A stretch of 55,609 nucleotides of DNA from Ktedonobacterales bacterium. GTDB taxonomy: Bacteria > Chloroflexota > Ktedonobacteria > Ktedonobacterales > DATBGS01. Location of the stretch: the NCBI GenBank assembly GCA_036557285.1, contig DATBHW010000002.1:1-55609 (forward strand), read 5' to 3'. Below the pieces are notes generated by a model. The model worked only from the letters and a program-made list of their open reading frames with translations, ran no database searches and was not told where the DNA came from. How positions within the stretch are numbered: position 1 is the first letter of the stretch; every line of letters starts with the position of its first letter. This document shows positions 1 through 55,609 of the stretch, piece after piece. Both the position numbers and the translations under genes were made by a program.

Positions 1-58
1 CGCATTCCAAAGCTGGCGGGGTGTGGCGCGCGCCACACCCCGCCAGCTTTGGAATGCG
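1..58. repeat. Perfect 58-bp palindrome at window edge
   Basis: Bases 1-29 are the exact reverse complement of 30-58, with no loop; the arm begins CGCATTCCAAAGC and the centre is GGCGCGCC. It lies about 100 bp before the P450 gene. It may be a terminator for a gene to the left, or part of a longer palindrome cut by the window edge. No T-run follows on the plus strand (ctattgtgc). Confidence 0.6.
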
Positions 59-161
59 CTATTGTGCATCGTAAGAGCAACCTGCTATCATAAGAGCAGC
101 GGGCAGGCCATGATCCCAGGAAGCGGGCAATGAAGCTAACCAGCAGAACGGAGTATCTCGC

Positions 162-1418
162 ATGCAAACGGCACAAGGCGACTCATCAACCCCCGAACCA
201 ACCCAAACCCCCACCGATGGTCCCGTTGACCACAGCGCGTGGTCACAGCAGAAAACGGCGCGTGATGTCGAGCCGACTGACAAGCGCATCGAGCGCGATA
301 CCGCCGGAGTCTGGCACGTCTATACCTTCGAAGAAGCCAGAGCCGTATTGCGCAGCGGAGATACCAAACAGGCTGGCTTCGGCGCACAGTTCTTCGAGAT
401 GTTCACCACCTCAAAGAATCAGGGTATCCTCTACATGGAAGGGCAGCCGCACCACGAACAGCGCCGGAAAACCGCGCGCTTCTTCACACCCAAAGCCGTC
501 AGCGCAAACTATCGCCCACTCATGGAACGCCTCTCAGACAAACTCGTCGCTGGCCTTCGGCGGAAAAAGCGCGCCGATCTCAGCCAGATCAGCTTTGCGC
601 TTGCCCTTCAGGTCGCCGCTCAAGTGGTTGGCCTCACTAACAGCCGCTTGCCGGGGATGGATAAGCGGCTCGAAGGCTTTTTCAAGGGCGCGGGAATCAT
701 GCAGCCTGGCAGCAAGCCCCTGGCAACCATCCGTTTTATGTGGCGGCAGCGCCGCGTAATCAGCTTCTTCTTCCTGGATGTCAAACCCGCCATCAACGCC
801 CGCAGACGCAAGCCCCAGGAAGACGTGATCTCCCACCTGATCTCCCAGGACTATACCGATCAGGAAATCCTCAACGAATGCCTCACCTACGCAGCCGCCG
901 GTATGGTCACAACACGTGAATTCATCAGCGTAGCTGCCTGGCACTTCCTCGAACACCCCGAACTGTGTGAGCGTTATCTGGCCGCCCCCGAAGAGGACCG
1001 TTACGAAATGCTGCACGAAACCCTGCGCCTGGAACCCGTCATCGGCCACCTCATGCGTCGCGCCACCGCCGATGTCGCCATCCAAAGCAGCGGCGCGCCC
1101 GTAACTATTCCCCAGGGAGACTTCATCAACGTCCACATCTACGCAGCCAATGCCGAAGAAAGCGTCGTCGGCGACCATCCCCTGGAACTCTGCCCTGGGC
1201 GCGCCATCAACGGAGACAACATCCCCTCCATGCTCATGAGCTTTGGCGACGGACATCACCGCTGCCCAGGAGCCTACCTCGCCATTCAAGAGACGGATAT
1301 ATTATTGCAACGGCTCCTGACCATTCCGGGCCTGCGCATCGAAACCAAACCCACCATCGGCTTGATGGAGATCGGCCAGAGTTATGAACTGCGCAACTTC
1401 ATCCTCGCCGCAGACTAA
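162..1418 (+). CDS. Cytochrome P450
   Basis: A 418-residue soluble bacterial cytochrome P450, a haem-thiolate monooxygenase. The I-helix oxygen-activation motif is AAGMVTT (about 245-251), the K-helix ExxR is E286-T-L-R289, and the haem loop is FGDGHHRCPGA with the axial cysteine at C368. Length and motif spacing fit the class. The ATG at 162 has a GGAG about 9 bases upstream. No ferredoxin or ferredoxin reductase gene is adjacent, so redox partners must be encoded elsewhere, and the substrate cannot be told. It is transcribed alone and ends at a strong hairpin. The family call is secure. Confidence 0.93.
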   Translation: MQTAQGDSSTPEPTQTPTDGPVDHSAWSQQKTARDVEPTDKRIERDTAGVWHVYTFEEARAVLRSGDTKQAGFGAQFFEMFTTSKNQGILYMEGQPHHEQRRKTARFFTPKAVSANYRPLMERLSDKLVAGLRRKKRADLSQISFALALQVAAQVVGLTNSRLPGMDKRLEGFFKGAGIMQPGSKPLATIRFMWRQRRVISFFFLDVKPAINARRRKPQEDVISHLISQDYTDQEILNECLTYAAAGMVTTREFISVAAWHFLEHPELCERYLAAPEEDRYEMLHETLRLEPVIGHLMRRATADVAIQSSGAPVTIPQGDFINVHIYAANAEESVVGDHPLELCPGRAINGDNIPSMLMSFGDGHHRCPGAYLAIQETDILLQRLLTIPGLRIETKPTIGLMEIGQSYELRNFILAAD

Positions 1419-1423
1419 ATAAA

Positions 1424-1477
1424 GGGCAGGGTTGATTGGTCCCGCCATCGAGACGATGGGACCAATCAACCCTGCCC
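1424..1477. terminator. Bidirectional hairpin between convergent genes
   Basis: A perfect 20-bp stem (arms 1424-1443 and 1458-1477, GGGCAGGGTTGATTGGTCCC and its complement) encloses a 14-base loop. It sits between the stops of the P450 gene and the convergent methyltransferase gene. There is no clear T-run, so the stem itself is the evidence for a shared terminator. Confidence 0.75.
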
Positions 1478-1486
1478 AGCCTGCGC

Positions 1487-2341
1487 TTACTCTTTCTGCG
1501 CCACCAGTTGCAGCCAGTTGCGCGGCACCACACTCAGCCCCAGTTCCTCAAACACCTGCGCCGCCGCAGCCTCCAGCGCAGCGGCCCCCAACGGAATCGG
1601 CGCCCCTGGCAGCGCCCCCTCAATAAACAGCCAATAGCGGCCAATATCCTTCCACGCCTGCAACGGCATCAGCGCCTCATCCAACTCATTATGCAGAATG
1701 CCGAAACCATGCTTACCCAGCAGCCCCGCATACTCATCCTGCGACAACCACTGCATCGCCAGCGCGTGCGCATCCCGCGCAATCTTCACCTCTGGATGCT
1801 CGCGCCGCAGCCAGCGCATCGCCTGCATCGTCCATAGCCGATAAAAACGCTCAGTCCCATCCGCATACGTGCCGGTGAAGAAGGCGCTGTTACACGCAAA
1901 AAGACCGCCCGGCGCCAGTGTCGCAGCGATCTTTTCAACCACCTCATTTTTATCAGGGACCAGATGAATCGCATTGCAGAAGAACAACCCATCGGCTTGT
2001 ATAGCCAGCCGCGCCAGATCATCCGCATCTCCCTGCACAAAGCTCACATCCATCCCTGCGCCCTTCAGCCGATGCTCTGCCACCCTGATCGCATCCGCCG
2101 ATGGCTCCACGCCGATCACGCGCGCATCCCGCCCGCGCTGCTTCAGCGCCTCCACAATCATCTGCGTAATCGCCCCTGTGCCAGAGCCTAAATCAACCAC
2201 CTCAAGCTTCTCTCCCACCCGTCGCCTATCAAGATGCACCACCGCCCGCTCAACCAGCGCGTGGTTCACAGCGGCATAGAAATCATGCCGGGTAAACGCC
2301 TCATAGGAGTAAATATCGTGTTCACTGCTTGTCTCGATCAT
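1487..2341 (-). CDS. SAM-dependent class I methyltransferase
   Basis: A 284-residue methyltransferase when started at the ATG at 2341, which has a purine-rich AGGGGAAGGGG just upstream. The frame stays open to 2464, but those 41 extra residues are proline/glycine-rich and look non-coding. Motif I VVDLGSGTGAI (about 48-58) is followed by an acidic strand (VIGVEPSADAIRVAEHR) and GDADDLARL, the Rossmann SAM-binding pattern. LVPDKNEVVEKIAATLAPGG is the usual post-IV region of small-molecule methyltransferases. The substrate is unknown. It converges on the P450 gene, and a role in a shared secondary pathway is possible but unproven. Confidence 0.85.
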   Translation of the reverse strand: MIETSSEHDIYSYEAFTRHDFYAAVNHALVERAVVHLDRRRVGEKLEVVDLGSGTGAITQMIVEALKQRGRDARVIGVEPSADAIRVAEHRLKGAGMDVSFVQGDADDLARLAIQADGLFFCNAIHLVPDKNEVVEKIAATLAPGGLFACNSAFFTGTYADGTERFYRLWTMQAMRWLRREHPEVKIARDAHALAMQWLSQDEYAGLLGKHGFGILHNELDEALMPLQAWKDIGRYWLFIEGALPGAPIPLGAAALEAAAAQVFEELGLSVVPRNWLQLVAQKE

Positions 2342-2611
2342 GAGAGCGGTCCCCTTCCCCTGTTCTTTCTCCGTACAGCGGCCTCCGCCTGGCTGCGGAG
2401 AAGCGATAATGAGGCAACGCACACCCAATCCTGTTCTCGGCTCGGTTTCCATAGCATCCATCAAAACGCATGAGCTGGTGGGCGAGGTTGTGCATGGTTA
2501 GAGAAGATCAGGGCTCACATTGTTTCATAAGTTCCAACGTAGCGCATTATTTCACCACTTGTGAAGAACAGCCAGTTTTCGAGCTATCGAGGCCAGCAGG
2601 CGCGCAGACAT

Positions 2612-3424
2612 TTATATCCTGGGTGGATAACTCGCCTGTCGCGCTGCTCCCCCCGATGCCATGCTTGCCCGCTGCTCTATCTGCGGCGCCAGTGCCCGCG
2701 AAAGCCGCGTAATACTCGCGCTAAAGAGCAGGAAGGCTGGTATCACTACCAGGCGATGAACCAGCGGCAGCAGCGGCCCCGCCACAATATCAGTAACTGA
2801 ACCCCACGTCTGCACAGGATGTGCCAGACTGAAGATCAGCAAGCCCGCCAGCGCCAGCCACAGCGCCCCCCCCACAGCGCCCCCTAAATGCGCCCGTCGC
2901 ACCTGGATACCACAAGCTACCGACAGCAAAATAATGCCTGCATCCATCGCAAAAGAGGCCCAGACCACAGCCAGCAAGCTGAATCCATAGATAATAAAGC
3001 TCGTCGCCCCCAACACCAGAGCTAGCCCAACAACCAGCGGCCACCAGTGCTGCTGCACAATCCTCTGCTCAGGATACTTCCACTCCTCCAACGCATCTGC
3101 CAGCCGCGCCAACCCAAGCAGAAAATACACCATAGCAACCAGCACCAGCCCAAAGTGAACCAGGGTGGGCAGACCCCTGGGCAGCACCCTCCCCACCTGA
3201 AACAGCGTATCCAGCACATGCAAAAGCGCGAAGATCAGCCCTCCCACCGCAATCAGCCGAAAGGCGCTCATCGCTATCCCTTTCAACGGTAGCCATACAA
3301 AAGCCCACAACGTCCAGATAGCGGCGATAACGCCCGCCAGATCAAGCAGCGCCTCCCACAAAAAGAGCGTTTCAGGAGACGGCGTAGCGACGGCAGAAGG
3401 GGCTAAAAGCAAAGCAGGTGACAT
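2612..3424 (-). CDS. Seven-helix integral membrane protein, unknown function
   Basis: A 270-residue hydrophobic protein with about seven predicted transmembrane helices, for example LFLWEALLDLAGVIAAIW, LIFALLHVLDTLF, VHFGLVLVAMVYFLLGLA and LVVIPAFLLFSASI. The ATG at 3424 is chosen over one 12 codons upstream because AAGGAGG lies 8 bases before it. The C-terminal tail is short, basic and cytoplasmic-looking. I do not recognise the family and see no catalytic motif. It is transcribed alone; the neighbours give no functional hint. Confidence 0.75.
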   Translation of the reverse strand: MSPALLLAPSAVATPSPETLFLWEALLDLAGVIAAIWTLWAFVWLPLKGIAMSAFRLIAVGGLIFALLHVLDTLFQVGRVLPRGLPTLVHFGLVLVAMVYFLLGLARLADALEEWKYPEQRIVQQHWWPLVVGLALVLGATSFIIYGFSLLAVVWASFAMDAGIILLSVACGIQVRRAHLGGAVGGALWLALAGLLIFSLAHPVQTWGSVTDIVAGPLLPLVHRLVVIPAFLLFSASITRLSRALAPQIEQRASMASGGAARQASYPPRI

Positions 3425-3544
3425 AGGGCTTCCTCCTTGGAAAAGGGCCTTTCTGCGCAAAAGAACACCACTCCTCGATTTTCACGCAACATTACAGCAA
3501 CTCGTGGAGAAAATCAAGGGTCTTATTCTGAAGCAGGGGAGCGC

Positions 3545-4702
3545 CTAGCCAGCTAAACTAGCACTGGAAGGCGCGGGATGCCCGCTCGTCGCCTCATCAT
3601 CACCAGACCGCACAGGCCGCATCGAGCCTAGCCCCGCCTCCGCAGCCGCGCGTCCCGCAGCAATCAGTGCCTCGCTTCGACTAAAATCCAATGGCCGCGA
3701 AAGCGCAGGCAGCACCGGCTCAATCGAAACAACATCTGCCCCACCCGCGCGCAATTCTTCCACCGCCCGCCGGAATTGATATTGGCTCACCACATCCCAC
3801 GAACGCTCCAGCACCTCCAGCAGATTCGCGCCAACCGTCGGCCCCCATTCCAGACCATCCAGAGCAGCAGGCTGGGGTGCCTTTCCATTAGACCCTCTGC
3901 GCCTGACACCCTCAATAGATACACGCAGATGAGCCAGTCGAGGTGACAGTTCGCCAATCGATCCGCAGCCAAAGAGGTAAATCTTCTGCGCCCCAAGCCT
4001 CAGCGCCTGCGCGCAGGCATCCCACTCCAGCAGCCCACCATCCACATACACCTGCCCACTCAACACCATCGGCGGAAAAATCCCCGGCACCGCAGAAGAA
4101 GCCAGCACTGCTGGCAGCAACCGGCCAGCAGAAAAGAGCATCGGCTGCCCCGTCGTCAAATTCGTCGCCAGAATATGCAGCGGCGTTCGCAGTTCCTCGA
4201 AGAAATGCTTTTCCATATAGCGGCGGGCCACCCCCAGCGGCCCCTCCGCGCCATACAGCGACGGCCTGCCAGAAACCGCGCTCACCGCCGCGTGCCACCA
4301 ACCGCCGCCCAGCAAATCGCTGTTTTTCAGCCCCGCCCAGATCGCGCACAGCGCCCTCGCCCGTTCCGGCGTCGGGTCCACCGCCAGGTACGCCCCATTC
4401 CACGCCCCAGCCGAAACACCAATGATCACATCGGGCCGCACACCACGCTCCAGCGTCGCCGCGATGGCCCCCGCCTGAGCAGCGCCGCGCGCGCCCCCAC
4501 CCAACAGCACAAACGCCGTCAGATCGGGCGAAGTGAGCGACGCAGGGATAGCGTTGGCCGCCAAAGGAGCCACCTGGGCAGCGTGGTTCGACCACAAGCG
4601 GCGCAGGCGGGCCAGCCAGCCAGAGCGAGACGCGCCATTCAGCGAGGCAGAATCAGGGGCAGACCCTCGTAAAGGGCCAGATGTTTGTTTGCTAACTTCC
4701 AT
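3545..4702 (-). CDS. Patatin-like phospholipase (RssA/YlbK type)
   Basis: A 385-residue protein with a single patatin domain, a Ser-Asp dyad acyl hydrolase acting on lipids. The glycine-rich oxyanion motif GGGARG lies at 68-73, the nucleophile elbow GVSAG puts Ser97 at the active site, and D221-G222 (YVDGG) supplies the catalytic Asp. An N-terminal stretch of about 60 residues, Ser/Ala-rich then basic, precedes the domain and could be a membrane-surface tether. The ATG at 4702 has GGAG about 11 bases upstream. The natural lipid is unknown. The preceding gene on this strand is the kinase fusion, about 100 bp away. Confidence 0.88.
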   Translation of the reverse strand: MEVSKQTSGPLRGSAPDSASLNGASRSGWLARLRRLWSNHAAQVAPLAANAIPASLTSPDLTAFVLLGGGARGAAQAGAIAATLERGVRPDVIIGVSAGAWNGAYLAVDPTPERARALCAIWAGLKNSDLLGGGWWHAAVSAVSGRPSLYGAEGPLGVARRYMEKHFFEELRTPLHILATNLTTGQPMLFSAGRLLPAVLASSAVPGIFPPMVLSGQVYVDGGLLEWDACAQALRLGAQKIYLFGCGSIGELSPRLAHLRVSIEGVRRRGSNGKAPQPAALDGLEWGPTVGANLLEVLERSWDVVSQYQFRRAVEELRAGGADVVSIEPVLPALSRPLDFSRSEALIAAGRAAAEAGLGSMRPVRSGDDEATSGHPAPSSASLAG

Positions 4703-4806
4703 AGAAGAAAAGGCTCCATGAGAACACACCCTCACCCACCCACTATCCCCTTATACATACTATAGCATAAGACTCATAGCATAAAACGGCCCGGAGCCAC
4801 GAACCG

Positions 4807-6702
4807 TCACCCTGCGCTCTTCGGCATCAGCCGAGCGCCGCAGCGCCCGCAATATCGCGCCTGCCGACGCACTGGCGCGCCGCAGCGTGGACATGTCAGC
4901 CCCAGCAGCCGATCAACATCCCGTTTCATCTCCACAGCTGTATGATAACGACTGTTCGCATCCCGCGCCAACGCCCGCGCCAGCAGTTCCTCCACCTGCC
5001 CCGACAGCGCGGCGTTCAGCCCACGCGCCGGAGGAAAATCAAACGGCGTCTCTTTTTGCGGATCACGATTCGTCAGCACATGATGCAGTGTCGCCCCCAG
5101 CGCGTACAAATCCCAGCGCGGATCGGGCACACGATCACGGGCCGCCTGCTCTGGCGGCGAATAGCCCCGCGTCCCGCGCGGCTCAATCTTTGGCTTCTCC
5201 CCAGCCGCTGGCGCAGCCGCCACAATCGCCATATCAAAGCCCACCAGATACGTCCGGCCAGCAGCAGCGCCCCTCAGCAGATTCGACGGTTTCACATTCC
5301 GATGGACTATCGGCAGCGTCACCTGCGCCAGCGTCACCAGCGCCTCCAGCGTCTGTGACGCCGCGATCAGCGCCTCCTCTTCCCGCAGCGCCTTCCCAGC
5401 CTGCGCCAGCCGCGTCGCCAGCGACTCCCCCTGAATATACTCAAGTAGAAAAAACGTCTCTCCCTGCTCCCGAAAAGACTCATAGAATCGTGGAATCGCC
5501 GGATGCTCCCCCAGTGCCATCAGCGCCTGCGCCACCTGCACAAACTCGCGCACCCGCTGCGCCGCGCGTGGCCCCGCAGACTCATCAGCCAGCCGCAGCA
5601 GCGCGCGCGGCCTCGCCGAATGTCCCTGCTCATTCACCAGATATAAATCGCCGCTCGCCTCTGCTCGCAGGAACCGCACAATCTCCATACGCCCGCCCCG
5701 CAAGCGCCGCCCCGCAGCCAGCGGCGGGCGCGCCTCCCCTGGAGCCGACACCGGCAAAGGCGCGGGCGCGCTCACCGGCGCAGCCGCAGCCTTTGGCTTC
5801 GGCGTCAGCGCCAGCGCCGCCTCCAGCGCATCCGCGCATGCCGTCACCGTCCGAAACCGTTTCGTTGGGTCTTTCGCCAGCGCGTGCAGCACAATCCCAT
5901 CCACCTCTGCTGGCAGCGCCGCATTCACGCTGCTTGGCGGCGGCGGCGGCTCATAAAGATGCTGCCGCGTCTGCTCCATCACCGTCGTCGCCGTAAAAGG
6001 CAGCCGCCCCGTCAGCATCTCATACAGCACCACCACCGCCGCGTACTGATCGCTCGCCTGAACCGGATGCCCACGCATCTGCTCCGGCGCTGCATAGTTC
6101 GGTGTTCCCAGCGCCAGCCCAGCCGCCGTCAAGCGCCGCTCCGCTTCCAGCGCCCGCGCAATACTGAAATCGGTCAGCAGCAGCCGCCCATCGCCCGGAT
6201 GAATCAGCACATTAGAAGGCTTCACATCCCGATGCAAAATCTTGCGTGGGTGGCTGTGCGCGTAATCCAGCGCCGAAGCAAGCTGACGAAAATAAGCCGC
6301 AGCCGTCGGCGCGGGCAGCGGACCCTGATACTGCCCCATCACATCCTCCAGCGTCCCCCCCGTCATCAGCGGCATCACCAGATACGTAATCGGCCCATCC
6401 TGCCCAAAATCCAGCACCGCCAGAATATTCGCGTGGTCCAGCGCCGCCGCCAGTTCCGCTTCATTGATAAACCGCGCCCGCGCCTGCTCGTTGGAAAACG
6501 CCCGCAGTGCCTTCAGCGCCACCGCGCGCTTCAGCCGCAGATCGCGCGCCTGATACACCACACTCACATCCCCCCGGCCAATCAATTGCTCCACCTGATA
6601 GCGCCCCGCCAGTCTCGCCGAAGGCAGCAGCAGCCCACAGCGACACACCGCCGCGCCCGCAGGGTTTTCGCCATACCGACAGCCAGGGTTCAGACACCGC
6701 AT
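4807..6702 (-). CDS. Ser/Thr kinase fused to a pseudokinase, zinc ribbons at both ends
   Basis: A 631-residue protein. A Cys cluster (C3, C8, C20, C22) opens it. Kinase domain 1 (about 33-297) keeps the glycine loop GRGDVSVVY, K64 (VALKAL), HRD 157-159, DFS 178-180 and APE 205-207, so it should be active. A Pro/Ala linker (300-330) leads to a second kinase fold (about 335-600). That fold carries HRN 467-469 instead of HRD, VGFD at 487-490 where a DFG Asp should be, and PPE 516-518, so it is probably a pseudokinase. CPRCG...CGRCG (C604, C607, C618, C621) closes the protein. No transmembrane segment is seen. A Hanks-type signalling kinase with an internal regulatory pseudokinase is the best reading; targets are unknown. 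Confidence 0.9.
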   Translation of the reverse strand: MRCLNPGCRYGENPAGAAVCRCGLLLPSARLAGRYQVEQLIGRGDVSVVYQARDLRLKRAVALKALRAFSNEQARARFINEAELAAALDHANILAVLDFGQDGPITYLVMPLMTGGTLEDVMGQYQGPLPAPTAAAYFRQLASALDYAHSHPRKILHRDVKPSNVLIHPGDGRLLLTDFSIARALEAERRLTAAGLALGTPNYAAPEQMRGHPVQASDQYAAVVVLYEMLTGRLPFTATTVMEQTRQHLYEPPPPPSSVNAALPAEVDGIVLHALAKDPTKRFRTVTACADALEAALALTPKPKAAAAPVSAPAPLPVSAPGEARPPLAAGRRLRGGRMEIVRFLRAEASGDLYLVNEQGHSARPRALLRLADESAGPRAAQRVREFVQVAQALMALGEHPAIPRFYESFREQGETFFLLEYIQGESLATRLAQAGKALREEEALIAASQTLEALVTLAQVTLPIVHRNVKPSNLLRGAAAGRTYLVGFDMAIVAAAPAAGEKPKIEPRGTRGYSPPEQAARDRVPDPRWDLYALGATLHHVLTNRDPQKETPFDFPPARGLNAALSGQVEELLARALARDANSRYHTAVEMKRDVDRLLGLTCPRCGAPVRRQARYCGRCGARLMPKSAG

Positions 6703-7081
6703 GCAGAAACTCTTCTCTTCGCGTGGCTACTCCCCATCCTCCCCACCATCCAACTTCATTTTCACACACCCCGCCTCAAAGCACAAGCGCACACATCACC
6801 CTCCCTGGCGACCAACCGTAGCGCCAGCCGCGTGTACCGCCGCCGTCCCTGGCGAGGGCGCCGCTGCGATATCTCAAATGCTGCCCTTACAAAAGCGCGC
6901 TGCTTGCGTACCAGCGCGGCCCGGCCTTGCAGCGATAACTGCGGATTAACATCACTGGAAACAGGAGGCGCTGTTGGAACGTCCTTAAACATAAGGCTCG
7001 CCAGAACCTTCCAACACATTCCTGATCAAGAGAGTTTACCAGGGGGTTTACCAAAGGGTCGTTAAGAAAGAGAGAGCTCAG
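6703..7081. other. Intergenic region with family B-like repeat
   Basis: This is the divergent gap between the kinase fusion and a lipoprotein gene. It holds a GTGTACCGCCGCCG-type repeat remnant (about 6832-6870, family B). Near its end, two direct copies of GTTTACCA lie about a dozen bases apart (about 7034-7055). No gene is seen. Promoters for both flanking genes must lie here, but I cannot place them confidently. Confidence 0.4.
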
Positions 7082-7516
7082 ATGCTTGCTTCGCTTCCTC
7101 GCCACGCGCGCCAGTGGCTCATCGTGCTGGCGTGTCTTCCCGCCCTCGTAATCTGGCTGGCAGGATGCGCCATCGGGACACAGCTACCAGCAACTCAACC
7201 GCTCGCTCCGTCAGATGCCGTCGTCACATTTGCAACCACCATCTCCTACGAAACCGCCCTGGCAGAGATCACCGACCTTGGCCTGCGCCTGGAAAGCCTT
7301 TGCTACGAAGGCGCTGTAAACGACGGCGCTCACCCCACCTGGTATCCTATGGGCCAGCGAGACTTCTTCACAGAATCGCATACGCTCGTCATCACCACCA
7401 CCATCTTATCGGCCCGGATTGGTTCGCCAGATTACGCGCCCTGCCAGGTGTTTCCGATGTCCAGACCCCGGCCATTGCATCCTGTCCCGCCGAGTCCAGC
7501 TAGGGAACAGAACTAG
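7082..7516 (+). pseudogene. Small lipoprotein gene with probable frameshift
   Basis: The N-terminus is a lipoprotein signal with lipobox LAGC (ALVIWLAGC), followed by a short extracytoplasmic domain (ISYETALAEITDLGLRLESLCYEG). After about base 7405 the frame runs into a low-complexity Pro/Arg tail (PMSRPRPLHPVPPSP). The overlapping frame (frame of 7114..7503) instead reads DWFARLRALPGVSDVQTP and ends in its own stop at 7503, which looks like the natural C-terminus. I infer a one-base indel between about 7395 and 7415, real or a sequencing error. The original product would be a lipid-anchored protein of about 140 residues of unknown role. The start ATG follows a purine-rich AGAAAGAGAGAG. Confidence 0.55.
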
Positions 7517-8049
7517 AATCGATGCGCCGCATACCCAATCTGTTGCAAACGTTCCAGCCACTCTCCTGGCGCGTAGCGCATCACAAAATGCTCGCCTGAA
7601 CGCACATTGCGCCCAATCACCAGCACAGGCCGGGGAAGCACTGCCCCATATTCCGTCTGCCCCACCGACGCCTCCCGCCTCATATCCCACATCGCCACCA
7701 TCCCTGGCTGATCGTCACGGCTATCTATCCAGACCATCAGACGCAGCCCCTCTGCCTCGCCAACCTGCCCCCGCGCCCCCAGGTGGCGGCGCTTCCACCT
7801 CTCATCACGCAGCGTCGCGCGCAGATTGTTCGCCACCATCTGCGCCGCCAGGCATGTATCCACCAGGCCAGATGAAGTAACGCCCGGCAGCAGACCAGCG
7901 CCATTCATCGCTGGCGCGCCAACCACCACACCTGGCCGCGCCTGGCAAGTAGCAATCCTCAGCAAACGCTCCAACGGAAGAAGTATCATCCTCGCGCTCT
8001 CCTCAGCAGCCGACTCGAAACACTCGTCACAGCCCTCCAGAGAAAACAT
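7513..8049 (-). CDS. Hypothetical protein
   Basis: A 178-residue product when started at the ATG at 8049 (GAGGG about 9 bases upstream); the frame is also open to an ATG at 8076 that lacks a ribosome site. It has no signal peptide or transmembrane helix. Features include a Cys pair (CDEC) near the N-terminus, a Gly/Ala-rich middle and a sensible C-terminal fold (VLVIGRNVRSGEHFVMRY, EWLERLQQIGYAAHRF). I do not recognise the family. Its stop overlaps the convergent lipoprotein locus by 4 bases. Confidence 0.55.
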   Translation of the reverse strand: MFSLEGCDECFESAAEESARMILLPLERLLRIATCQARPGVVVGAPAMNGAGLLPGVTSSGLVDTCLAAQMVANNLRATLRDERWKRRHLGARGQVGEAEGLRLMVWIDSRDDQPGMVAMWDMRREASVGQTEYGAVLPRPVLVIGRNVRSGEHFVMRYAPGEWLERLQQIGYAAHRF

Positions 8050-8109
8050 TACCGCCGACCCTCTAGCAAACGGCATACCAAAAGTTGAGTCTGGCGGGCC
8101 TGTGAGATG

Positions 8110-8335
8110 GGTTCTCCCAAATCTGAGGTGTTGGCAAGCGAGGCGTGTTACTGGGAGCGCCGCCTCCCTTCGGAGAGGGCCGCTTGCCTCGGCTGTTGCC
8201 CCGTCCTCTCGCTCCCGTTGGTCGCTCGCGCGTCCCTTCTTGGCGGCCAGCGTTGGCCTGCTGGTCCGCTAGCCTGGAGGGCGCACGCTCGCCAGGGCGC
8301 AGCGTTGGCCGCCAAGATGGCGGCGCTACAAGTGA
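8110..8335. repeat. Family A repeat, long copy, followed by a family B palindrome
   Basis: Bases 8110-8166 match 15730-15786 almost base for base, and the core CTCCCGTTGGTCGCTCGCGC lies at 8212-8231. A family B-type palindrome (GGCCGCCAAGATGGCGGCGC, about 8307-8326) ends the block. It fills most of the gap between two divergent genes. No coding potential is evident. Confidence 0.7.
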
Positions 8336-8371
8336 CCCCCGATAATTGGTGGAACCGTGAGATGCTCTTCC

Positions 8372-8400
8372 TTGCCACAAAGCAGATAGTGGGATATACT
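8372..8400 (+). promoter_or_regulatory. Sigma-70-type promoter for the lytic transglycosylase gene
   Basis: TTGCCA (8372-8377), a 17-base spacer and TATACT (8395-8400) make a good housekeeping promoter about 59 bases before the ATG at 8459. Confidence 0.6.
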
Positions 8401-8458
8401 CTGCTTCTTGGAAGCCCCTCGGCAGCAAAGAGCCGCCGAACAGCATTGAGGAGACGCC

Positions 8459-9193
8459 ATGAATCAGCAGCCGCAGCCTGCATCGCTGCCCGAAACCGGC
8501 AAGCGGGGAAGCTCGTGCCTTTCCTTTTGGGCGCTTGCCGTCTGCTTCCTGCTCCTCTCCTGCGTCATCGTCAGCCTCCTGGGTGGGCTGCTCCTCAACC
8601 ATCTCTCCACAGTTTTTCAGCCCACATCCACCGAGCAACCCCTGCCCCCCGCGCCCACCACCCCACCCATTTTCGGCCTGAGCGGCCAGGCGTCCTGCCG
8701 TCATCTCGCGCCACCCACCACATCACCCTGGCTCTCCGTCGCCCGCGACGACGCCAAAAAATACCAGATTGACACCCTCGCCTTCGAGTGGCAAATCTGG
8801 CAAGAATCAAAGTTCGACCCCGCCGCCCGCAGCACCGCAAACGCCATCGGCATCGCCCAGTTTCTCCCGGAAACTGCTGCCAGCCTCGGCATTGACCCAA
8901 CTGACCCCCAGCAGGCCCTCGACGCAGCCGCGCGATTAGACCGACAACACCTCAACCAATACTCCCACCGCGCCTCCAGCCTCGCCGCCCATTATGGAGG
9001 CGACTCCGCCCACTACGCCTATGGCCTCGTCCTTGCCGCCTATAACGCCGGCCCTGGCGCTGTCGAACGCGCCTGGTCCCGCGCCTTTTTCAGCCAGGGA
9101 TCACAAATCTGGCCCCCCAATGCCTGGGACTGGCTCGCCAAAATGCCCGGTCAGACCCGCAACTACGTCCCCGCCATTCTCGGCTGCCTCTAG
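8459..9193 (+). CDS. Membrane-anchored lytic transglycosylase (SLT domain)
   Basis: A 244-residue protein with a short cytoplasmic tail, one transmembrane helix (about 21-46), a Pro/Thr linker and a C-terminal SLT lysozyme-like domain. Family motifs are present in order: catalytic Glu116 in WQES, GIAQFLPETA (131-140), LAAYNAGPGAV (192-202) and TRNYV near the end. It should cleave the MurNAc-GlcNAc bond of peptidoglycan to give 1,6-anhydro ends, acting outside the membrane. It lies alone behind its own promoter. The length is short for the class but all core motifs are there. Confidence 0.92.
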   Translation: MNQQPQPASLPETGKRGSSCLSFWALAVCFLLLSCVIVSLLGGLLLNHLSTVFQPTSTEQPLPPAPTTPPIFGLSGQASCRHLAPPTTSPWLSVARDDAKKYQIDTLAFEWQIWQESKFDPAARSTANAIGIAQFLPETAASLGIDPTDPQQALDAAARLDRQHLNQYSHRASSLAAHYGGDSAHYAYGLVLAAYNAGPGAVERAWSRAFFSQGSQIWPPNAWDWLAKMPGQTRNYVPAILGCL

Positions 9194-9208
9194 TCGCTTC
9201 TCACACAA

Positions 9209-10087
9209 TCAACCGGAGGCTCCCCCTTTTCTCAACCAGGGGACAAACGCCGAAACCTGCTGCTGGTACGCCGCGTAGCCCGGCCTGCGTGGCAGCAGAT
9301 GTTTTTCCATCATCGGAATGCTGATAAAGAGAAATAACCCCAGCATACCCAGCGGCCCGATAATCACCCACCAGAACGACGCATCAGCCGCCAGCCCAAA
9401 AAGAAACAGCCCCCACCAGAACAACACCTCGCCAAAATAATTCGGATGCCGCGAATACCTCCACAGCCCCCCGGCCTCCGTCTCAACTGACATCTTGACC
9501 GAACGCCGAAAGCGCCGCATCTGCACATCCGCTGTCGCCTCAATCGCAATCGCCCCGCCCGTCACAACCAGCGCCACCACATCCAGCCAGTTGAAGCCTT
9601 GCTTCGCTCCTGAAAGCGCGGGCCACAACGCCAGGCACCCTAAAAACACCAGAACCGTAGGAAAGAAATGAATCCCCAGGAAACTCACCGGCCAATAGAA
9701 TCTGCCAGTTTGCGCCTGCATATCGCGGTAGCGCCAATCTTCATGGCTCAAACCTTTCCACTGGCTCGCCCAATTGTACGTCAGCCGGATCGCCCACAAA
9801 CAAATCAGCGTAAAGACCACCACATGCCGGAGCGACCCAAACCCGCTCGAACCCTGTTGCAGCAGCCAGAACAGCGCAATCGGCACAGGCGCAACGCTCC
9901 AGTACGGATCATAGCAGCTTGAGTTTTTCGCAGCCACACTGAACACAAAAATCACAGCCGTCGCCGCCGTATCTGCCGCCGCCAGAATCACCAGAGGGTG
10001 CTGCGCGCGAAACCCATACCCAACGCCAAGCGCCACTGCCCCGGCCACCACATACGCCACAACAATCACCACTGCTGGCTTGAGCAT
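9209..10087 (-). CDS. DUF1295 / steroid 5-alpha-reductase-like membrane protein
   Basis: A 292-residue polytopic protein with about six or seven hydrophobic helices. SKMSVETEAGG-like and GLWRYSRHPNYFGEVLFWWGLF segments are the hallmark of the DUF1295 and isoprenylcysteine methyltransferase-like superfamily, where the RHPNY region contributes to cofactor binding. The substrate is unknown; reductase activity on a lipid is plausible but inferred. The ATG at 10087 has GGGGAG about 7 bases upstream. It converges closely (15 bp) on the transglycosylase gene. Confidence 0.85.
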   Translation of the reverse strand: MLKPAVVIVVAYVVAGAVALGVGYGFRAQHPLVILAAADTAATAVIFVFSVAAKNSSCYDPYWSVAPVPIALFWLLQQGSSGFGSLRHVVVFTLICLWAIRLTYNWASQWKGLSHEDWRYRDMQAQTGRFYWPVSFLGIHFFPTVLVFLGCLALWPALSGAKQGFNWLDVVALVVTGGAIAIEATADVQMRRFRRSVKMSVETEAGGLWRYSRHPNYFGEVLFWWGLFLFGLAADASFWWVIIGPLGMLGLFLFISIPMMEKHLLPRRPGYAAYQQQVSAFVPWLRKGGASG

Positions 10088-10118
10088 CTCAGACTCCCCT
10101 CACCTGGAGCGCCGCCAC

Positions 10119-10156
10119 GTGTAACGCCGCCTTCCAGACGGCTAACCGCTGCGCCA
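10119..10156. repeat. Family B palindromic repeat
   Basis: GTAACGCCGCCTTCCAGACG followed by GCTAACCGCTGCGCC; a short imperfect hairpin between two same-strand genes. Related copies lie at 24841-24901, 25855-25878, 26084-26116, 27651-27690 and 34327-34380. Confidence 0.65.
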
Positions 10157-10205
10157 CTGCAAACGTCAAGTTACAGAACAGACCCTCAATGCGCCAAAAC
10201 AGCCA

Positions 10206-10997
10206 TCACTCCTCATACGCAATACCGGGAAAGCTCACCAGTATCCAATCCAGCAGCGCCGGAGCCAGTAGATTCAGCCACACCAGCAGCTTCCCTGGCA
10301 GGGTCATCACCAACTGCCGCCTGCGCCTGGCCGACGCGCGAAGAATCAGCGCCGCGCAACGCTCCGGCGACATCGTTGGCACCCGATCTACATTCGCCCC
10401 CATCGCCTCCACCAGCCGCTCTGTCCGAATCGCCCCTAGATACAGAACCGTCACACTCACCCCGCTGCCCCGCAGTTCCGCCCGCAGCGTATTCAAGAAG
10501 CCGCGCATGGCGTGCTTAGAACTGTTGTAGCCAATCGTACCAGGGATGCCCACCTGCCCGCCAAAGCTGCACACCCCCACCAGCCGCCCCCTGCTCTGCT
10601 TCAGATATGGCAGCGCGTAATAGGTACAATGAACCACCCCATAGTAATTTAACTCCATCTCCTCCTTGAGATCGGCCAGATGCTGCATAGCTGCAAAACG
10701 CCTGGGCCGCCCATACCCCGCGTTGTTAATCAGCATATCAATACGCCCGTAGGTTTCAACCGTCTGCTCAATCAACCGCTTGCACGCCTCCTCATCCGTC
10801 ACATCCGTCTGCGCCACCAGTGCCTTCCCCCCGCGCTCGCGGCACCCCGCCGCCACCGCCTCCAACGCCTCCAGACTCCGCGCTGCCAGAACCAGCCACG
10901 CGCCCTGCCCCGCAAGCCGAAAGGCAAGCTCCCGCCCAATTCCCCGTGACGCCCCCGTAATAATCACAGCTTGCTCTCTAAAAGGAGCGCCGCTCAT
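10206..10997 (-). CDS. Short-chain dehydrogenase/reductase (SDR)
   Basis: A 263-residue classical SDR. The nucleotide-binding motif TGASRGIG is at 14-21, NNAGYG at 91-96, the catalytic Ser at 144 and YNSSK (Y157, K161) completes the active site. AARSLEALE after strand 2 has an Arg typical of NADP preference. The C-terminal 30 residues are hydrophobic (LPGKLLVWLNLLAPALLDWILV), suggesting membrane association as in the DltE/YqjQ-like group. The substrate is unknown. The ATG at 10997 has GAGG about 7 bases upstream. It may be co-transcribed with the GNAT gene 59 bp upstream. Confidence 0.9.
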   Translation of the reverse strand: MSGAPFREQAVIITGASRGIGRELAFRLAGQGAWLVLAARSLEALEAVAAGCRERGGKALVAQTDVTDEEACKRLIEQTVETYGRIDMLINNAGYGRPRRFAAMQHLADLKEEMELNYYGVVHCTYYALPYLKQSRGRLVGVCSFGGQVGIPGTIGYNSSKHAMRGFLNTLRAELRGSGVSVTVLYLGAIRTERLVEAMGANVDRVPTMSPERCAALILRASARRRRQLVMTLPGKLLVWLNLLAPALLDWILVSFPGIAYEE

Positions 10998-11056
10998 ACA
11001 TCATCCTCAAGAAATCCACTGCACAAAGGTGACTATCTGAACAACACGGAGAACCC

Positions 11057-12055
11057 TCATGTCAGCGCCCGCTCAGCCTCAACATAGCTCGGCTGCACCT
11101 CGCGGAAGCCCACCTGCCGATAAAACTCCTGCAACGGTGTCCCCTCCGGCGCCACCAGCATCACCGACACATAGCCGCGCTGATGCAGACACTGCATCGC
11201 CCGCCGCAGCAGCGCCGTCCCAATCCCCCGGCGCCGATAGCGCGGCAGCACCGCCAGATCATCAATCAGCGCCGCCCCTTGCCAGCGGCTCACCAGCACA
11301 ACCCCCGCCAGCTTACGCTTCTGGCGCAGCGCAGCCACAAACGAACATTCCGGCAAAGCCGCATTATCCGACTCCGCCAGAAGCTGCGCCATCTCCGCCA
11401 GCCAATCCGTCGGCGAACGTTCCCGCGTATCCTCCTCCTCCACAGACGTATCCCGAAACAGCGCCCCCAGCAGCCCCGAATCCTCGTACTCGATTGGCCG
11501 CACACGATACAGCATACTCACCACCCCTGCCCCTGTTCCCTCATCGTCTTCTTCTGGTCGCCGTGTTGCCGCCACCATCGGCGTATAGCGCCGCAGTTCC
11601 CGAAAACCCGCCGTCTCAAATGCCGCCGCGTGCCGCGCCTCATATGCTGCCCGAATCGAACGCGCCCCCGCCTCCTCAGCGCGCACAACCGCTCCCCGCG
11701 CCACCTCCTCAATCACCTCGCGCCCAGCCGAAGGCAGCAGCGCAATCCCCTCAAGCTGCGCCCGCGCGCCTTGCACCTGGAAACATAGCCGCCCTAGAGG
11801 TCGGCTGGCTCGCCAGAGCAAAAAGCGCGTCTCGCGCTGTTTCGCCGGACCCGCGAGAAAGCGCTCCAGTTCATCCTGCTGCTCCTGTAGATCGCGCACC
11901 AACCGCTGGTCAGGCTCCACCAACGCTTCGCGTGGCACCAGCGGCGTCCGGCCCTCGCGTGTCAGCGCCACCCACACCGGCCCATCCTCTTGCCGGGCCG
12001 GACGCCACTCAACAGTATCTGCGCTCGCCGTATTCCCATTGAGCATCTCTGGCAT
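11057..12055 (-). CDS. Tandem-domain GNAT acetyltransferase
   Basis: A 332-residue protein. The C-terminal half (about 190-325) is a clear GNAT domain with strand DDLAVLPRYRRRGIGTALLRRA, the acetyl-CoA pyrophosphate loop RRRGIG, and the closing EFYRQVGFREVQ. The N-terminal half repeats a degenerate version (LEGIALLPSAGREVIEEVARGAV, AAFETAGFRELRRY) that lacks the Gly-rich loop. One active and one decayed domain are likely. The acceptor is unknown. The gene lies about 100 bp after pruA on the same strand. Confidence 0.85.
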   Translation of the reverse strand: MPEMLNGNTASADTVEWRPARQEDGPVWVALTREGRTPLVPREALVEPDQRLVRDLQEQQDELERFLAGPAKQRETRFLLWRASRPLGRLCFQVQGARAQLEGIALLPSAGREVIEEVARGAVVRAEEAGARSIRAAYEARHAAAFETAGFRELRRYTPMVAATRRPEEDDEGTGAGVVSMLYRVRPIEYEDSGLLGALFRDTSVEEEDTRERSPTDWLAEMAQLLAESDNAALPECSFVAALRQKRKLAGVVLVSRWQGAALIDDLAVLPRYRRRGIGTALLRRAMQCLHQRGYVSVMLVAPEGTPLQEFYRQVGFREVQPSYVEAERALT

Positions 12056-12153
12056 GCTACTCTACCTTGAACTGAAGACAATCACACAGGCGAAGACGCC
12101 CGCTCATCTCCACCTGCGTAATACAACGAACAACCCTGCCCGTTGATAATCGC

Positions 12154-13731
12154 CTAGAGCTTCTCTGAAGTCGCCTTCGCCTGCGTAAACAACAGCAGAT
12201 AATCGCGGCCCCCAGCCTTAGAATCCGTCCCCGACATATTGAAACCACCGAATGGATGCACCCCCACCAGCGCCCCTGTACACTTGCGATTGAAGTACAG
12301 ATTGCCCACATGGAACTCCCGCTTTGCCCGCTCAACGCGCTCCCGGTCACGCGAATACAACGAACCCGTCAGCCCATACTCCGTCCCATTAGCAATCTTC
12401 AGCGCCTCATCAAAATCGCGCGCCTTCATCACCGCCAGCACTGGTCCAAAAATCTCCTCCTGTGCAATGCGCGCCGTTGGCGCAACATCCACAATAATGG
12501 TCGGCTCAATAAAATACCCCTCACCCTTCGCCCCACCACCCAGCGCCAATCTGCCTTCCTGTTTCCCAATTTCTATATAACTCTGGATTTTCTGGAAAGC
12601 TGTCTGATCAATCACTGCCCCCATATATATCTTCGGGTCTGTCGGATCGCCAATGGTCAGCGCCCGCGCCCTTTCCACCACCTTCCGCACCACCTCATCA
12701 TACACCTGCTCCACAATAATCGCCCGTGACCCAGCCGAACACTTCTGCCCCTGAAACCCAAACGCCGATGTCACAATCCCCGTCGCCGCCGCATCCAGAT
12801 CAGCCGTCTCATCCACCACCACCGCATCCTTCCCGCCCATCTCCAGAACCGTTCGCTTAATCCAGATTTGCCCCGGCTGATGTTTCGCCGCCAGTTCATT
12901 GATCTGCAGCCCCACATCCCGCGACCCTGTAAACGAAATGAAGCGCACCTTCGGATGCTGTATGAGCGCATCCCCAATCTCGCCGCCGGAGCCAGGCAAA
13001 TAATTCACCACCCCCGCTGGCAAGCCAACTTCCAGCAAAATATTCACAAACTGTGCCGCGATCACCGGGGCCGTACTCGCAGGCTTCAGAATCACCGTAT
13101 TGCCCGCCACTACCGCCGAAGAAGTCAGCCCAGCCATGATCGCGCACGGAAAGTTCCAGGGGGGAATAGCTACACCCACGCCCAGCGGAACATAGACAAG
13201 ATCGCTTGCCTCCTCTGGGATGCGCGTCAGCGGCTGCTGGTCCGCCAGCCGCAGCATCTCGCGTCCATAAAACTCCAGAAAGTCAATCGCCTCCGCCGTA
13301 TCAGCATCAGCCTCCACCCAGTTTTTTGATGTTTCGTAAATCATCCAGGCGTTCAACTCAAAACGCCGCTGACGCATCACCTCCGCCGCCTTGAACAGAT
13401 AGCCCGCCCGCTCCGAGGCTGGCGTAAACTTCCACGTCTCGAAAGCCCGCGCCGCCACCTCTACCGCCTGATTCGCCTGCTCCACCGTCGCCTTCGCCAG
13501 CACACCCACCACCTGCTTAGGCCGCGCCGGATTCACCGACGTAAACCGCTCAGCAGTCTCCACCCGCTCACCGCCAATAATCAGCGGATACGTCCGGCCA
13601 AGCTCCCCCTCTACCTTCTTCAAGGCCGCTTTTTGCGCCTGTTGATTCGCCTCAATCGAAAAATCAGTCAACGTACAATTCTGAAATGCTGGGACCGCGC
13701 TTGTTGCGCCGCGCTGCGCAGTACTGGTCAT
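12154..13731 (-). CDS. pruA: L-glutamate gamma-semialdehyde (pyrroline-5-carboxylate) dehydrogenase
   Basis: A 525-residue aldehyde dehydrogenase of the RocA/PruA group, which oxidises glutamate semialdehyde to glutamate with NAD in proline and arginine breakdown. PWNFP (191-195), TGSRDVG (268-274), catalytic Glu297 (LEMGGKDA) and nucleophile Cys331 (GQKCSAGSR) are present. The C-terminal GVHPFGGFNMSGTDSKAGG with DYLLLF is typical of the single-domain enzyme. The ATG at 13731 follows AAGGAG; a TTG 12 codons upstream is less likely. No proline dehydrogenase (putA/prodh) is adjacent. Confidence 0.93.
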   Translation of the reverse strand: MTSTAQRGATSAVPAFQNCTLTDFSIEANQQAQKAALKKVEGELGRTYPLIIGGERVETAERFTSVNPARPKQVVGVLAKATVEQANQAVEVAARAFETWKFTPASERAGYLFKAAEVMRQRRFELNAWMIYETSKNWVEADADTAEAIDFLEFYGREMLRLADQQPLTRIPEEASDLVYVPLGVGVAIPPWNFPCAIMAGLTSSAVVAGNTVILKPASTAPVIAAQFVNILLEVGLPAGVVNYLPGSGGEIGDALIQHPKVRFISFTGSRDVGLQINELAAKHQPGQIWIKRTVLEMGGKDAVVVDETADLDAAATGIVTSAFGFQGQKCSAGSRAIIVEQVYDEVVRKVVERARALTIGDPTDPKIYMGAVIDQTAFQKIQSYIEIGKQEGRLALGGGAKGEGYFIEPTIIVDVAPTARIAQEEIFGPVLAVMKARDFDEALKIANGTEYGLTGSLYSRDRERVERAKREFHVGNLYFNRKCTGALVGVHPFGGFNMSGTDSKAGGRDYLLLFTQAKATSEKL

Positions 13732-14285
13732 CGTCACAAACTCCTTTGCGGAAAGAACAGCAGCCAATCGTCCTTTACAGTATCCTATCTCGTCATTGTA
13801 CCTTAAAAAGAAGAAGGACTGGAATGCCTGGCTGACGCCATCAATTCAGCGTCCTCCCGCTCACCAGAGCCATTATATCCACTTCTGACAACATCTCAAC
13901 CGTTGCACAAGGCACACGCGACCTTGTGTACATCATGTTTAATTTAGAGTAGAAACGCCATCCTATTCCCGGCATTTCTTTACATCGTCAATCACGAGTT
14001 TTTGTCGTACTGAACCATATCGTAATGAGAATATTTATGATATAATTGGAAAGACTAATAACCCCTGTCCCTTTTCACATATCCGGCCAGTCGAGATCAC
14101 CCGTCCCTCACATGATCGAACAGGCGCTAATATTCAGATTGTCAACACACTTCCACGGCGCGCAACAAACGCTCTATCCTTGTTGTCCATTGACGTAGCA
14201 GAGGGCATCGCTGGCCGCCTCAAGCAACCGGCTGCCAGCAATGATGGGATGATCCCATCATAACCAGAAGGAGACGGTTTTCTGC
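13732..14285. other. Long divergent intergenic region
   Basis: About 550 bp separate pruA from the XRE-TPR gene. The centre (13900-14070) is clearly more AT-rich than the surroundings. It carries TGATATAAT (14038-14046), an extended -10 pattern reading rightwards without a convincing -35. I see no ORF and no member of the dispersed repeat families in it. Confidence 0.4.
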
Positions 14286-15710
14286 ATGCCAAACTATGAG
14301 GAGTTGTCCCCGGACATGGGGCCTGTAGGCGCAAACATCTTTCGCATCCGTCGCAAATTGCGCATCACACAGAAGCAGCTTGCCGCCCCCGAATTCTCCA
14401 TCTCCTACATCAGTGCCATCGAACGTGGCCGCATCCGCCCCTCCCTCAAAGCCCTCGAAATCCTTGCCCGCCGCCTCGGCCTCACCTCCCCCGAACTCCT
14501 TGCCGAACCTCCCCATGACTTCGACCTGGAAACCAGGCAGACCCCGCAAGACACAGCGGCTCCGCCTCCTTCACTCACCACCCTCCTCAGCCGCAGCCGC
14601 TCCACCTATCTCAGCCCACCCGCGCTCATCTGGGCCAGTATCAGCCTCGACCAACACAACCCCCACAGCGCCAGCGAAATCCTCAACCTGCTCTCTCCTA
14701 CTACCATCAGCACCGAACAGCGCCTGCTGCGCCTCTACCTGCTGGGCCGTGTCGCTCTCGCTTTGGGCCGCCCTGCCGACGCCGAGGCCACCCTGGAGCC
14801 AATCTTCCAGCAAGACGAATACAGCAGCCACACCGAAATCATCGAACGCTGCCGCTTCCTGCTCGCCTGTGCCTACGATGCCCAGGAAAAATTCGTCCTC
14901 GCCTTCGACACCTTCACCACCTGCGTTCAGGCCATCGAAAACGGAGCCATCAGCGATCCCCTCTTCCTCATCGAAGTCTTTTCCGCCTTTGCCGAATATC
15001 ACCACCGACGAGAGCGCCCCAATGATGCCATTGCTTGCTACCAACAGGCTCTGCTTCACCTCGATCCCATTCTTGAGCCAGCGCGGCTGGCCGAAATCTC
15101 AGCCCATCTCAGCCAGAAACACCTGGAAAGCCTCCACTCAACCATGTCCGATTGGTACGCCGCCCGCAGCCGTGTCCTCATTGAACTCGCCGAGGCTCGC
15201 CAGCGATTCACCCAGGCCGCCTCCAACCTTGGCCTGACCTTTCAGGAACTGGGCGACCCCACAGCCGCCGAACAACAGCTACGCCAAACCATCCACCTTT
15301 GCGAACGCCTTGGCACACCGCGCCAGGGCATCCTCGCGCGCGTCGCCCTGGCCGACCTCCTGCTGGAGCGCCAAGAGCCACAGGAAGCCGAAAACCTCGC
15401 CCTCGCCGCCCACGTCCTCGCTCGCCCCAACGACCAGGACGACATCCAGGATGAAACCCTCTATGGCCGTATCCTCGTCACCCTTGCAGACACCAACAGA
15501 GCGATGAACCGCCTCGACGAAGCCGAACGCTGTTTTCAGCAGGCCATCGCCCTCCTCAAAAAACAAAACGCCAGCGAACAGCTCTCCCACGCCTACTATC
15601 GCTATAGCGAACTCCTTCATCAAAAGGGCCTGGACGCCGAAAGCTACGAAATGGTCAAGCAAGCCTATCTCCTCGGCCAACGCAAGCGCGACGACGAAAC
15701 TGGCACATAG
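14286..15710 (+). CDS. XRE-family regulator with C-terminal TPR array
   Basis: A 474-residue protein. Residues about 16-75 form an XRE helix-turn-helix (IRRKLRITQKQLA..EFSISYISAIERGRIRPSLKALEILARRLG). The rest is helical repeats with TPR signatures (RLLRLYLLGRVALALGRPADAEATLEPIF, ATLADTNRAMNRLDEAERCFQQAI). This is the Rgg/PlcR/BldD-like plan in which a TPR domain senses a peptide or protein ligand, though the ligand here is unknown. AAGGAG lies 13 bases before the ATG, rather far. It stands directly upstream of the three-gene ATPase operon and could control it; that is inference from position. Confidence 0.85.
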   Translation: MPNYEELSPDMGPVGANIFRIRRKLRITQKQLAAPEFSISYISAIERGRIRPSLKALEILARRLGLTSPELLAEPPHDFDLETRQTPQDTAAPPPSLTTLLSRSRSTYLSPPALIWASISLDQHNPHSASEILNLLSPTTISTEQRLLRLYLLGRVALALGRPADAEATLEPIFQQDEYSSHTEIIERCRFLLACAYDAQEKFVLAFDTFTTCVQAIENGAISDPLFLIEVFSAFAEYHHRRERPNDAIACYQQALLHLDPILEPARLAEISAHLSQKHLESLHSTMSDWYAARSRVLIELAEARQRFTQAASNLGLTFQELGDPTAAEQQLRQTIHLCERLGTPRQGILARVALADLLLERQEPQEAENLALAAHVLARPNDQDDIQDETLYGRILVTLADTNRAMNRLDEAERCFQQAIALLKKQNASEQLSHAYYRYSELLHQKGLDAESYEMVKQAYLLGQRKRDDETGT

Positions 15711-15729
15711 CCCTCTCTCAGCCAATAGC

Positions 15730-15905
15730 GGTTCCACCAAATATGAGGTATTGGCAAGCGAAGCGTATTACTTGGAGCGCCGCCCCCCTACGGGGAGCGG
15801 CCCTTGCGGGAACTGGGCCTGCGGCCTAGGCTGCTTGCCTCGGCTGGGCCTCGGCACTCTCGCTCCCGTTGGTCGCTCGCGCGTCCCCCCAGGCGGCCCA
15901 CCGAC
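15730..15905. repeat. Family A repeat, long copy
   Basis: Left module 15730-15786 matches 8110-8166 with a few substitutions. The core CTCCCGTTGGTCGCTCGCGC lies at 15863-15882. The element ends about 40 bases before the -35 box of the next operon. It extends an apparent open frame from 15804 that is not a real N-terminus. Confidence 0.7.
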
Positions 15906-15945
15906 GTGCAATCGCAGCCCCAGGCACATTTAACCGCCCGCCCGC

Positions 15946-15974
15946 TTGACAACACAGCAGCAGGCGATTACACT
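15946..15974 (+). promoter_or_regulatory. Strong promoter of the ATPase operon
   Basis: TTGACA (15946-15951), exactly 17 bases, then TACACT (15969-15974). Transcription from about 15981 would give a leader of roughly 70 bases before the ATG at 16050. This is why that start is preferred over the open frame beginning at 15804. Confidence 0.75.
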
Positions 15975-16049
15975 ACTATTACCAACTCTGGCTGTCTCGC
16001 AAGGCCGCCTCGCTCGGCCTCATCCGAATACATAAATAGAAGAAGACCT

Positions 16050-19000
16050 ATGGACCAGGATGTCATTGGCTGGTCAACAGCCGACATTGCGCTCTTGATA
16101 CAATCGCTGGCTCGCCCAGCCATTGAGCAATTTGTCCACGACCATCCTTACCTTCAGCAGCGCGCGCTCGCAGGCTTCAGCAAGCGGCTTCCCCCAAACT
16201 ACCCGCAGCGCCTCGCAACCCACCTCGCTCAACGCGCTGCCCACTACCAGCAAAGCCTGCAAGAACTCATCAAACACTGGCGGCAAGAAAAACAAACTCT
16301 CTGCAAAGCCATCGAACAGATCGAACCGCCCATCACCCTGGAAGCGCTTGCCCCCCTTCTGGAACAATACGGCGGCAGAGACACCCTTTCCGCCTTGCAT
16401 ACCGACCCCCGTTTCGAAAGCTTCGGCGAAACGCTCTCAGCCCTCAGACTCGGCATCGAGCGCGGCGACATTCCCCTCGAACCCACCGCGCCACCGCCTG
16501 CCCCACCCGCGCGCGAATCCGGCGAACCACCGCTGTGCGGCGCGGCAGCCACTCAGGCGCAAGCGACCGCCACAGACTCAGCCACGCGCCGCGCAGGGAC
16601 CAGCGCAGCAGTAGCCACGCTCCCCCGCCCTTCTGGCGGCCTCCCCCATCCACCGGCGGCCCCACCCGCGCCCAAAACAACCAGCGAACTCTTCACCGCC
16701 CTGGAAACTGAACTCCAATCGCTCCAGACCATCCAGCAGACCATCGAAACCTGCGCCGCCCAGCTCACCGGACGCCAGACCTCAGACGACCCGCACGCCC
16801 TCTCGCGCATTCTCGAAAAGCTCAACGCCGCGCATCAAAAGCGCATTGAAGGCTTTGCTCGCTTAGCCACGCTTGACAGCGCCTTACTCAACGCCTTGCG
16901 CGCCGAAACCCAGCAGGCCGAAGCCATCGGCCAGGTTGAGGGCCTTTCCGCCAACCTCCCAGCCGACAAACCACCCACCGCCATCAGCGAAGCCGCCGCC
17001 CGCCTTCAGACATTCCAACAGACCAGCGAACGCCTCACCTCAGCCCTCACTCTCAATGAGCAGCGTCTTGCTGCCCTCAAAGCAGCGCCTGCCGCCATCG
17101 AGATATTCCTGCGCGAAATTGACGCCCTGGAAGGCGAAAGTGGCCCGCTCAGAGCCAGGCTTGCAAGCCTCAAAACCAGTGTCCCTGAACATGCCAGAGC
17201 CAAACACATCGAGCGCCTTCTCCAAATAGCCGACAAGGCGCGCGAGCAAGCATCTGCCCTACGCAGCGGCCTCCTACAAGATTGGCACACACATCTCTTA
17301 CGCGCCTGCCAGGACTCCGAAAGCCTGCTCAACCAATCGCTCCATCTCTCTACAGACCTCCCTGAGATCACCAACCTGCAACAATCGCTTCAGCACGCTC
17401 GCGCCATCCTTGCCACACCACTCATCCCTGATGCCCCCGTCCCTCTGCCCTTCCCCCCATCTCAGATACTGACATGCCGCCAGAACCTCATCAAGCATAG
17501 TGAACACCTCCGCCAGGCGCTCGCCACCTATAACCCACAGATCGCCCTTGCTTTCCTCCAGGACTTCGAGCAAAGCGCCGTCCAGCACTTCGGGCCAGAG
17601 GCCGAACCAGCGGAACTCACACCTCAATACCTTCAGAAAGTCGGAGCCGCCCTGGTCGGCGCGGCCTCCTTGCTCACCGGCTACTCCGGCTTAATCTGGC
17701 GCGTCGGCGCAACCCTTCTCGCCGCCCTCGACAACACCGCCGCCGAACAATTTTACGAACGCTTCGGCTTCGCCGCCGTCGCCACCGCCATTGCCGTCTC
17801 CCTGCGCAGCGGCGACTTTCCACTCGGCCTCGCCTTTGCCGAAAAAGAATACCTCTTCTACACCGACGCCGACATAGAAACCGTCTTCAAGCACGAGCGC
17901 GTGCTGGACATCCTCAGCTACAACTGCGCCACACACGCCTTTCCCGCGCTTCCGGCTGATTGCTTCGCATCCGCCACGCCTGCGGTGCGCCAGGCCGCGC
18001 TCGAACTGCTCTCCAGAGCCGCCCAGATCAACTTCCCAGAGCCGCTGCGCCTGCAACTCAGCGCCGCTTTGCTCGCCGCCAGCGACTCCACCGAAGAGCG
18101 CGCCCAGGCTGGCCGCCTTCTTCTCCACAGCCTCATTGACCAGCGCCAGCATCTCAACGCCTACTGCGTCTGGCGCGCCCTGGCCCTCGAACAACCAAAC
18201 CTCTATTCCGACTCAACCGGCCTCAAAGCCCTGTTCACCCTCATCTGGCATTTCACCCTCGATACTCACACCGCCAGTGGGCCGCTCGCCGCCCTCTGCG
18301 CCGACAGCAGCCTTCAAGAAGCCAGTTCCTATGTCCCTGGCGTCGCCCTCGCGCTTTCCCTTGGCGCGCTCTCCCTGGCCCGCGCCCGGCATCCGCGCGG
18401 TGAAGAATGGAGCGGCTTCTTCCTCGACATGCTCCACGACAATCATCACTATCTCGCCATCAGCGACGCCCTGCGCGCCCGCCTTCCCAAACCATCCGGC
18501 GAACCAGCCCGTGACACCAAAACGCTTAACAAACAGCGGAGAATCCAGGCCGAGTTCAACGCCGCCCTGGCCGAAGCCAACCGGCGCATCCAGGTCTCCA
18601 AATATCGCTTTGCCCCCACCAAACAAATGCGCAATCAGATTGATGTCCAGCTTCGTTCCATCCTGGCCGCCCTCCAGCAAGGTCTGGAACCAACCGGCGA
18701 TCTCGGCGTTAACCTCCACGCAGCCAACCCGCTCGACCTCGCCAGAACACTGATTCAGGAATCTGAAAAAACCCGCCGACAGGAAGGACGCGACCCCATC
18801 GTGGGCGACGACCTCAAAAAACTGCGCAAAGACCTCGAAAACCTGCTAAAACATCTCATCGAAGCAGCCAGCAAACGCGCCCAACTCGCCGCCCTCGGCA
18901 TTGACCCTTCAGCCCTGCTCGCCCAGTCAGCCAACAGCACCGATCATCCCTCGTCCCACCAGCCTGACGACCACCCTATCGAAAACCACTCCTGGGAGAG

Positions 19001-19106
19001 CTACGAATCCATGCAATCAGAGTTACGTCGGCTGCTGGCCGAAGCGCCCCACTCCCGCGACCTGCTGCAACAGGCGCTGCCAGACATTTCGCTGGATGTA
19101 AATTGA
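16050..19106 (+). CDS. 1018-residue unrecognised helical protein, first gene of ATPase operon
   Basis: Started at the ATG at 16050, downstream of a consensus promoter. I do not recognise a family. Residues 1-150 are helical. A Pro/Ala-rich linker (about 150-225) follows, then coiled-coil-like helices rich in Gln, Glu and Leu (about 225-520). A more hydrophobic alpha-helical region (about 520-780; KVGAALVGAASLLTGYSGLIW, FGFAAVATAIAVSLRSGDFPLG) may be a helical-repeat solenoid. The tail is charged and helical. No signal peptide or catalytic motif is seen. It precedes two ATPases by 14 bp and then a 1-base overlap, so the three products probably work together, perhaps as scaffold and motors. Confidence 0.7.
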   Translation: MDQDVIGWSTADIALLIQSLARPAIEQFVHDHPYLQQRALAGFSKRLPPNYPQRLATHLAQRAAHYQQSLQELIKHWRQEKQTLCKAIEQIEPPITLEALAPLLEQYGGRDTLSALHTDPRFESFGETLSALRLGIERGDIPLEPTAPPPAPPARESGEPPLCGAAATQAQATATDSATRRAGTSAAVATLPRPSGGLPHPPAAPPAPKTTSELFTALETELQSLQTIQQTIETCAAQLTGRQTSDDPHALSRILEKLNAAHQKRIEGFARLATLDSALLNALRAETQQAEAIGQVEGLSANLPADKPPTAISEAAARLQTFQQTSERLTSALTLNEQRLAALKAAPAAIEIFLREIDALEGESGPLRARLASLKTSVPEHARAKHIERLLQIADKAREQASALRSGLLQDWHTHLLRACQDSESLLNQSLHLSTDLPEITNLQQSLQHARAILATPLIPDAPVPLPFPPSQILTCRQNLIKHSEHLRQALATYNPQIALAFLQDFEQSAVQHFGPEAEPAELTPQYLQKVGAALVGAASLLTGYSGLIWRVGATLLAALDNTAAEQFYERFGFAAVATAIAVSLRSGDFPLGLAFAEKEYLFYTDADIETVFKHERVLDILSYNCATHAFPALPADCFASATPAVRQAALELLSRAAQINFPEPLRLQLSAALLAASDSTEERAQAGRLLLHSLIDQRQHLNAYCVWRALALEQPNLYSDSTGLKALFTLIWHFTLDTHTASGPLAALCADSSLQEASSYVPGVALALSLGALSLARARHPRGEEWSGFFLDMLHDNHHYLAISDALRARLPKPSGEPARDTKTLNKQRRIQAEFNAALAEANRRIQVSKYRFAPTKQMRNQIDVQLRSILAALQQGLEPTGDLGVNLHAANPLDLARTLIQESEKTRRQEGRDPIVGDDLKKLRKDLENLLKHLIEAASKRAQLAALGIDPSALLAQSANSTDHPSSHQPDDHPIENHSWESYESMQSELRRLLAEAPHSRDLLQQALPDISLDVN

Positions 19107-19120
19107 TTGGAGGCTCTGCG

Positions 19121-21427
19121 ATGACCGAACGAACCACCCCTGCCCATCTGGTCCCGCGTGCCCTCCTCCTGGAGAGCGAAGACCTGCTTGCCGCGCCGCA
19201 TGCCGCCCAGCAGGTCCAGGCGCACGACCTCACCTATACCGACTATCTGAAATATCTCACCGACGACCTGGCAAGTGGCCTGGACCGCGCCGCGTGGGCG
19301 CGCCGTCTCGCCAAAGAAGGCGACATCGCCCTCGCTCGCCGCCTCGCCATCTCCTGTACCAGCCCCGACCTTGACCGCTACGTCGAAAGCCAGCGCAGCG
19401 CGTGGCTCATCCAGTGCCAGGACCGCCAGGAGCGCAGCCAGCAAGCTCTTGACAAATCACCCATGCCCCTCAGCCCCGACGACGCCCAGCGCATCGCGCG
19501 CCTGCGCGAAGAGGCCAGCGCCCACATACTCGCAGAACACTACCACCTTGCCCAGCGCATCTTAAGGCAGCTTAGCGGCGAACTCAGAGAGATGCTCCAG
19601 TATGCCGCCCAGCGTCAACAAGAACGCCGCGACCAGGCCATCAAGCGCCTCAGCATCGCACGCGAACACTACTACGCGCTCGTTCGTTCCTACGACACCA
19701 GCAAAATCAGCGAACATATCAACAAGCTTCTCTACATGGCTGAACGCCTCGCCCTCCACTCCCCACTGAGCGACACCGACCTCCAATCGCTGGATCGCTG
19801 CTGCGCAGCCGTCGGGCAGCTTTGCGACGACCCCACCGTCGCCTCCAGCGCCACCGTCGCGCTCATCTCCGCGCTTGCCGCGCCACCCGTGAAGCCATCG
19901 GAAACCCTTCAGCCTCCACAAACCAACACCGCGCCTGACAGCGACCATCTGCCACAGCCGCCAGAAACCCCTGATGGCTGGACACCTGAAGCTGACGCCT
20001 ACCTCATAGATCACTATCTCTCTCAGCCCGACGAAGACCTTGCCCGGCGTCTCGCTGTCCCGGTGGAAGCCATCCGCGCGCGTATTGAAACCCTGCGTCT
20101 CGTCGGTGCGCGTCAGGCCGACGTGCGCGCCCCGCGTGGCCGCGAACTGCGCCAGGTCTTCTGGGCCAACCCATACATCCCCGGCCAGCCCATCACCACC
20201 CTCAAAATGTTCTATGGCCGCGAGCGCGACCTCGAATATCTCCGCTCCAACCTCAGCCACAGCGCCGACGAAGAACAGGGCCGCGTCGTCATCCTTGAAG
20301 GCCACCGCCGCACCGGCAAAACCTCCCTGCTGCGCCATCTCGAAGGCAAAAAATCAATCCCATCCATCCTCGCCCCCCGCATCCCCATCTACCTGCCCAT
20401 AGACAGCTACATCCCCTTCACCAGTGCCACACTCTTCTATAAAATGAGCTACAGCATCTACAAAACCTTGCACCATCACGACTACCCCCTTGCCCAGCCG
20501 CGCCTGGCCGACTTCCAGGCCGATTTTGCTCAGACCTGGCATAACTACCTCGAAGCCGCCCAGGAAGCCATTGGCGGCGCGGGCGCGCGAGCGACCAACG
20601 GGAGCGAGAGCGCGGGAACCCGGTTCTCGCAAGCGCCCGCCGCCAAAGGCGCTGGCCTCGTCCTCATGTTCGACGAGTTCCAGATCATCGAAGAGCGCCG
20701 CGCCGCTGGCGTCCTCGACAAAGATGTCTACTGGGTGCTGCGCGCCGACATTCAAGAAGCCCGCCACATAGACTTTATCCTCGCTGGCACCATGCGCCTC
20801 GAAGACATCGTTCGCCAGCACGAAGCCGCACTCTTTGGCATCGGACCCACCCATATCCTGCGCTCCCTCGACGACCAGAACGCCCGCCGCCTCATCCGCG
20901 AACCCGTCCGCGACCAGAACGTAAACTACGATGACGACGCCGTTGACCTCATCATCGCCCTCAGTTCCAGCTACCCCTATTACGTCCAACTGCTGTGCAG
21001 CGTCCTCTTCAACTACCTCAATGATCGCCAGAAACAGCGCGCCACCCGCGCCGACATAGAGCGCGTCTTGCCCGTCGTCCTCGAAGAAGGCAGCACCCAG
21101 TTCGCTTCCATCCTCTTTGCCAACGATGTCAGCTCCCTGGAGCGTTATGCCCTGGCAGGAGCCGCTGAACTCATCACCACGCTCGGTGGCTCCTGCCACC
21201 GCAAAGCTCTCTTTGCCCTGCTCCGCGACAAAAAACTGGTCTCCGGCGAAACCGAATTTGAGCAGGCCATTCGCCAGCTTACCCTGCGCGACCTCATGAA
21301 AGATGGCGGCGGCGGCGAACACATCGCCTTTCAGGTTGACCTCTTCCGCCAATGGATGCGCGACCAGAAACGCCTTGACCGCGTAGCGCGCGAAGAGCGC
21401 GAGCGCCAGCAGCATCGGAGAACCTAG
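19121..21427 (+). CDS. P-loop ATPase with HTH-like segment (STAND/ORC-like)
   Basis: A 768-residue protein with GGAGG 8 bases before the ATG. The N-terminal 250 residues are charged and helical. A SANT/sigma-like helix-turn-helix segment (GWTPEADAYLIDHYL...ARRLAVPVEAIRARI, 286-322) follows, then an ATPase core. Walker A is GHRRTGKTS (394-402) and Walker B is LVLMFDEF (513-520, D518-E519). A winged-helix-like C-terminus (HIAFQVDLFRQWM) resembles archaeal and bacterial STAND/ORC-type NTPases. Residues about 485-511 are an insertion encoded by a family A repeat between Walker A and B. It overlaps the next gene at TAGTG. Substrate or partner unknown. Confidence 0.8.
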   Translation: MTERTTPAHLVPRALLLESEDLLAAPHAAQQVQAHDLTYTDYLKYLTDDLASGLDRAAWARRLAKEGDIALARRLAISCTSPDLDRYVESQRSAWLIQCQDRQERSQQALDKSPMPLSPDDAQRIARLREEASAHILAEHYHLAQRILRQLSGELREMLQYAAQRQQERRDQAIKRLSIAREHYYALVRSYDTSKISEHINKLLYMAERLALHSPLSDTDLQSLDRCCAAVGQLCDDPTVASSATVALISALAAPPVKPSETLQPPQTNTAPDSDHLPQPPETPDGWTPEADAYLIDHYLSQPDEDLARRLAVPVEAIRARIETLRLVGARQADVRAPRGRELRQVFWANPYIPGQPITTLKMFYGRERDLEYLRSNLSHSADEEQGRVVILEGHRRTGKTSLLRHLEGKKSIPSILAPRIPIYLPIDSYIPFTSATLFYKMSYSIYKTLHHHDYPLAQPRLADFQADFAQTWHNYLEAAQEAIGGAGARATNGSESAGTRFSQAPAAKGAGLVLMFDEFQIIEERRAAGVLDKDVYWVLRADIQEARHIDFILAGTMRLEDIVRQHEAALFGIGPTHILRSLDDQNARRLIREPVRDQNVNYDDDAVDLIIALSSSYPYYVQLLCSVLFNYLNDRQKQRATRADIERVLPVVLEEGSTQFASILFANDVSSLERYALAGAAELITTLGGSCHRKALFALLRDKKLVSGETEFEQAIRQLTLRDLMKDGGGGEHIAFQVDLFRQWMRDQKRLDRVAREERERQQHRRT
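20573..20644. repeat. Family A repeat inserted in frame inside an ATPase gene
   Basis: GCGCGAGCGACCAACGGGAG (20585-20604) is the reverse complement of the family A core. It is flanked by complementary GC arms (GGCGGC-gc-GGGCGC on the left, GCGCCCGCCGCC on the right). It is translated as a stretch containing ARATNGSESAG without interrupting the frame. Confidence 0.75.
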
Positions 21428-22941
21428 TGCAAAACCCAGCGAAACACAACCTTTTTTCACCCAACAAACCCACTTACGACCTGGCAGCCTTCCGAGGCCG
21501 TCAGCGCGAACTGCGCCTGCTCTCCTCCTACCTGCTCGACAGCGAACAGCCTCAGAGCCTGGTCATCGTTGGCCCCGCCCACATCGGCAAAACCTCCCTG
21601 CTCTATCATCTGCTTGCCTGCCGCTACGCGCCCACATCTGCCCCGACCGACCTCTCAACAGCGCAAGCCGAACGCCTGGCGCGTACCATCGAAATCTTGC
21701 TCCCTATGAGCGACCTTGCCAACGCGCACGTTGACCGCTTCTACCAGCGCCTGCTCCCCGAAATGCGCAAACAACTCTCGGCGCTTGCCCTCCCCAAACC
21801 CGGCTCTGGAGACCTTACTGGCCCCCTGGAGCGTTTTCGTGAACTGCTCGACACTGCCAGCGGCGCTGGCTACCGCTTCCATTTCCTGCTCGATGACTTC
21901 ACCGCCGTCGCCCGGAACCCTAGAGCTTTCAACGAAGAGTTCTTTACTCAGCTTCGCTCCTGCGCCCAATCCTATAACGCCGCCTGGGTGCTTGCCAGCG
22001 AGCGTCCCCTGCTTGATCTCTTGGAGAACCCCGACATCGCGCAAGCGCCCTTTTTTAGCTCGCTGCGTCACATCACGCTGGGCCTGCTGAGCGATCAGGA
22101 AGCCGAAGAACTGCTGGAAGAAACCTTTCGGCGCAGTGGCCGCGCCATCACCCCCGAAGAGCGCGCCGCCCTCGTCAACCTGGCTGGGCCGCATCCCGCC
22201 TTCCTGCAACTCATCGGCTGGCACTTCTACCAGGCCCGCTTTGCCCGCCGCATGGCCTCGCGCGCCGCCCTTTCCGACACCATTCATCGCTACACCGCCG
22301 CAGCAGGCCCCCTCTACAGCGAACTTTGGGAAAATCTCACCACCCCGCAGCGTCAAACCCTGTTGGCCGCCCTGCTGGATAAAGAGCAGCCCATCGCAGC
22401 TCAATTGGTGGGTGATGAACAAACCACCTTGCTCAAAACCCTCGCCCAGCAGCACGCTCTTCTCCGCCTGGCCGACGAGAGCCAGCATTACCTCCCCTTT
22501 GGCGAAGGCTTCGCCGCCTTCCTGCGTGACCTCCCTGCCGACGCCGCGCGCACCGACGAAGACGAATACCGCGATCTCGCCCGGCTCGCCATGCAAAACG
22601 AAGCCGCCCGCGAAAAACGCGACACCATCCAAACCGCCCTGGTCCACTTCGGCGCTGAAAAATACGAAGATGGCCTCAGCCTGCTTTTCCCCGCCCTCGA
22701 AAACGTAGCGGGCGCGCTCTTGAACCAGCGCGCCCGCCATATCCCGCAGCAATTTGGCCCCCGCCTGGAGCAGCTTCGCCACCTCGGCGTCATCTCCCAG
22801 GAAACCTTCGACCTTGGCTTCAAACTCATCCGCGAGCGCATCAAGGCCACACACGGTTACACCATCACCAACCCGCAGCAAGTCGCCCGCGACACCGTTA
22901 TCCTGGGCCGTCGGCTCCTAGAAGAAAGCAAGCTCCACTAG
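21427..22941 (+). CDS. Second P-loop ATPase of the three-gene operon
   Basis: A 504-residue protein starting with GTG at 21427, which overlaps the upstream stop (TAGTG) and suggests translational coupling; GGAGA lies about 8 bases before. FRGRQREL (23-30) is the classic lead-in to STAND/AAA_16 ATPases. Walker A is GPAHIGKTS (49-57) and Walker B is FHFLLDDF (151-158). The region SLRHITLGLLSDQEAEELL is the sensor/lid area, followed by a helical winged-helix part. It is smaller than, and only distantly similar to, the ATPase upstream. The stop shares CTAG with the convergent MIP channel gene. Function unknown; likely a partner of the two proteins before it. Confidence 0.78.
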   Translation: MQNPAKHNLFSPNKPTYDLAAFRGRQRELRLLSSYLLDSEQPQSLVIVGPAHIGKTSLLYHLLACRYAPTSAPTDLSTAQAERLARTIEILLPMSDLANAHVDRFYQRLLPEMRKQLSALALPKPGSGDLTGPLERFRELLDTASGAGYRFHFLLDDFTAVARNPRAFNEEFFTQLRSCAQSYNAAWVLASERPLLDLLENPDIAQAPFFSSLRHITLGLLSDQEAEELLEETFRRSGRAITPEERAALVNLAGPHPAFLQLIGWHFYQARFARRMASRAALSDTIHRYTAAAGPLYSELWENLTTPQRQTLLAALLDKEQPIAAQLVGDEQTTLLKTLAQQHALLRLADESQHYLPFGEGFAAFLRDLPADAARTDEDEYRDLARLAMQNEAAREKRDTIQTALVHFGAEKYEDGLSLLFPALENVAGALLNQRARHIPQQFGPRLEQLRHLGVISQETFDLGFKLIRERIKATHGYTITNPQQVARDTVILGRRLLEESKLH

Positions 22942-23750
22942 CGCCGCTTCACCCCCACCTTTGCTCCTGCCGTCTGTCCGGCAGGCTTCACCGCAGGCTT
23001 AGAAGCTGCTGGGCGCTCCACCCGCTCAGCCTCATCTGGCCGGGCAATCAAACGATACAGCCAGGCAGCCACCACACCCCCCACAATCGGCCCCGCCGCA
23101 TACACCCAGTACTGGTTCCAATGCCCATCCTTACCAAAAAGCGTCAGTACAATATCTGGCCCAAACGTCCGCGCCGGATTCACCGACGCCCCCGTAGCCG
23201 GACCCGCCACCATAATCGCCGCCGCCAGCGCAAAGCCGATCACCAGCCCGGCCCAGCCAGCGGGCGAACGCTTATCAGCCGCCGTACTCACAATCGCCAG
23301 CACCAGAATAAACGTACCCAGCGCCTCGATCCCCGCCGCCTGAAGCGGATGCGTCCATACCGCGTTAAACGTCGTCGCCCCGACGCCTGCCGCCAGCGCC
23401 GCATCGCGCCCAAAAACCACCAGCACACCCAGCGCCCCCAGCGTCGCCCCAATCGCCTGCGAAACAAAATAATAAATCGCATCCCCCCACGCCAGCTTCC
23501 CCACACTCGCCAGCGCAATGCTCACCGCCGGGTTCACATGCGCCCCCGAAATCTTCCCAATCGCATACACCGCCACCAGCAGCGCCAGACCATGCGCCAG
23601 CGCCACCAGTACCAGCCCGCCAGGGCCACCTTCCTGAAAAGCCGCTGTCAGCGAAGTCCCCGCGCCTGCGCCGATAAAAACTAATAAGAACGTTCCCACC
23701 ACCTCAGCCAACGAACGCTGAATAATTGATGGTTCGCGCTGTGCCGCCAT
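22938..23750 (-). CDS. MIP family channel (aquaporin/glycerol facilitator type)
   Basis: A 270-residue membrane protein with six helices and both half-helix motifs: HVNPAVS (N73) and SVNPARTFGP (N191, R194 of the selectivity filter). The family passes water or small neutral solutes through the inner membrane. The helix 5 filter His typical of strict water channels is not apparent (GFALAAAIMVAG), so glycerol or another small solute is possible. The C-terminal 40 residues are Ala/Lys/Pro-rich and basic. The ATG at 23750 follows AAAGAGGA. Confidence 0.92.
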   Translation of the reverse strand: MAAQREPSIIQRSLAEVVGTFLLVFIGAGAGTSLTAAFQEGGPGGLVLVALAHGLALLVAVYAIGKISGAHVNPAVSIALASVGKLAWGDAIYYFVSQAIGATLGALGVLVVFGRDAALAAGVGATTFNAVWTHPLQAAGIEALGTFILVLAIVSTAADKRSPAGWAGLVIGFALAAAIMVAGPATGASVNPARTFGPDIVLTLFGKDGHWNQYWVYAAGPIVGGVVAAWLYRLIARPDEAERVERPAASKPAVKPAGQTAGAKVGVKRR

Positions 23751-24042
23751 ACAAAAATCCTCTTTCCTACACACTAATTTCACGTGGCCCGGCGGGAGGG
23801 AACCAGGACAAGAACCATCCTGCCTCTCGGCCTACGTTAAGCCGTACTATACAGGGAAAGAATCCCAAGCGCAAGCGTAAGCCATCCTGCCATCTTTGTC
23901 ACATTTGCCAAAACCGCGAGCGTGCCATACAATCTCCCCAAACGGCACAACTATTGCGTCTCCATCTTCCAGAAACCCTGATCTCATTCCAGCCAGGGCT
24001 TATTTTGTAGCCCTGACCAGCGACCCGAAGGGGAACCCATCC

Positions 24043-24819
24043 GTGATTCCACTCAAAGACGATACGGGCCAACGACGACGCTTCCCATTCATCACCTACA
24101 CCCTCATTGCCATCAACATCGTCGTCTTCCTGCTGGAACTGAACCAGGGACCGCAGATCCAGGCATTCATCTTCGCCTACAGCCTCGTTCCGGCGGCGCT
24201 CACCCACAACATCCCGCAAACCATCCTGTTCGCCAGCCAGCTTCCTCAGCCTTTCCCTTACAGCACACCCTCTCCCGTCTGGCTCACCCTCTTCACCTCC
24301 ATGTTCATGCATGCTGGCTGGCTGCATATCGGCGGCAACATGCTCTTTCTCTATATCTTCGGCGATAACGTCGAAGACCGCATGGGCCATCTCGGCTATC
24401 TCCTCTTCTATCTCCTCTGTGGCATCGTCGCCGCCCTGGCTCAAACCTTCGTAGACCCCAACTCCACCATCCCCAGCCTCGGCGCCAGCGGAGCCATCGC
24501 CGGAGTCCTCGCCGCCTATGCCGTCTTCTTCCCAGGCGCGCGCGTCACCACCCTCATCTTCCTGGGCATCTTCGTCACCATCACCAGAATCTCAGCCCTC
24601 ATCTTGATCGGCCTCTGGTTCGCCTTGCAATTCTTCGATGGCGTCGCCTCGCTCTCCAGCCAGACTCAGCAAGCGGCAGGTGGCGTCGCCTACTTCGCCC
24701 ACATTGGCGGCTTTGTCGCTGGCCTCCTCATCGCTCTGCTCCTCCGGCCTTTCCAGAACCCTCCCCAACGGCGCAGCACCTACCCCCGCTGGCCGCCCCC
24801 TCCAAACACCCGCTGGTAA
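24043..24819 (+). CDS. Rhomboid intramembrane serine protease
   Basis: A 258-residue protein from a GTG at 24043, with AAGGGG about 10 bases upstream. The open frame extends back to 23896, but that part lacks coding character. The first helix (ITYTLIAINIVVFLLEL) is followed by a long periplasmic loop, MFMHAGWLHIGGNMLFLYIFGDNVED (about 87-112), catalytic Ser149 in GASGAIAG and His220 in FAHIGGFVAG. This is the complete Ser-His dyad of active rhomboids. It cleaves substrates within the membrane; the target is unknown. Confidence 0.93.
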   Translation: MIPLKDDTGQRRRFPFITYTLIAINIVVFLLELNQGPQIQAFIFAYSLVPAALTHNIPQTILFASQLPQPFPYSTPSPVWLTLFTSMFMHAGWLHIGGNMLFLYIFGDNVEDRMGHLGYLLFYLLCGIVAALAQTFVDPNSTIPSLGASGAIAGVLAAYAVFFPGARVTTLIFLGIFVTITRISALILIGLWFALQFFDGVASLSSQTQQAAGGVAYFAHIGGFVAGLLIALLLRPFQNPPQRRSTYPRWPPPPNTRW

Positions 24820-24840
24820 CTCGCAAAGCACATGCCGCCT

Positions 24841-24901
24841 GTACCGCCACCGTCTCGGCGGCCACTTGTAGCGCCGCCTGGAAGGCGGCTAACCGCTGCG
24901 C
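24841..24901. repeat. Family B repeats, two adjacent copies
   Basis: TACCGCCACCGTCTCGGCGG followed by TTGTAGCGCCGCCTGGAAGG and GCGGCTAACCGCTGCGC. Two hairpin-forming units in tandem just downstream of the rhomboid gene. Confidence 0.65.
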
Positions 24902-24946
24902 TGCATACCAGGGAAGAGAAGCAGATGAAAACCAAACCATCAGAGA

Positions 24947-25075
24947 CTCCCCTTTCTCGCAGTGGACTGCGCAGAAAATGGAACGACCACATCGCTGACC
25001 CCTGGCCTCGAAAGGCCGGAAGCCTCGCAGATATGGTCGCTGGGGGTCTCAATGGTACAATATCCCCCAGCCCCA
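24947..25075 (+). repeat. Family C structured element upstream of rsmI
   Basis: About 130 bp that match 55468-55609. Outer arms CGACCACATC (24984-24993) and GATATGGTCG (25030-25039) enclose an inner hairpin GGCC-tcgaaa-GGCC. A second inverted repeat, CTGGGGG (25040-25046) and CCCCCAG (25064-25070), holds TGGTACAAT (25053-25061), an extended -10-like box, in its loop. It ends about 45 bases before the rsmI start, so it may be a mobile promoter cassette or a leader. Confidence 0.6.
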
Positions 25076-25118
25076 TATCTGGTGGAGGGGATAAAAAAAT
25101 CTCTTTCTAAGGAGCGCC

Positions 25119-25838
25119 ATGCTCTATCTCGTCGCAACACCCATCGGCAATCTTGGTGACATCACCCTGCGCGCTCTGGAAACCCTCCGCACAGTTGATC
25201 TCATCGCCAGCGAGGACACCCGAAAAACCGGCATCCTCCTCAAGCACTTCGACCTCAAAAAGCCTCAGATCGCCTTCCACGAACATAACGAACAGCAGGC
25301 CGGAGCGCGCATCATCGGCCTGCTCCAGCAGGGAAAATCCGTCGCTCTCGTCACCAACGCCGGTACCCCTGGCATCTCCGACCCTGGCTTCACCCTCGTG
25401 CGCCGCGCCATCGAAGCCAACATCCCTCTCACCATGATCCCCGGCCCCACCGCCCTCATCATGGCCGTCGTCCTTTCCGGCCTCCCCGTCCACAGCTTCA
25501 CCTTTCGCGGCTTCCCTCCCCGCAAGCCTGGCCCGCGCCGCCGCTTTCTCGAACTCGACAAACACTCGCCCCACACCCTCGTCTTCTACGAAAGCCCTTA
25601 CCGCCTCGCCCCCTTCCTCAAAGACGCCCTGGCCGTCTACGGCGACAGACAGGCCGCCCTCGCCAACGACCTCACCAAACTCTTCGAGGCTATCCAGCGT
25701 GCTCCCCTCTCCGCGCTGCTCGCATCCACCACCCAATCACAATCGCAGCCTAGAGGCGAATACATCATCGTCATCGCCGGAGCCGACAAAGGCGCGAACA
25801 GACCAGACGAAGAAGCAGAAGCGAGCGATGATGTATAA
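25119..25838 (+). CDS. rsmI: 16S rRNA 2'-O-methyltransferase RsmI
   Basis: A 239-residue tetrapyrrole-methylase-fold enzyme that 2'-O-methylates C1402 of 16S r[22 protein letters not shown] (2-20), [27 protein letters not shown] and FYESPYRL are diagnostic. It is shorter than the common 280-residue form and seems to lack the small C-terminal helical domain. AAGGAG lies 7 bases before the ATG. It is preceded by a family C element carrying a possible -10 box. A housekeeping gene, useful evidence about the kind of replicon. Confidence 0.95.
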
Positions 25839-26196
25839 CGCCGCGCCAGCCACTTGTAACGCCGCCTTCCAGACGGCTAGGCAGTTAGCCACCTTCCAGG
25901 CAATCTGCCAGCGGTACTCGCAAGCATCCAGCAGGACATGGTATCAGTCCTCGCGTGTTGTATAATGCGCCCGCTAAGAGACTGGCCTCCATTAAGGCTA
26001 TATGAAATGCGAATGCCTACTGCGCCAGATTACTTTTTTAATACAAGGATGGTCCTACATAAGACCAAAACTGGCTGCATAGCACCTGTACCGCCGCCTC
26101 TGGCAGCCAACCGCTGGGTCAGTACAGAGGGCAGCCTCATAAGTCCAACGCCGCTCTTCAACCACATATGATAGAAGGCCAACAAGGAGATCGCCC
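25839..26196. other. Repeat-rich intergenic region
   Basis: Between rsmI and a DinB-like gene. Family B copies lie at about 25855-25878 and 26084-26116. A TATAAT box is at 25961-25966 with no clear -35. An imperfect copy of the palindrome found near parA and rep (TGGTCCTACATAAGACCA) is at 26050-26067. No gene is seen. Confidence 0.5.
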
Positions 26197-26646
26197 GTGA
26201 GCGAAGACTGGACAGCCCTACAAGAACGGCTCGCCGCCGCTTATGCCAGCTTTTTAGAAGTCTGCAATCACCTCCACCCTGGATTACACGAACAAGGGAC
26301 CATTGACGGCCAATGGTCCCTGCGAGATCTCGTCGCTCACCTCACTGGCTGGGACCACGAAGCCACCGAACGCTTCTGGCGCTTCCTCGCAGGCCCAACC
26401 GAAGATACCCCCTACACCAGCAGCGAAATCAACGCATTTAACGCCCGCTCCGTCGCAGCCCGTCAACATTTCTCATACCACCAAGCCATCAAAGAACTGC
26501 GCAGCGTGCATCGCGGCCTGGAAGAAGCCATCGCCGCCGTCCAACCAGAAGACCTGGCCGCCCAAAGCGGCTTTGTTGGATGGCTCGAAATACTCAGCGA
26601 GCATTATGAAGAACACGCCGACCAATTGAAAAGCCTGATCGCCTGA
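26197..26646 (+). CDS. DinB/YfiT-like metal-binding four-helix protein
   Basis: A 149-residue helical protein starting with GTG at 26197, with AAGGAG upstream. GQWSLRDLVAHLTGWDHEATERFW (about 38-61) is the DinB-superfamily signature. His48 with H136 and H140 (SEHYEEHADQL) could form the usual three-His metal site. Members include thiol-dependent transferases and isomerases, but many have no assigned role. The spacing of 50 bp to the following lyase gene allows an operon. Confidence 0.75.
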   Translation: MSEDWTALQERLAAAYASFLEVCNHLHPGLHEQGTIDGQWSLRDLVAHLTGWDHEATERFWRFLAGPTEDTPYTSSEINAFNARSVAARQHFSYHQAIKELRSVHRGLEEAIAAVQPEDLAAQSGFVGWLEILSEHYEEHADQLKSLIA

Positions 26647-26696
26647 AAATCACGTTCGGCAGCAATTTTGCAGGATCATCCTCCCAGGAGGGCTAC

Positions 26697-27644
26697 ATGA
26701 CTGACTCAACAGCGCGGCTCACGCGCAGCATGCTCTTCGTCCCGGCCTCGCGCCCCGACATGATACAGAAAGCCGCGCGCAGCGCCGCAGATGCCATCTG
26801 CCTCGACCTCGAAGACGCTGTTGCGCTCGACCAGAAAGAAGCCAGCCGCGCCAACGTCATTCAGGCGCTGCAACACCTCGACTTTGGCAGGCGCACGCGC
26901 ATGCTGCGCATCAACGCCCTCGACACCCCTTTCGCCTATCGTGACATCATCGAAATCGTCGAAGCTGCCGGAGCGCAGCTAGACCTCATCATGCTGCCCA
27001 AGACCCGCGATGCCAGCGACGTGCGCTTTCTCGATACTCTCCTCTCGCAGATCGAAATGCGCCAGCATCTCTCGCAGCACATCGGCATCGAAGCACAGAT
27101 CGAAACCGCCAGCGGCTTCGTCTGGCTCCGCGAAATTGCTCAGAGCGCCCCTCGCCTGGAGGCGCTCATCTTCGGCCCCGGTGATTACGCCGCTTCCATG
27201 CGCATGCCCCTCGCAAACATCGGCGAGCCGGACCTCCACGACGCCATCTATCCGGGCCACCGCTGGCACGCCATCATGCACGCCATCGTCGCATCCGCGC
27301 GCGCCAACAATCTGCGCTGCATGGACGGCCCCTACGCCGATTTCAAGGATGAAGCTGGCTTCGAGCGCGCCTGCAAAGTCGCCCTCGCTATGGGCTTCGA
27401 CGGCAAGCAGTGCATCCATCCCGCCCAACTCCCTACCGCCAATCGCATCTTCGCCCCCACGCCCGACGAATTGACCTGCGCGCACACCGTCGTAGACGCC
27501 TACGAACAGGCCAGCGCCGCGGGGCGCGGAGCCATCAGCGTCAGCGGCAAAATGATTGACGCCGCCAACATCCGCATGGCCCAGACCATCTTGCAGCGCC
27601 AGCAAGCCATCGAAGCAAAAGAAGCCGACGACTCTCGCCCATAG
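26697..27644 (+). CDS. CitE-like CoA ester lyase (HpcH/HpaI family)
   Basis: A 315-residue TIM-barrel enzyme. LTRSMLFVPASRPDM, DAICLDLEDAV, ASRANVIQAL, MLPKTRDASDV, GPGDYAASM and GFDGKQCIHPAQL are the conserved blocks of citryl-CoA, malyl-CoA and related lyases. The acidic residues of LEDAV and the later Glu bind magnesium. The substrate is uncertain: without citrate lyase alpha and gamma genes nearby, a malyl-CoA or citramalyl-CoA type activity is more likely than citrate lyase. GGAGGG lies about 6 bases before the ATG. Confidence 0.88.
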   Translation: MTDSTARLTRSMLFVPASRPDMIQKAARSAADAICLDLEDAVALDQKEASRANVIQALQHLDFGRRTRMLRINALDTPFAYRDIIEIVEAAGAQLDLIMLPKTRDASDVRFLDTLLSQIEMRQHLSQHIGIEAQIETASGFVWLREIAQSAPRLEALIFGPGDYAASMRMPLANIGEPDLHDAIYPGHRWHAIMHAIVASARANNLRCMDGPYADFKDEAGFERACKVALAMGFDGKQCIHPAQLPTANRIFAPTPDELTCAHTVVDAYEQASAAGRGAISVSGKMIDAANIRMAQTILQRQQAIEAKEADDSRP

Positions 27645-27650
27645 CGCAAC

Positions 27651-27690
27651 CACTTGTAGCGCCGCCTTCCAGGCGGCCAACCGCCGCGCC
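27651..27690. repeat. Family B palindromic repeat
   Basis: CTTGTAGCGCCGCCTTCCAG then GCGGCCAACCGCCGCGCC, a clean GCCGCC-ttcca-GGCGGC hairpin just after the CitE-like gene. Confidence 0.7.
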
Positions 27691-27802
27691 ATCACCCACG
27701 CCGCCCTTCCGAGCGCCCGCCGCGCCTCCTGGGGCGGGAGCCTGTGCAGACAGACTTGGTGGCGCAGCCCCTAGACGCGGTTTCAACCGCCAGGGCTTGG
27801 CT

Positions 27803-28813
27803 TCACCCGCCCGCCTGCCTGGGCTTCAGCACGTACCCCCGTACATGATACGTCCGTCCCGCCCGCACCGCAGACGGCCAATCAGAAATCCACTCCCACC
27901 CGCGCGCCGGTTCCGCCCGCGTAAACAACTCCTCAACCAGCCCGTCAAACCCATCAGGCAGCAGCGCCAGCGGCGCGGGCGCATCCAACCCCAGCGCCTC
28001 CTGTCCCTGCTGCGGCGTCAGCCGTCCCTCGTCCTCCGCAATCAACACCGCTACCCCTCCGGGGAGGGCCGCTTGCCTCGGCTGAGCCTCGGCATTCTCG
28101 CTCCCGTTGGTCGCTCGCGCGGCCCTCCCTGACGGACGCAGCAGCCGCGCCAGCAGCAGCACATGCCCCCGCGCCACGCGCAGCTTAAAGCGTTCAATCG
28201 CCGGACCCAGCGCCGCGTGTTCGTGCTGCTGGCCTGCCAGCGCCGGATCCAGCGTATTCAACAGATCGGTCACATCCAGCAGCGGATAGCTCCAGAGCTG
28301 TGTCACCACCAGCGAACTAATCACCACCCCGCATCGCCCCGCCCGCAGTTCACCCAGTTCCGGCGGCTGCGGAACCTCGCAGCGATCCAGGCAGCCCGCC
28401 ACCGCAGACAGCACCGCGTCAGCCCCCTGCGCCTTGAGCGCCTGCCAACGCTGCCCCATCAGCGCCCGCTCCAGCGACACACTCACCCCACCCGTCACAT
28501 CCGCAATCACCAGCCGCACCCGCCCCTGAAGCGCCGTATTCAGGCGTCGGCGCGCCTGTTGCAGCGCAAACTCATCCAGATCAACCAGCGCCACCTCCTC
28601 AACGCGCCGCGCCATTTCTTCCAGTGGCAACTCCGTACACGCCCCCGCCCCCAGGATTGCCACACGCCCTATCGGCTGGGGCTGCGTCTCCAGCGCCGCC
28701 ATCACCAGCGCCTCAATCGCCTCCAGATGGCCGGGGCTGTGCCGCTGATACCACGCCCGCTTCCCCAGTCCCTGCATAGACTGATTCTCTTTCGCAAGCC
28801 GTTGAATACGCAT
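27803..28813 (-). CDS. Rossmann-fold methyltransferase-like protein with a repeat-encoded insertion
   Basis: A 336-residue protein. GRVAILGAGACTELPLEEMA and VEEVALVDLDEFALQQARRRL match motifs I and II of SAM methyltransferases, but motif I has AGAC rather than GxGxG, so activity is uncertain. Near residue 230 the expected RLLRPGGVAVLIAEDEG strand is split after RLLRP by about 24 residues (with ARATNGSENAEAQPRQA), encoded by a family A repeat. The start ATG at 28813 has AGAAGG about 10 bases upstream. Substrate unknown. Confidence 0.65.
   Translation of the reverse strand: MRIQRLAKENQSMQGLGKRAWYQRHSPGHLEAIEALVMAALETQPQPIGRVAILGAGACTELPLEEMARRVEEVALVDLDEFALQQARRRLNTALQGRVRLVIADVTGGVSVSLERALMGQRWQALKAQGADAVLSAVAGCLDRCEVPQPPELGELRAGRCGVVISSLVVTQLWSYPLLDVTDLLNTLDPALAGQQHEHAALGPAIERFKLRVARGHVLLLARLLRPSGRAARATNGSENAEAQPRQAALPGGVAVLIAEDEGRLTPQQGQEALGLDAPAPLALLPDGFDGLVEELFTRAEPARGWEWISDWPSAVRAGRTYHVRGYVLKPRQAGG
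28062..28129. repeat. Family A repeat inserted in frame inside a methyltransferase-like gene
   Basis: GGGAGGGCCGC (28062-28072) and GCGGCCCTCCC (28119-28129) are perfect 11-bp inverted arms around the core, which includes CTCCCGTTGGTCGCTCGCGC (28101-28120). The element keeps the reading frame open on the minus strand. Confidence 0.8.
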
Positions 28814-28931
28814 GCGCCCTGCCTTCTGCCCTCGTTTTCTCCTGCAATGCTCAGCCTACTGGCATAGCCTTTGCAACAATCCCTACCGCTTTTCCCTCTG
28901 TTAGTCTATGCTCCAATAACTAGAAAACGCT

Positions 28932-31208
28932 ATGCAAATGAGCCTGGAACACGCCTCGCAGCATCCTTTTCAACCAGACAGCACTCGGTCAGAAATGCAG
29001 TCGCCAGGTTGGCGGCCCCGGCCAACCGCCTTCCCGCGTGTCCGTCACACCAGAAAACACCCTTCCCACCTGCGCATCGTCATACGCGGGCGCCGCAAGC
29101 GCAAAGCGTTGCGCCGCAGCAATTGCCAGGCAGCCCAGCGCAGACACACACTAATCCACTCGTTCACGCTCGGCGTCGTTCTGCCCGTCGCCTCGCTGGC
29201 GATGATCATCACAGCCCTCATTGGCGGCAGCCTGCTCTACTACCAATCAGAACAAAACGCCCTCGCCCATATCGGCAGTGACCTGTCTGGAGACAGCCTC
29301 AAAATCTTCGACGCCCAGGGCAAAGAAATCTATGAACTCGCCGATCAAGGCGCACAAACAACCGTCTCATTAAGCCAGACGCCCAAAGTCTTGCAAAACG
29401 CCACGATTGCTATCGAAGACAAAGACTTCTGGACCAATCAAGGCGTTGACTTCCAGGCCGTCGTCCGCGCCACCCTGGAAAACATCCACTCCAGTGAGAT
29501 CGTCTCTGGCGCCAGCACCATCACCCAACAACTCATCAAGAATGCCCTGGTCGGCCCCGAAGTCACCCTGGACCGCAAACTGCGCGAAATGATTCTCGCC
29601 CTCGGCCTCACCCGTGAAATCTCCAAACAGGAGATTCTCACCCTGTATCTTAACACCATCTTCTACGGCTCCCAATCCTATGGCATAGACGCCGCTGCCC
29701 ACACTTATTTCGGCCTCAACGATCAACCGGGCCGCCCTGCCGCCGCGCAGCTCAATCTCGCCCAAGCATCCCTGCTCGCTGGCTTGCCGCGCTCGCCCAG
29801 CATCCTCAACCCATTTATCAATCTCCCAGGCGCATTGGAGCGCCAAAAAGCCGTCCTGCATCAAATGGTCGTACAAGGGTATATTACCCCCGCGCAAGCC
29901 GCGCAAGCGCAAAAAGAAGCAGGCGCGCCAGGCTTCCTCAAACCGGGCAGCCTGCCGCCGAACCTCGCGCCTCAATTCTCCACCTACGTCCTGCAACAGG
30001 TCCAGACCCTCATTAACCAGCACGTCATCTCGGCAGGCGACCTCAGCCGCTCCGGCCTGCGCATCTACACCACCCTCAACATCTCCCTCCAGGAGCAAAT
30101 CCTCCAGATTGCCCGCAGCCACATCAAAGCCATGGCTGCCGCCCATAACATGAGCAACTCCGCCGTCGTCCTCATTGACTATCATACCGGAGCCATCCTC
30201 ACCCTGCTCGGCAGCATTGACTACAACGACCCGAACATCATGGGCCAGTTCGATGTCGCCACTCAGGGGCTGCGTCAGTCTGGCTCATCATTCAAGCCCT
30301 TCGTCTATGCCACCGCCTTCGAGAAAGGATGGTCGCCTGGCACCCCCATCAGCGACACCCCCTTCAGCCTACCCGCTCCGCCGGACAGCGGCCAGCCGCC
30401 CTACTCGCCACAGAACTACGACGGCAAATTTCACGGCAACGTCACGCTCCGCTATGCCCTCCAAAACTCCTTCAACGTCCCTGCTGTGAAGACCCTCCTC
30501 TTTGCAGGCATCCCCAATTCACTCACCACCGCCGAAAGCATGGGCATTACCACCTATGAAGGCTCCCCTGGCCCCTCTATGGTCCTGGGCGGCCTCGGCG
30601 TCAAACTCTTAGACGAAACCTCCGCCTATGGCGTCTTCGCTAACGGCGGCGTGCGCGTCCCACCCTTTGCCATCCAAACCATCACCGACCAATTCGGCAA
30701 AATCCTCTATCAGCATCCCCAGCCACACCGTCTGCAAATCATCAGCCCCCAGATAGCCGGACTGATGACCAACGTCCTCTCAGACGACAGAGCGCGCCAG
30801 TACGAGTTCGGCGTATGCAGCCCGCTCATGCTTTATAACGGCACGCCATACAGCCCGCGCTGCCAGCGCGGCGACACCGGCATTGTGCGCCCCGCAGCCG
30901 TCAAAACCGGCACCACTCAAGATTTCAGGGACAACTGGACGGTTGGCTATACCACCGATTTTGTCCTGGGCGTCTGGGCCGGCAACAATAACGGCTCTCC
31001 GATGAGAGCCGTCAGCGGCGTTGATGGCGCAGCCCCCATCTGGCACGACGCTATGCTTGCCGCTGAACAGGGCCACCCCATCAACAACTTCATCTTGCCG
31101 CATGGCCTCATTCGCGCCACCGTCGCCTACCCTGATGGCGTCACCAGCACCGACTGGTATCTCCCCGGAACCGTCCCGGCAAACGCCATCATCCGGGGCA
31201 AATCCTGA
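28932..31208 (+). CDS. Class A penicillin-binding protein (PBP1 family)
   Basis: A 758-residue bifunctional peptidoglycan synthase. A long basic cytoplasmic tail (1-75) and one transmembrane helix (about 80-103) precede the glycosyltransferase domain: catalytic Glu162 in IEDKDFW, GASTITQQLIKN (193-204), KLREMILALGLTREISKQEIL. The transpeptidase domain has S452-S-F-K455, S513-F-N515 and KTGTTQDFRDNW. It polymerises lipid II and crosslinks stems outside the membrane. IEDKDFWTNQG replaces the usual ED..F..H.G His with Asn. Gene stands alone. Confidence 0.94.
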   Translation: MQMSLEHASQHPFQPDSTRSEMQSPGWRPRPTAFPRVRHTRKHPSHLRIVIRGRRKRKALRRSNCQAAQRRHTLIHSFTLGVVLPVASLAMIITALIGGSLLYYQSEQNALAHIGSDLSGDSLKIFDAQGKEIYELADQGAQTTVSLSQTPKVLQNATIAIEDKDFWTNQGVDFQAVVRATLENIHSSEIVSGASTITQQLIKNALVGPEVTLDRKLREMILALGLTREISKQEILTLYLNTIFYGSQSYGIDAAAHTYFGLNDQPGRPAAAQLNLAQASLLAGLPRSPSILNPFINLPGALERQKAVLHQMVVQGYITPAQAAQAQKEAGAPGFLKPGSLPPNLAPQFSTYVLQQVQTLINQHVISAGDLSRSGLRIYTTLNISLQEQILQIARSHIKAMAAAHNMSNSAVVLIDYHTGAILTLLGSIDYNDPNIMGQFDVATQGLRQSGSSFKPFVYATAFEKGWSPGTPISDTPFSLPAPPDSGQPPYSPQNYDGKFHGNVTLRYALQNSFNVPAVKTLLFAGIPNSLTTAESMGITTYEGSPGPSMVLGGLGVKLLDETSAYGVFANGGVRVPPFAIQTITDQFGKILYQHPQPHRLQIISPQIAGLMTNVLSDDRARQYEFGVCSPLMLYNGTPYSPRCQRGDTGIVRPAAVKTGTTQDFRDNWTVGYTTDFVLGVWAGNNNGSPMRAVSGVDGAAPIWHDAMLAAEQGHPINNFILPHGLIRATVAYPDGVTSTDWYLPGTVPANAIIRGKS

Positions 31209-31314
31209 AACCTACTCTTGATAGCCCGGCATGCTACACTAACGTTTAAACGAAAGGCACAGCTCGTGCGCAGATGCCCATACCGCCGTCGTCTCGTGGA
31301 GAATCTATCAGCCT

Positions 31315-32247
31315 ATGCCAGACCCATCCAACACAACCAAACTTCCCGCCGCCATTGACCTCATTGGCGATGTCGTCTGGGACACCCATCTGGCCGTCCC
31401 ACATCTCCCCATGCCCAGCCGCGAAGCGCGAGCCACCAACCGCCAGCGCCTGCTCGGTGGCACAGTCAGCCACGTCGCCCGCTGGCTGCATCTACTCGCC
31501 CAGGCAAGCCTCTATCCCGACGCCCCGCCAACCACTCGCCTCTGGTCCATCCTCGACGCCAGAGCAGCGCAGGCCCTCGCCCACTGCGACACCACCGCCT
31601 GCCCGCTCGTCCCACAGATCAGCGAAGTCTTCATCCTCACCCTGCCCGATGGCGAAAAAGCCATGATCAGCTTCGTCCCGCCCGACCTGCCGCCGCGCCC
31701 CCTACCCGCCAGATCATCCCTCTTCTACCTCTCTGCCTATACCCTGCTCTCGCCCGACGCCCAGCGCCACATCGCAGACCCCTGCACGGCTCTCGTAGCA
31801 GCAGGCGCACAGATGGTCTTTGACCTCGCGCCGCTCGTCCATCAAATGGAGCCAGCACTCCTCTTGCGTCTCATCGGGCTGGCCCACATCGCCCTGGGCA
31901 ACGAAGAAGAATGGCAGCGCCTCTTCAACCTCAGCGACAGCAAAGCAGCCGCACAAGCTGCGCTCGCCCTCGGCGCGCGCTGCGTCTATCTCAAGCGCGG
32001 CCCCGCTGGCTCCATCCGCTTCGAGGCCGACGGCTCAACCATCGAACAACCCGCCGTCCCCAGCCAGCCGATCAGCACCGCCGGAGCCGGAGACGCCTAT
32101 ACCGCCGCCATCCTCGCTGGCCTCGCTGCCGGGCGCAGCCATCACTGGGGGCAAACGCTCGCCGCCCACTGCGGTGCGCTCCACACCGAACACCGCCCCG
32201 ACAGCGAAAACATCGCTTCCCTCCAGCGCATCCTCGCCCTCGAATAA
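31315..32247 (+). CDS. PfkB-family carbohydrate kinase
   Basis: A 310-residue ribokinase-fold protein. Strand 1 (AIDLIGDVVWDTHLAV) and a GGTVSHVARWLHLL region match the sugar-binding N-terminus. The C-terminal STAGAGDAYTAAILAG contains the anion hole and catalytic base D260. RCVYLKRGPAGSIRFEAD is the adjoining conserved strand. It transfers phosphate from ATP to a sugar or nucleoside hydroxyl; the exact substrate is not clear. The ATG at 31315 has only a weak upstream GGAG. Confidence 0.85.
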   Translation: MPDPSNTTKLPAAIDLIGDVVWDTHLAVPHLPMPSREARATNRQRLLGGTVSHVARWLHLLAQASLYPDAPPTTRLWSILDARAAQALAHCDTTACPLVPQISEVFILTLPDGEKAMISFVPPDLPPRPLPARSSLFYLSAYTLLSPDAQRHIADPCTALVAAGAQMVFDLAPLVHQMEPALLLRLIGLAHIALGNEEEWQRLFNLSDSKAAAQAALALGARCVYLKRGPAGSIRFEADGSTIEQPAVPSQPISTAGAGDAYTAAILAGLAAGRSHHWGQTLAAHCGALHTEHRPDSENIASLQRILALE

Positions 32248-32299
32248 TATCGTTCTCCAGGCTTTGGCATGTATTGTTGAAATGCCGGGTGAGAAGATA

Positions 32300-32839
32300 C
32301 TAAGAAATGCTGAGAATAGTTCCTCCTTCGGCGCAAAAGTTGTTAGTCTCTCCCTGATGACATACCTTTTCCAAAAGCCAGTAATATCCCTCCTCATGGT
32401 GCAAGGGTAGCTGAAGCGTACTGATACGAGTGACCTTGATCCAATTTTCAATGTGATAGGGTAAGGTCGAAGCTACAACCGGACTGGCGCTCTCAAACTG
32501 GTCCGAGGGTACTGGCTGAGCTGCCTCAAGAGATGGGAATGGACCAATCAATTTTTCAGCAAAGAAAATAACAGCGCGTTCGCCCACCCCATAAGCCACC
32601 GGCTGTCGAATGATCTCAATCTGAACTCCTGGTTGAAGGAGGTAATAATTACTTCCCTTAACCAGGGTTGCGTTCGCTGGCCCCAGAATAGCAACATAAT
32701 TATAGACCTCGCTCTGAGTAGGCTGCGGCACCACCCAATCCACAGGCGGCGGACTGGAGCAGGCTGGAAAGAAGGGGATAAATAGCGCACCCGCTCCGAT
32801 AAAGGTGAGTCCTTGCAGCAATCCCCGAAACCTAATCAT
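32300..32839 (-). CDS. Putative lipoprotein, unknown function
   Basis: A 179-residue protein with a signal peptide ending in a lipobox-like FFPACSS, so probably lipid-anchored outside the membrane. The rest (VYNYVAILGPANATLVKGSNYYLLQPGVQIEIIRQPVAYG) is beta-rich and unrecognised. Base composition is more AT-rich than in the neighbours, which could mark recent transfer. AGGTGA lies 8 bases before the ATG. It converges on the PfkB gene. Confidence 0.65.
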   Translation of the reverse strand: MIRFRGLLQGLTFIGAGALFIPFFPACSSPPPVDWVVPQPTQSEVYNYVAILGPANATLVKGSNYYLLQPGVQIEIIRQPVAYGVGERAVIFFAEKLIGPFPSLEAAQPVPSDQFESASPVVASTLPYHIENWIKVTRISTLQLPLHHEEGYYWLLEKVCHQGETNNFCAEGGTILSIS

Positions 32840-32920
32840 CGGTGTTCACCTGCCCCTTTCCTTGCAGTTCCAAGAAAAAGCACCCAGGCTATCTACAACT
32901 GCTGAAGAAAACTGGCGAGC

Positions 32921-34279
32921 TTATCGCTCGCGCTCCTCCCCAGCGATGCGCAGCATAGCCGCCAAACAGCGATCCACATCCGCCTCCGTCGTCGCCCAGG
33001 AAGACACACTGATCCGCATCGCCGCCTGCCCCTGCCAGACCGTCCCGCCGCACCAGCACGTCCCATCAGCCTGAAGCCGAGCGATCACCCGGCGCGTCAG
33101 ATCATCATCCCCAAACGACACCAGCGCCTGATTGATCACCACATCGTTCAGCACACGATAGCCCGCCGCCCGCAGGCCCTCCGCAAAGCGCGCCGCGTGC
33201 CGACACGTCCGCTCCACCAGATCGGCCACACCCTCTCGGCCAAGCGCCCGCAGCGCCGCCCAGACTTCCACACCTCGCGCTCGCCGCGATGCCTCCGGCG
33301 TATATTGTAACGGCTCACGTGCCTCCCCCTGGATCAGATAGGCCGCGCTCAGCGCCATCGCGCCACGCAAATGCTCAGCGCGCCGTACAAAAGCCAGCCC
33401 GCTGTCATAGGGAACATTCAGCCATTTATGCGCGTCTGTCGCCCACGAATCAGCATTCGCCACGCCCGCCGCCAGATGCGCCCGCTCAGGCGCGGCGGCA
33501 GCCCACAGGCCAAACGCTCCATCCACATGCACCCACGCCCCCGCCTCGTGCGCCAGCGCGCAAATCTCGCCTGCCGGATCGAACGCGCCGGTATTCACAT
33601 TCCCAGCCTGAATGCACACAATCGCCGGACCAGCCAGCCTTGGGAACACATCCGCTCGCATCCGACCCTGCCCATCCACCGGAACTGTTACCACTCGCCG
33701 CCGACCCAGCCCCAGCAGCCCCAGCGCCTTCAGCAGCGAAGCATGCGCCTCCTCCCCAACCACCACCGTCAGCGGCGGCGCGCCATACAACCCATCAGAC
33801 TCCACATCCCAGCCCGCCCGCTCCAACAGGGCATGCCGGGCCGCCGCCAGGGCCGTGAAATTCGCCATCGTCGCCCCTGTCACAAACGCCCCGCCCGAAT
33901 CCGTCGGCAGCCCCAGCAGGTCCAGCAGCCAGCACAGCGCGATCTCCTCCAGCGCCGCGCTCACCGGAGACGACACCACAAACGCCGCATTCTGATCCCA
34001 CGCCCCCGCCAGCCAGTTCGCCGCCAGCGTCACCGGCAAAGAACCCCCATTCACGAACCCAAAATAGCGTCCCCCGGCGCTTGTCGCCGTGGCCGGAGAA
34101 CCAACCTCATCCAGCAACTTCAGCACAGCCGCCGCGTTCGTCGGCCCATTCGGCAGCGACCCGCCCAATTCGGCCAACCGCTCTATCGCCTCCGGCAGCG
34201 GAGCCACCCGCTGCTCCCCAAGCCTTTCGCGGTACCGGATGCCGCGCTCGGCGGCCATCATCAGCAGATCATGATACAT
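32921..34279 (-). CDS. PLP-dependent group II amino acid decarboxylase-like enzyme
   Basis: A 452-residue fold-type I PLP enzyme, started at the ATG at 34279 behind a GAGG. GRYFGFVNGGSLPVTLAANWLAGAWDQN, GAFVTGATMANFTALAAARHALL, HVDGAFGLWAA and ADSWATDAHKWLNVPYDSG (with the Schiff-base Lys) are the conserved blocks of aromatic-amino-acid and glutamate decarboxylases. The substrate cannot be assigned; aromatic L-amino acid or a threonine aldolase-like reaction are options. Cytoplasmic, single gene. Confidence 0.88.
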   Translation of the reverse strand: MYHDLLMMAAERGIRYRERLGEQRVAPLPEAIERLAELGGSLPNGPTNAAAVLKLLDEVGSPATATSAGGRYFGFVNGGSLPVTLAANWLAGAWDQNAAFVVSSPVSAALEEIALCWLLDLLGLPTDSGGAFVTGATMANFTALAAARHALLERAGWDVESDGLYGAPPLTVVVGEEAHASLLKALGLLGLGRRRVVTVPVDGQGRMRADVFPRLAGPAIVCIQAGNVNTGAFDPAGEICALAHEAGAWVHVDGAFGLWAAAAPERAHLAAGVANADSWATDAHKWLNVPYDSGLAFVRRAEHLRGAMALSAAYLIQGEAREPLQYTPEASRRARGVEVWAALRALGREGVADLVERTCRHAARFAEGLRAAGYRVLNDVVINQALVSFGDDDLTRRVIARLQADGTCWCGGTVWQGQAAMRISVSSWATTEADVDRCLAAMLRIAGEERER

Positions 34280-34326
34280 GAAGCGCCTCATCAATCATTA
34301 TTCAACGACGGCAGGACTTCGGCGCG

Positions 34327-34380
34327 TGTACCGCCGTCTCGGCGGCTTTTCGTACCGCCGCCGTCTCGGCGGCCAACCGC
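34327..34380. repeat. Family B repeats, two units
   Basis: TACCGCCGTCTCGGCGG followed about 10 bases later by TACCGCCGCCGTCTCGGCGG and CCAACCGCTCGCC. Both units can form hairpins. They lie between the decarboxylase gene and the PaiB-like gene. Confidence 0.65.
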
Positions 34381-34452
34381 TCGCCAGCGCAAACGCCCCC
34401 CTTCAGCCCAACGTTCCGACAGCCTACCGTTTCGCCGCTAGGGACGGTGACG

Positions 34453-35085
34453 CTACAGGCGAGAACCGCTGCCCCGTTTGCCCATCATTTCACCCACGCC
34501 CGCGCTCACCGAGTCCTGGCTCTCCTTCAGTTCAGCGGCGACACGCTCCCGCTCAGTTTCAGAGCGATTCTGGCTCAGCTTGAACTTCCCCTCCAGGCGC
34601 GTAATCTCCATCTCAAAGCCAACAATCCCCTTGAGCTTGCTCAGGAAGAAATCGGTAGGCAGTTCCAGCTTCCAGGGCTGCGCAAAGCCAGCCTCATACG
34701 TCTGCACGCTCGCATGCAGCAGCCTGATGAGAGCCGCCTGATCTTTCATCACACGCGGCTTGCCATACGCATGCACCGTCGCGTAATTCCAGGTCGGCAC
34801 ATGCAGCCCCGGCTCATACCAGGACGGCGTAATATACGCGTGTGGCCCCTGAAAAATAACCAGCGCCTCCTGCTCGCCAGTAAAGCCGCTCCACTGAGCA
34901 TTCGCCCGCGCCATATGGCCCAGCAGCGTCCCATAGGGGCCGCGCTCGCTCTCCAGCAGCAGCGGCAGATGTGTGGCTATAGGAACGCTGGCCTGCTGCG
35001 TCACCACAACCGCAAAACTATACTCGCGCATCAGCGCGTGCAGCGCGGCAAGATCATCTTCACGAAACGCTGGCGGGATGTACAT
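34453..35085 (-). CDS. PaiB-type FMN-binding protein
   Basis: A 210-residue protein of the FMN-binding split-barrel PaiB family. MYIPPAFREDDLAALHALMREYSFAVVVT, PIATHLPLLLE, GTLLGHMARANAQW and PSWYEPGLHVPTWNYATVHAYG are diagnostic. PaiB was described as a negative regulator of sporulation and protease genes in Bacillus, but biochemical function is unclear and a flavin-dependent role is likely. AAGGGG lies about 11 bases before the ATG. Confidence 0.9.
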   Translation of the reverse strand: MYIPPAFREDDLAALHALMREYSFAVVVTQQASVPIATHLPLLLESERGPYGTLLGHMARANAQWSGFTGEQEALVIFQGPHAYITPSWYEPGLHVPTWNYATVHAYGKPRVMKDQAALIRLLHASVQTYEAGFAQPWKLELPTDFFLSKLKGIVGFEMEITRLEGKFKLSQNRSETERERVAAELKESQDSVSAGVGEMMGKRGSGSRL

Positions 35086-35144
35086 AACTCGTTGACCCCT
35101 TCTATTATCGAACCATTATCGCCTGCGCCGCCGTCCCTGACGAC

Positions 35145-36203
35145 TCACTTTGCAGCGTTCCCTAAGATGTTAAGCGCCACGCGATGAGCAGCGCGCTGCG
35201 TCGAGATACCCTCTGCTCTGGCAATCTCCAGCATCCGCTTGATCGTGTAATAAATCTGGGCCGTTTGCGCGCGGGCCTTGTTCTCATCGTAGCCATCTAG
35301 CTCGCTCGCCACATTGATCAAGCCGCCTGAATTGATCACGTAGTCCACCGCGTAGACAATAGCGCGCGCGTGCAGCGCCTCGGCGTGGCGCTCCTCTTCA
35401 AGCTGATTATTCGCGCTGCCGGCCACAATCCGGCATGCCAGGCGCGGAATAGTCCGATCATTCATCACCGCGCCCATCGCGCAGGGAGCAAAAATCTCAC
35501 AGGGTACATCATAGATCGCCTGCGGCTCTACCACCTCAATCTTCAGCCGGTTTCTGGCCTCCTCAACCACCTGGGGACGCACATCCGAACCAATCACCGC
35601 CGCGCCCTCGCGCGCCAGCAGTTCCGCCAGGCCCATACCCACCTTGCCCAACCCCTGGATGGCGACGCGCACCCCCGCAAGCGTATCGCGCCCAAGCACA
35701 TCCTCAACCAACGCCCTCATCCCGCACAACACCCCAAACGCCGTCATCGGCGAAGGATCACCGCTGCCGCCCTCCTCAATGGGCGTACCCATCACAAAAC
35801 GAGTCGAACGCCGCGCCTGCGCCATATCTTCCGGCGTTGTGCCAACATCCTCAGCCGTAATATAGCGGCCACCCAATGCCTCGATATAGCGGCCCAGTAC
35901 CCGGAACCGCGCCGCGCGCAGCGACGCATCCTGCTCGTTGCCATCGGCCAGAATCACCGTTTTGCCACCGCCCAGCGGCAGACCGGCCAGCGCCGCTTTA
36001 TACGTCATCCCTTCCGAAAGGCGCAGCACATCCAGCAAAGCATCCTGTGGGCTGTCGTAATGCCACAGCCGCGAGCCGCCCACCGCTGGCCCTCGCCTGG
36101 TGTTATGCAGAGCAATAAAAGCGCGTAAGCCCGTTTCATCATCGAAATAACTTACGACCTGTTCGTGCTTGTGTTCGACGCTGAACGCAACCGGGTCAAT
36201 CAT
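35145..36203 (-). CDS. Leucine/branched-chain amino acid dehydrogenase
   Basis: A 352-residue Glu/Leu/Phe/Val dehydrogenase. GPAVGGSRLWHY, LSEGMTYKAALAGLPLGGGKTVI (catalytic Lys region), TAEDVGTTPEDM and the NAD-binding GLGKVGMGLAELL are present. The length and APCAMGAVMN, AGSANNQL point to leucine or phenylalanine dehydrogenase rather than glutamate dehydrogenase. It reversibly deaminates the amino acid to the 2-oxo acid with NAD. The ATG at 36203 follows GGGAG. It lies 73 bp after the nitrilase gene on the same strand. Confidence 0.9.
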   Translation of the reverse strand: MIDPVAFSVEHKHEQVVSYFDDETGLRAFIALHNTRRGPAVGGSRLWHYDSPQDALLDVLRLSEGMTYKAALAGLPLGGGKTVILADGNEQDASLRAARFRVLGRYIEALGGRYITAEDVGTTPEDMAQARRSTRFVMGTPIEEGGSGDPSPMTAFGVLCGMRALVEDVLGRDTLAGVRVAIQGLGKVGMGLAELLAREGAAVIGSDVRPQVVEEARNRLKIEVVEPQAIYDVPCEIFAPCAMGAVMNDRTIPRLACRIVAGSANNQLEEERHAEALHARAIVYAVDYVINSGGLINVASELDGYDENKARAQTAQIYYTIKRMLEIARAEGISTQRAAHRVALNILGNAAK

Positions 36204-36276
36204 ACAAACTCCCTTTTTTGAGGACAACACGCGCCCATCGCGCGCTATATCATCAAATCGGCTCGACAGACTTCAG

Positions 36277-37290
36277 CTATTCATCCTCCTGATACGTAGA
36301 CGCTTGCCGCGCGTCGGCAACCTGCCAGATCACATCCGGCATCTGTTTTATCGGCGAGCCATCCCCAATCTGAAGCGGGATGCTTACTCCCTCAACCGCC
36401 AGATCAAACACATCGGCGCGCCCATAATGCCCTACCGCATCAAAGCCACGCCGCGCCAGCAGCGCCTGGGCAGGCGCGGCATCAGCCAGCAAGATTGTCT
36501 CTGTCCCATGCGCCGGACCAGCCACAATATTCCCCAGCGGATCAACAATCACGCTGTCGCCCGGATTGATAACCTCCCCTGGCGCGTACACGCCCAGCGC
36601 CGCCAGATCGCGCGGTAGATCAGTCTCGCGCAGCAGGATACCCACACTCACCACCCACATACGGCCCTCAGTGGCAATGTGGCGCACAGACGCCAGCCAG
36701 CGTTCCCCATCATCCTGATTGGGGGCAACGTGAATCTGCTCGCCTTGCGCGTACAGTGTCGCGCGGGCCAGCGGCATATAATTCTCCCAGCAGATGAGGC
36801 CGCCCAGAATGCCATGCTCAGTCTCAATCGTGCGCAGCGTCGTCCCGTCCCCCACGCCCCACACGACCCGCTCAGCAAACGTCGGAACCATTTTGCGGTG
36901 CCGCCCAAGAATGGACCCATCCGCCCCAAAATACAGCAGCGTATTATAGAGCGTTCCAGACCGCGCCGGGCGCTCAGTAACGCCGATAGCCGCCATCATG
37001 TGATGCTTGCGGCACGCCTCAGCAATCAGATCGGTTTCTGGCCCCGGCACAGTAATCGCCTGCTCCAGAAAACGCCGCTGAAACGTCGCAAACGGCTCGG
37101 CGCTGGGGCTGGACGTTCGGGCAGCGACACGCCAGGCCCAATCGGGATACCCCGGAATATACGACTCCGAGAACACTGCCAGCCATGCCCCGGCCTCAGC
37201 CGCCTCCGCGATATGCTCAGCGGCGCGCCTGGCCGTCGCCAGTGCATCACAATAAACTGGCGGCGATTGAACAGCTGCAACGAGTCCCAT
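36277..37290 (-). CDS. Nitrilase-type carbon-nitrogen hydrolase
   Basis: A 337-residue nitrilase-superfamily enzyme; the triad is present at Glu (FSESYIPGYP, residue 42), Lys (HRKMVPT, about 133) and Cys (GLICWENYMPLAR, about 167). CWENYMPLAR and the FSESYIPGYP block are typical of true nitrilases, which turn nitriles into acids and ammonia. The ATG at 37290 is used; a TTG one codon earlier also opens the frame. It sits in a close series with a GNAT gene and leucine dehydrogenase, suggesting a nitrogen-scavenging unit. Confidence 0.9.
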   Translation of the reverse strand: MGLVAAVQSPPVYCDALATARRAAEHIAEAAEAGAWLAVFSESYIPGYPDWAWRVAARTSSPSAEPFATFQRRFLEQAITVPGPETDLIAEACRKHHMMAAIGVTERPARSGTLYNTLLYFGADGSILGRHRKMVPTFAERVVWGVGDGTTLRTIETEHGILGGLICWENYMPLARATLYAQGEQIHVAPNQDDGERWLASVRHIATEGRMWVVSVGILLRETDLPRDLAALGVYAPGEVINPGDSVIVDPLGNIVAGPAHGTETILLADAAPAQALLARRGFDAVGHYGRADVFDLAVEGVSIPLQIGDGSPIKQMPDVIWQVADARQASTYQEDE

Positions 37291-37315
37291 CAAGTACCCC
37301 TATCTCAACAAGGTT

Positions 37316-37786
37316 TTAAGAATCTAAGGCCAATTCGAGATACAGCGTCCCCTCAATCGGGTTATAGACATACGGCTCGATCTCCTTGAAGCCCAGCGAG
37401 CGATATAGCTCCCGTGCCTCCTGCATCAAAGGCAGCGTATCCAGGCGCAAACGACTATAGCCAATCACCCGCGCCTCGGCGATAATCGCCAGCGCCAGCC
37501 CTCTGCCAACACCCCTGCCGCGAAACGTTGGCCGCAGGTAGAGCCGCTTCATCTCCCCCACGTCAGCATTGAGCCTTCGCAGCGCCACACACCCTACCGC
37601 CTCCCCGCCCTCTTCGGCTATAAGAAGCCTTCCCTCCGGCGGCGCGTATTTCCCTGGTAGTTCCGCAAGCTCCCGCTCAAAGTCCTGAAAGCACAGATCG
37701 ACCCCCAGCGAAGCCGCGTATTCCAGAAAGAGTTCGCGGACCCGCCCTATCTCCTGCTCGGATTGCGCCCGAACGATCCTGAGCAT
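37316..37786 (-). CDS. GNAT acetyltransferase
   Basis: A 156-residue single-domain [31 protein letters not shown] gives the acetyl-CoA loop R-G-R-G-V-G, and [21 protein letters not shown] is the C-terminal block. The ATG at 37786 has AGAGG about 9 bases upstream; a GTG at 37810 overlapping the pdxS stop is an alternative. The acceptor is unknown. It lies where pdxT would be expected after pdxS. Confidence 0.88.
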
Positions 37787-37809
37787 ACCTTCAGCGCCTC
37801 TGCTGCGCA

Positions 37810-38721
37810 CTACCAGCCGCGCGCAGCCATCAATTCGGTTGGGGGCAGCGTCTTCACATCCAGGCCGCGCATCGGCTCGCCCAACCCACGCGACACCTCC
37901 GCCAGAATCTGCGCATCGCGGAAATGCGTCGTCGCCTTCACAATCGCCTTGCCCCGGCGCAGCGGGTCTTCCGACTTGAAGATGCCAGAGCCGACAAACA
38001 CACCATCGGCCCCCAGCCGCATCACCAGCGCCGCATCCGCCGGAGTCGCCACGCCGCCCGCGCAGAACATCACTACCGGCAGCCGCCCCAACTCGCGCAC
38101 CTCGCGCACCAATTCATAGGGCGCACCCAGGTTCTTCGCCTCCGCCATCAACTCTTCTTCAGGCAGCCCCTGAATCTTGCGGATGCCATCGGTAATGGCC
38201 CGCAAGTGGCGCACTGCCTCAACGATATTGCCGGTTCCGGCCTCGCCCTTGCTGCGAATCATCGCCGCGCCCTCGCCAATCCGGCGCAGCGCCTCGCCCA
38301 GATCGCGCGCCCCGCACACAAAGGGGATCGTAAAAGCGCGCTTGTTCACATGAAATGCTTCATCGGCTGGCGTCAGCACCTCGGACTCATCAATACAATC
38401 AATGCCAAGCGCCTGAAGAATCTCCGCCTCGACAAAATGTCCGATGCGGCACTTCGCCATCACCGGAATAGTCACCGCTTGCTTGATTCCCGATACTAAC
38501 TCAGGATCGCTCATGCGCGCCACGCCGCCCTGCGCGCGAATGTCGGCAGGCACACGCTCCAGCGCCATCACTGCCGACGCGCCCGCCTCCTCAGCAATCT
38601 TCGCCTGGTCGGGCGTCACCACATCCATAATGACGCCGCCCTTGAGCATTTCAGGGAAAGCCCGCTTGACTTTCTCTGTGCCAACCTGTTTTCCATTCTG
38701 CTGAGCATGATTCTGTGCCAT
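37810..38721 (-). CDS. pdxS: Pyridoxal 5'-phosphate synthase, PdxS subunit
   Basis: A 303-residue (beta/alpha)8 enzyme that builds PLP from ribose 5-phosphate, glyceraldehyde 3-phosphate and ammonia supplied by Pdx[37 protein letters not shown] is nearly invariant. K90 (VMAKCRIGH) and K158 ([11 protein letters not shown]) correspond to the two catalytic lysines. GGAGGG lies 9 bases before the ATG. pdxT is not next to it; a GNAT gene follows instead. The preceding gene is a MocR regulator whose promoter has operator-like repeats. Confidence 0.96.
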
Positions 38722-38765
38722 TTACGTATTCCCTCCTCAAAACTACTGATGAGCAAAAATATCCG

Positions 38766-40439
38766 TTATACCAGTGGTCGCCGCGCCACCAGCGCCGGAG
38801 GGCGCTCCTCTCGACGCGCCCGACGAGTCAGTCGCTCCAGCGCGATGCCTATGCGCCTGGCCCCTTCCTCCAGCGAAGCCGCATCAGGGCCGGTAAAGTT
38901 CAAGCGCAAATGACGCTCTCCGCCCCCGCTGGCATAAAATGCATCCCCAGGCACAAACGCCACGCCCAGGCGCGCGGCTTCGTCCTGTGCATCGCGCGCC
39001 AGTAGCCCGCCCTCTAGGGCACACCAGAGATAATAGCCGCCCTCTGGCGTCTGCCAGCGCAGCAGCCCGCGCCCCGCCGTTTCCAACGCCCCCGCCAGCA
39101 GATCGCGCTTCTCACGATAGCGCCCGCGCACACGCGCCAGATGCGTATCCAGCACCCCCTCGCGCAGAAAGCCATCCAATGCTACCTGCGCCGGAGTATT
39201 GGCATGCAGATCGATATATTGACGCAAGAGACTCAACTGTGCAATCACCGGGCGCGGCGCGGCAATCCAGCCCAGACGCGCCCCAGGAAATAATATCTTC
39301 GAGCAGGTACCTAGATACAACGTCGAGCCGCTCTGATCCAGCGCCGACAATGAGGGCGGGGGCGCTTCCGAGTAAAACAGCTCCCCATAGGGATCATCTT
39401 CCAAAATCGGCGTTTGATAGTGCTGCGCCAACTCCAGCAGCGCGAGGCGGCGTCTCAAACCCATCGTCGTACCGCTCGGATTCTGGAACGTCGGCAGGCA
39501 GTAAATCAAGCGCGGGCGGTAGCGTTCCAGCGCCCCACGCAGGGCTTCTGGCTCCATACCTTCCTGATCGCAGGCAACCCCCACAGTACGCAGCCCTGCC
39601 GCCGCAAAGACACGCAGCGCGCCTAGGTAGGTTGGCGTCTCCACCAGCACCGTATCCCCTGGCGCCAGCAGCCCTCGCGCTACCAGCCAGAGACCCTGTT
39701 GCGAACCCGAAAGCACCATCAAATGCTCCGGCTCAAGCGGCATCCCCTGTCCGGCAGCCAATCCGCTCGCCTGGCGTAATTCCCGCCAGCGCCGGTTGAG
39801 CCAGGAGGCCAGCGAGGCGCGCAACGCTTCCAACCCCTCAATCGGGCAATGCTGAAGCAACTGGCCGCCGCTGGCGCGAAGCTCCGAAGTCAGCGCCGTA
39901 CAAAACTCATCTACTGGATAGAACGCGGGATCGGGCGTGCCAGCCGCTAGCGAGATCACATCAGCGCGCGAAGCCAGCGCAACTACGTCGGCCAGCAATG
40001 TATCGCCCTGACTGATTTCAGGCCGATTGACCAGAGGCGAAGATTGCAGCGCGCTCCCCAGGCCCATTTCTGTTGATGCGCTGATGCTCGTCTCCCGCAG
40101 ATACGCGGCCCAGGAAAAAGCACCGGGGAAGCTGGCGCTGTTCCCGCCAGCAAAACTGGCTTTCGTAGGGCTTCTGACTGGTTCGCTGGCAGCCTGCACA
40201 ATCGTTCCGCGCCCTACATGCGCGTGTACCAGACCAGCCGCAGCGAGATCACCATACGCACGAACCACCGTCGTTCGGTTGACATGCAACCGATCTGCCA
40301 GTTCGCGCTCAGGCGGAAGCCGCGTGCCAGCGCTCAAATCGCCGCGCCGGATCAACAGGGCTAAACGCTCACGAATCTGGATATAGAGCGGCGCGGCATG
40401 CGGCCCGCGATCAAGTTCAATCGGCAGGGAGTGATTCAT
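38766..40439 (-). CDS. pdxR: MocR/PdxR-type regulator (GntR helix-turn-helix plus aminotransferase domain)
   Basis: A 557-residue protein. Residues about 18-85 are a GntR winged helix (YIQIRERLALLIRRGDLSAGTRLPPERELADRLHVNRTTVVRAYGDL). A linker longer than usual (about 90-170) leads to a fold-type I aminotransferase-like domain with the PLP Lys in GTCSKILFPGARLG. PdxR members sense PLP and control pdxS/pdxT. Position 44 bp before pdxS on the same strand supports that role. The ATG at 40439 has GGAG close upstream; a TTG precedes it. The promoter carries three direct repeats. Confidence 0.85.
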   Translation of the reverse strand: MNHSLPIELDRGPHAAPLYIQIRERLALLIRRGDLSAGTRLPPERELADRLHVNRTTVVRAYGDLAAAGLVHAHVGRGTIVQAASEPVRSPTKASFAGGNSASFPGAFSWAAYLRETSISASTEMGLGSALQSSPLVNRPEISQGDTLLADVVALASRADVISLAAGTPDPAFYPVDEFCTALTSELRASGGQLLQHCPIEGLEALRASLASWLNRRWRELRQASGLAAGQGMPLEPEHLMVLSGSQQGLWLVARGLLAPGDTVLVETPTYLGALRVFAAAGLRTVGVACDQEGMEPEALRGALERYRPRLIYCLPTFQNPSGTTMGLRRRLALLELAQHYQTPILEDDPYGELFYSEAPPPSLSALDQSGSTLYLGTCSKILFPGARLGWIAAPRPVIAQLSLLRQYIDLHANTPAQVALDGFLREGVLDTHLARVRGRYREKRDLLAGALETAGRGLLRWQTPEGGYYLWCALEGGLLARDAQDEAARLGVAFVPGDAFYASGGGERHLRLNFTGPDAASLEEGARRIGIALERLTRRARREERPPALVARRPLV

Positions 40440-40482
40440 CAACTCCTATCCCCTTTTAGCATAAAGCAGCGACTCTTCCCTT

Positions 40483-40510
40483 ATTGTATCCATCCAATAG
40501 GAAAAGTCAA
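40483..40510 (-). promoter_or_regulatory. pdxR promoter
   Basis: On the minus strand, TTGACT (40505-40510) and TACAAT (40483-40488) are 16 bases apart. Transcription would start about 35 bases before the ATG at 40439. Confidence 0.65.
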
Positions 40511-40541
40511 CATCCAATAGGTGGGTATTTAACCATCCAAT
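40491..40541. promoter_or_regulatory. Three direct repeats CATCCAAT, probable PdxR operators
   Basis: CATCCAAT starts at 40491, 40511 and 40534; the first two extend to CATCCAATAGG. The spacings are 20 and 23 bases, about two helical turns. The first copy lies within the promoter spacer and the second just upstream of the -35. Direct repeats of this kind are bound by MocR-family proteins such as GabR and PdxR; that this regulator binds here is inferred. Confidence 0.6.
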
Positions 40542-40560
40542 TTGGCCTTTCTCCCTCTTC

Positions 40561-42030
40561 CTATGGCGTAGGAGTGGGAGTTGGGCCAGATGGAACAGTC
40601 GGGCTGGGAGTTGGGCTAGGGGTTGGTGTCGGACTCGGCGTTGGGGTAGGCGTTGGCGGCACATCATTGGCTACCGGAGACGCGCCGGGGGTCATCTCAA
40701 GAATAATCTCGCCAGGCACAGCCGGTTGAGAACCGGTGCGAAACTGAACAGCCAGGCTCACCAGAAACACCAGGGAGACGACAGCCAGCAGCGAGCTAGA
40801 AACAAACATGGGCTGGTGGGCCAATGGTCGCCTGGAACCTATGGGCAGAGGCACACGTCCTAGATACATCAGGGTTGTAATGCCGCCCGCGCCCAGCAGC
40901 AGCAGCAGCAACGCCAGCAAGACTGGCCCGGCATACGGCCAGGGCTGTGTACTGGTACAGAACAAGCACAACTTCTGAGCAAAAGAAGGGGGAGAGCCAA
41001 TATAGGCATTCACTTTAGTAGAAAAGAGATAGGGTTGGCCCAGCGCATCACGTTTAATTGACGCGCTGCACTCAAGCGTCTGGTGGGCATACACCAGCGC
41101 CGACGCCATTGCGCAATCACGAGCGGCGCCAGCAGGAGTCACAATCTGATCTTCTGGATGCCCGCTAAACAGGGGTGGCGCCGGCTGGGCATCTGGAAAT
41201 ACTGACCCGGCAGGGGCCGCAACAATCGTCATCTGGATATTTGTGCCTTCCAGCAGCGGGTCCACATCCGGGCCAAAGAGGCTTGCCGGTTGGTAGACTG
41301 CTGGAAGTTTTGCATCAATCTGAAATGTCCCATCAGGAAGCTCCCCCAATTGCGCGCAATAGGCAGATAGCACCCCTTGCGCTGGGCGGCGCAGACAACC
41401 CCAAAAGGTCATGTTCTGATCATATGTCCCGATCGGATGGAAAACGAAATGAACACTTTGCGCATGGGGAATATTGCCGTCCATGAGTACATCCACCTCG
41501 CCATCCGAAGCACTGATAGTCAACAGGCTCGACAGCACCACACTATGGCTCAGGACCAGTGGCCCGCCCCCTGGAGCAGATTGCTCGCGGTCATGAAACA
41601 CATACTGGGTAGTGAACTCCATAGTATGCGCAAACTGATCAGGCATAATGACCTGCACCGGCCTGGTCCAATAAGTAATCTCATTGAAGCGAAGATACTC
41701 GTCGTCTTCAGGCACGCTGATCGGCGTATAGTCCGGCATGGCAGCTTGCAGCACAAAGCAGTTCCCAAAATCGCGCGCCCTTGAAGAGATCGTCACAAAC
41801 AGAGGGTCTACGCAGGCATCCAACGTGGCGAAGTACCGCGACTTCGGAGCATGATAGTCCAGCCAGAAAGGGCGAGAACGCAAGTGCGTCTGAAATTGGA
41901 GGGTAACGACGGGGCCTGCATCGTATCCAGCAGCGCGAGCAGGCGCGCTGCCAAAGACAAGCGCCAACAACCCTATCACACCAACTAATATTGGGAGCCA
42001 ATATCCAGTGGGATTACGGCGAACCGACAT
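40561..42030 (-). CDS. Secreted/membrane protein with Pro-Thr-Ser tail, unknown function
   Basis: A 489-residue protein with an N-terminal signal or anchor (YWLPILVGVIGLLALVFGSAPARA). An extracytoplasmic beta-rich domain follows. Two transmembrane helices lie near the C-terminus (YAGPVLLALLLLLLGAGGITTLMYLG, LLAVVSLVFLVSLAVQF), then an external Pro-Thr/Pro-Ser tail of about 30 residues. That layout resembles DUF4436-type membrane proteins, but the match is tentative. It is the gene nearest to rep on the left, separated from it by a parS-like palindrome. Confidence 0.65.
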   Translation of the reverse strand: MSVRRNPTGYWLPILVGVIGLLALVFGSAPARAAGYDAGPVVTLQFQTHLRSRPFWLDYHAPKSRYFATLDACVDPLFVTISSRARDFGNCFVLQAAMPDYTPISVPEDDEYLRFNEITYWTRPVQVIMPDQFAHTMEFTTQYVFHDREQSAPGGGPLVLSHSVVLSSLLTISASDGEVDVLMDGNIPHAQSVHFVFHPIGTYDQNMTFWGCLRRPAQGVLSAYCAQLGELPDGTFQIDAKLPAVYQPASLFGPDVDPLLEGTNIQMTIVAAPAGSVFPDAQPAPPLFSGHPEDQIVTPAGAARDCAMASALVYAHQTLECSASIKRDALGQPYLFSTKVNAYIGSPPSFAQKLCLFCTSTQPWPYAGPVLLALLLLLLGAGGITTLMYLGRVPLPIGSRRPLAHQPMFVSSSLLAVVSLVFLVSLAVQFRTGSQPAVPGEIILEMTPGASPVANDVPPTPTPTPSPTPTPSPTPSPTVPSGPTPTPTP

Positions 42031-42163
42031 ATAGAACGCTCTCTACCAAAACATACATATTTTCACATCATAAGATTTCTCTGCGCTATTACCACAGCAC
42101 AGCATCGGACACGACCTGGCGCTTTGTCAAGCAAAGAGGCGATGCAGCTCCGATACTTCCTGG

Positions 42164-42181
42164 TGGTCTTATGTAAGACCA
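42164..42181. promoter_or_regulatory. parS-like/operator palindrome downstream of rep
   Basis: TGGTCTTATGTAAGACCA: 8-bp perfect arms around TG. It is the same sequence as the two sites upstream of parA (47215-47278), about 20 bases past the rep stop. Confidence 0.6.
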
Positions 42182-42201
42182 GCCGGTCATTAGTTCCTGA
42201 C

Positions 42202-44313
42202 TCAGTGCGCCTCATTGGCCGCAGCCTGAACCTGTTCAATCACCTCTTGAGGTACGAAAACAAATCGGGCGTGATCAAAGAAGCGACTCAAGAGTTTGCT
42301 GATCAATTCATTGATGTCACGCGCCAGCGCCATACTGGTGAAGCGAACGGTGTAGCTAGAACTCCCAAGCAGCGCCAGTTCACGGGGGTTCGTCGGGTTC
42401 CAGGCTGGCACCAGAGAATCGAGATGCTGGCGGCGGGCTGTATTCAGGCCAGGCCGCAGCGCATCGCGCACAAATCCCCAGAGCATTTGCACATCGCGGT
42501 TCTGGCGGCCATCACGCGTGCCTTCCGCATCAGGCACAAAACGGCTGAGCTGTCCCGTCCATTCAGGATCATCAACCAGCTCGGTAAACAAATCACCACC
42601 AGACTCTGCCTCGATGTCAACCTCTCCATCCCGCTCCAGCGCCGAAGTTACCTCGCTCTCGCGGCCAACAGCGCCGCTGAGAACGACTGTACCCAATTCA
42701 ACCCCCAGATCATCTTGAAGATCAATAAGATCGCGCAAATGGCCGCGCTCATCCATCAGCAGTTTGCAGTTCACCTGAATTTCAAAGCTATCATCAGGCT
42801 TACGAGGAATCTCCCCATGACCATAGATGACACCTGCCACGCGTAATTTCTCCAGAGCTTTCATGAGCGAATTACGCTGTAAGGTCACATTAGCCGTCGT
42901 GATGCCAGCCCGCTCCAGCGCCGTTTTGCGGCGCAGGCGCACCAGCACATACCCTTCTGGCGGTGGCACAGTCTGGTTACTCGCGCGCATCTCTTGCAAG
43001 CGATAGTGCGCATACAACAGGAGCCGTCGGCGCAACCGCTCGCGGGTCGCATGATGCTGAGCATGTCCGCGGCCAGGCTGAAGCCGCTCGGCTGGCACAT
43101 AATCTGTACCAGGGCGGCCATCAAGCTGCCGCACTCCCGTATACCAGCCAAGCGCTACCTTCACATGCGAAGGCGCGCGCCTGCGGCCCTCCGGGTTATC
43201 CCTGTGGGGATACGTGCCGCCGAAGAGGAAGACCAGGGGGCGCTCAATCGTATCATCGGCAATCGTTCCGTCGGGGTGGCGAATAGTACGCACAATTTCC
43301 AGCGAGACCGCTGAAAGCGCCCGCATCGTATTCCAGAAATCCGCGCGCGCCTCGCTCCGATGATACTCGCGGGCTGCGCCATCCGCATCCACTTTGACCT
43401 CTGGTTTGCGCCCCAATTTGGTCAGAAAGGCATTGACATCGAGATTGAAGAGTGGGGACCGCCAACAATCATTTGCGGCTTCATATAACCCCAGCATAAT
43501 CTTGGCTGCCCATTCCCCAACCATCATCAAAGCCACATCAACCGCAGTCACCAGCAGGGCCTGCGTAGAAAGATCGGCAACGGCCACGCCCTCACGCTGA
43601 GCAGCCGATTCGATCTCATCTTGAATGCGATCTAGAGCGATCTCCAGGCGCATATCGCCCTTACGCGCTACCCATCGCTGACGACCAATGATTTCTCCTT
43701 TAGGCATAGGGCCAAGATGCAAATCGGCTTTGCGCGTATACAGGCCATCAACGGCAATCACTCCCCTGCGAGCTTCCATCAGAATGCGCGCGCGAAAACG
43801 ACGCTCCTCCTCAGGGTCATCGGCACGAGTACGAGGCACCACACCATAAAACTCAAGCAGGTCTCGTCCTGCGCCATCAGCATGCGCCTCCATCGTAGAG
43901 ACAGGCAAGGCAAGAACGGGCATGGAAGGTGGTAGTTGATTGGGCAACTCTGATAGCTCCGGGCTAGGGGGCCAGGGGGGAAACGGGAGATCCCAGAGTG
44001 AGGGTGCATCCAGCAATGGGTCGGTATCTTCGACCAGTTGCTCAACATCAGCTACTGTTTGTTCGAGATTCTGCCCTCTTTCGACTATAGGAACAGGCTT
44101 TCCTCCAACGGCCCCCCCTCGATCAACAGGCGCTGCTGCGCCCTCTCTCGGCGCAGTTTCAGAAAAGAGGGAAAGCGGCGCAGCCTCACGAGCACCCTGG
44201 CGTTTGCGTCGCCGTGAAGTCGGCGCCGACTTCACTCGCCAGGCTTTGCTTGCTGCCAACTGCTCGTGATCGCTTTGCGTTCCTTTTGTGTCGGACCTTG
44301 CACGCTGCTCCAT
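42202..44313 (-). CDS. Replication initiator-like protein (Rep) with DnaA domain I-like C-terminus
   Basis: A 703-residue protein; I recognise no exact family. Residues 1-140 are disordered and basic. The middle (about 145-530) is charged, with a winged-helix-like segment (RRKTALERAGITTANVTLQRNSLMKALEKLRVAGVIYG). An acidic linker (about 560-600) leads to residues 608-690 (MLWGFVRDALRPGLN..., RELALLGSSSYTVRF, ALARDINELISKLLSRFF), which follow the pattern of DnaA domain I, the DnaB and regulator contact domain. Iterons lie against its ribosome site (AAAGGGGG) and in the block beyond, and parAB is upstream. Role as initiator of this origin is inferred from that context. Confidence 0.65.
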   Translation of the reverse strand: MEQRARSDTKGTQSDHEQLAASKAWRVKSAPTSRRRKRQGAREAAPLSLFSETAPREGAAAPVDRGGAVGGKPVPIVERGQNLEQTVADVEQLVEDTDPLLDAPSLWDLPFPPWPPSPELSELPNQLPPSMPVLALPVSTMEAHADGAGRDLLEFYGVVPRTRADDPEEERRFRARILMEARRGVIAVDGLYTRKADLHLGPMPKGEIIGRQRWVARKGDMRLEIALDRIQDEIESAAQREGVAVADLSTQALLVTAVDVALMMVGEWAAKIMLGLYEAANDCWRSPLFNLDVNAFLTKLGRKPEVKVDADGAAREYHRSEARADFWNTMRALSAVSLEIVRTIRHPDGTIADDTIERPLVFLFGGTYPHRDNPEGRRRAPSHVKVALGWYTGVRQLDGRPGTDYVPAERLQPGRGHAQHHATRERLRRRLLLYAHYRLQEMRASNQTVPPPEGYVLVRLRRKTALERAGITTANVTLQRNSLMKALEKLRVAGVIYGHGEIPRKPDDSFEIQVNCKLLMDERGHLRDLIDLQDDLGVELGTVVLSGAVGRESEVTSALERDGEVDIEAESGGDLFTELVDDPEWTGQLSRFVPDAEGTRDGRQNRDVQMLWGFVRDALRPGLNTARRQHLDSLVPAWNPTNPRELALLGSSSYTVRFTSMALARDINELISKLLSRFFDHARFVFVPQEVIEQVQAAANEAH

Positions 44314-44323
44314 ACGATCCCCC

Positions 44324-44458
44324 TTTCGCGGGTAGGGCTAAAGATTTTCGCGGGTAGGGCTAAAGAAGACGCCCCGGAGATCACTTTGATCATCCGGGGC
44401 GTCTGAAATCACTACTTCGTTTTTGCATGGCGTAAAGTTTTTCGTGGGTAGCGATAAA
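44324..44458 (-). repeat. Three inverted iterons over the rep leader
   Basis: TTTAGCCCTACCCGCGAAA on the minus strand at 44324-44342 and 44346-44364 (22 bases apart), plus a degenerate copy at 44440-44458. The first copy ends directly against the rep ribosome site. Rep bound here could repress its own gene or pair with the main block, as iteron plasmids do by handcuffing. Confidence 0.85.
44368..44403 (-). terminator. Terminator-like attenuator in the rep leader
   Basis: On the minus strand GACGCCCCGG and CCGGGGCGTC form a perfect 10-bp stem, continued by GATCA/TGATC around a short loop, and are followed by TTCTTT. This lies 55 bases before the rep ATG, so transcripts starting further upstream could be stopped before rep. 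Confidence 0.6.
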
Positions 44459-44680
44459 GGCAGGGAATGGTTCAGAACGATTTAGTTACGTCAGGTATGT
44501 ACCTGCGGGCATCGAAGAACTCACTCTCAGCCAAAGTTCCCACATTGCAAGAGCTAAGAGAAACAACGCTGCGCATTGGAAGATGCGATTACAAGTATAC
44601 CATGTAGAAAAAGAGAAAGCAATGAGCTATTACTTTTGTACTTTGGCTCATGCTGCCCGGAGAAGGTCATGAGGCTTCTA

Positions 44681-44775
44681 TATTTTTTCTTCTTTCTCTC
44701 TTTTCCTCCAGCCTTTTGTATACAAGAGATTTATTATACAAGTAATTACTATACAAAATATATTACTATACAGAG
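44681..44775. other. AT-rich probable duplex-unwinding element with TATACA repeats
   Basis: This is the most AT-rich stretch in the window, with a pyrimidine run (about 44680-44706) and then TATACA at 44719, 44735, 44750 and 44767 (spacings 16, 15, 17). It lies about 60 bases from the main iteron block. Short repeats in an AT-rich tract next to iterons are typical of the melting region of an origin. Confidence 0.65.
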
Positions 44776-44830
44776 GGCGCGAGGGTGGGCGTGAAACCAA
44801 TTGTAGCCTGACACCGCGCGTTCTATCAAA

Positions 44831-45184
44831 TTTAGTCCTACCCGCGAAAGAAATTTAGTCCTACCCACGAAAAAAGAGCCACTTTCTTTAGTGCTACCCG
44901 CGAAAAGAAGGCTTTTCCCTTTAGTGCTACCCGCGAAAATCTTTAGTCCTACCCGCGAAAGGAACGGCGTCTTCTTTAGCCCTACCCGCGAAAATCTTTA
45001 GTCCTACCCGCGAAAGCAAAAGAAAAACCAATCGGCTATTTAGTGCTACCCGCGAAAGCGCAGGAAAATCAGCGCAAATGAGCATATAATGAGGAAAATC
45101 TTTAGTGCTACCCGCGAAAATCTTTAGTGCTACCCGCGAAAGGGGGTTTCGCAGGCGCTTTTCCCTTTAGTGCTACCCGCGAAA
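44831..45184 (+). repeat. Main iteron block, eleven 19-bp direct repeats (origin of replication)
   Basis: Copies of TTTAGTGCTACCCGCGAAA or TTTAGTCCTACCCGCGAAA start at 44831, 44854, 44887, 44920, 44942, 44975, 44997, 45039, 45101, 45123 and 45166. The second has CCCACG, and the sixth has TTTAGCCC. Spacings of 23, 33, 33, 22, 33, 22, 42, 62, 22 and 43 are close to whole helical turns. With the adjacent AT-rich tract, rep and parAB, this is very probably a replication origin. Confidence 0.88.
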
Positions 45185-45214
45185 CCCCCTGGAAAGCCAG
45201 ATGCCGGAGAGCAG

Positions 45215-46201
45215 TTAACTGAGATCGCTTGCCCAGTCGAAAACACTTGAATACAACTGCTCTAAAGCTCCCCGCAGTTCTTGTCGATCAATTCGTGTAT
45301 CGTTGGCAAGCAACTCGATGGTGCGGAGGATGCGCTCGGTCTGCTGGCGGAGGCGGTCTATTCCTCGAACTGGCTCCCGCTGCTGGCGGAGTGGGGCATC
45401 GTTTGTCCCAATCACCTCGTCCTCATCATCAAAACCCGATTCATCCAACGTCGAATCATCCACATGAGCACTTTCCCCAGTCAAGCCCAGCGTGCGATCA
45501 ACAGCAGCTTTCGTTTCCTGGTAATTCAGGCCTTCATGAATAACTTTGCTCGTCGTCACCGCTCGCATGAAAGGGTCTTTGATCCGATCCAGTTCGCGGG
45601 CGTGGCTGGCTGAGAAGGTGTCCTCAGAGGTGGTACGCAATTTCTCTTTCAAGTCATCAGGGAGCATGGCCGTCTCGATGCGGTTGCGCACATAGCCTTT
45701 GCTTTTGCCCAGCCGCGCGGCAATGTCACGCTCGCTGAGGTTGAACTGTTCTTTGGCGCGCAGAATTGCCTCGCCCACTTCCAGTTGGGTCAGGTCGCGG
45801 CGTTGCTCGTTCTCCACCAGAGCGATATTGAACATATCCTCGTCGGAGAGATCCCGAATTTCCATCGGAATCTCTTCAAGCCCAGCCATCCTGGCTGCGC
45901 GCACCCGACGTTCGCCGTAAGCAAGTTCAATATGGCGATGTTGCCGACGTCCAAGCAGCGCGCCAAAGAAGCCCATGGATTTCATCACTTCGGCCAACTC
46001 CCCCAGCCCTATCTCATCAAAATCACGCCGGGGCTGAAAAGGGTTCGACTTAATCAGATCGATGGCTACCTTCTCAAGCGTTCTTTCTTCAGTTGCGGGT
46101 CCAGACCCCTTGGCAATTTCTGCCAAAATAGGAGAACCAACATTCAAGCCCAACTGATGCTTTGCTATATCGGTACTGAGACGCGCTCTCTGTTGCGGCA
46201 T
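45215..46201 (-). CDS. parB: ParB partition protein
   Basis: A 328-residue ParB/Spo0J-family protein that binds centromere sites and, as a CTP-dependent clamp, spreads on DNA. The CTP-binding motif GERR is at 96-99 (ELAYGERRVRAARMAG), the ENEQRRDLTQLEVGEAI block at 130-146, and an HTH at about 153-175 (NLSERDIAARLGKSKGYVRNR). A C-terminal helical dimerisation tail follows an acidic linker. GFFGALLGRRQHRHIELA replaces the more usual GLLQPI motif. It starts 6 bases after parA and ends 30 bases before the iteron block. Confidence 0.92.
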   Translation of the reverse strand: MPQQRARLSTDIAKHQLGLNVGSPILAEIAKGSGPATEERTLEKVAIDLIKSNPFQPRRDFDEIGLGELAEVMKSMGFFGALLGRRQHRHIELAYGERRVRAARMAGLEEIPMEIRDLSDEDMFNIALVENEQRRDLTQLEVGEAILRAKEQFNLSERDIAARLGKSKGYVRNRIETAMLPDDLKEKLRTTSEDTFSASHARELDRIKDPFMRAVTTSKVIHEGLNYQETKAAVDRTLGLTGESAHVDDSTLDESGFDDEDEVIGTNDAPLRQQREPVRGIDRLRQQTERILRTIELLANDTRIDRQELRGALEQLYSSVFDWASDLS

Positions 46202-46207
46202 GTGTCG

Positions 46208-47056
46208 TTATCCCTTCTGATGGCCGACTGCTTTAACGGCTGAGATAGCAGGAAGCCTCCCGCATTCACGCTCAACTTCTTCTGCAAGCTGTCGATAGGC
46301 GACAGAAACATTGGCGGTGGTATCGTAAGCGAGCACACTTTGAGCGACAATAGGCGCTTCTTTCAAGCGCACATTGCTTTTGATGACCGAGTTATAAATT
46401 GGCACCTGGCCGAGCAATGATTCGCGGGTAGAGGAGATTACATCGCGGCTGTGGACGGTCCGTGTATCGGCCATCGTCAGCAAGACGCCGCCGACCTTCA
46501 AGCCCTTGTTAATACGCTTGACGGTCTGGATTGTTTTGAGAAGCAGCCCCACGCCCTTCATCGCCAGATATTCCGTCTGCATGGGGATAATGACGGTATT
46601 GGCGGCGGCCAGCGCGTTCACAGTTAAAATGCCCAGCGATGGGAGGCAATCAATCAAGATATAATCATAGCTGTGCCGCGCTGGTTCCAGCAGATCCGTT
46701 AGGATCAATTCACCAAGCTGGGCGTGATACAGGTCAAGCTCGGCCTGGCAAAGCCCAATGTTTGCTGGCGCAAGATTGGGGCCAATCGCGGTGTGAAGAA
46801 TCACATCCTCCAGACGTGGCACTTGCTCATCGCGTGTGGAAGCCATAAGCGCGTCGTAGATAGTCTGCTCTAGATCTTCAGGGTTGACGCCCATCGCTAT
46901 CGTAAGGCTGGCTTGGGGATCCCAATCAACGAGCAAGACACGCCGCCCGCGTTCATGTAAGGCTGCTCCTAGATTTAAGGTGGTGGTGGTTTTGCCAACC
47001 CCACCCTTCTGATTGGCGATGGCATAAACTACACCGTTCGCTTCTGTGGTGGACAT
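46208..47056 (-). CDS. parA: ParA partition ATPase
   Basis: A 282-residue deviant Walker A ATPase. KGGVGKTTT (17-25), VLLVDWDPQASLTIAMG and DYILIDCLPSLGILTVNAL are the family blocks. It binds DNA non-specifically in the ATP form and moves ParB-bound centromeres. The ATG at 47056 is preferred because family N-termini begin just before VYAIANQKGG; the frame is open to 47107. There is no N-terminal HTH, so it is the short (type Ib or chromosomal) form. It is the first gene of parA-parB. Confidence 0.94.
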   Translation of the reverse strand: MSTTEANGVVYAIANQKGGVGKTTTTLNLGAALHERGRRVLLVDWDPQASLTIAMGVNPEDLEQTIYDALMASTRDEQVPRLEDVILHTAIGPNLAPANIGLCQAELDLYHAQLGELILTDLLEPARHSYDYILIDCLPSLGILTVNALAAANTVIIPMQTEYLAMKGVGLLLKTIQTVKRINKGLKVGGVLLTMADTRTVHSRDVISSTRESLLGQVPIYNSVIKSNVRLKEAPIVAQSVLAYDTTANVSVAYRQLAEEVERECGRLPAISAVKAVGHQKG

Positions 47057-47378
47057 AGGGCATGAACCCTCTCTATGACGGAATGGCTCCGCCAGCATGT
47101 CGCGCATCTATCAGGCGGCGAGATGTTCGTCAAGCCTCTGAAAGCCAGGTAGCACGCCTCAACGAAGCAAGAGCGTCTCCTGGCGACGGCGGATAGAGCA
47201 CCCGTTTGACGCTCAAGTGGTCTTACGTAAGACCACTTTGCTCTCAACATACTCAGGTGGTCTTATGTAAGACCGCCTCAACCTGAAGTTATGGTAGCAC
47301 ACGCTGATTGAAAGCACAAGAGAAAATGGAGCGTTTTTGCCAGAGATCAATCGCTCTTTGTTTCACTGGAACAAAAGA
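47057..47378. other. Regulatory region upstream of parA
   Basis: About 320 bp with no gene. It holds the paired palindromes at 47215-47278 and, at its far end, a half-match to the general bacterial parS (TGTTTCAC, 47359-47366). The parA promoter must be here, but no consensus boxes stand out. Confidence 0.5.
47215..47278. promoter_or_regulatory. Two palindromes 40 bp apart, probable parS or par operator
   Basis: The first (47215-47238) is a perfect 24-bp palindrome with core GTGGTCTTACGTAAGACCAC. The second (47255-47278) has core GTCTTATGTAAGAC and one arm mismatch. Centres are 40 bases apart, near four helical turns. The same sequence occurs downstream of rep at 42164-42181. Confidence 0.7.
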
Positions 47379-48392
47379 TCAGCCAGATTGAGTGGTTTCG
47401 CTCTCCTGCCCTCCTGATTGAATCATCGGCAGGGACATATCTTTGCCTATGGCCTGGTGGAGAGCATCTAAAGAACTGTACCCCGATTCCTCCAGTACCC
47501 TGAGCGTAGAGATATATTGGCGAGCGCCATGAGGCGTGGTCGTCGAAAGGAACGTTACCAACTCCGCTTCGATGAGCGCATGCAGCGGCTTTTCGCTGTC
47601 CACGCCGCGATAGCGTTCAATCGCTGCGCGGGTGATCGGTTGGTGCATGATCACTAATGCCAGCACCTCCCGTTGGGCCTGGGTAAGCTGTGTTTGCCTG
47701 CGAGGCGCCAGGCCAATGGCTGTCAGCGCAAGTCGCAGCGCAGGAGCGAAAGCTGCGTCCGAAGCAAGTTGATACTCCCCGTTCATCTCCTGAATGACTA
47801 CCCCATGCCCCATAAGATGCCCACGTAGCGCCTGGATGGTTTCTTCAACCTCAAATAATGCGCAATCTAAACCGGCAGCAAGCTGTGCAGCACTTAATCG
47901 TCCACAGATCAGCAGGAGCGCTTCTGCAACCTGCCAACGCTGCTGGGCTGTATGCGTTTCAGGTATTGATGCAGCCTCTCCTTCTCGGTGGTCATGAGTC
48001 GCTGTGATCGCCTGCTGGGTCAGCCCGCTACGCCAGGATGCCAGCGCCGTTCTCGATAATTGCACGCCCCCAGGCGCGGAAACATTAAGAGCTGCGCGCA
48101 GGGCATCAATCACCAGGCGTGTTGGATTCTTCGCATCAGGATCGCCACGTTCCAGCTTTGCCAGATAGCCAAAAGAAACGCCTGTGACCTCGGCCAACTG
48201 CTTCAATGTCAAGTCCAGATCGCGCCGACGCTGGCGAATCGCCTCCCCCCATCGCCGCATTTCCTTTGGGCTAATGATTTCTTGCTTGCTGGAAGGCGCA
48301 TCACCTGCGCTGCCTGGCCGCTGCTCACCGGAAAGCTCTCCTTGAGAGTGGAGCGCTTCTCCGGGGTCGCTTTGTTTCTGCTCTGGTTTCAT
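47379..48392 (-). CDS. XRE helix-turn-helix fused to an ScpB-like domain
   Basis: A 337-residue protein. After a disordered start, residues about 47-104 form an XRE HTH (AIRQRRRDLDLTLKQLAEVTGVSFGYLAKLERGDPDAKNP). Residues about 154-310 follow the ScpB plan of two winged helices: EALLLICGRLSAAQLAAGL, EVEETIQALRGHL, GEYQLASDAAFAP, then LTQAQREVLALVIMHQPITRAAIERYRGVDSEKPLHALIEAELV. ScpB is the kleisin-associated condensin subunit. A version with its own DNA-binding domain beside parAB could link condensin loading to this origin, or be a repressor; this is inference. Confidence 0.75.
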   Translation of the reverse strand: MKPEQKQSDPGEALHSQGELSGEQRPGSAGDAPSSKQEIISPKEMRRWGEAIRQRRRDLDLTLKQLAEVTGVSFGYLAKLERGDPDAKNPTRLVIDALRAALNVSAPGGVQLSRTALASWRSGLTQQAITATHDHREGEAASIPETHTAQQRWQVAEALLLICGRLSAAQLAAGLDCALFEVEETIQALRGHLMGHGVVIQEMNGEYQLASDAAFAPALRLALTAIGLAPRRQTQLTQAQREVLALVIMHQPITRAAIERYRGVDSEKPLHALIEAELVTFLSTTTPHGARQYISTLRVLEESGYSSLDALHQAIGKDMSLPMIQSGGQESETTQSG

Positions 48393-48444
48393 GCTCTACC
48401 TTGCTTTCTCCAGCGCCTTTCCGTCAGGCTTCAAGGATCACCTT

Positions 48445-48472
48445 TTGGAATTGTCGTATATGACAATTCCAA
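48445..48472. promoter_or_regulatory. Inverted repeat upstream of the XRE-ScpB gene
   Basis: TTGGAATTGTC (48445-48455) and GACAATTCCAA (48462-48472) are perfect arms around GTATAT, about 50 bases before the gene's ATG. A likely operator, perhaps for the gene's own XRE domain. Confidence 0.6.
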
Positions 48473-48507
48473 GTATATACCTAAAACGGCCCCTCTGCCA
48501 CAAAGAA

Positions 48508-48551
48508 AAGCAGGAGAGACTCGCGCAAAGACTGGCGAGTCTCTCCTGCTT
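48508..48551 (-). terminator. Rho-independent terminator
   Basis: A perfect stem of 17 bp (AAGCAGGAGAGACTCGC and its complement) around a 10-base loop. On the minus strand it is followed by TTTCTTTG. It ends transcription of the small gene at 48580-48924. Confidence 0.75.
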
Positions 48552-48579
48552 CTGCTACCGAGCTATTGTGGAATACCTG

Positions 48580-48924
48580 CTACGCTGTCGCTTGCCGTTG
48601 GAGAAGCCGCTGGATACTGTGGCCGTGTCCTGATATTGCAGCCCGCTGCATAGCGTAGCGTGTGTAACGTCCACGTGCCAGATCAGGCTGATTGGGCAAA
48701 TGCTCTGGAAAGATGGCCGTCTCGTAGCTCCAGGCATTGTCCGCTTCGGGCAAAGCAATATCCAGAAGCCGTCGCGTAATGACATGCCAGGCATCCGCGC
48801 CTGACACGACTCGATGATGCAGCAAGACATTATGCCGGGTATCGGGCAGACGCTTTACAAAGGGATGATCGTCCAGGTCGGGGAGATCAGTCAGGCTGAT
48901 GCTAAGGTGTCCGATTTCCTGCAT
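48580..48924 (-). CDS. Small hypothetical protein
   Basis: A 114-residue product with AAAGGAAG about 6 bases before the ATG and a terminator just after the stop, so it is likely real. Its sequence (HLSISLTDLPDLDDHPFVKRLPDTRHNVLLHHRVVSGADAWHVITRRLL) is hydrophilic and rich in His. It has no signal peptide or transmembrane helix. I do not recognise the family. Confidence 0.6.
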   Translation of the reverse strand: MQEIGHLSISLTDLPDLDDHPFVKRLPDTRHNVLLHHRVVSGADAWHVITRRLLDIALPEADNAWSYETAIFPEHLPNQPDLARGRYTRYAMQRAAISGHGHSIQRLLQRQATA

Positions 48925-49224
48925 GGGGTCTTCCTTTCTCTCGTCAACCGGACCGTGTTAGCTTCGGCGCCATTCGGTCGGGCATAGCCTCAGAAGGATG
49001 AGACTCCCTTGTCTCCCTGATTCTGTTGCAGGTGCTTGGCAGAGCGGCTGGCACTGAAGACCGTTATAAATCGTTGAGCAGATTCATGCCGCCAGGACAA
49101 AGAAGCGCCGACGCGGCTTGCTTTTTGCCCGAATGCCTCACAAACGAAGCATACCATATTTTTCTGAATTTGTCAGCAGAAAAGAGGAGGTCTCGTCTGT
49201 GGATCGCTGGAACAAGACGCGCTT
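48925..49224. other. Intergenic gap with no recognised content
   Basis: About 300 bp between two minus-strand genes. I see no convincing ORF, repeat-family member or strong hairpin here. Confidence 0.4.
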
Positions 49225-49635
49225 CTAACGCAGGAGCGCGCGGATATGATCGGGAATAGGGATAAGTTCAAGTTTGCTCTGGTCGTCGGTTGGGATGCGC
49301 GCCAGCCCGCGCACTTCATAGCCGATGCCAGCAACTTCATTGTCTCGCAGTACACGATGCTCCAGACGGAATGAGCGCGTGCGTACCTCGGTAGCGGTCG
49401 TTTCAATGGTCAGCAGATCATGATAGCGCAGCGGCTTCTGAAAACGGCAGCCGACTTCGATAACAGGCGCCAGGACATGGTAGTGCGTTTTCAGCATCTC
49501 CAGCGGCGCCCCTAACGAGCGCAGAAACTCCAGCGCCGCGTGATCGAACCAGCGGAAGAAGTTGGGGTAGAAGACAATGCCAGCAGCATCCGTATCACCC
49601 CATTGGACCTGATAGTGGATCGTGTTCCTGCTCAT
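49225..49635 (-). CDS. YbgC-type acyl-CoA thioesterase (single hotdog domain)
   Basis: A 136-residue hotdog enzyme started at the ATG at 49635; the frame is open to 50013 but the extra residues overlap another gene and are not family-like. VQWGDTDAAGIVFYPNFFRWFDHAALEFL (about 10-38) is the 4-hydroxybenzoyl-CoA/YbgC thioesterase signature with its catalytic Asp. RFQKPLRYHDLLTIET and SFRLEHRVLRDNEVAGIGYE follow. It hydrolyses acyl-CoA; the acyl group is unknown. A second, two-domain thioesterase gene lies about 900 bp away on the same strand. Confidence 0.85.
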   Translation of the reverse strand: MSRNTIHYQVQWGDTDAAGIVFYPNFFRWFDHAALEFLRSLGAPLEMLKTHYHVLAPVIEVGCRFQKPLRYHDLLTIETTATEVRTRSFRLEHRVLRDNEVAGIGYEVRGLARIPTDDQSKLELIPIPDHIRALLR

Positions 49636-49702
49636 AGAAGTATTCTCATAGAAGCATTCCCGCGTGTTAAGGAAAGAAATCGCGTGCTGCTCACATTCGC
49701 TG

Positions 49703-49763
49703 CTGCCAGCGCAAGATCGCGTGAGTGCTCCAGTCTGGTAGTTGCGCGATCTTACGCTGGCAG
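49703..49763 (-). terminator. Hairpin after the lipoprotein gene
   Basis: Arms CTGCCAGCGCAAGATCGCG (49703-49721) and its complement with one mismatch (49745-49763) form a 19-bp stem just past the stop at 49775. No T-run follows. Confidence 0.5.
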
Positions 49764-49774
49764 TGACGTTTCGT

Positions 49775-50308
49775 TTATCCACCAGCGCCTGGAGAGGGGG
49801 TGGCGCTGGGACCAATGTTGACAATGCTAAAAGAGGCGGCATCCTTTGCCACAATGGTTGAGATGCCGGAGAAGCGGACGGTAACATCAATGCTGATCGG
49901 CATGTTGGCTGGAAGACCCCTGAAGCTGATGGGGAAGCTGGCAAATCCGTCCGAGCCGGTGGTTCTCGTTCCAGCCTGATTGTTGAGTGATGTAATGCCC
50001 CCACCATTCTCAAAGTGGAAGTAAAGGCTCACCTTTCCACCTTTCTGCGGGAGTTGCCCATGATGGAAGATGACGTAGACGATAATATTTCCGCTTGAGT
50101 TGGTGAGGGTGCTGTTGCTCACATAGGCGCCGACCTTATAGGGTGGCGCAGTGGGTGTTGGTGTAAGGCTGTTAGAGCTGTTGTTGATGCTAATAGTCGC
50201 CTGGGCGCCTGGTGTCGTACCCAGGTCCAGACAGGCGCTCAGACCTAAGAGAAGCGCCAGGCCAAAGGCGGCCAGTTGGGATAGTCGGCGCCAGGATGAT
50301 AGATTCAT
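49775..50308 (-). CDS. Putative lipoprotein, Ig-like fold
   Basis: A 177-residue protein with a signal peptide and lipobox LGLSAC. A Ser/Thr/Asn/Pro linker is followed by a beta-rich domain (GKVSLYFHFENGG, GTRTTGSDGFASFPISFRGLP, SIDVTVRF) like bacterial Ig-like modules. It should be lipid-anchored on the outer face. No ribosome site is evident before the ATG at 50308. Function unknown. Confidence 0.7.
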   Translation of the reverse strand: MNLSSWRRLSQLAAFGLALLLGLSACLDLGTTPGAQATISINNSSNSLTPTPTAPPYKVGAYVSNSTLTNSSGNIIVYVIFHHGQLPQKGGKVSLYFHFENGGGITSLNNQAGTRTTGSDGFASFPISFRGLPANMPISIDVTVRFSGISTIVAKDAASFSIVNIGPSATPSPGAGG

Positions 50309-50525
50309 CAGAATGGACGGCGCTGATACCCCGACGGCCAGCCGGAAGCGAGCGCCAACCTCCTTTGCGCAGGTTATTCTCTCATGAAAGCATGAGGATA
50401 AGCAAGAGATGCACTTGTTCTATACTTCTTCACCATGCTAGACGTATCAAGCAGTACATGTGTGTCAAGGACACAGCCATTGTAGCAGCAATGGGTGGGT
50501 TTTTACCAGTTTTGCGCTAGAAGGG

Positions 50526-51341
50526 CTAGGGGAGCCAGGACCAGCAGGTATCTGCGTGAATGATGGGTTCTTCAGAGTCCTTTCTCTGGATGACCTGGGA
50601 CCAGGCCAGGCCATGAGGGTAGCTGCCGGTGCAGGTGGTGATGATCTCAAGGGTGTCGCCTGGGAGGGCGGGCTTCATATAGTCTATGACGCCGCGCTGC
50701 AAGAAGGCGCGCAGGTTGTGACGCTGTTCTGCGTGCTGGCCGATGAGGTCAACTGGAAGCTGAGCAAAGGCGCTGTGTATGGCTTCTTCCAGCCAATCAA
50801 TATAGATGGTGTTATTGATGTGTCCAACGATGTCAGCTTCGTAGCTGCGAGCTATCAGGCTCTGATGAAAGGTGGGCAGGGTGTCTCCTGGCGGCGTAAT
50901 GATGGGTAAGGCGGAAAACGTAACCGTTTGTGGGTCGGGGATAGCCTGTTCGGGTATCTCTGCCGGGAGCCGGATGGGCAAGCCGCGCTGCCGCCCGACA
51001 TAGACCCAATGGGCGCGAGCGCGGGCGAGAAGATGATCGCTGTTCTGGCTGGTGACGAGATATTCACGGTATGCCTGGATACGGGCGTATTGAGAAGGCC
51101 AGGTATCGAAGTTGAGTTCGTCGGTCAGCACGATAGGCTGGTCCACTTCGAGTGTCATCTGGCGGACTACCCAGGCGGAGTCCTGTTCGTCATACCAGGA
51201 GCGTGGAAAGCCTGCGGCGGCGGAGGCTTCGGTGGCGACATGTTCAAGATAGCGGAGCAAGGTTCCAGTTGAGATGATGCCGAGACGCCCAGTTTCATAG
51301 CTGCGAACGCCGAAAGAGGTATGATAATGGCTCAAACCCAT
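50526..51341 (-). CDS. Acyl-ACP thioesterase (double hotdog, FatA/FatB-like)
   Basis: A 271-residue protein with two hotdog halves. The first has SYETGRLGIISTGTLLRYLEHVATEAS and SAWVVRQMTLEVDQP. The second has SYEADIVGHINNTIYIDWLEEAI, which matches the catalytic Asn/His region of plant and bacterial FatA/FatB enzymes. It releases fatty acids from acyl carrier protein. GAGGAAAG lies about 8 bases before the ATG. It is separated from the convergent-to-divergent sedolisin gene by about 175 bp. Confidence 0.88.
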   Translation of the reverse strand: MGLSHYHTSFGVRSYETGRLGIISTGTLLRYLEHVATEASAAAGFPRSWYDEQDSAWVVRQMTLEVDQPIVLTDELNFDTWPSQYARIQAYREYLVTSQNSDHLLARARAHWVYVGRQRGLPIRLPAEIPEQAIPDPQTVTFSALPIITPPGDTLPTFHQSLIARSYEADIVGHINNTIYIDWLEEAIHSAFAQLPVDLIGQHAEQRHNLRAFLQRGVIDYMKPALPGDTLEIITTCTGSYPHGLAWSQVIQRKDSEEPIIHADTCWSWLP

Positions 51342-51516
51342 ATGACTTTCCTCAAAAGGTGAGACGTTTCCCTGCCAGAGTACGCTCTGGAGGGCGACCT
51401 GTCAAGGCTGCGGCGCGGGAAAATGGTCTGCCTCTAGCGCGGAAGGCCCATGTGCTGTATGATAGAAACCACGAGCATTCTGGCGTAGAGTATGACAAAG
51501 AAGGAAGAACTTCCAT

Positions 51517-53229
51517 ATGGCAGATAACGAGTATCCTCCCCCCTCACCCGATACGTTTCGTGAGTTTGGCGGCGCAGGGGGGTGGCCTTCACCACAGCCG
51601 CCACCGGCTGGCTACCCAACGCAGCCTCCAGTGGGGCCAGGCGGCGGGCCAGGATATTGGCAGCCAGGAACTATGCCGCCCCCTGGGCAGGGCAGCTATC
51701 CAGGCGCGCCAGGGCAGACGCCAGGCTTTGTTCCCAACCCGCCGCCACCCAGCAAGACTTCACCCTTTTTGATTATGGCGCTTGGTGGGCTGGCTTTGCT
51801 GGTCATTCTGGTTCCGCTGGTGCTGTATGCGCTGTCACGCGCGCCTGCCCCAACGACCAGAACTCCCCAGGCTACGGCGACACCAGGAGGGACCACACCT
51901 GCGCCGACGGGGACACCATCCTCATCAGGGTCGGCATTCAAGCCAGACGGTACCGCTCCAACGACCAGGCAGTGTAATACCGTCGTGGTGATTCCCTGCT
52001 ATAGCCCACAAGAGATGCAGCAAGCCTTTAGCTTGAATGCGCTTTATGCGCAAGGCTATGATGGCAAGGGCCAGACGATTGTGATTATTGCGGCGGGGAA
52101 TACGGATCATGTCGAAAAGGACTTGCAGGCGTTTGACAAAGCCTGGGGCTTGCCTGATCCGCCTAGCTTTAAGATTGTTCAACCGTTTGGGCCGCCTACC
52201 CCATACAAGTGCTCTGATTTTAATGACTTGGATGGCTTGCAGATTGAAACTGCGCTGGATGTGGAATGGAGCCATGCTATGGCTCCTGGCGCGAGTATTG
52301 TGGTGGTGGTTGGGCCAAACAAAGAACTGAAGTATTTCCCGGTACCCAAGAATGCGCCGTCATGCGGCCTGTATGATCTGGAAGACCCTGTTGCTTATGC
52401 GCTGGATAAGAAGCTGGGGAATATTATTTCCATCAGTTATGGCGGCAGCGAGTTGGGTACTCGTACCGATACGGCGGTTGACAAGACGAACGAGCAGAAG
52501 GAGTACGACGCGGCGCACGAGATTTTCAAGCGAGCGGCGAGCATGGGGGTTACGGTGATGGCGTCGTCTGGAGACAATGGGGCGACGAACCCAAATGATT
52601 ACGTGAATCATAATCTGTTTTGGGACAAGCCGAACGTCTCCTGGCCGGCTTCTGATCCCTATGTGCTGGCGATTGGTGGCACATCGCTGACTATTCAAGA
52701 TGAGAACGGGGTGTATGGGAGCGAGACCACCTGGAATAATAATGGCGGCTCGACAGGTGGTGGATTGAGCGCGCTGTATGGCGAGCCAGCGTATCAGAAG
52801 AATGTGCCAGATCAAGGGATGTTCCAGGGGAAACGGGGTCTTCCTGATCTGGCCTTCCCGGCAGATGTGAATTACCTGCTCTATGAAACGTCTGATTTTG
52901 GAACCATTGATGTATCCAAGTGGCCGCACTGGAACCTGATTGGTGGTACGAGCGCGAGTTCACCATGCTGGGCGGGGTTGATTGCGATTGCGGATCAGAT
53001 GAGTGCTCAGGCGGGCGGCGGGCCTCTTGGGTATATCCAGCCAGGGCTGTACAGCTTGAAGGGCCAGGCTTTCCATGATATTACAAAGGGCAATAACAAT
53101 TTTCAGCGCGTCGCGGGCTATGCGGCGGTGACTGGCTACGATCTGGTGACGGGTTGGGGTACGCCGATTGCAGATCAACTGTTGCCCGCGTTGATTCAAG
53201 CGGTGCAAACGGTTGGTAATACGCCTTAG
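51517..53229 (+). CDS. Membrane-anchored sedolisin (S53) peptidase without propeptide
   Basis: A 570-residue protein. A Pro/Gly-rich cytoplasmic-looking N-terminus (1-80), one transmembrane helix (about 82-106) and a Thr/Pro/Ser linker precede an S53 catalytic domain (about 155-565). Glu244 and Asp248 (ETALD), the oxyanion Asp353 (SSGDNG) and Ser479 (GGTSASSP) make the sedolisin set, and FHDITKGNN is the calcium site. The usual kumamolisin-type pro-domain is missing. Activity would lie outside the membrane. AAGGAAG lies about 10 bases before the ATG. Confidence 0.88.
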   Translation: MADNEYPPPSPDTFREFGGAGGWPSPQPPPAGYPTQPPVGPGGGPGYWQPGTMPPPGQGSYPGAPGQTPGFVPNPPPPSKTSPFLIMALGGLALLVILVPLVLYALSRAPAPTTRTPQATATPGGTTPAPTGTPSSSGSAFKPDGTAPTTRQCNTVVVIPCYSPQEMQQAFSLNALYAQGYDGKGQTIVIIAAGNTDHVEKDLQAFDKAWGLPDPPSFKIVQPFGPPTPYKCSDFNDLDGLQIETALDVEWSHAMAPGASIVVVVGPNKELKYFPVPKNAPSCGLYDLEDPVAYALDKKLGNIISISYGGSELGTRTDTAVDKTNEQKEYDAAHEIFKRAASMGVTVMASSGDNGATNPNDYVNHNLFWDKPNVSWPASDPYVLAIGGTSLTIQDENGVYGSETTWNNNGGSTGGGLSALYGEPAYQKNVPDQGMFQGKRGLPDLAFPADVNYLLYETSDFGTIDVSKWPHWNLIGGTSASSPCWAGLIAIADQMSAQAGGGPLGYIQPGLYSLKGQAFHDITKGNNNFQRVAGYAAVTGYDLVTGWGTPIADQLLPALIQAVQTVGNTP

Positions 53230-53244
53230 CCGCAAACAAGATAG

Positions 53245-53259
53245 GACGCCTGGGGCGTC
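53245..53259 (+). terminator. Small hairpin after the sedolisin gene
   Basis: GACGCC-tgg-GGCGTC followed by TCTC, about 15 bases past the stop. A weak candidate terminator. Confidence 0.35.
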
Positions 53260-53283
53260 TCTGACCCTGGAACAGGAGGCTGT

Positions 53284-53976
53284 ATGCCGATCCCTTCTCT
53301 GGCGTTTTTGATTGATGTGGATAATACGTTGCTCGATAACGATAAGGCGAAGGACGATCAGGCGGCGTATTTGCGCGATCTGCTGGGTGAGGCAGCGGCC
53401 TCCCGTTTTTGGGAATTATACGAGGAGGTGCGCCGGGAAGCGGATGTGGTTGATTATCCGCTGACGCTGGCGCGCTTTGCGCGTGAGTTTGCGGGGCAGT
53501 TTTCTGGTGAGAGGCTGTTCCAGCTTTCCAACTATTATCTGTCGTTTCCGTTTCGCGCGTATCTCTATCCAGAGGCTCTGGAGACGCTGGCGTATCTGCG
53601 AACGCTGGGGACGACGGCCATTACCTCGGATGGCGATGCGTCGTTTCAAGGCTTGAAGATTGTGCGAAGCGGTATATCGGCAGCGGTTCAGGGGCGGGTG
53701 GCGCTCTATCTGCACAAGGAAGAGCATGTTGATGAGATACGGGCGCTTTTTCCTGCTGAGCATTATGTGATGATTGACGATAAGCCGACCTTGCTCAGCG
53801 CGATGAAGTCTCGGATGGGGGAATCGCTTACGACGGTGCATGTGCGCCAGGGCAAATATGCGCGTGTGATGCCTGCGCGTGGCGAGCCGCCAGCAGACTT
53901 GTCAATAGCGACGATTCGTGAGGCGCGGCAAGCGCGTCGAGAGCAGTTCGAGGGGCAGGGAGCAAGCGCACGATAA
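53284..53976 (+). CDS. HAD-superfamily hydrolase
   Basis: A 230-residue HAD protein. Motif I is LIDVDNTLLDND (D11, D13), motif II is TAITSDGDA, the Lys of motif III lies in LYLHKEEH, and motif IV is YVMIDDKPTLLSAM. A helical cap lies between motifs I and II. It probably acts as a phosphatase on a small phosphorylated metabolite, unknown. GGAGG lies 5 bases before the ATG. Confidence 0.85.
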   Translation: MPIPSLAFLIDVDNTLLDNDKAKDDQAAYLRDLLGEAAASRFWELYEEVRREADVVDYPLTLARFAREFAGQFSGERLFQLSNYYLSFPFRAYLYPEALETLAYLRTLGTTAITSDGDASFQGLKIVRSGISAAVQGRVALYLHKEEHVDEIRALFPAEHYVMIDDKPTLLSAMKSRMGESLTTVHVRQGKYARVMPARGEPPADLSIATIREARQARREQFEGQGASAR

Positions 53977-54060
53977 GGGGAACTTCTGGCTGCGCTCTGG
54001 CGTCTCTTGTGTGAGGGTTTTGCTCAGGGGCAAGCCCTTGACATAATACAGGAGGGTGTT

Positions 54061-54564
54061 ATGCAGCACAGATTCTTCTTTCGTCGTTCTTTGTGGCTAA
54101 CGCCGGGTTTGCTTCTGGCCGCTGGGGTTTTGTTGGGTCTGGTGGCCTGCGCGCCTGGTGGCAGGAGCGCGGGCCAGAGTACGGCAGGTGGGAATGAGCC
54201 TCAGACTACGGCGAGCGCCACGGCAACGCCTACGCCTGGGCACGAGGATGCGGATCAGGGGACACTGAATGGTGATGTGGTGGCTGGCCCTACGTGTCCG
54301 GTAGCCACAGCGGAACAGCCATGCCCACCCAGGCCAGTGCCTGACCGCCAGGTAATGATTGTGACTCCTGGTGGGAAGGTGGCGGCCACGACGACGACTG
54401 ATAAGAATGGGCATTTCAGGGTTCTGCTTTCGCCAGGGAGGTATCTGGTGAAAGTTGCGCCTGTTCCCGGCGGGTACCCTGCGCAGCGAGAACCTGTAGA
54501 GGTGACAATTGCCGCCGGGCAGACTCTATCGGTGAAGATCGAGTTGGATACCGGGATTCGCTAA
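54061..54564 (+). CDS. Lipoprotein with carboxypeptidase-regulatory-like domain
   Basis: A 167-residue protein started at the ATG at 54061, just after AGGAGGG; the frame is open to 54007. The signal peptide ends in lipobox GLVAC. A low-complexity Thr/Ala/Pro linker leads to a small beta-sandwich (PDRQVMIVTPGGKVAATTTTDKNGHFRVLLSPGRYLVKVAP) like CarboxypepD_reg/SpaA modules. Likely a lipid-anchored surface protein; function unknown. It converges on the response regulator gene. Confidence 0.78.
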   Translation: MQHRFFFRRSLWLTPGLLLAAGVLLGLVACAPGGRSAGQSTAGGNEPQTTASATATPTPGHEDADQGTLNGDVVAGPTCPVATAEQPCPPRPVPDRQVMIVTPGGKVAATTTTDKNGHFRVLLSPGRYLVKVAPVPGGYPAQREPVEVTIAAGQTLSVKIELDTGIR

Positions 54565-54587
54565 ACGAGGCTGCGCCGGATGATACT

Positions 54588-55004
54588 CTATGGGCTGCTG
54601 GCCTGCTGGGCATGGCGCTTGACGAGCGCGTTGACGCGATCCAGCAGCACATCGAGATCAACAGGCTTGGAAAGGAAATCAACCCAGGGGTCGTTCAGTT
54701 TTGCCGCGCGAGCGGCGAGATCGTGAGCGGCGCTGACGATGAGGACCGGCAGCGTGCGAAAGCGTGGGTTAGCGCGCAGCGAGGCCAGGATGTCCCATCC
54801 GCTTTGCCCCGGCAGGCGCAGATCAAGCAGCAAGACTTCCGGGGGCGCTGTTTCTATGAGCGGCTCAACCAGTTCGGGCTGTGCTGCGGTGATGACGCGA
54901 AAGTCGGCTTCTTCTACGAGGATTGCTTTGAGGACTTCAAGCAACTCTACTTCATCATCAACAACCAGCGCCAGTTTGGGGTGATGGGTTGATACATGAG
55001 CCAT
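54588..55004 (-). CDS. Single-domain response regulator
   Basis: A 138-residue receiver domain alone, with no output domain. D16-D17, the phosphoacceptor D61 (LLLDLRLPGQSGWD), S91 and K113 (LSKPVD) are all present. The ATG at 55004 follows AAGGGAGG; the frame is open to 55163 but that part overlaps a repeat. It would act like CheY or Spo0F, passing phosphate in a relay or binding a partner. No histidine kinase gene is adjacent in the window. Confidence 0.92.
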   Translation of the reverse strand: MAHVSTHHPKLALVVDDEVELLEVLKAILVEEADFRVITAAQPELVEPLIETAPPEVLLLDLRLPGQSGWDILASLRANPRFRTLPVLIVSAAHDLAARAAKLNDPWVDFLSKPVDLDVLLDRVNALVKRHAQQASSP

Positions 55005-55130
55005 AACAACCTCCCTTCTGTTCCTCACAGCCTCGTCTATATTTCTCTTTGCATATTGCGGGCCAGCGGGGCGCGGGCTGTTACAGCCGCGCCTGCGCCC
55101 CGCTCTGGCGGCTGAAGGCCGCGCCTGCGG

Positions 55131-55205
55131 CGGCGGGCGCTTGCCTCGGCTGGGCCTCGGCACTCTCGCTCGCTGCGCTCGCTCGCGCGCCCGCGCCTGG
55201 AAGCT
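55131..55205. repeat. Family A repeat, divergent copy
   Basis: GCTTGCCTCGGCTGGGCCTC, then GCTCGCTCGCGCGCCCGC. The core is altered (GCTCGCTGCGCTCGC replaces the CCCGTTGG part). Complementary arms GCGGGCGC and GCGCCCGC flank it. Confidence 0.6.
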
Positions 55206-55467
55206 ACGTCGCCAGTCCGCCTGCGCGGACTCTCTGCCCCCAGGCGGCGCTACCAGTGGGGCTGCGGCTGACGGCCCGCTGACCAGACTTTGGCGGGAAA
55301 CGCGCGCCGCCCTGACGCGGCAGCAGGCGTGGCGCGCCCCCTGGGCTGGATGAAGAACGCGGGCGAGACCCGAAACGGATAGCGGTTTTCCAGCCAGGCT
55401 TTGGCCGGGAACGCGCGCGGCGGAAGGTTGTACCAGGGGATAGATGCGTGAGACGAGACCATGAGCG

Positions 55468-55609
55468 CCTCCCCTTTCCTGCCGACAAGCGGCGGAGAAA
55501 ATGGAACGACCACATCGGGGAACCCTGGCCCGGAGAGGCCGCAGGGTTCACAGATATGGTCGCTGGGGGGTCTGGCGGAGGGTCTCAATGGTACAATACT
55601 CCCCAGCCC
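55468..55609 (+). repeat. Family C structured element, second copy
   Basis: Matches 24947-25075 and runs to the window edge. Outer arms are CGACCACATC (55507-55516) and GATATGGTCG (55553-55562). Inner arms are GAACCCTG (55520-55527) and CAGGGTTC (55542-55549), different in sequence from the first copy but still paired. TGGTACAATA with CCCCAG closes it, so a gene may begin just beyond the window. Confidence 0.6.

Follow-up and report, generated by a model that had tools for sequence, protein, structure and literature searches.

A putative iteron-type replication origin with its own partition genes on a contig of a Ktedonobacterales (Chloroflexota) draft genome

Iteron plasmids of the RepE, pi and RK2 TrfA types carry iterons, some of them inverted at the rep promoter, together with an AT tract. 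For chromid origins, no more than two types have been distinguished, iteron and repABC, both known from work on proteobacteria; the iteron chromids described so far come only from beta- and gammaproteobacteria (PMC6090056). The chromosomal site crtS of Vibrio cholerae is bound by RctB and triggers the second origin; ChIP peaks containing iteron-like motifs have also been reported from the genome of this species (PMC11711613). Chromid-like replicons of 1.6-3.5 Mb are known from Ktedonobacteria; these have parA at the origin and lack both parB and a canonical Rep (PMC13289182).

The locus described here is from a Chloroflexota soil bacterium (Ktedonobacterales) with a draft genome of 5,115,258 bases in 82 contigs. 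The window (i.e., the whole stretch of DNA that was analyzed) is one contig, C2, in full (55,609 bp). A preliminary description had placed an origin block at 42164-48392, consisting of fourteen 19-bp iterons, an AT-rich tract, a 703-residue Rep-like protein, parB-parA, matching palindromes and an ScpB-like gene, on a stretch that also carries the housekeeping genes rsmI, pdxS, a class A PBP and pruA. All of these components were recovered (Table 1), the first housekeeping gene as an rsmI-type TP_methylase, the PBP as a PBP1A family gene, and the iterons as 13 exact copies and one degenerate copy. The reading that we favor, with a probability of a little under 0.6, is that this unclosed contig of a draft assembly represents a chromid-like second replicon with an iteron-type origin.

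Table 1. Features of the C2 module and two of the housekeeping genes on the same contig (window positions).
Feature	Position	Strand	Remarks
rsmI-type TP_methylase	25119-25838		housekeeping gene
pdxS	37810..38721	-	sole copy in genome; chromosomal in relatives
parS-like palindrome GGTCTTATGTAAGACC	42165..42180	.	left edge of module
Rep-like initiator, 703 aa, new family	42202..44313	-	ORF; assigned by iteron linkage
Inverted iteron pair	44324..44364 (starts 44324, 44346)	-	11-51 bp upstream of rep start codon
Degenerate 14th iteron	44440..44458	-	sequence search
AT-rich tract, candidate DNA unwinding element	about 44550..44800	.	61-64% AT vs ~40% for contig
Main array, 11 iterons	44831..45184	+	spacing mostly multiples of ~11 bp
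ParB, second in genome	45215..46201	-	ParB_N 3.1e-21
ParA	46208..47107	-	AAA_31 8.5e-55
Two parS-like palindromes upstream of parA	47219..47274 (starts 47219, 47259)	.	sequence search
HTH_3-ScpB fusion	47379..48392	-	HTH_3 + SMC_ScpB 6.6e-23

The 19-bp iteron is TTTAGYSCTACCCRCGAAA, and its copies lie between 44324 and 45184; fewer than 0.0001 exact copies would be expected genome-wide under a third-order Markov model. These repeats lie directly beside the initiator gene and adjoin the AT-rich tract, for which a role in unwinding is putative. The inverted iteron pair just ahead of rep is likely an operator through which Rep would repress its own synthesis. If the module is a working theta origin of plasmid descent, Rep would bind the iteron array and open the neighboring AT-rich tract, with forks departing both ways. 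DnaA boxes were not found at the module, which therefore lacks the box cluster of a DnaA-type oriC; the only box on the whole contig is at 53316, far from the iterons.

Rep could not be placed in a known Rep family. The protein has no match in Pfam or PHROG, and none among 72,556 plasmids and 50,697 phages, bearing out the earlier remark that it was not a recognizable type. The single PDB profile match, to a designed repeat protein, was disregarded. AlphaFold (AF2) models of Rep are of low confidence (mean pLDDT 40 and 49); their order of helices and strands is compatible with two winged helices, and Foldseek returned no match. A tandem winged-helix-like order is thus only weakly predicted for the core of the protein (residues 152-524). 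The unconfirmed fold, together with the lack of DnaA boxes at the module, counts against the favored reading.

Within the order, G002 and G004 are two genomes that encode relatives of Rep at 44-46% identity, and a search of the genome contigs with Rep returned nothing beyond these two. More distant relatives occur in two genomes of the same phylum (G094 and G299), and none were found in viral contigs. A position weight matrix built from the C2 iterons and then run on the rep loci of the relatives identified repeats directly upstream of rep in both G002 and G004, with the core TTTAG-YR-nn-MCCCRCGAA. Thus, Rep and the iterons are a co-conserved pair. The distant Chloroflexota genome G094 has a short contig (C222) on which ParB and a Rep relative are encoded together. 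Both the upstream iterons and this ParB-Rep pairing support a second replicon with an iteron-type origin. The rep copy of G004 lies in DNA without strong skew, so the Rep family is not always associated with a major origin. Also counting against the favored reading is the absence of Rep among genomes of the Ktedonobacteria family with published chromid-like replicons.

The palindrome GGTCTTAYGTAAGACC has three exact copies in the genome, all on C2 (42165, 47219 and 47259). Seven parS sites of the canonical type lie on another contig (C34:39289-43110). The genome thus has two ParABS systems with differing parS codes. ParA, ParB and their own palindromes would segregate the C2 DNA independently of the chromosomal ParABS. 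The block combines plasmid-type partition genes with a plasmid-type replication gene, the latter recognized by iteron linkage. Adjoining parAB is the HTH_3-fused ScpB domain protein, a paralogue of the ordinary ScpB on C11, which is the only other ScpB match in the genome. The role of this fusion protein may be to load condensin at the module or to adapt it there.

A search for dnaA and oriC elsewhere in the genome identified full-length dnaA (C45:5867-7732) and a DnaA-type oriC with 16 TTATCCACA boxes adjoining an AT-rich stretch (C34:80278-81025). A second DnaA homologue of equal match strength (C55:175866-176951, 361 aa) lacks the N-terminal part. Contig C40 carries the ribosomal-protein operon, gyrA and a chromosomal-type ParB. 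The preliminary description had considered either a chromid that gained core genes or a chromosome that starts from a Rep/iteron origin instead of dnaA-oriC. The first fits the data, as does the identification of an iteron/Rep/ParAB origin on DNA with housekeeping genes. The second would account for the strong skew switch at the module and for the presence of the single pdxS on C2, but is not supported and has become extremely improbable, given the full-length dnaA, the 16-box oriC, the seven canonical parS sites and the chromosomal ParB in the same genome. The location of these elements on other contigs, with the parS-like sites confined to C2, supports the favored reading.

The strand composition of C2 changes across the module, a feature that was not part of the preliminary description. 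In the left flank (1..40500) GC skew is ~-0.25, and minus- and plus-strand genes have third-position skews of -0.53 and -0.51, respectively. In the right flank (50526..55609) GC skew is +0.1 to +0.2, with third-position values of +0.29 and +0.40 for the two gene orientations. As third-position skew agrees on both strands, transcription is not its cause, and gene orientation was rejected as an explanation. The switch is the signature of a bidirectional origin, and the module has served as one. Between 40.5 and 50 kb, third-position skew is near zero and GC is lower, and the module may be younger than its flanks. The other -/+ switch that was identified is on C34, where it coincides with the canonical parS cluster; the 16-box DnaA cluster is 37 kb away and shows no sign change.

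False skew minima can arise from inversions, and the distance between the C34 switch and the DnaA boxes indicates that rearrangements do occur in this genome. The module could accordingly be a relic or a silent integrated plasmid, with the switch marking the edge of a chromosomal inversion, and the near-zero skew and lower GC of the block would suit a late arrival. We regard this as improbable, as all module genes are intact, the 13 iterons are nearly identical, and an inversion edge is unlikely to fall by chance within the 10-kb zone of the module.

Of the 1950 kb examined, 230 kb had strong skew (at least 0.15 per 5 kb), distributed over contigs C2, C34, C32, C1, C40, C38, C12, C36 and C64. 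Since strong skew occurs on many contigs, it does not discriminate between a second replicon and a second chromosomal origin. Outside this small part of the genome GC skew is ~0.05, and on C1 and C38 strong skew decays within tens of kb.

The GC content, tetranucleotides and a shared repeat family of C2 agree with those of the remaining contigs, so that contamination was rejected. Composition close to that of the chromosome is a chromid property, and so is the possession of a core gene that is chromosomal in relatives: C2 pdxS is 76-87% identical to the single-copy chromosomal pdxS of related genomes. Together these properties support a second replicon, which would be a separate molecule that now has the only pdxS of the genome. 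The origin thus adjoins genes that would be hard for the bacterium to lose, which points to a second chromosome or to an additional start site on the main one. The pdxS gene is part of a same-strand run (35145-38721) with genes for a GNAT protein, a nitrilase-like protein and a ScyB-like tryptophan dehydrogenase, adjoining a GntR/aminotransferase (MocR-type) regulator. Scans for tRNAs and Rfam families across the 55,609-nt window returned no matches.

C2 is not a closed plasmid, as its two ends do not overlap. It starts exactly with a perfect 58-bp palindrome (1-58), and the start of C11 is likewise palindromic (38 bp). Linear replicons with terminal inverted repeats have been reported in Ktedonobacteria. 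The C2 palindrome may represent either a telomere-like terminus or a break in the assembly; a hairpin telomere was rejected, as only one end of C2 is palindromic and C11 also starts in this way.

The principal alternative is that the module was inserted close to oriC in the main chromosome and serves there as a second origin, a situation known from naturally fused Vibrio cholerae strains. In three relatives (G033, G034 and G038) pdxS is located 41-59 kb from a DnaA-box cluster, and the PBP1A homologue of G034, at a distance of 24 kb from pdxS, is also near the chromosomal oriC. These locations argue against a separate replicon and are also compatible with chromosomal insertion, as is the strong skew common to C2 and C34. 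There is also precedent for two active origins on a fused Vibrio chromosome (NSCV1; PMC6284228). However, an independent ParABS with a different parS is just what a separate molecule would require, no contig in the assembly joins C2 and C34, and gene order is so poorly conserved among the compared genomes that ancestral position says little. We therefore consider integration rather unlikely, and the second replicon remains our preferred reading. The published chromid-like replicons of Ktedonobacteria (PMC13289182) lend it further support.

Iterons also occur outside the array. A whole-genome search identified three, where 0.004 were expected: one is exact (C76:56617), and the other two, at C45:41657, which is intergenic, and C81:94578, each deviate by a single mismatch. 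By analogy, these lone iterons are candidates for crtS-like sites; they may be timing or titration sites, relics, or part of the same replicon as C2. To our knowledge, an iteron-type second chromosome or second start site is undescribed in Chloroflexota. We speculate, as a doubtful extension, that a new family of iteron initiators drives a domesticated second chromosome or chromosomal origin in this phylum, with the single iterons of the main chromosome as crtS-like timing sites. If true, a replication checkpoint with such sites would have evolved independently of Vibrio. The C2 locus gives Ktedonobacteria a concrete initiator family, a putative binding site and a partition code, and the lone iterons make inter-replicon coordination testable outside Vibrio.

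Among known systems, iteron plasmids share with C2 the iterons, the AT tract and the inverted promoter iterons; they differ in that C2 Rep has no sequence match, no DnaA boxes were found at the C2 module and single-copy core genes are on the replicon. The order parA-parB-initiator on one strand is reminiscent of repABC replicons. Unlike these, C2 has an iteron array, a parB-rep gap of ~900 bp and no match to the RepC family, and assignment of the module to repABC was rejected. The chromid-like replicons resembling extrachromosomal elements (ECE) in Ktedonobacteria (PMC13289182) are from the same class, with ParA by a skew-defined origin and no canonical Rep by Pfam, but lack parB, and searches of that family's genomes did not recover C2 Rep. 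Vibrio ori2/RctB resembles C2 in having an iteron array by an AT-rich tract with a large initiator gene, initiator sites at the rep promoter, and an independent ParABS with a distinct parS. In both cases the replicon carries core genes, and lone initiator-like sites occur in other parts of the genome. Differences are that C2 Rep has no Pfam family, the iterons are 19 bp rather than the 12-mers of Vibrio, a second site type like the 29/39-mers was not identified on C2, an HTH-ScpB gene is added, and the organism belongs to another phylum. Judged by its genes and sites, the C2 module would function like the origin of an iteron chromid, but its initiator is new, and parB and an HTH-ScpB gene are also present.
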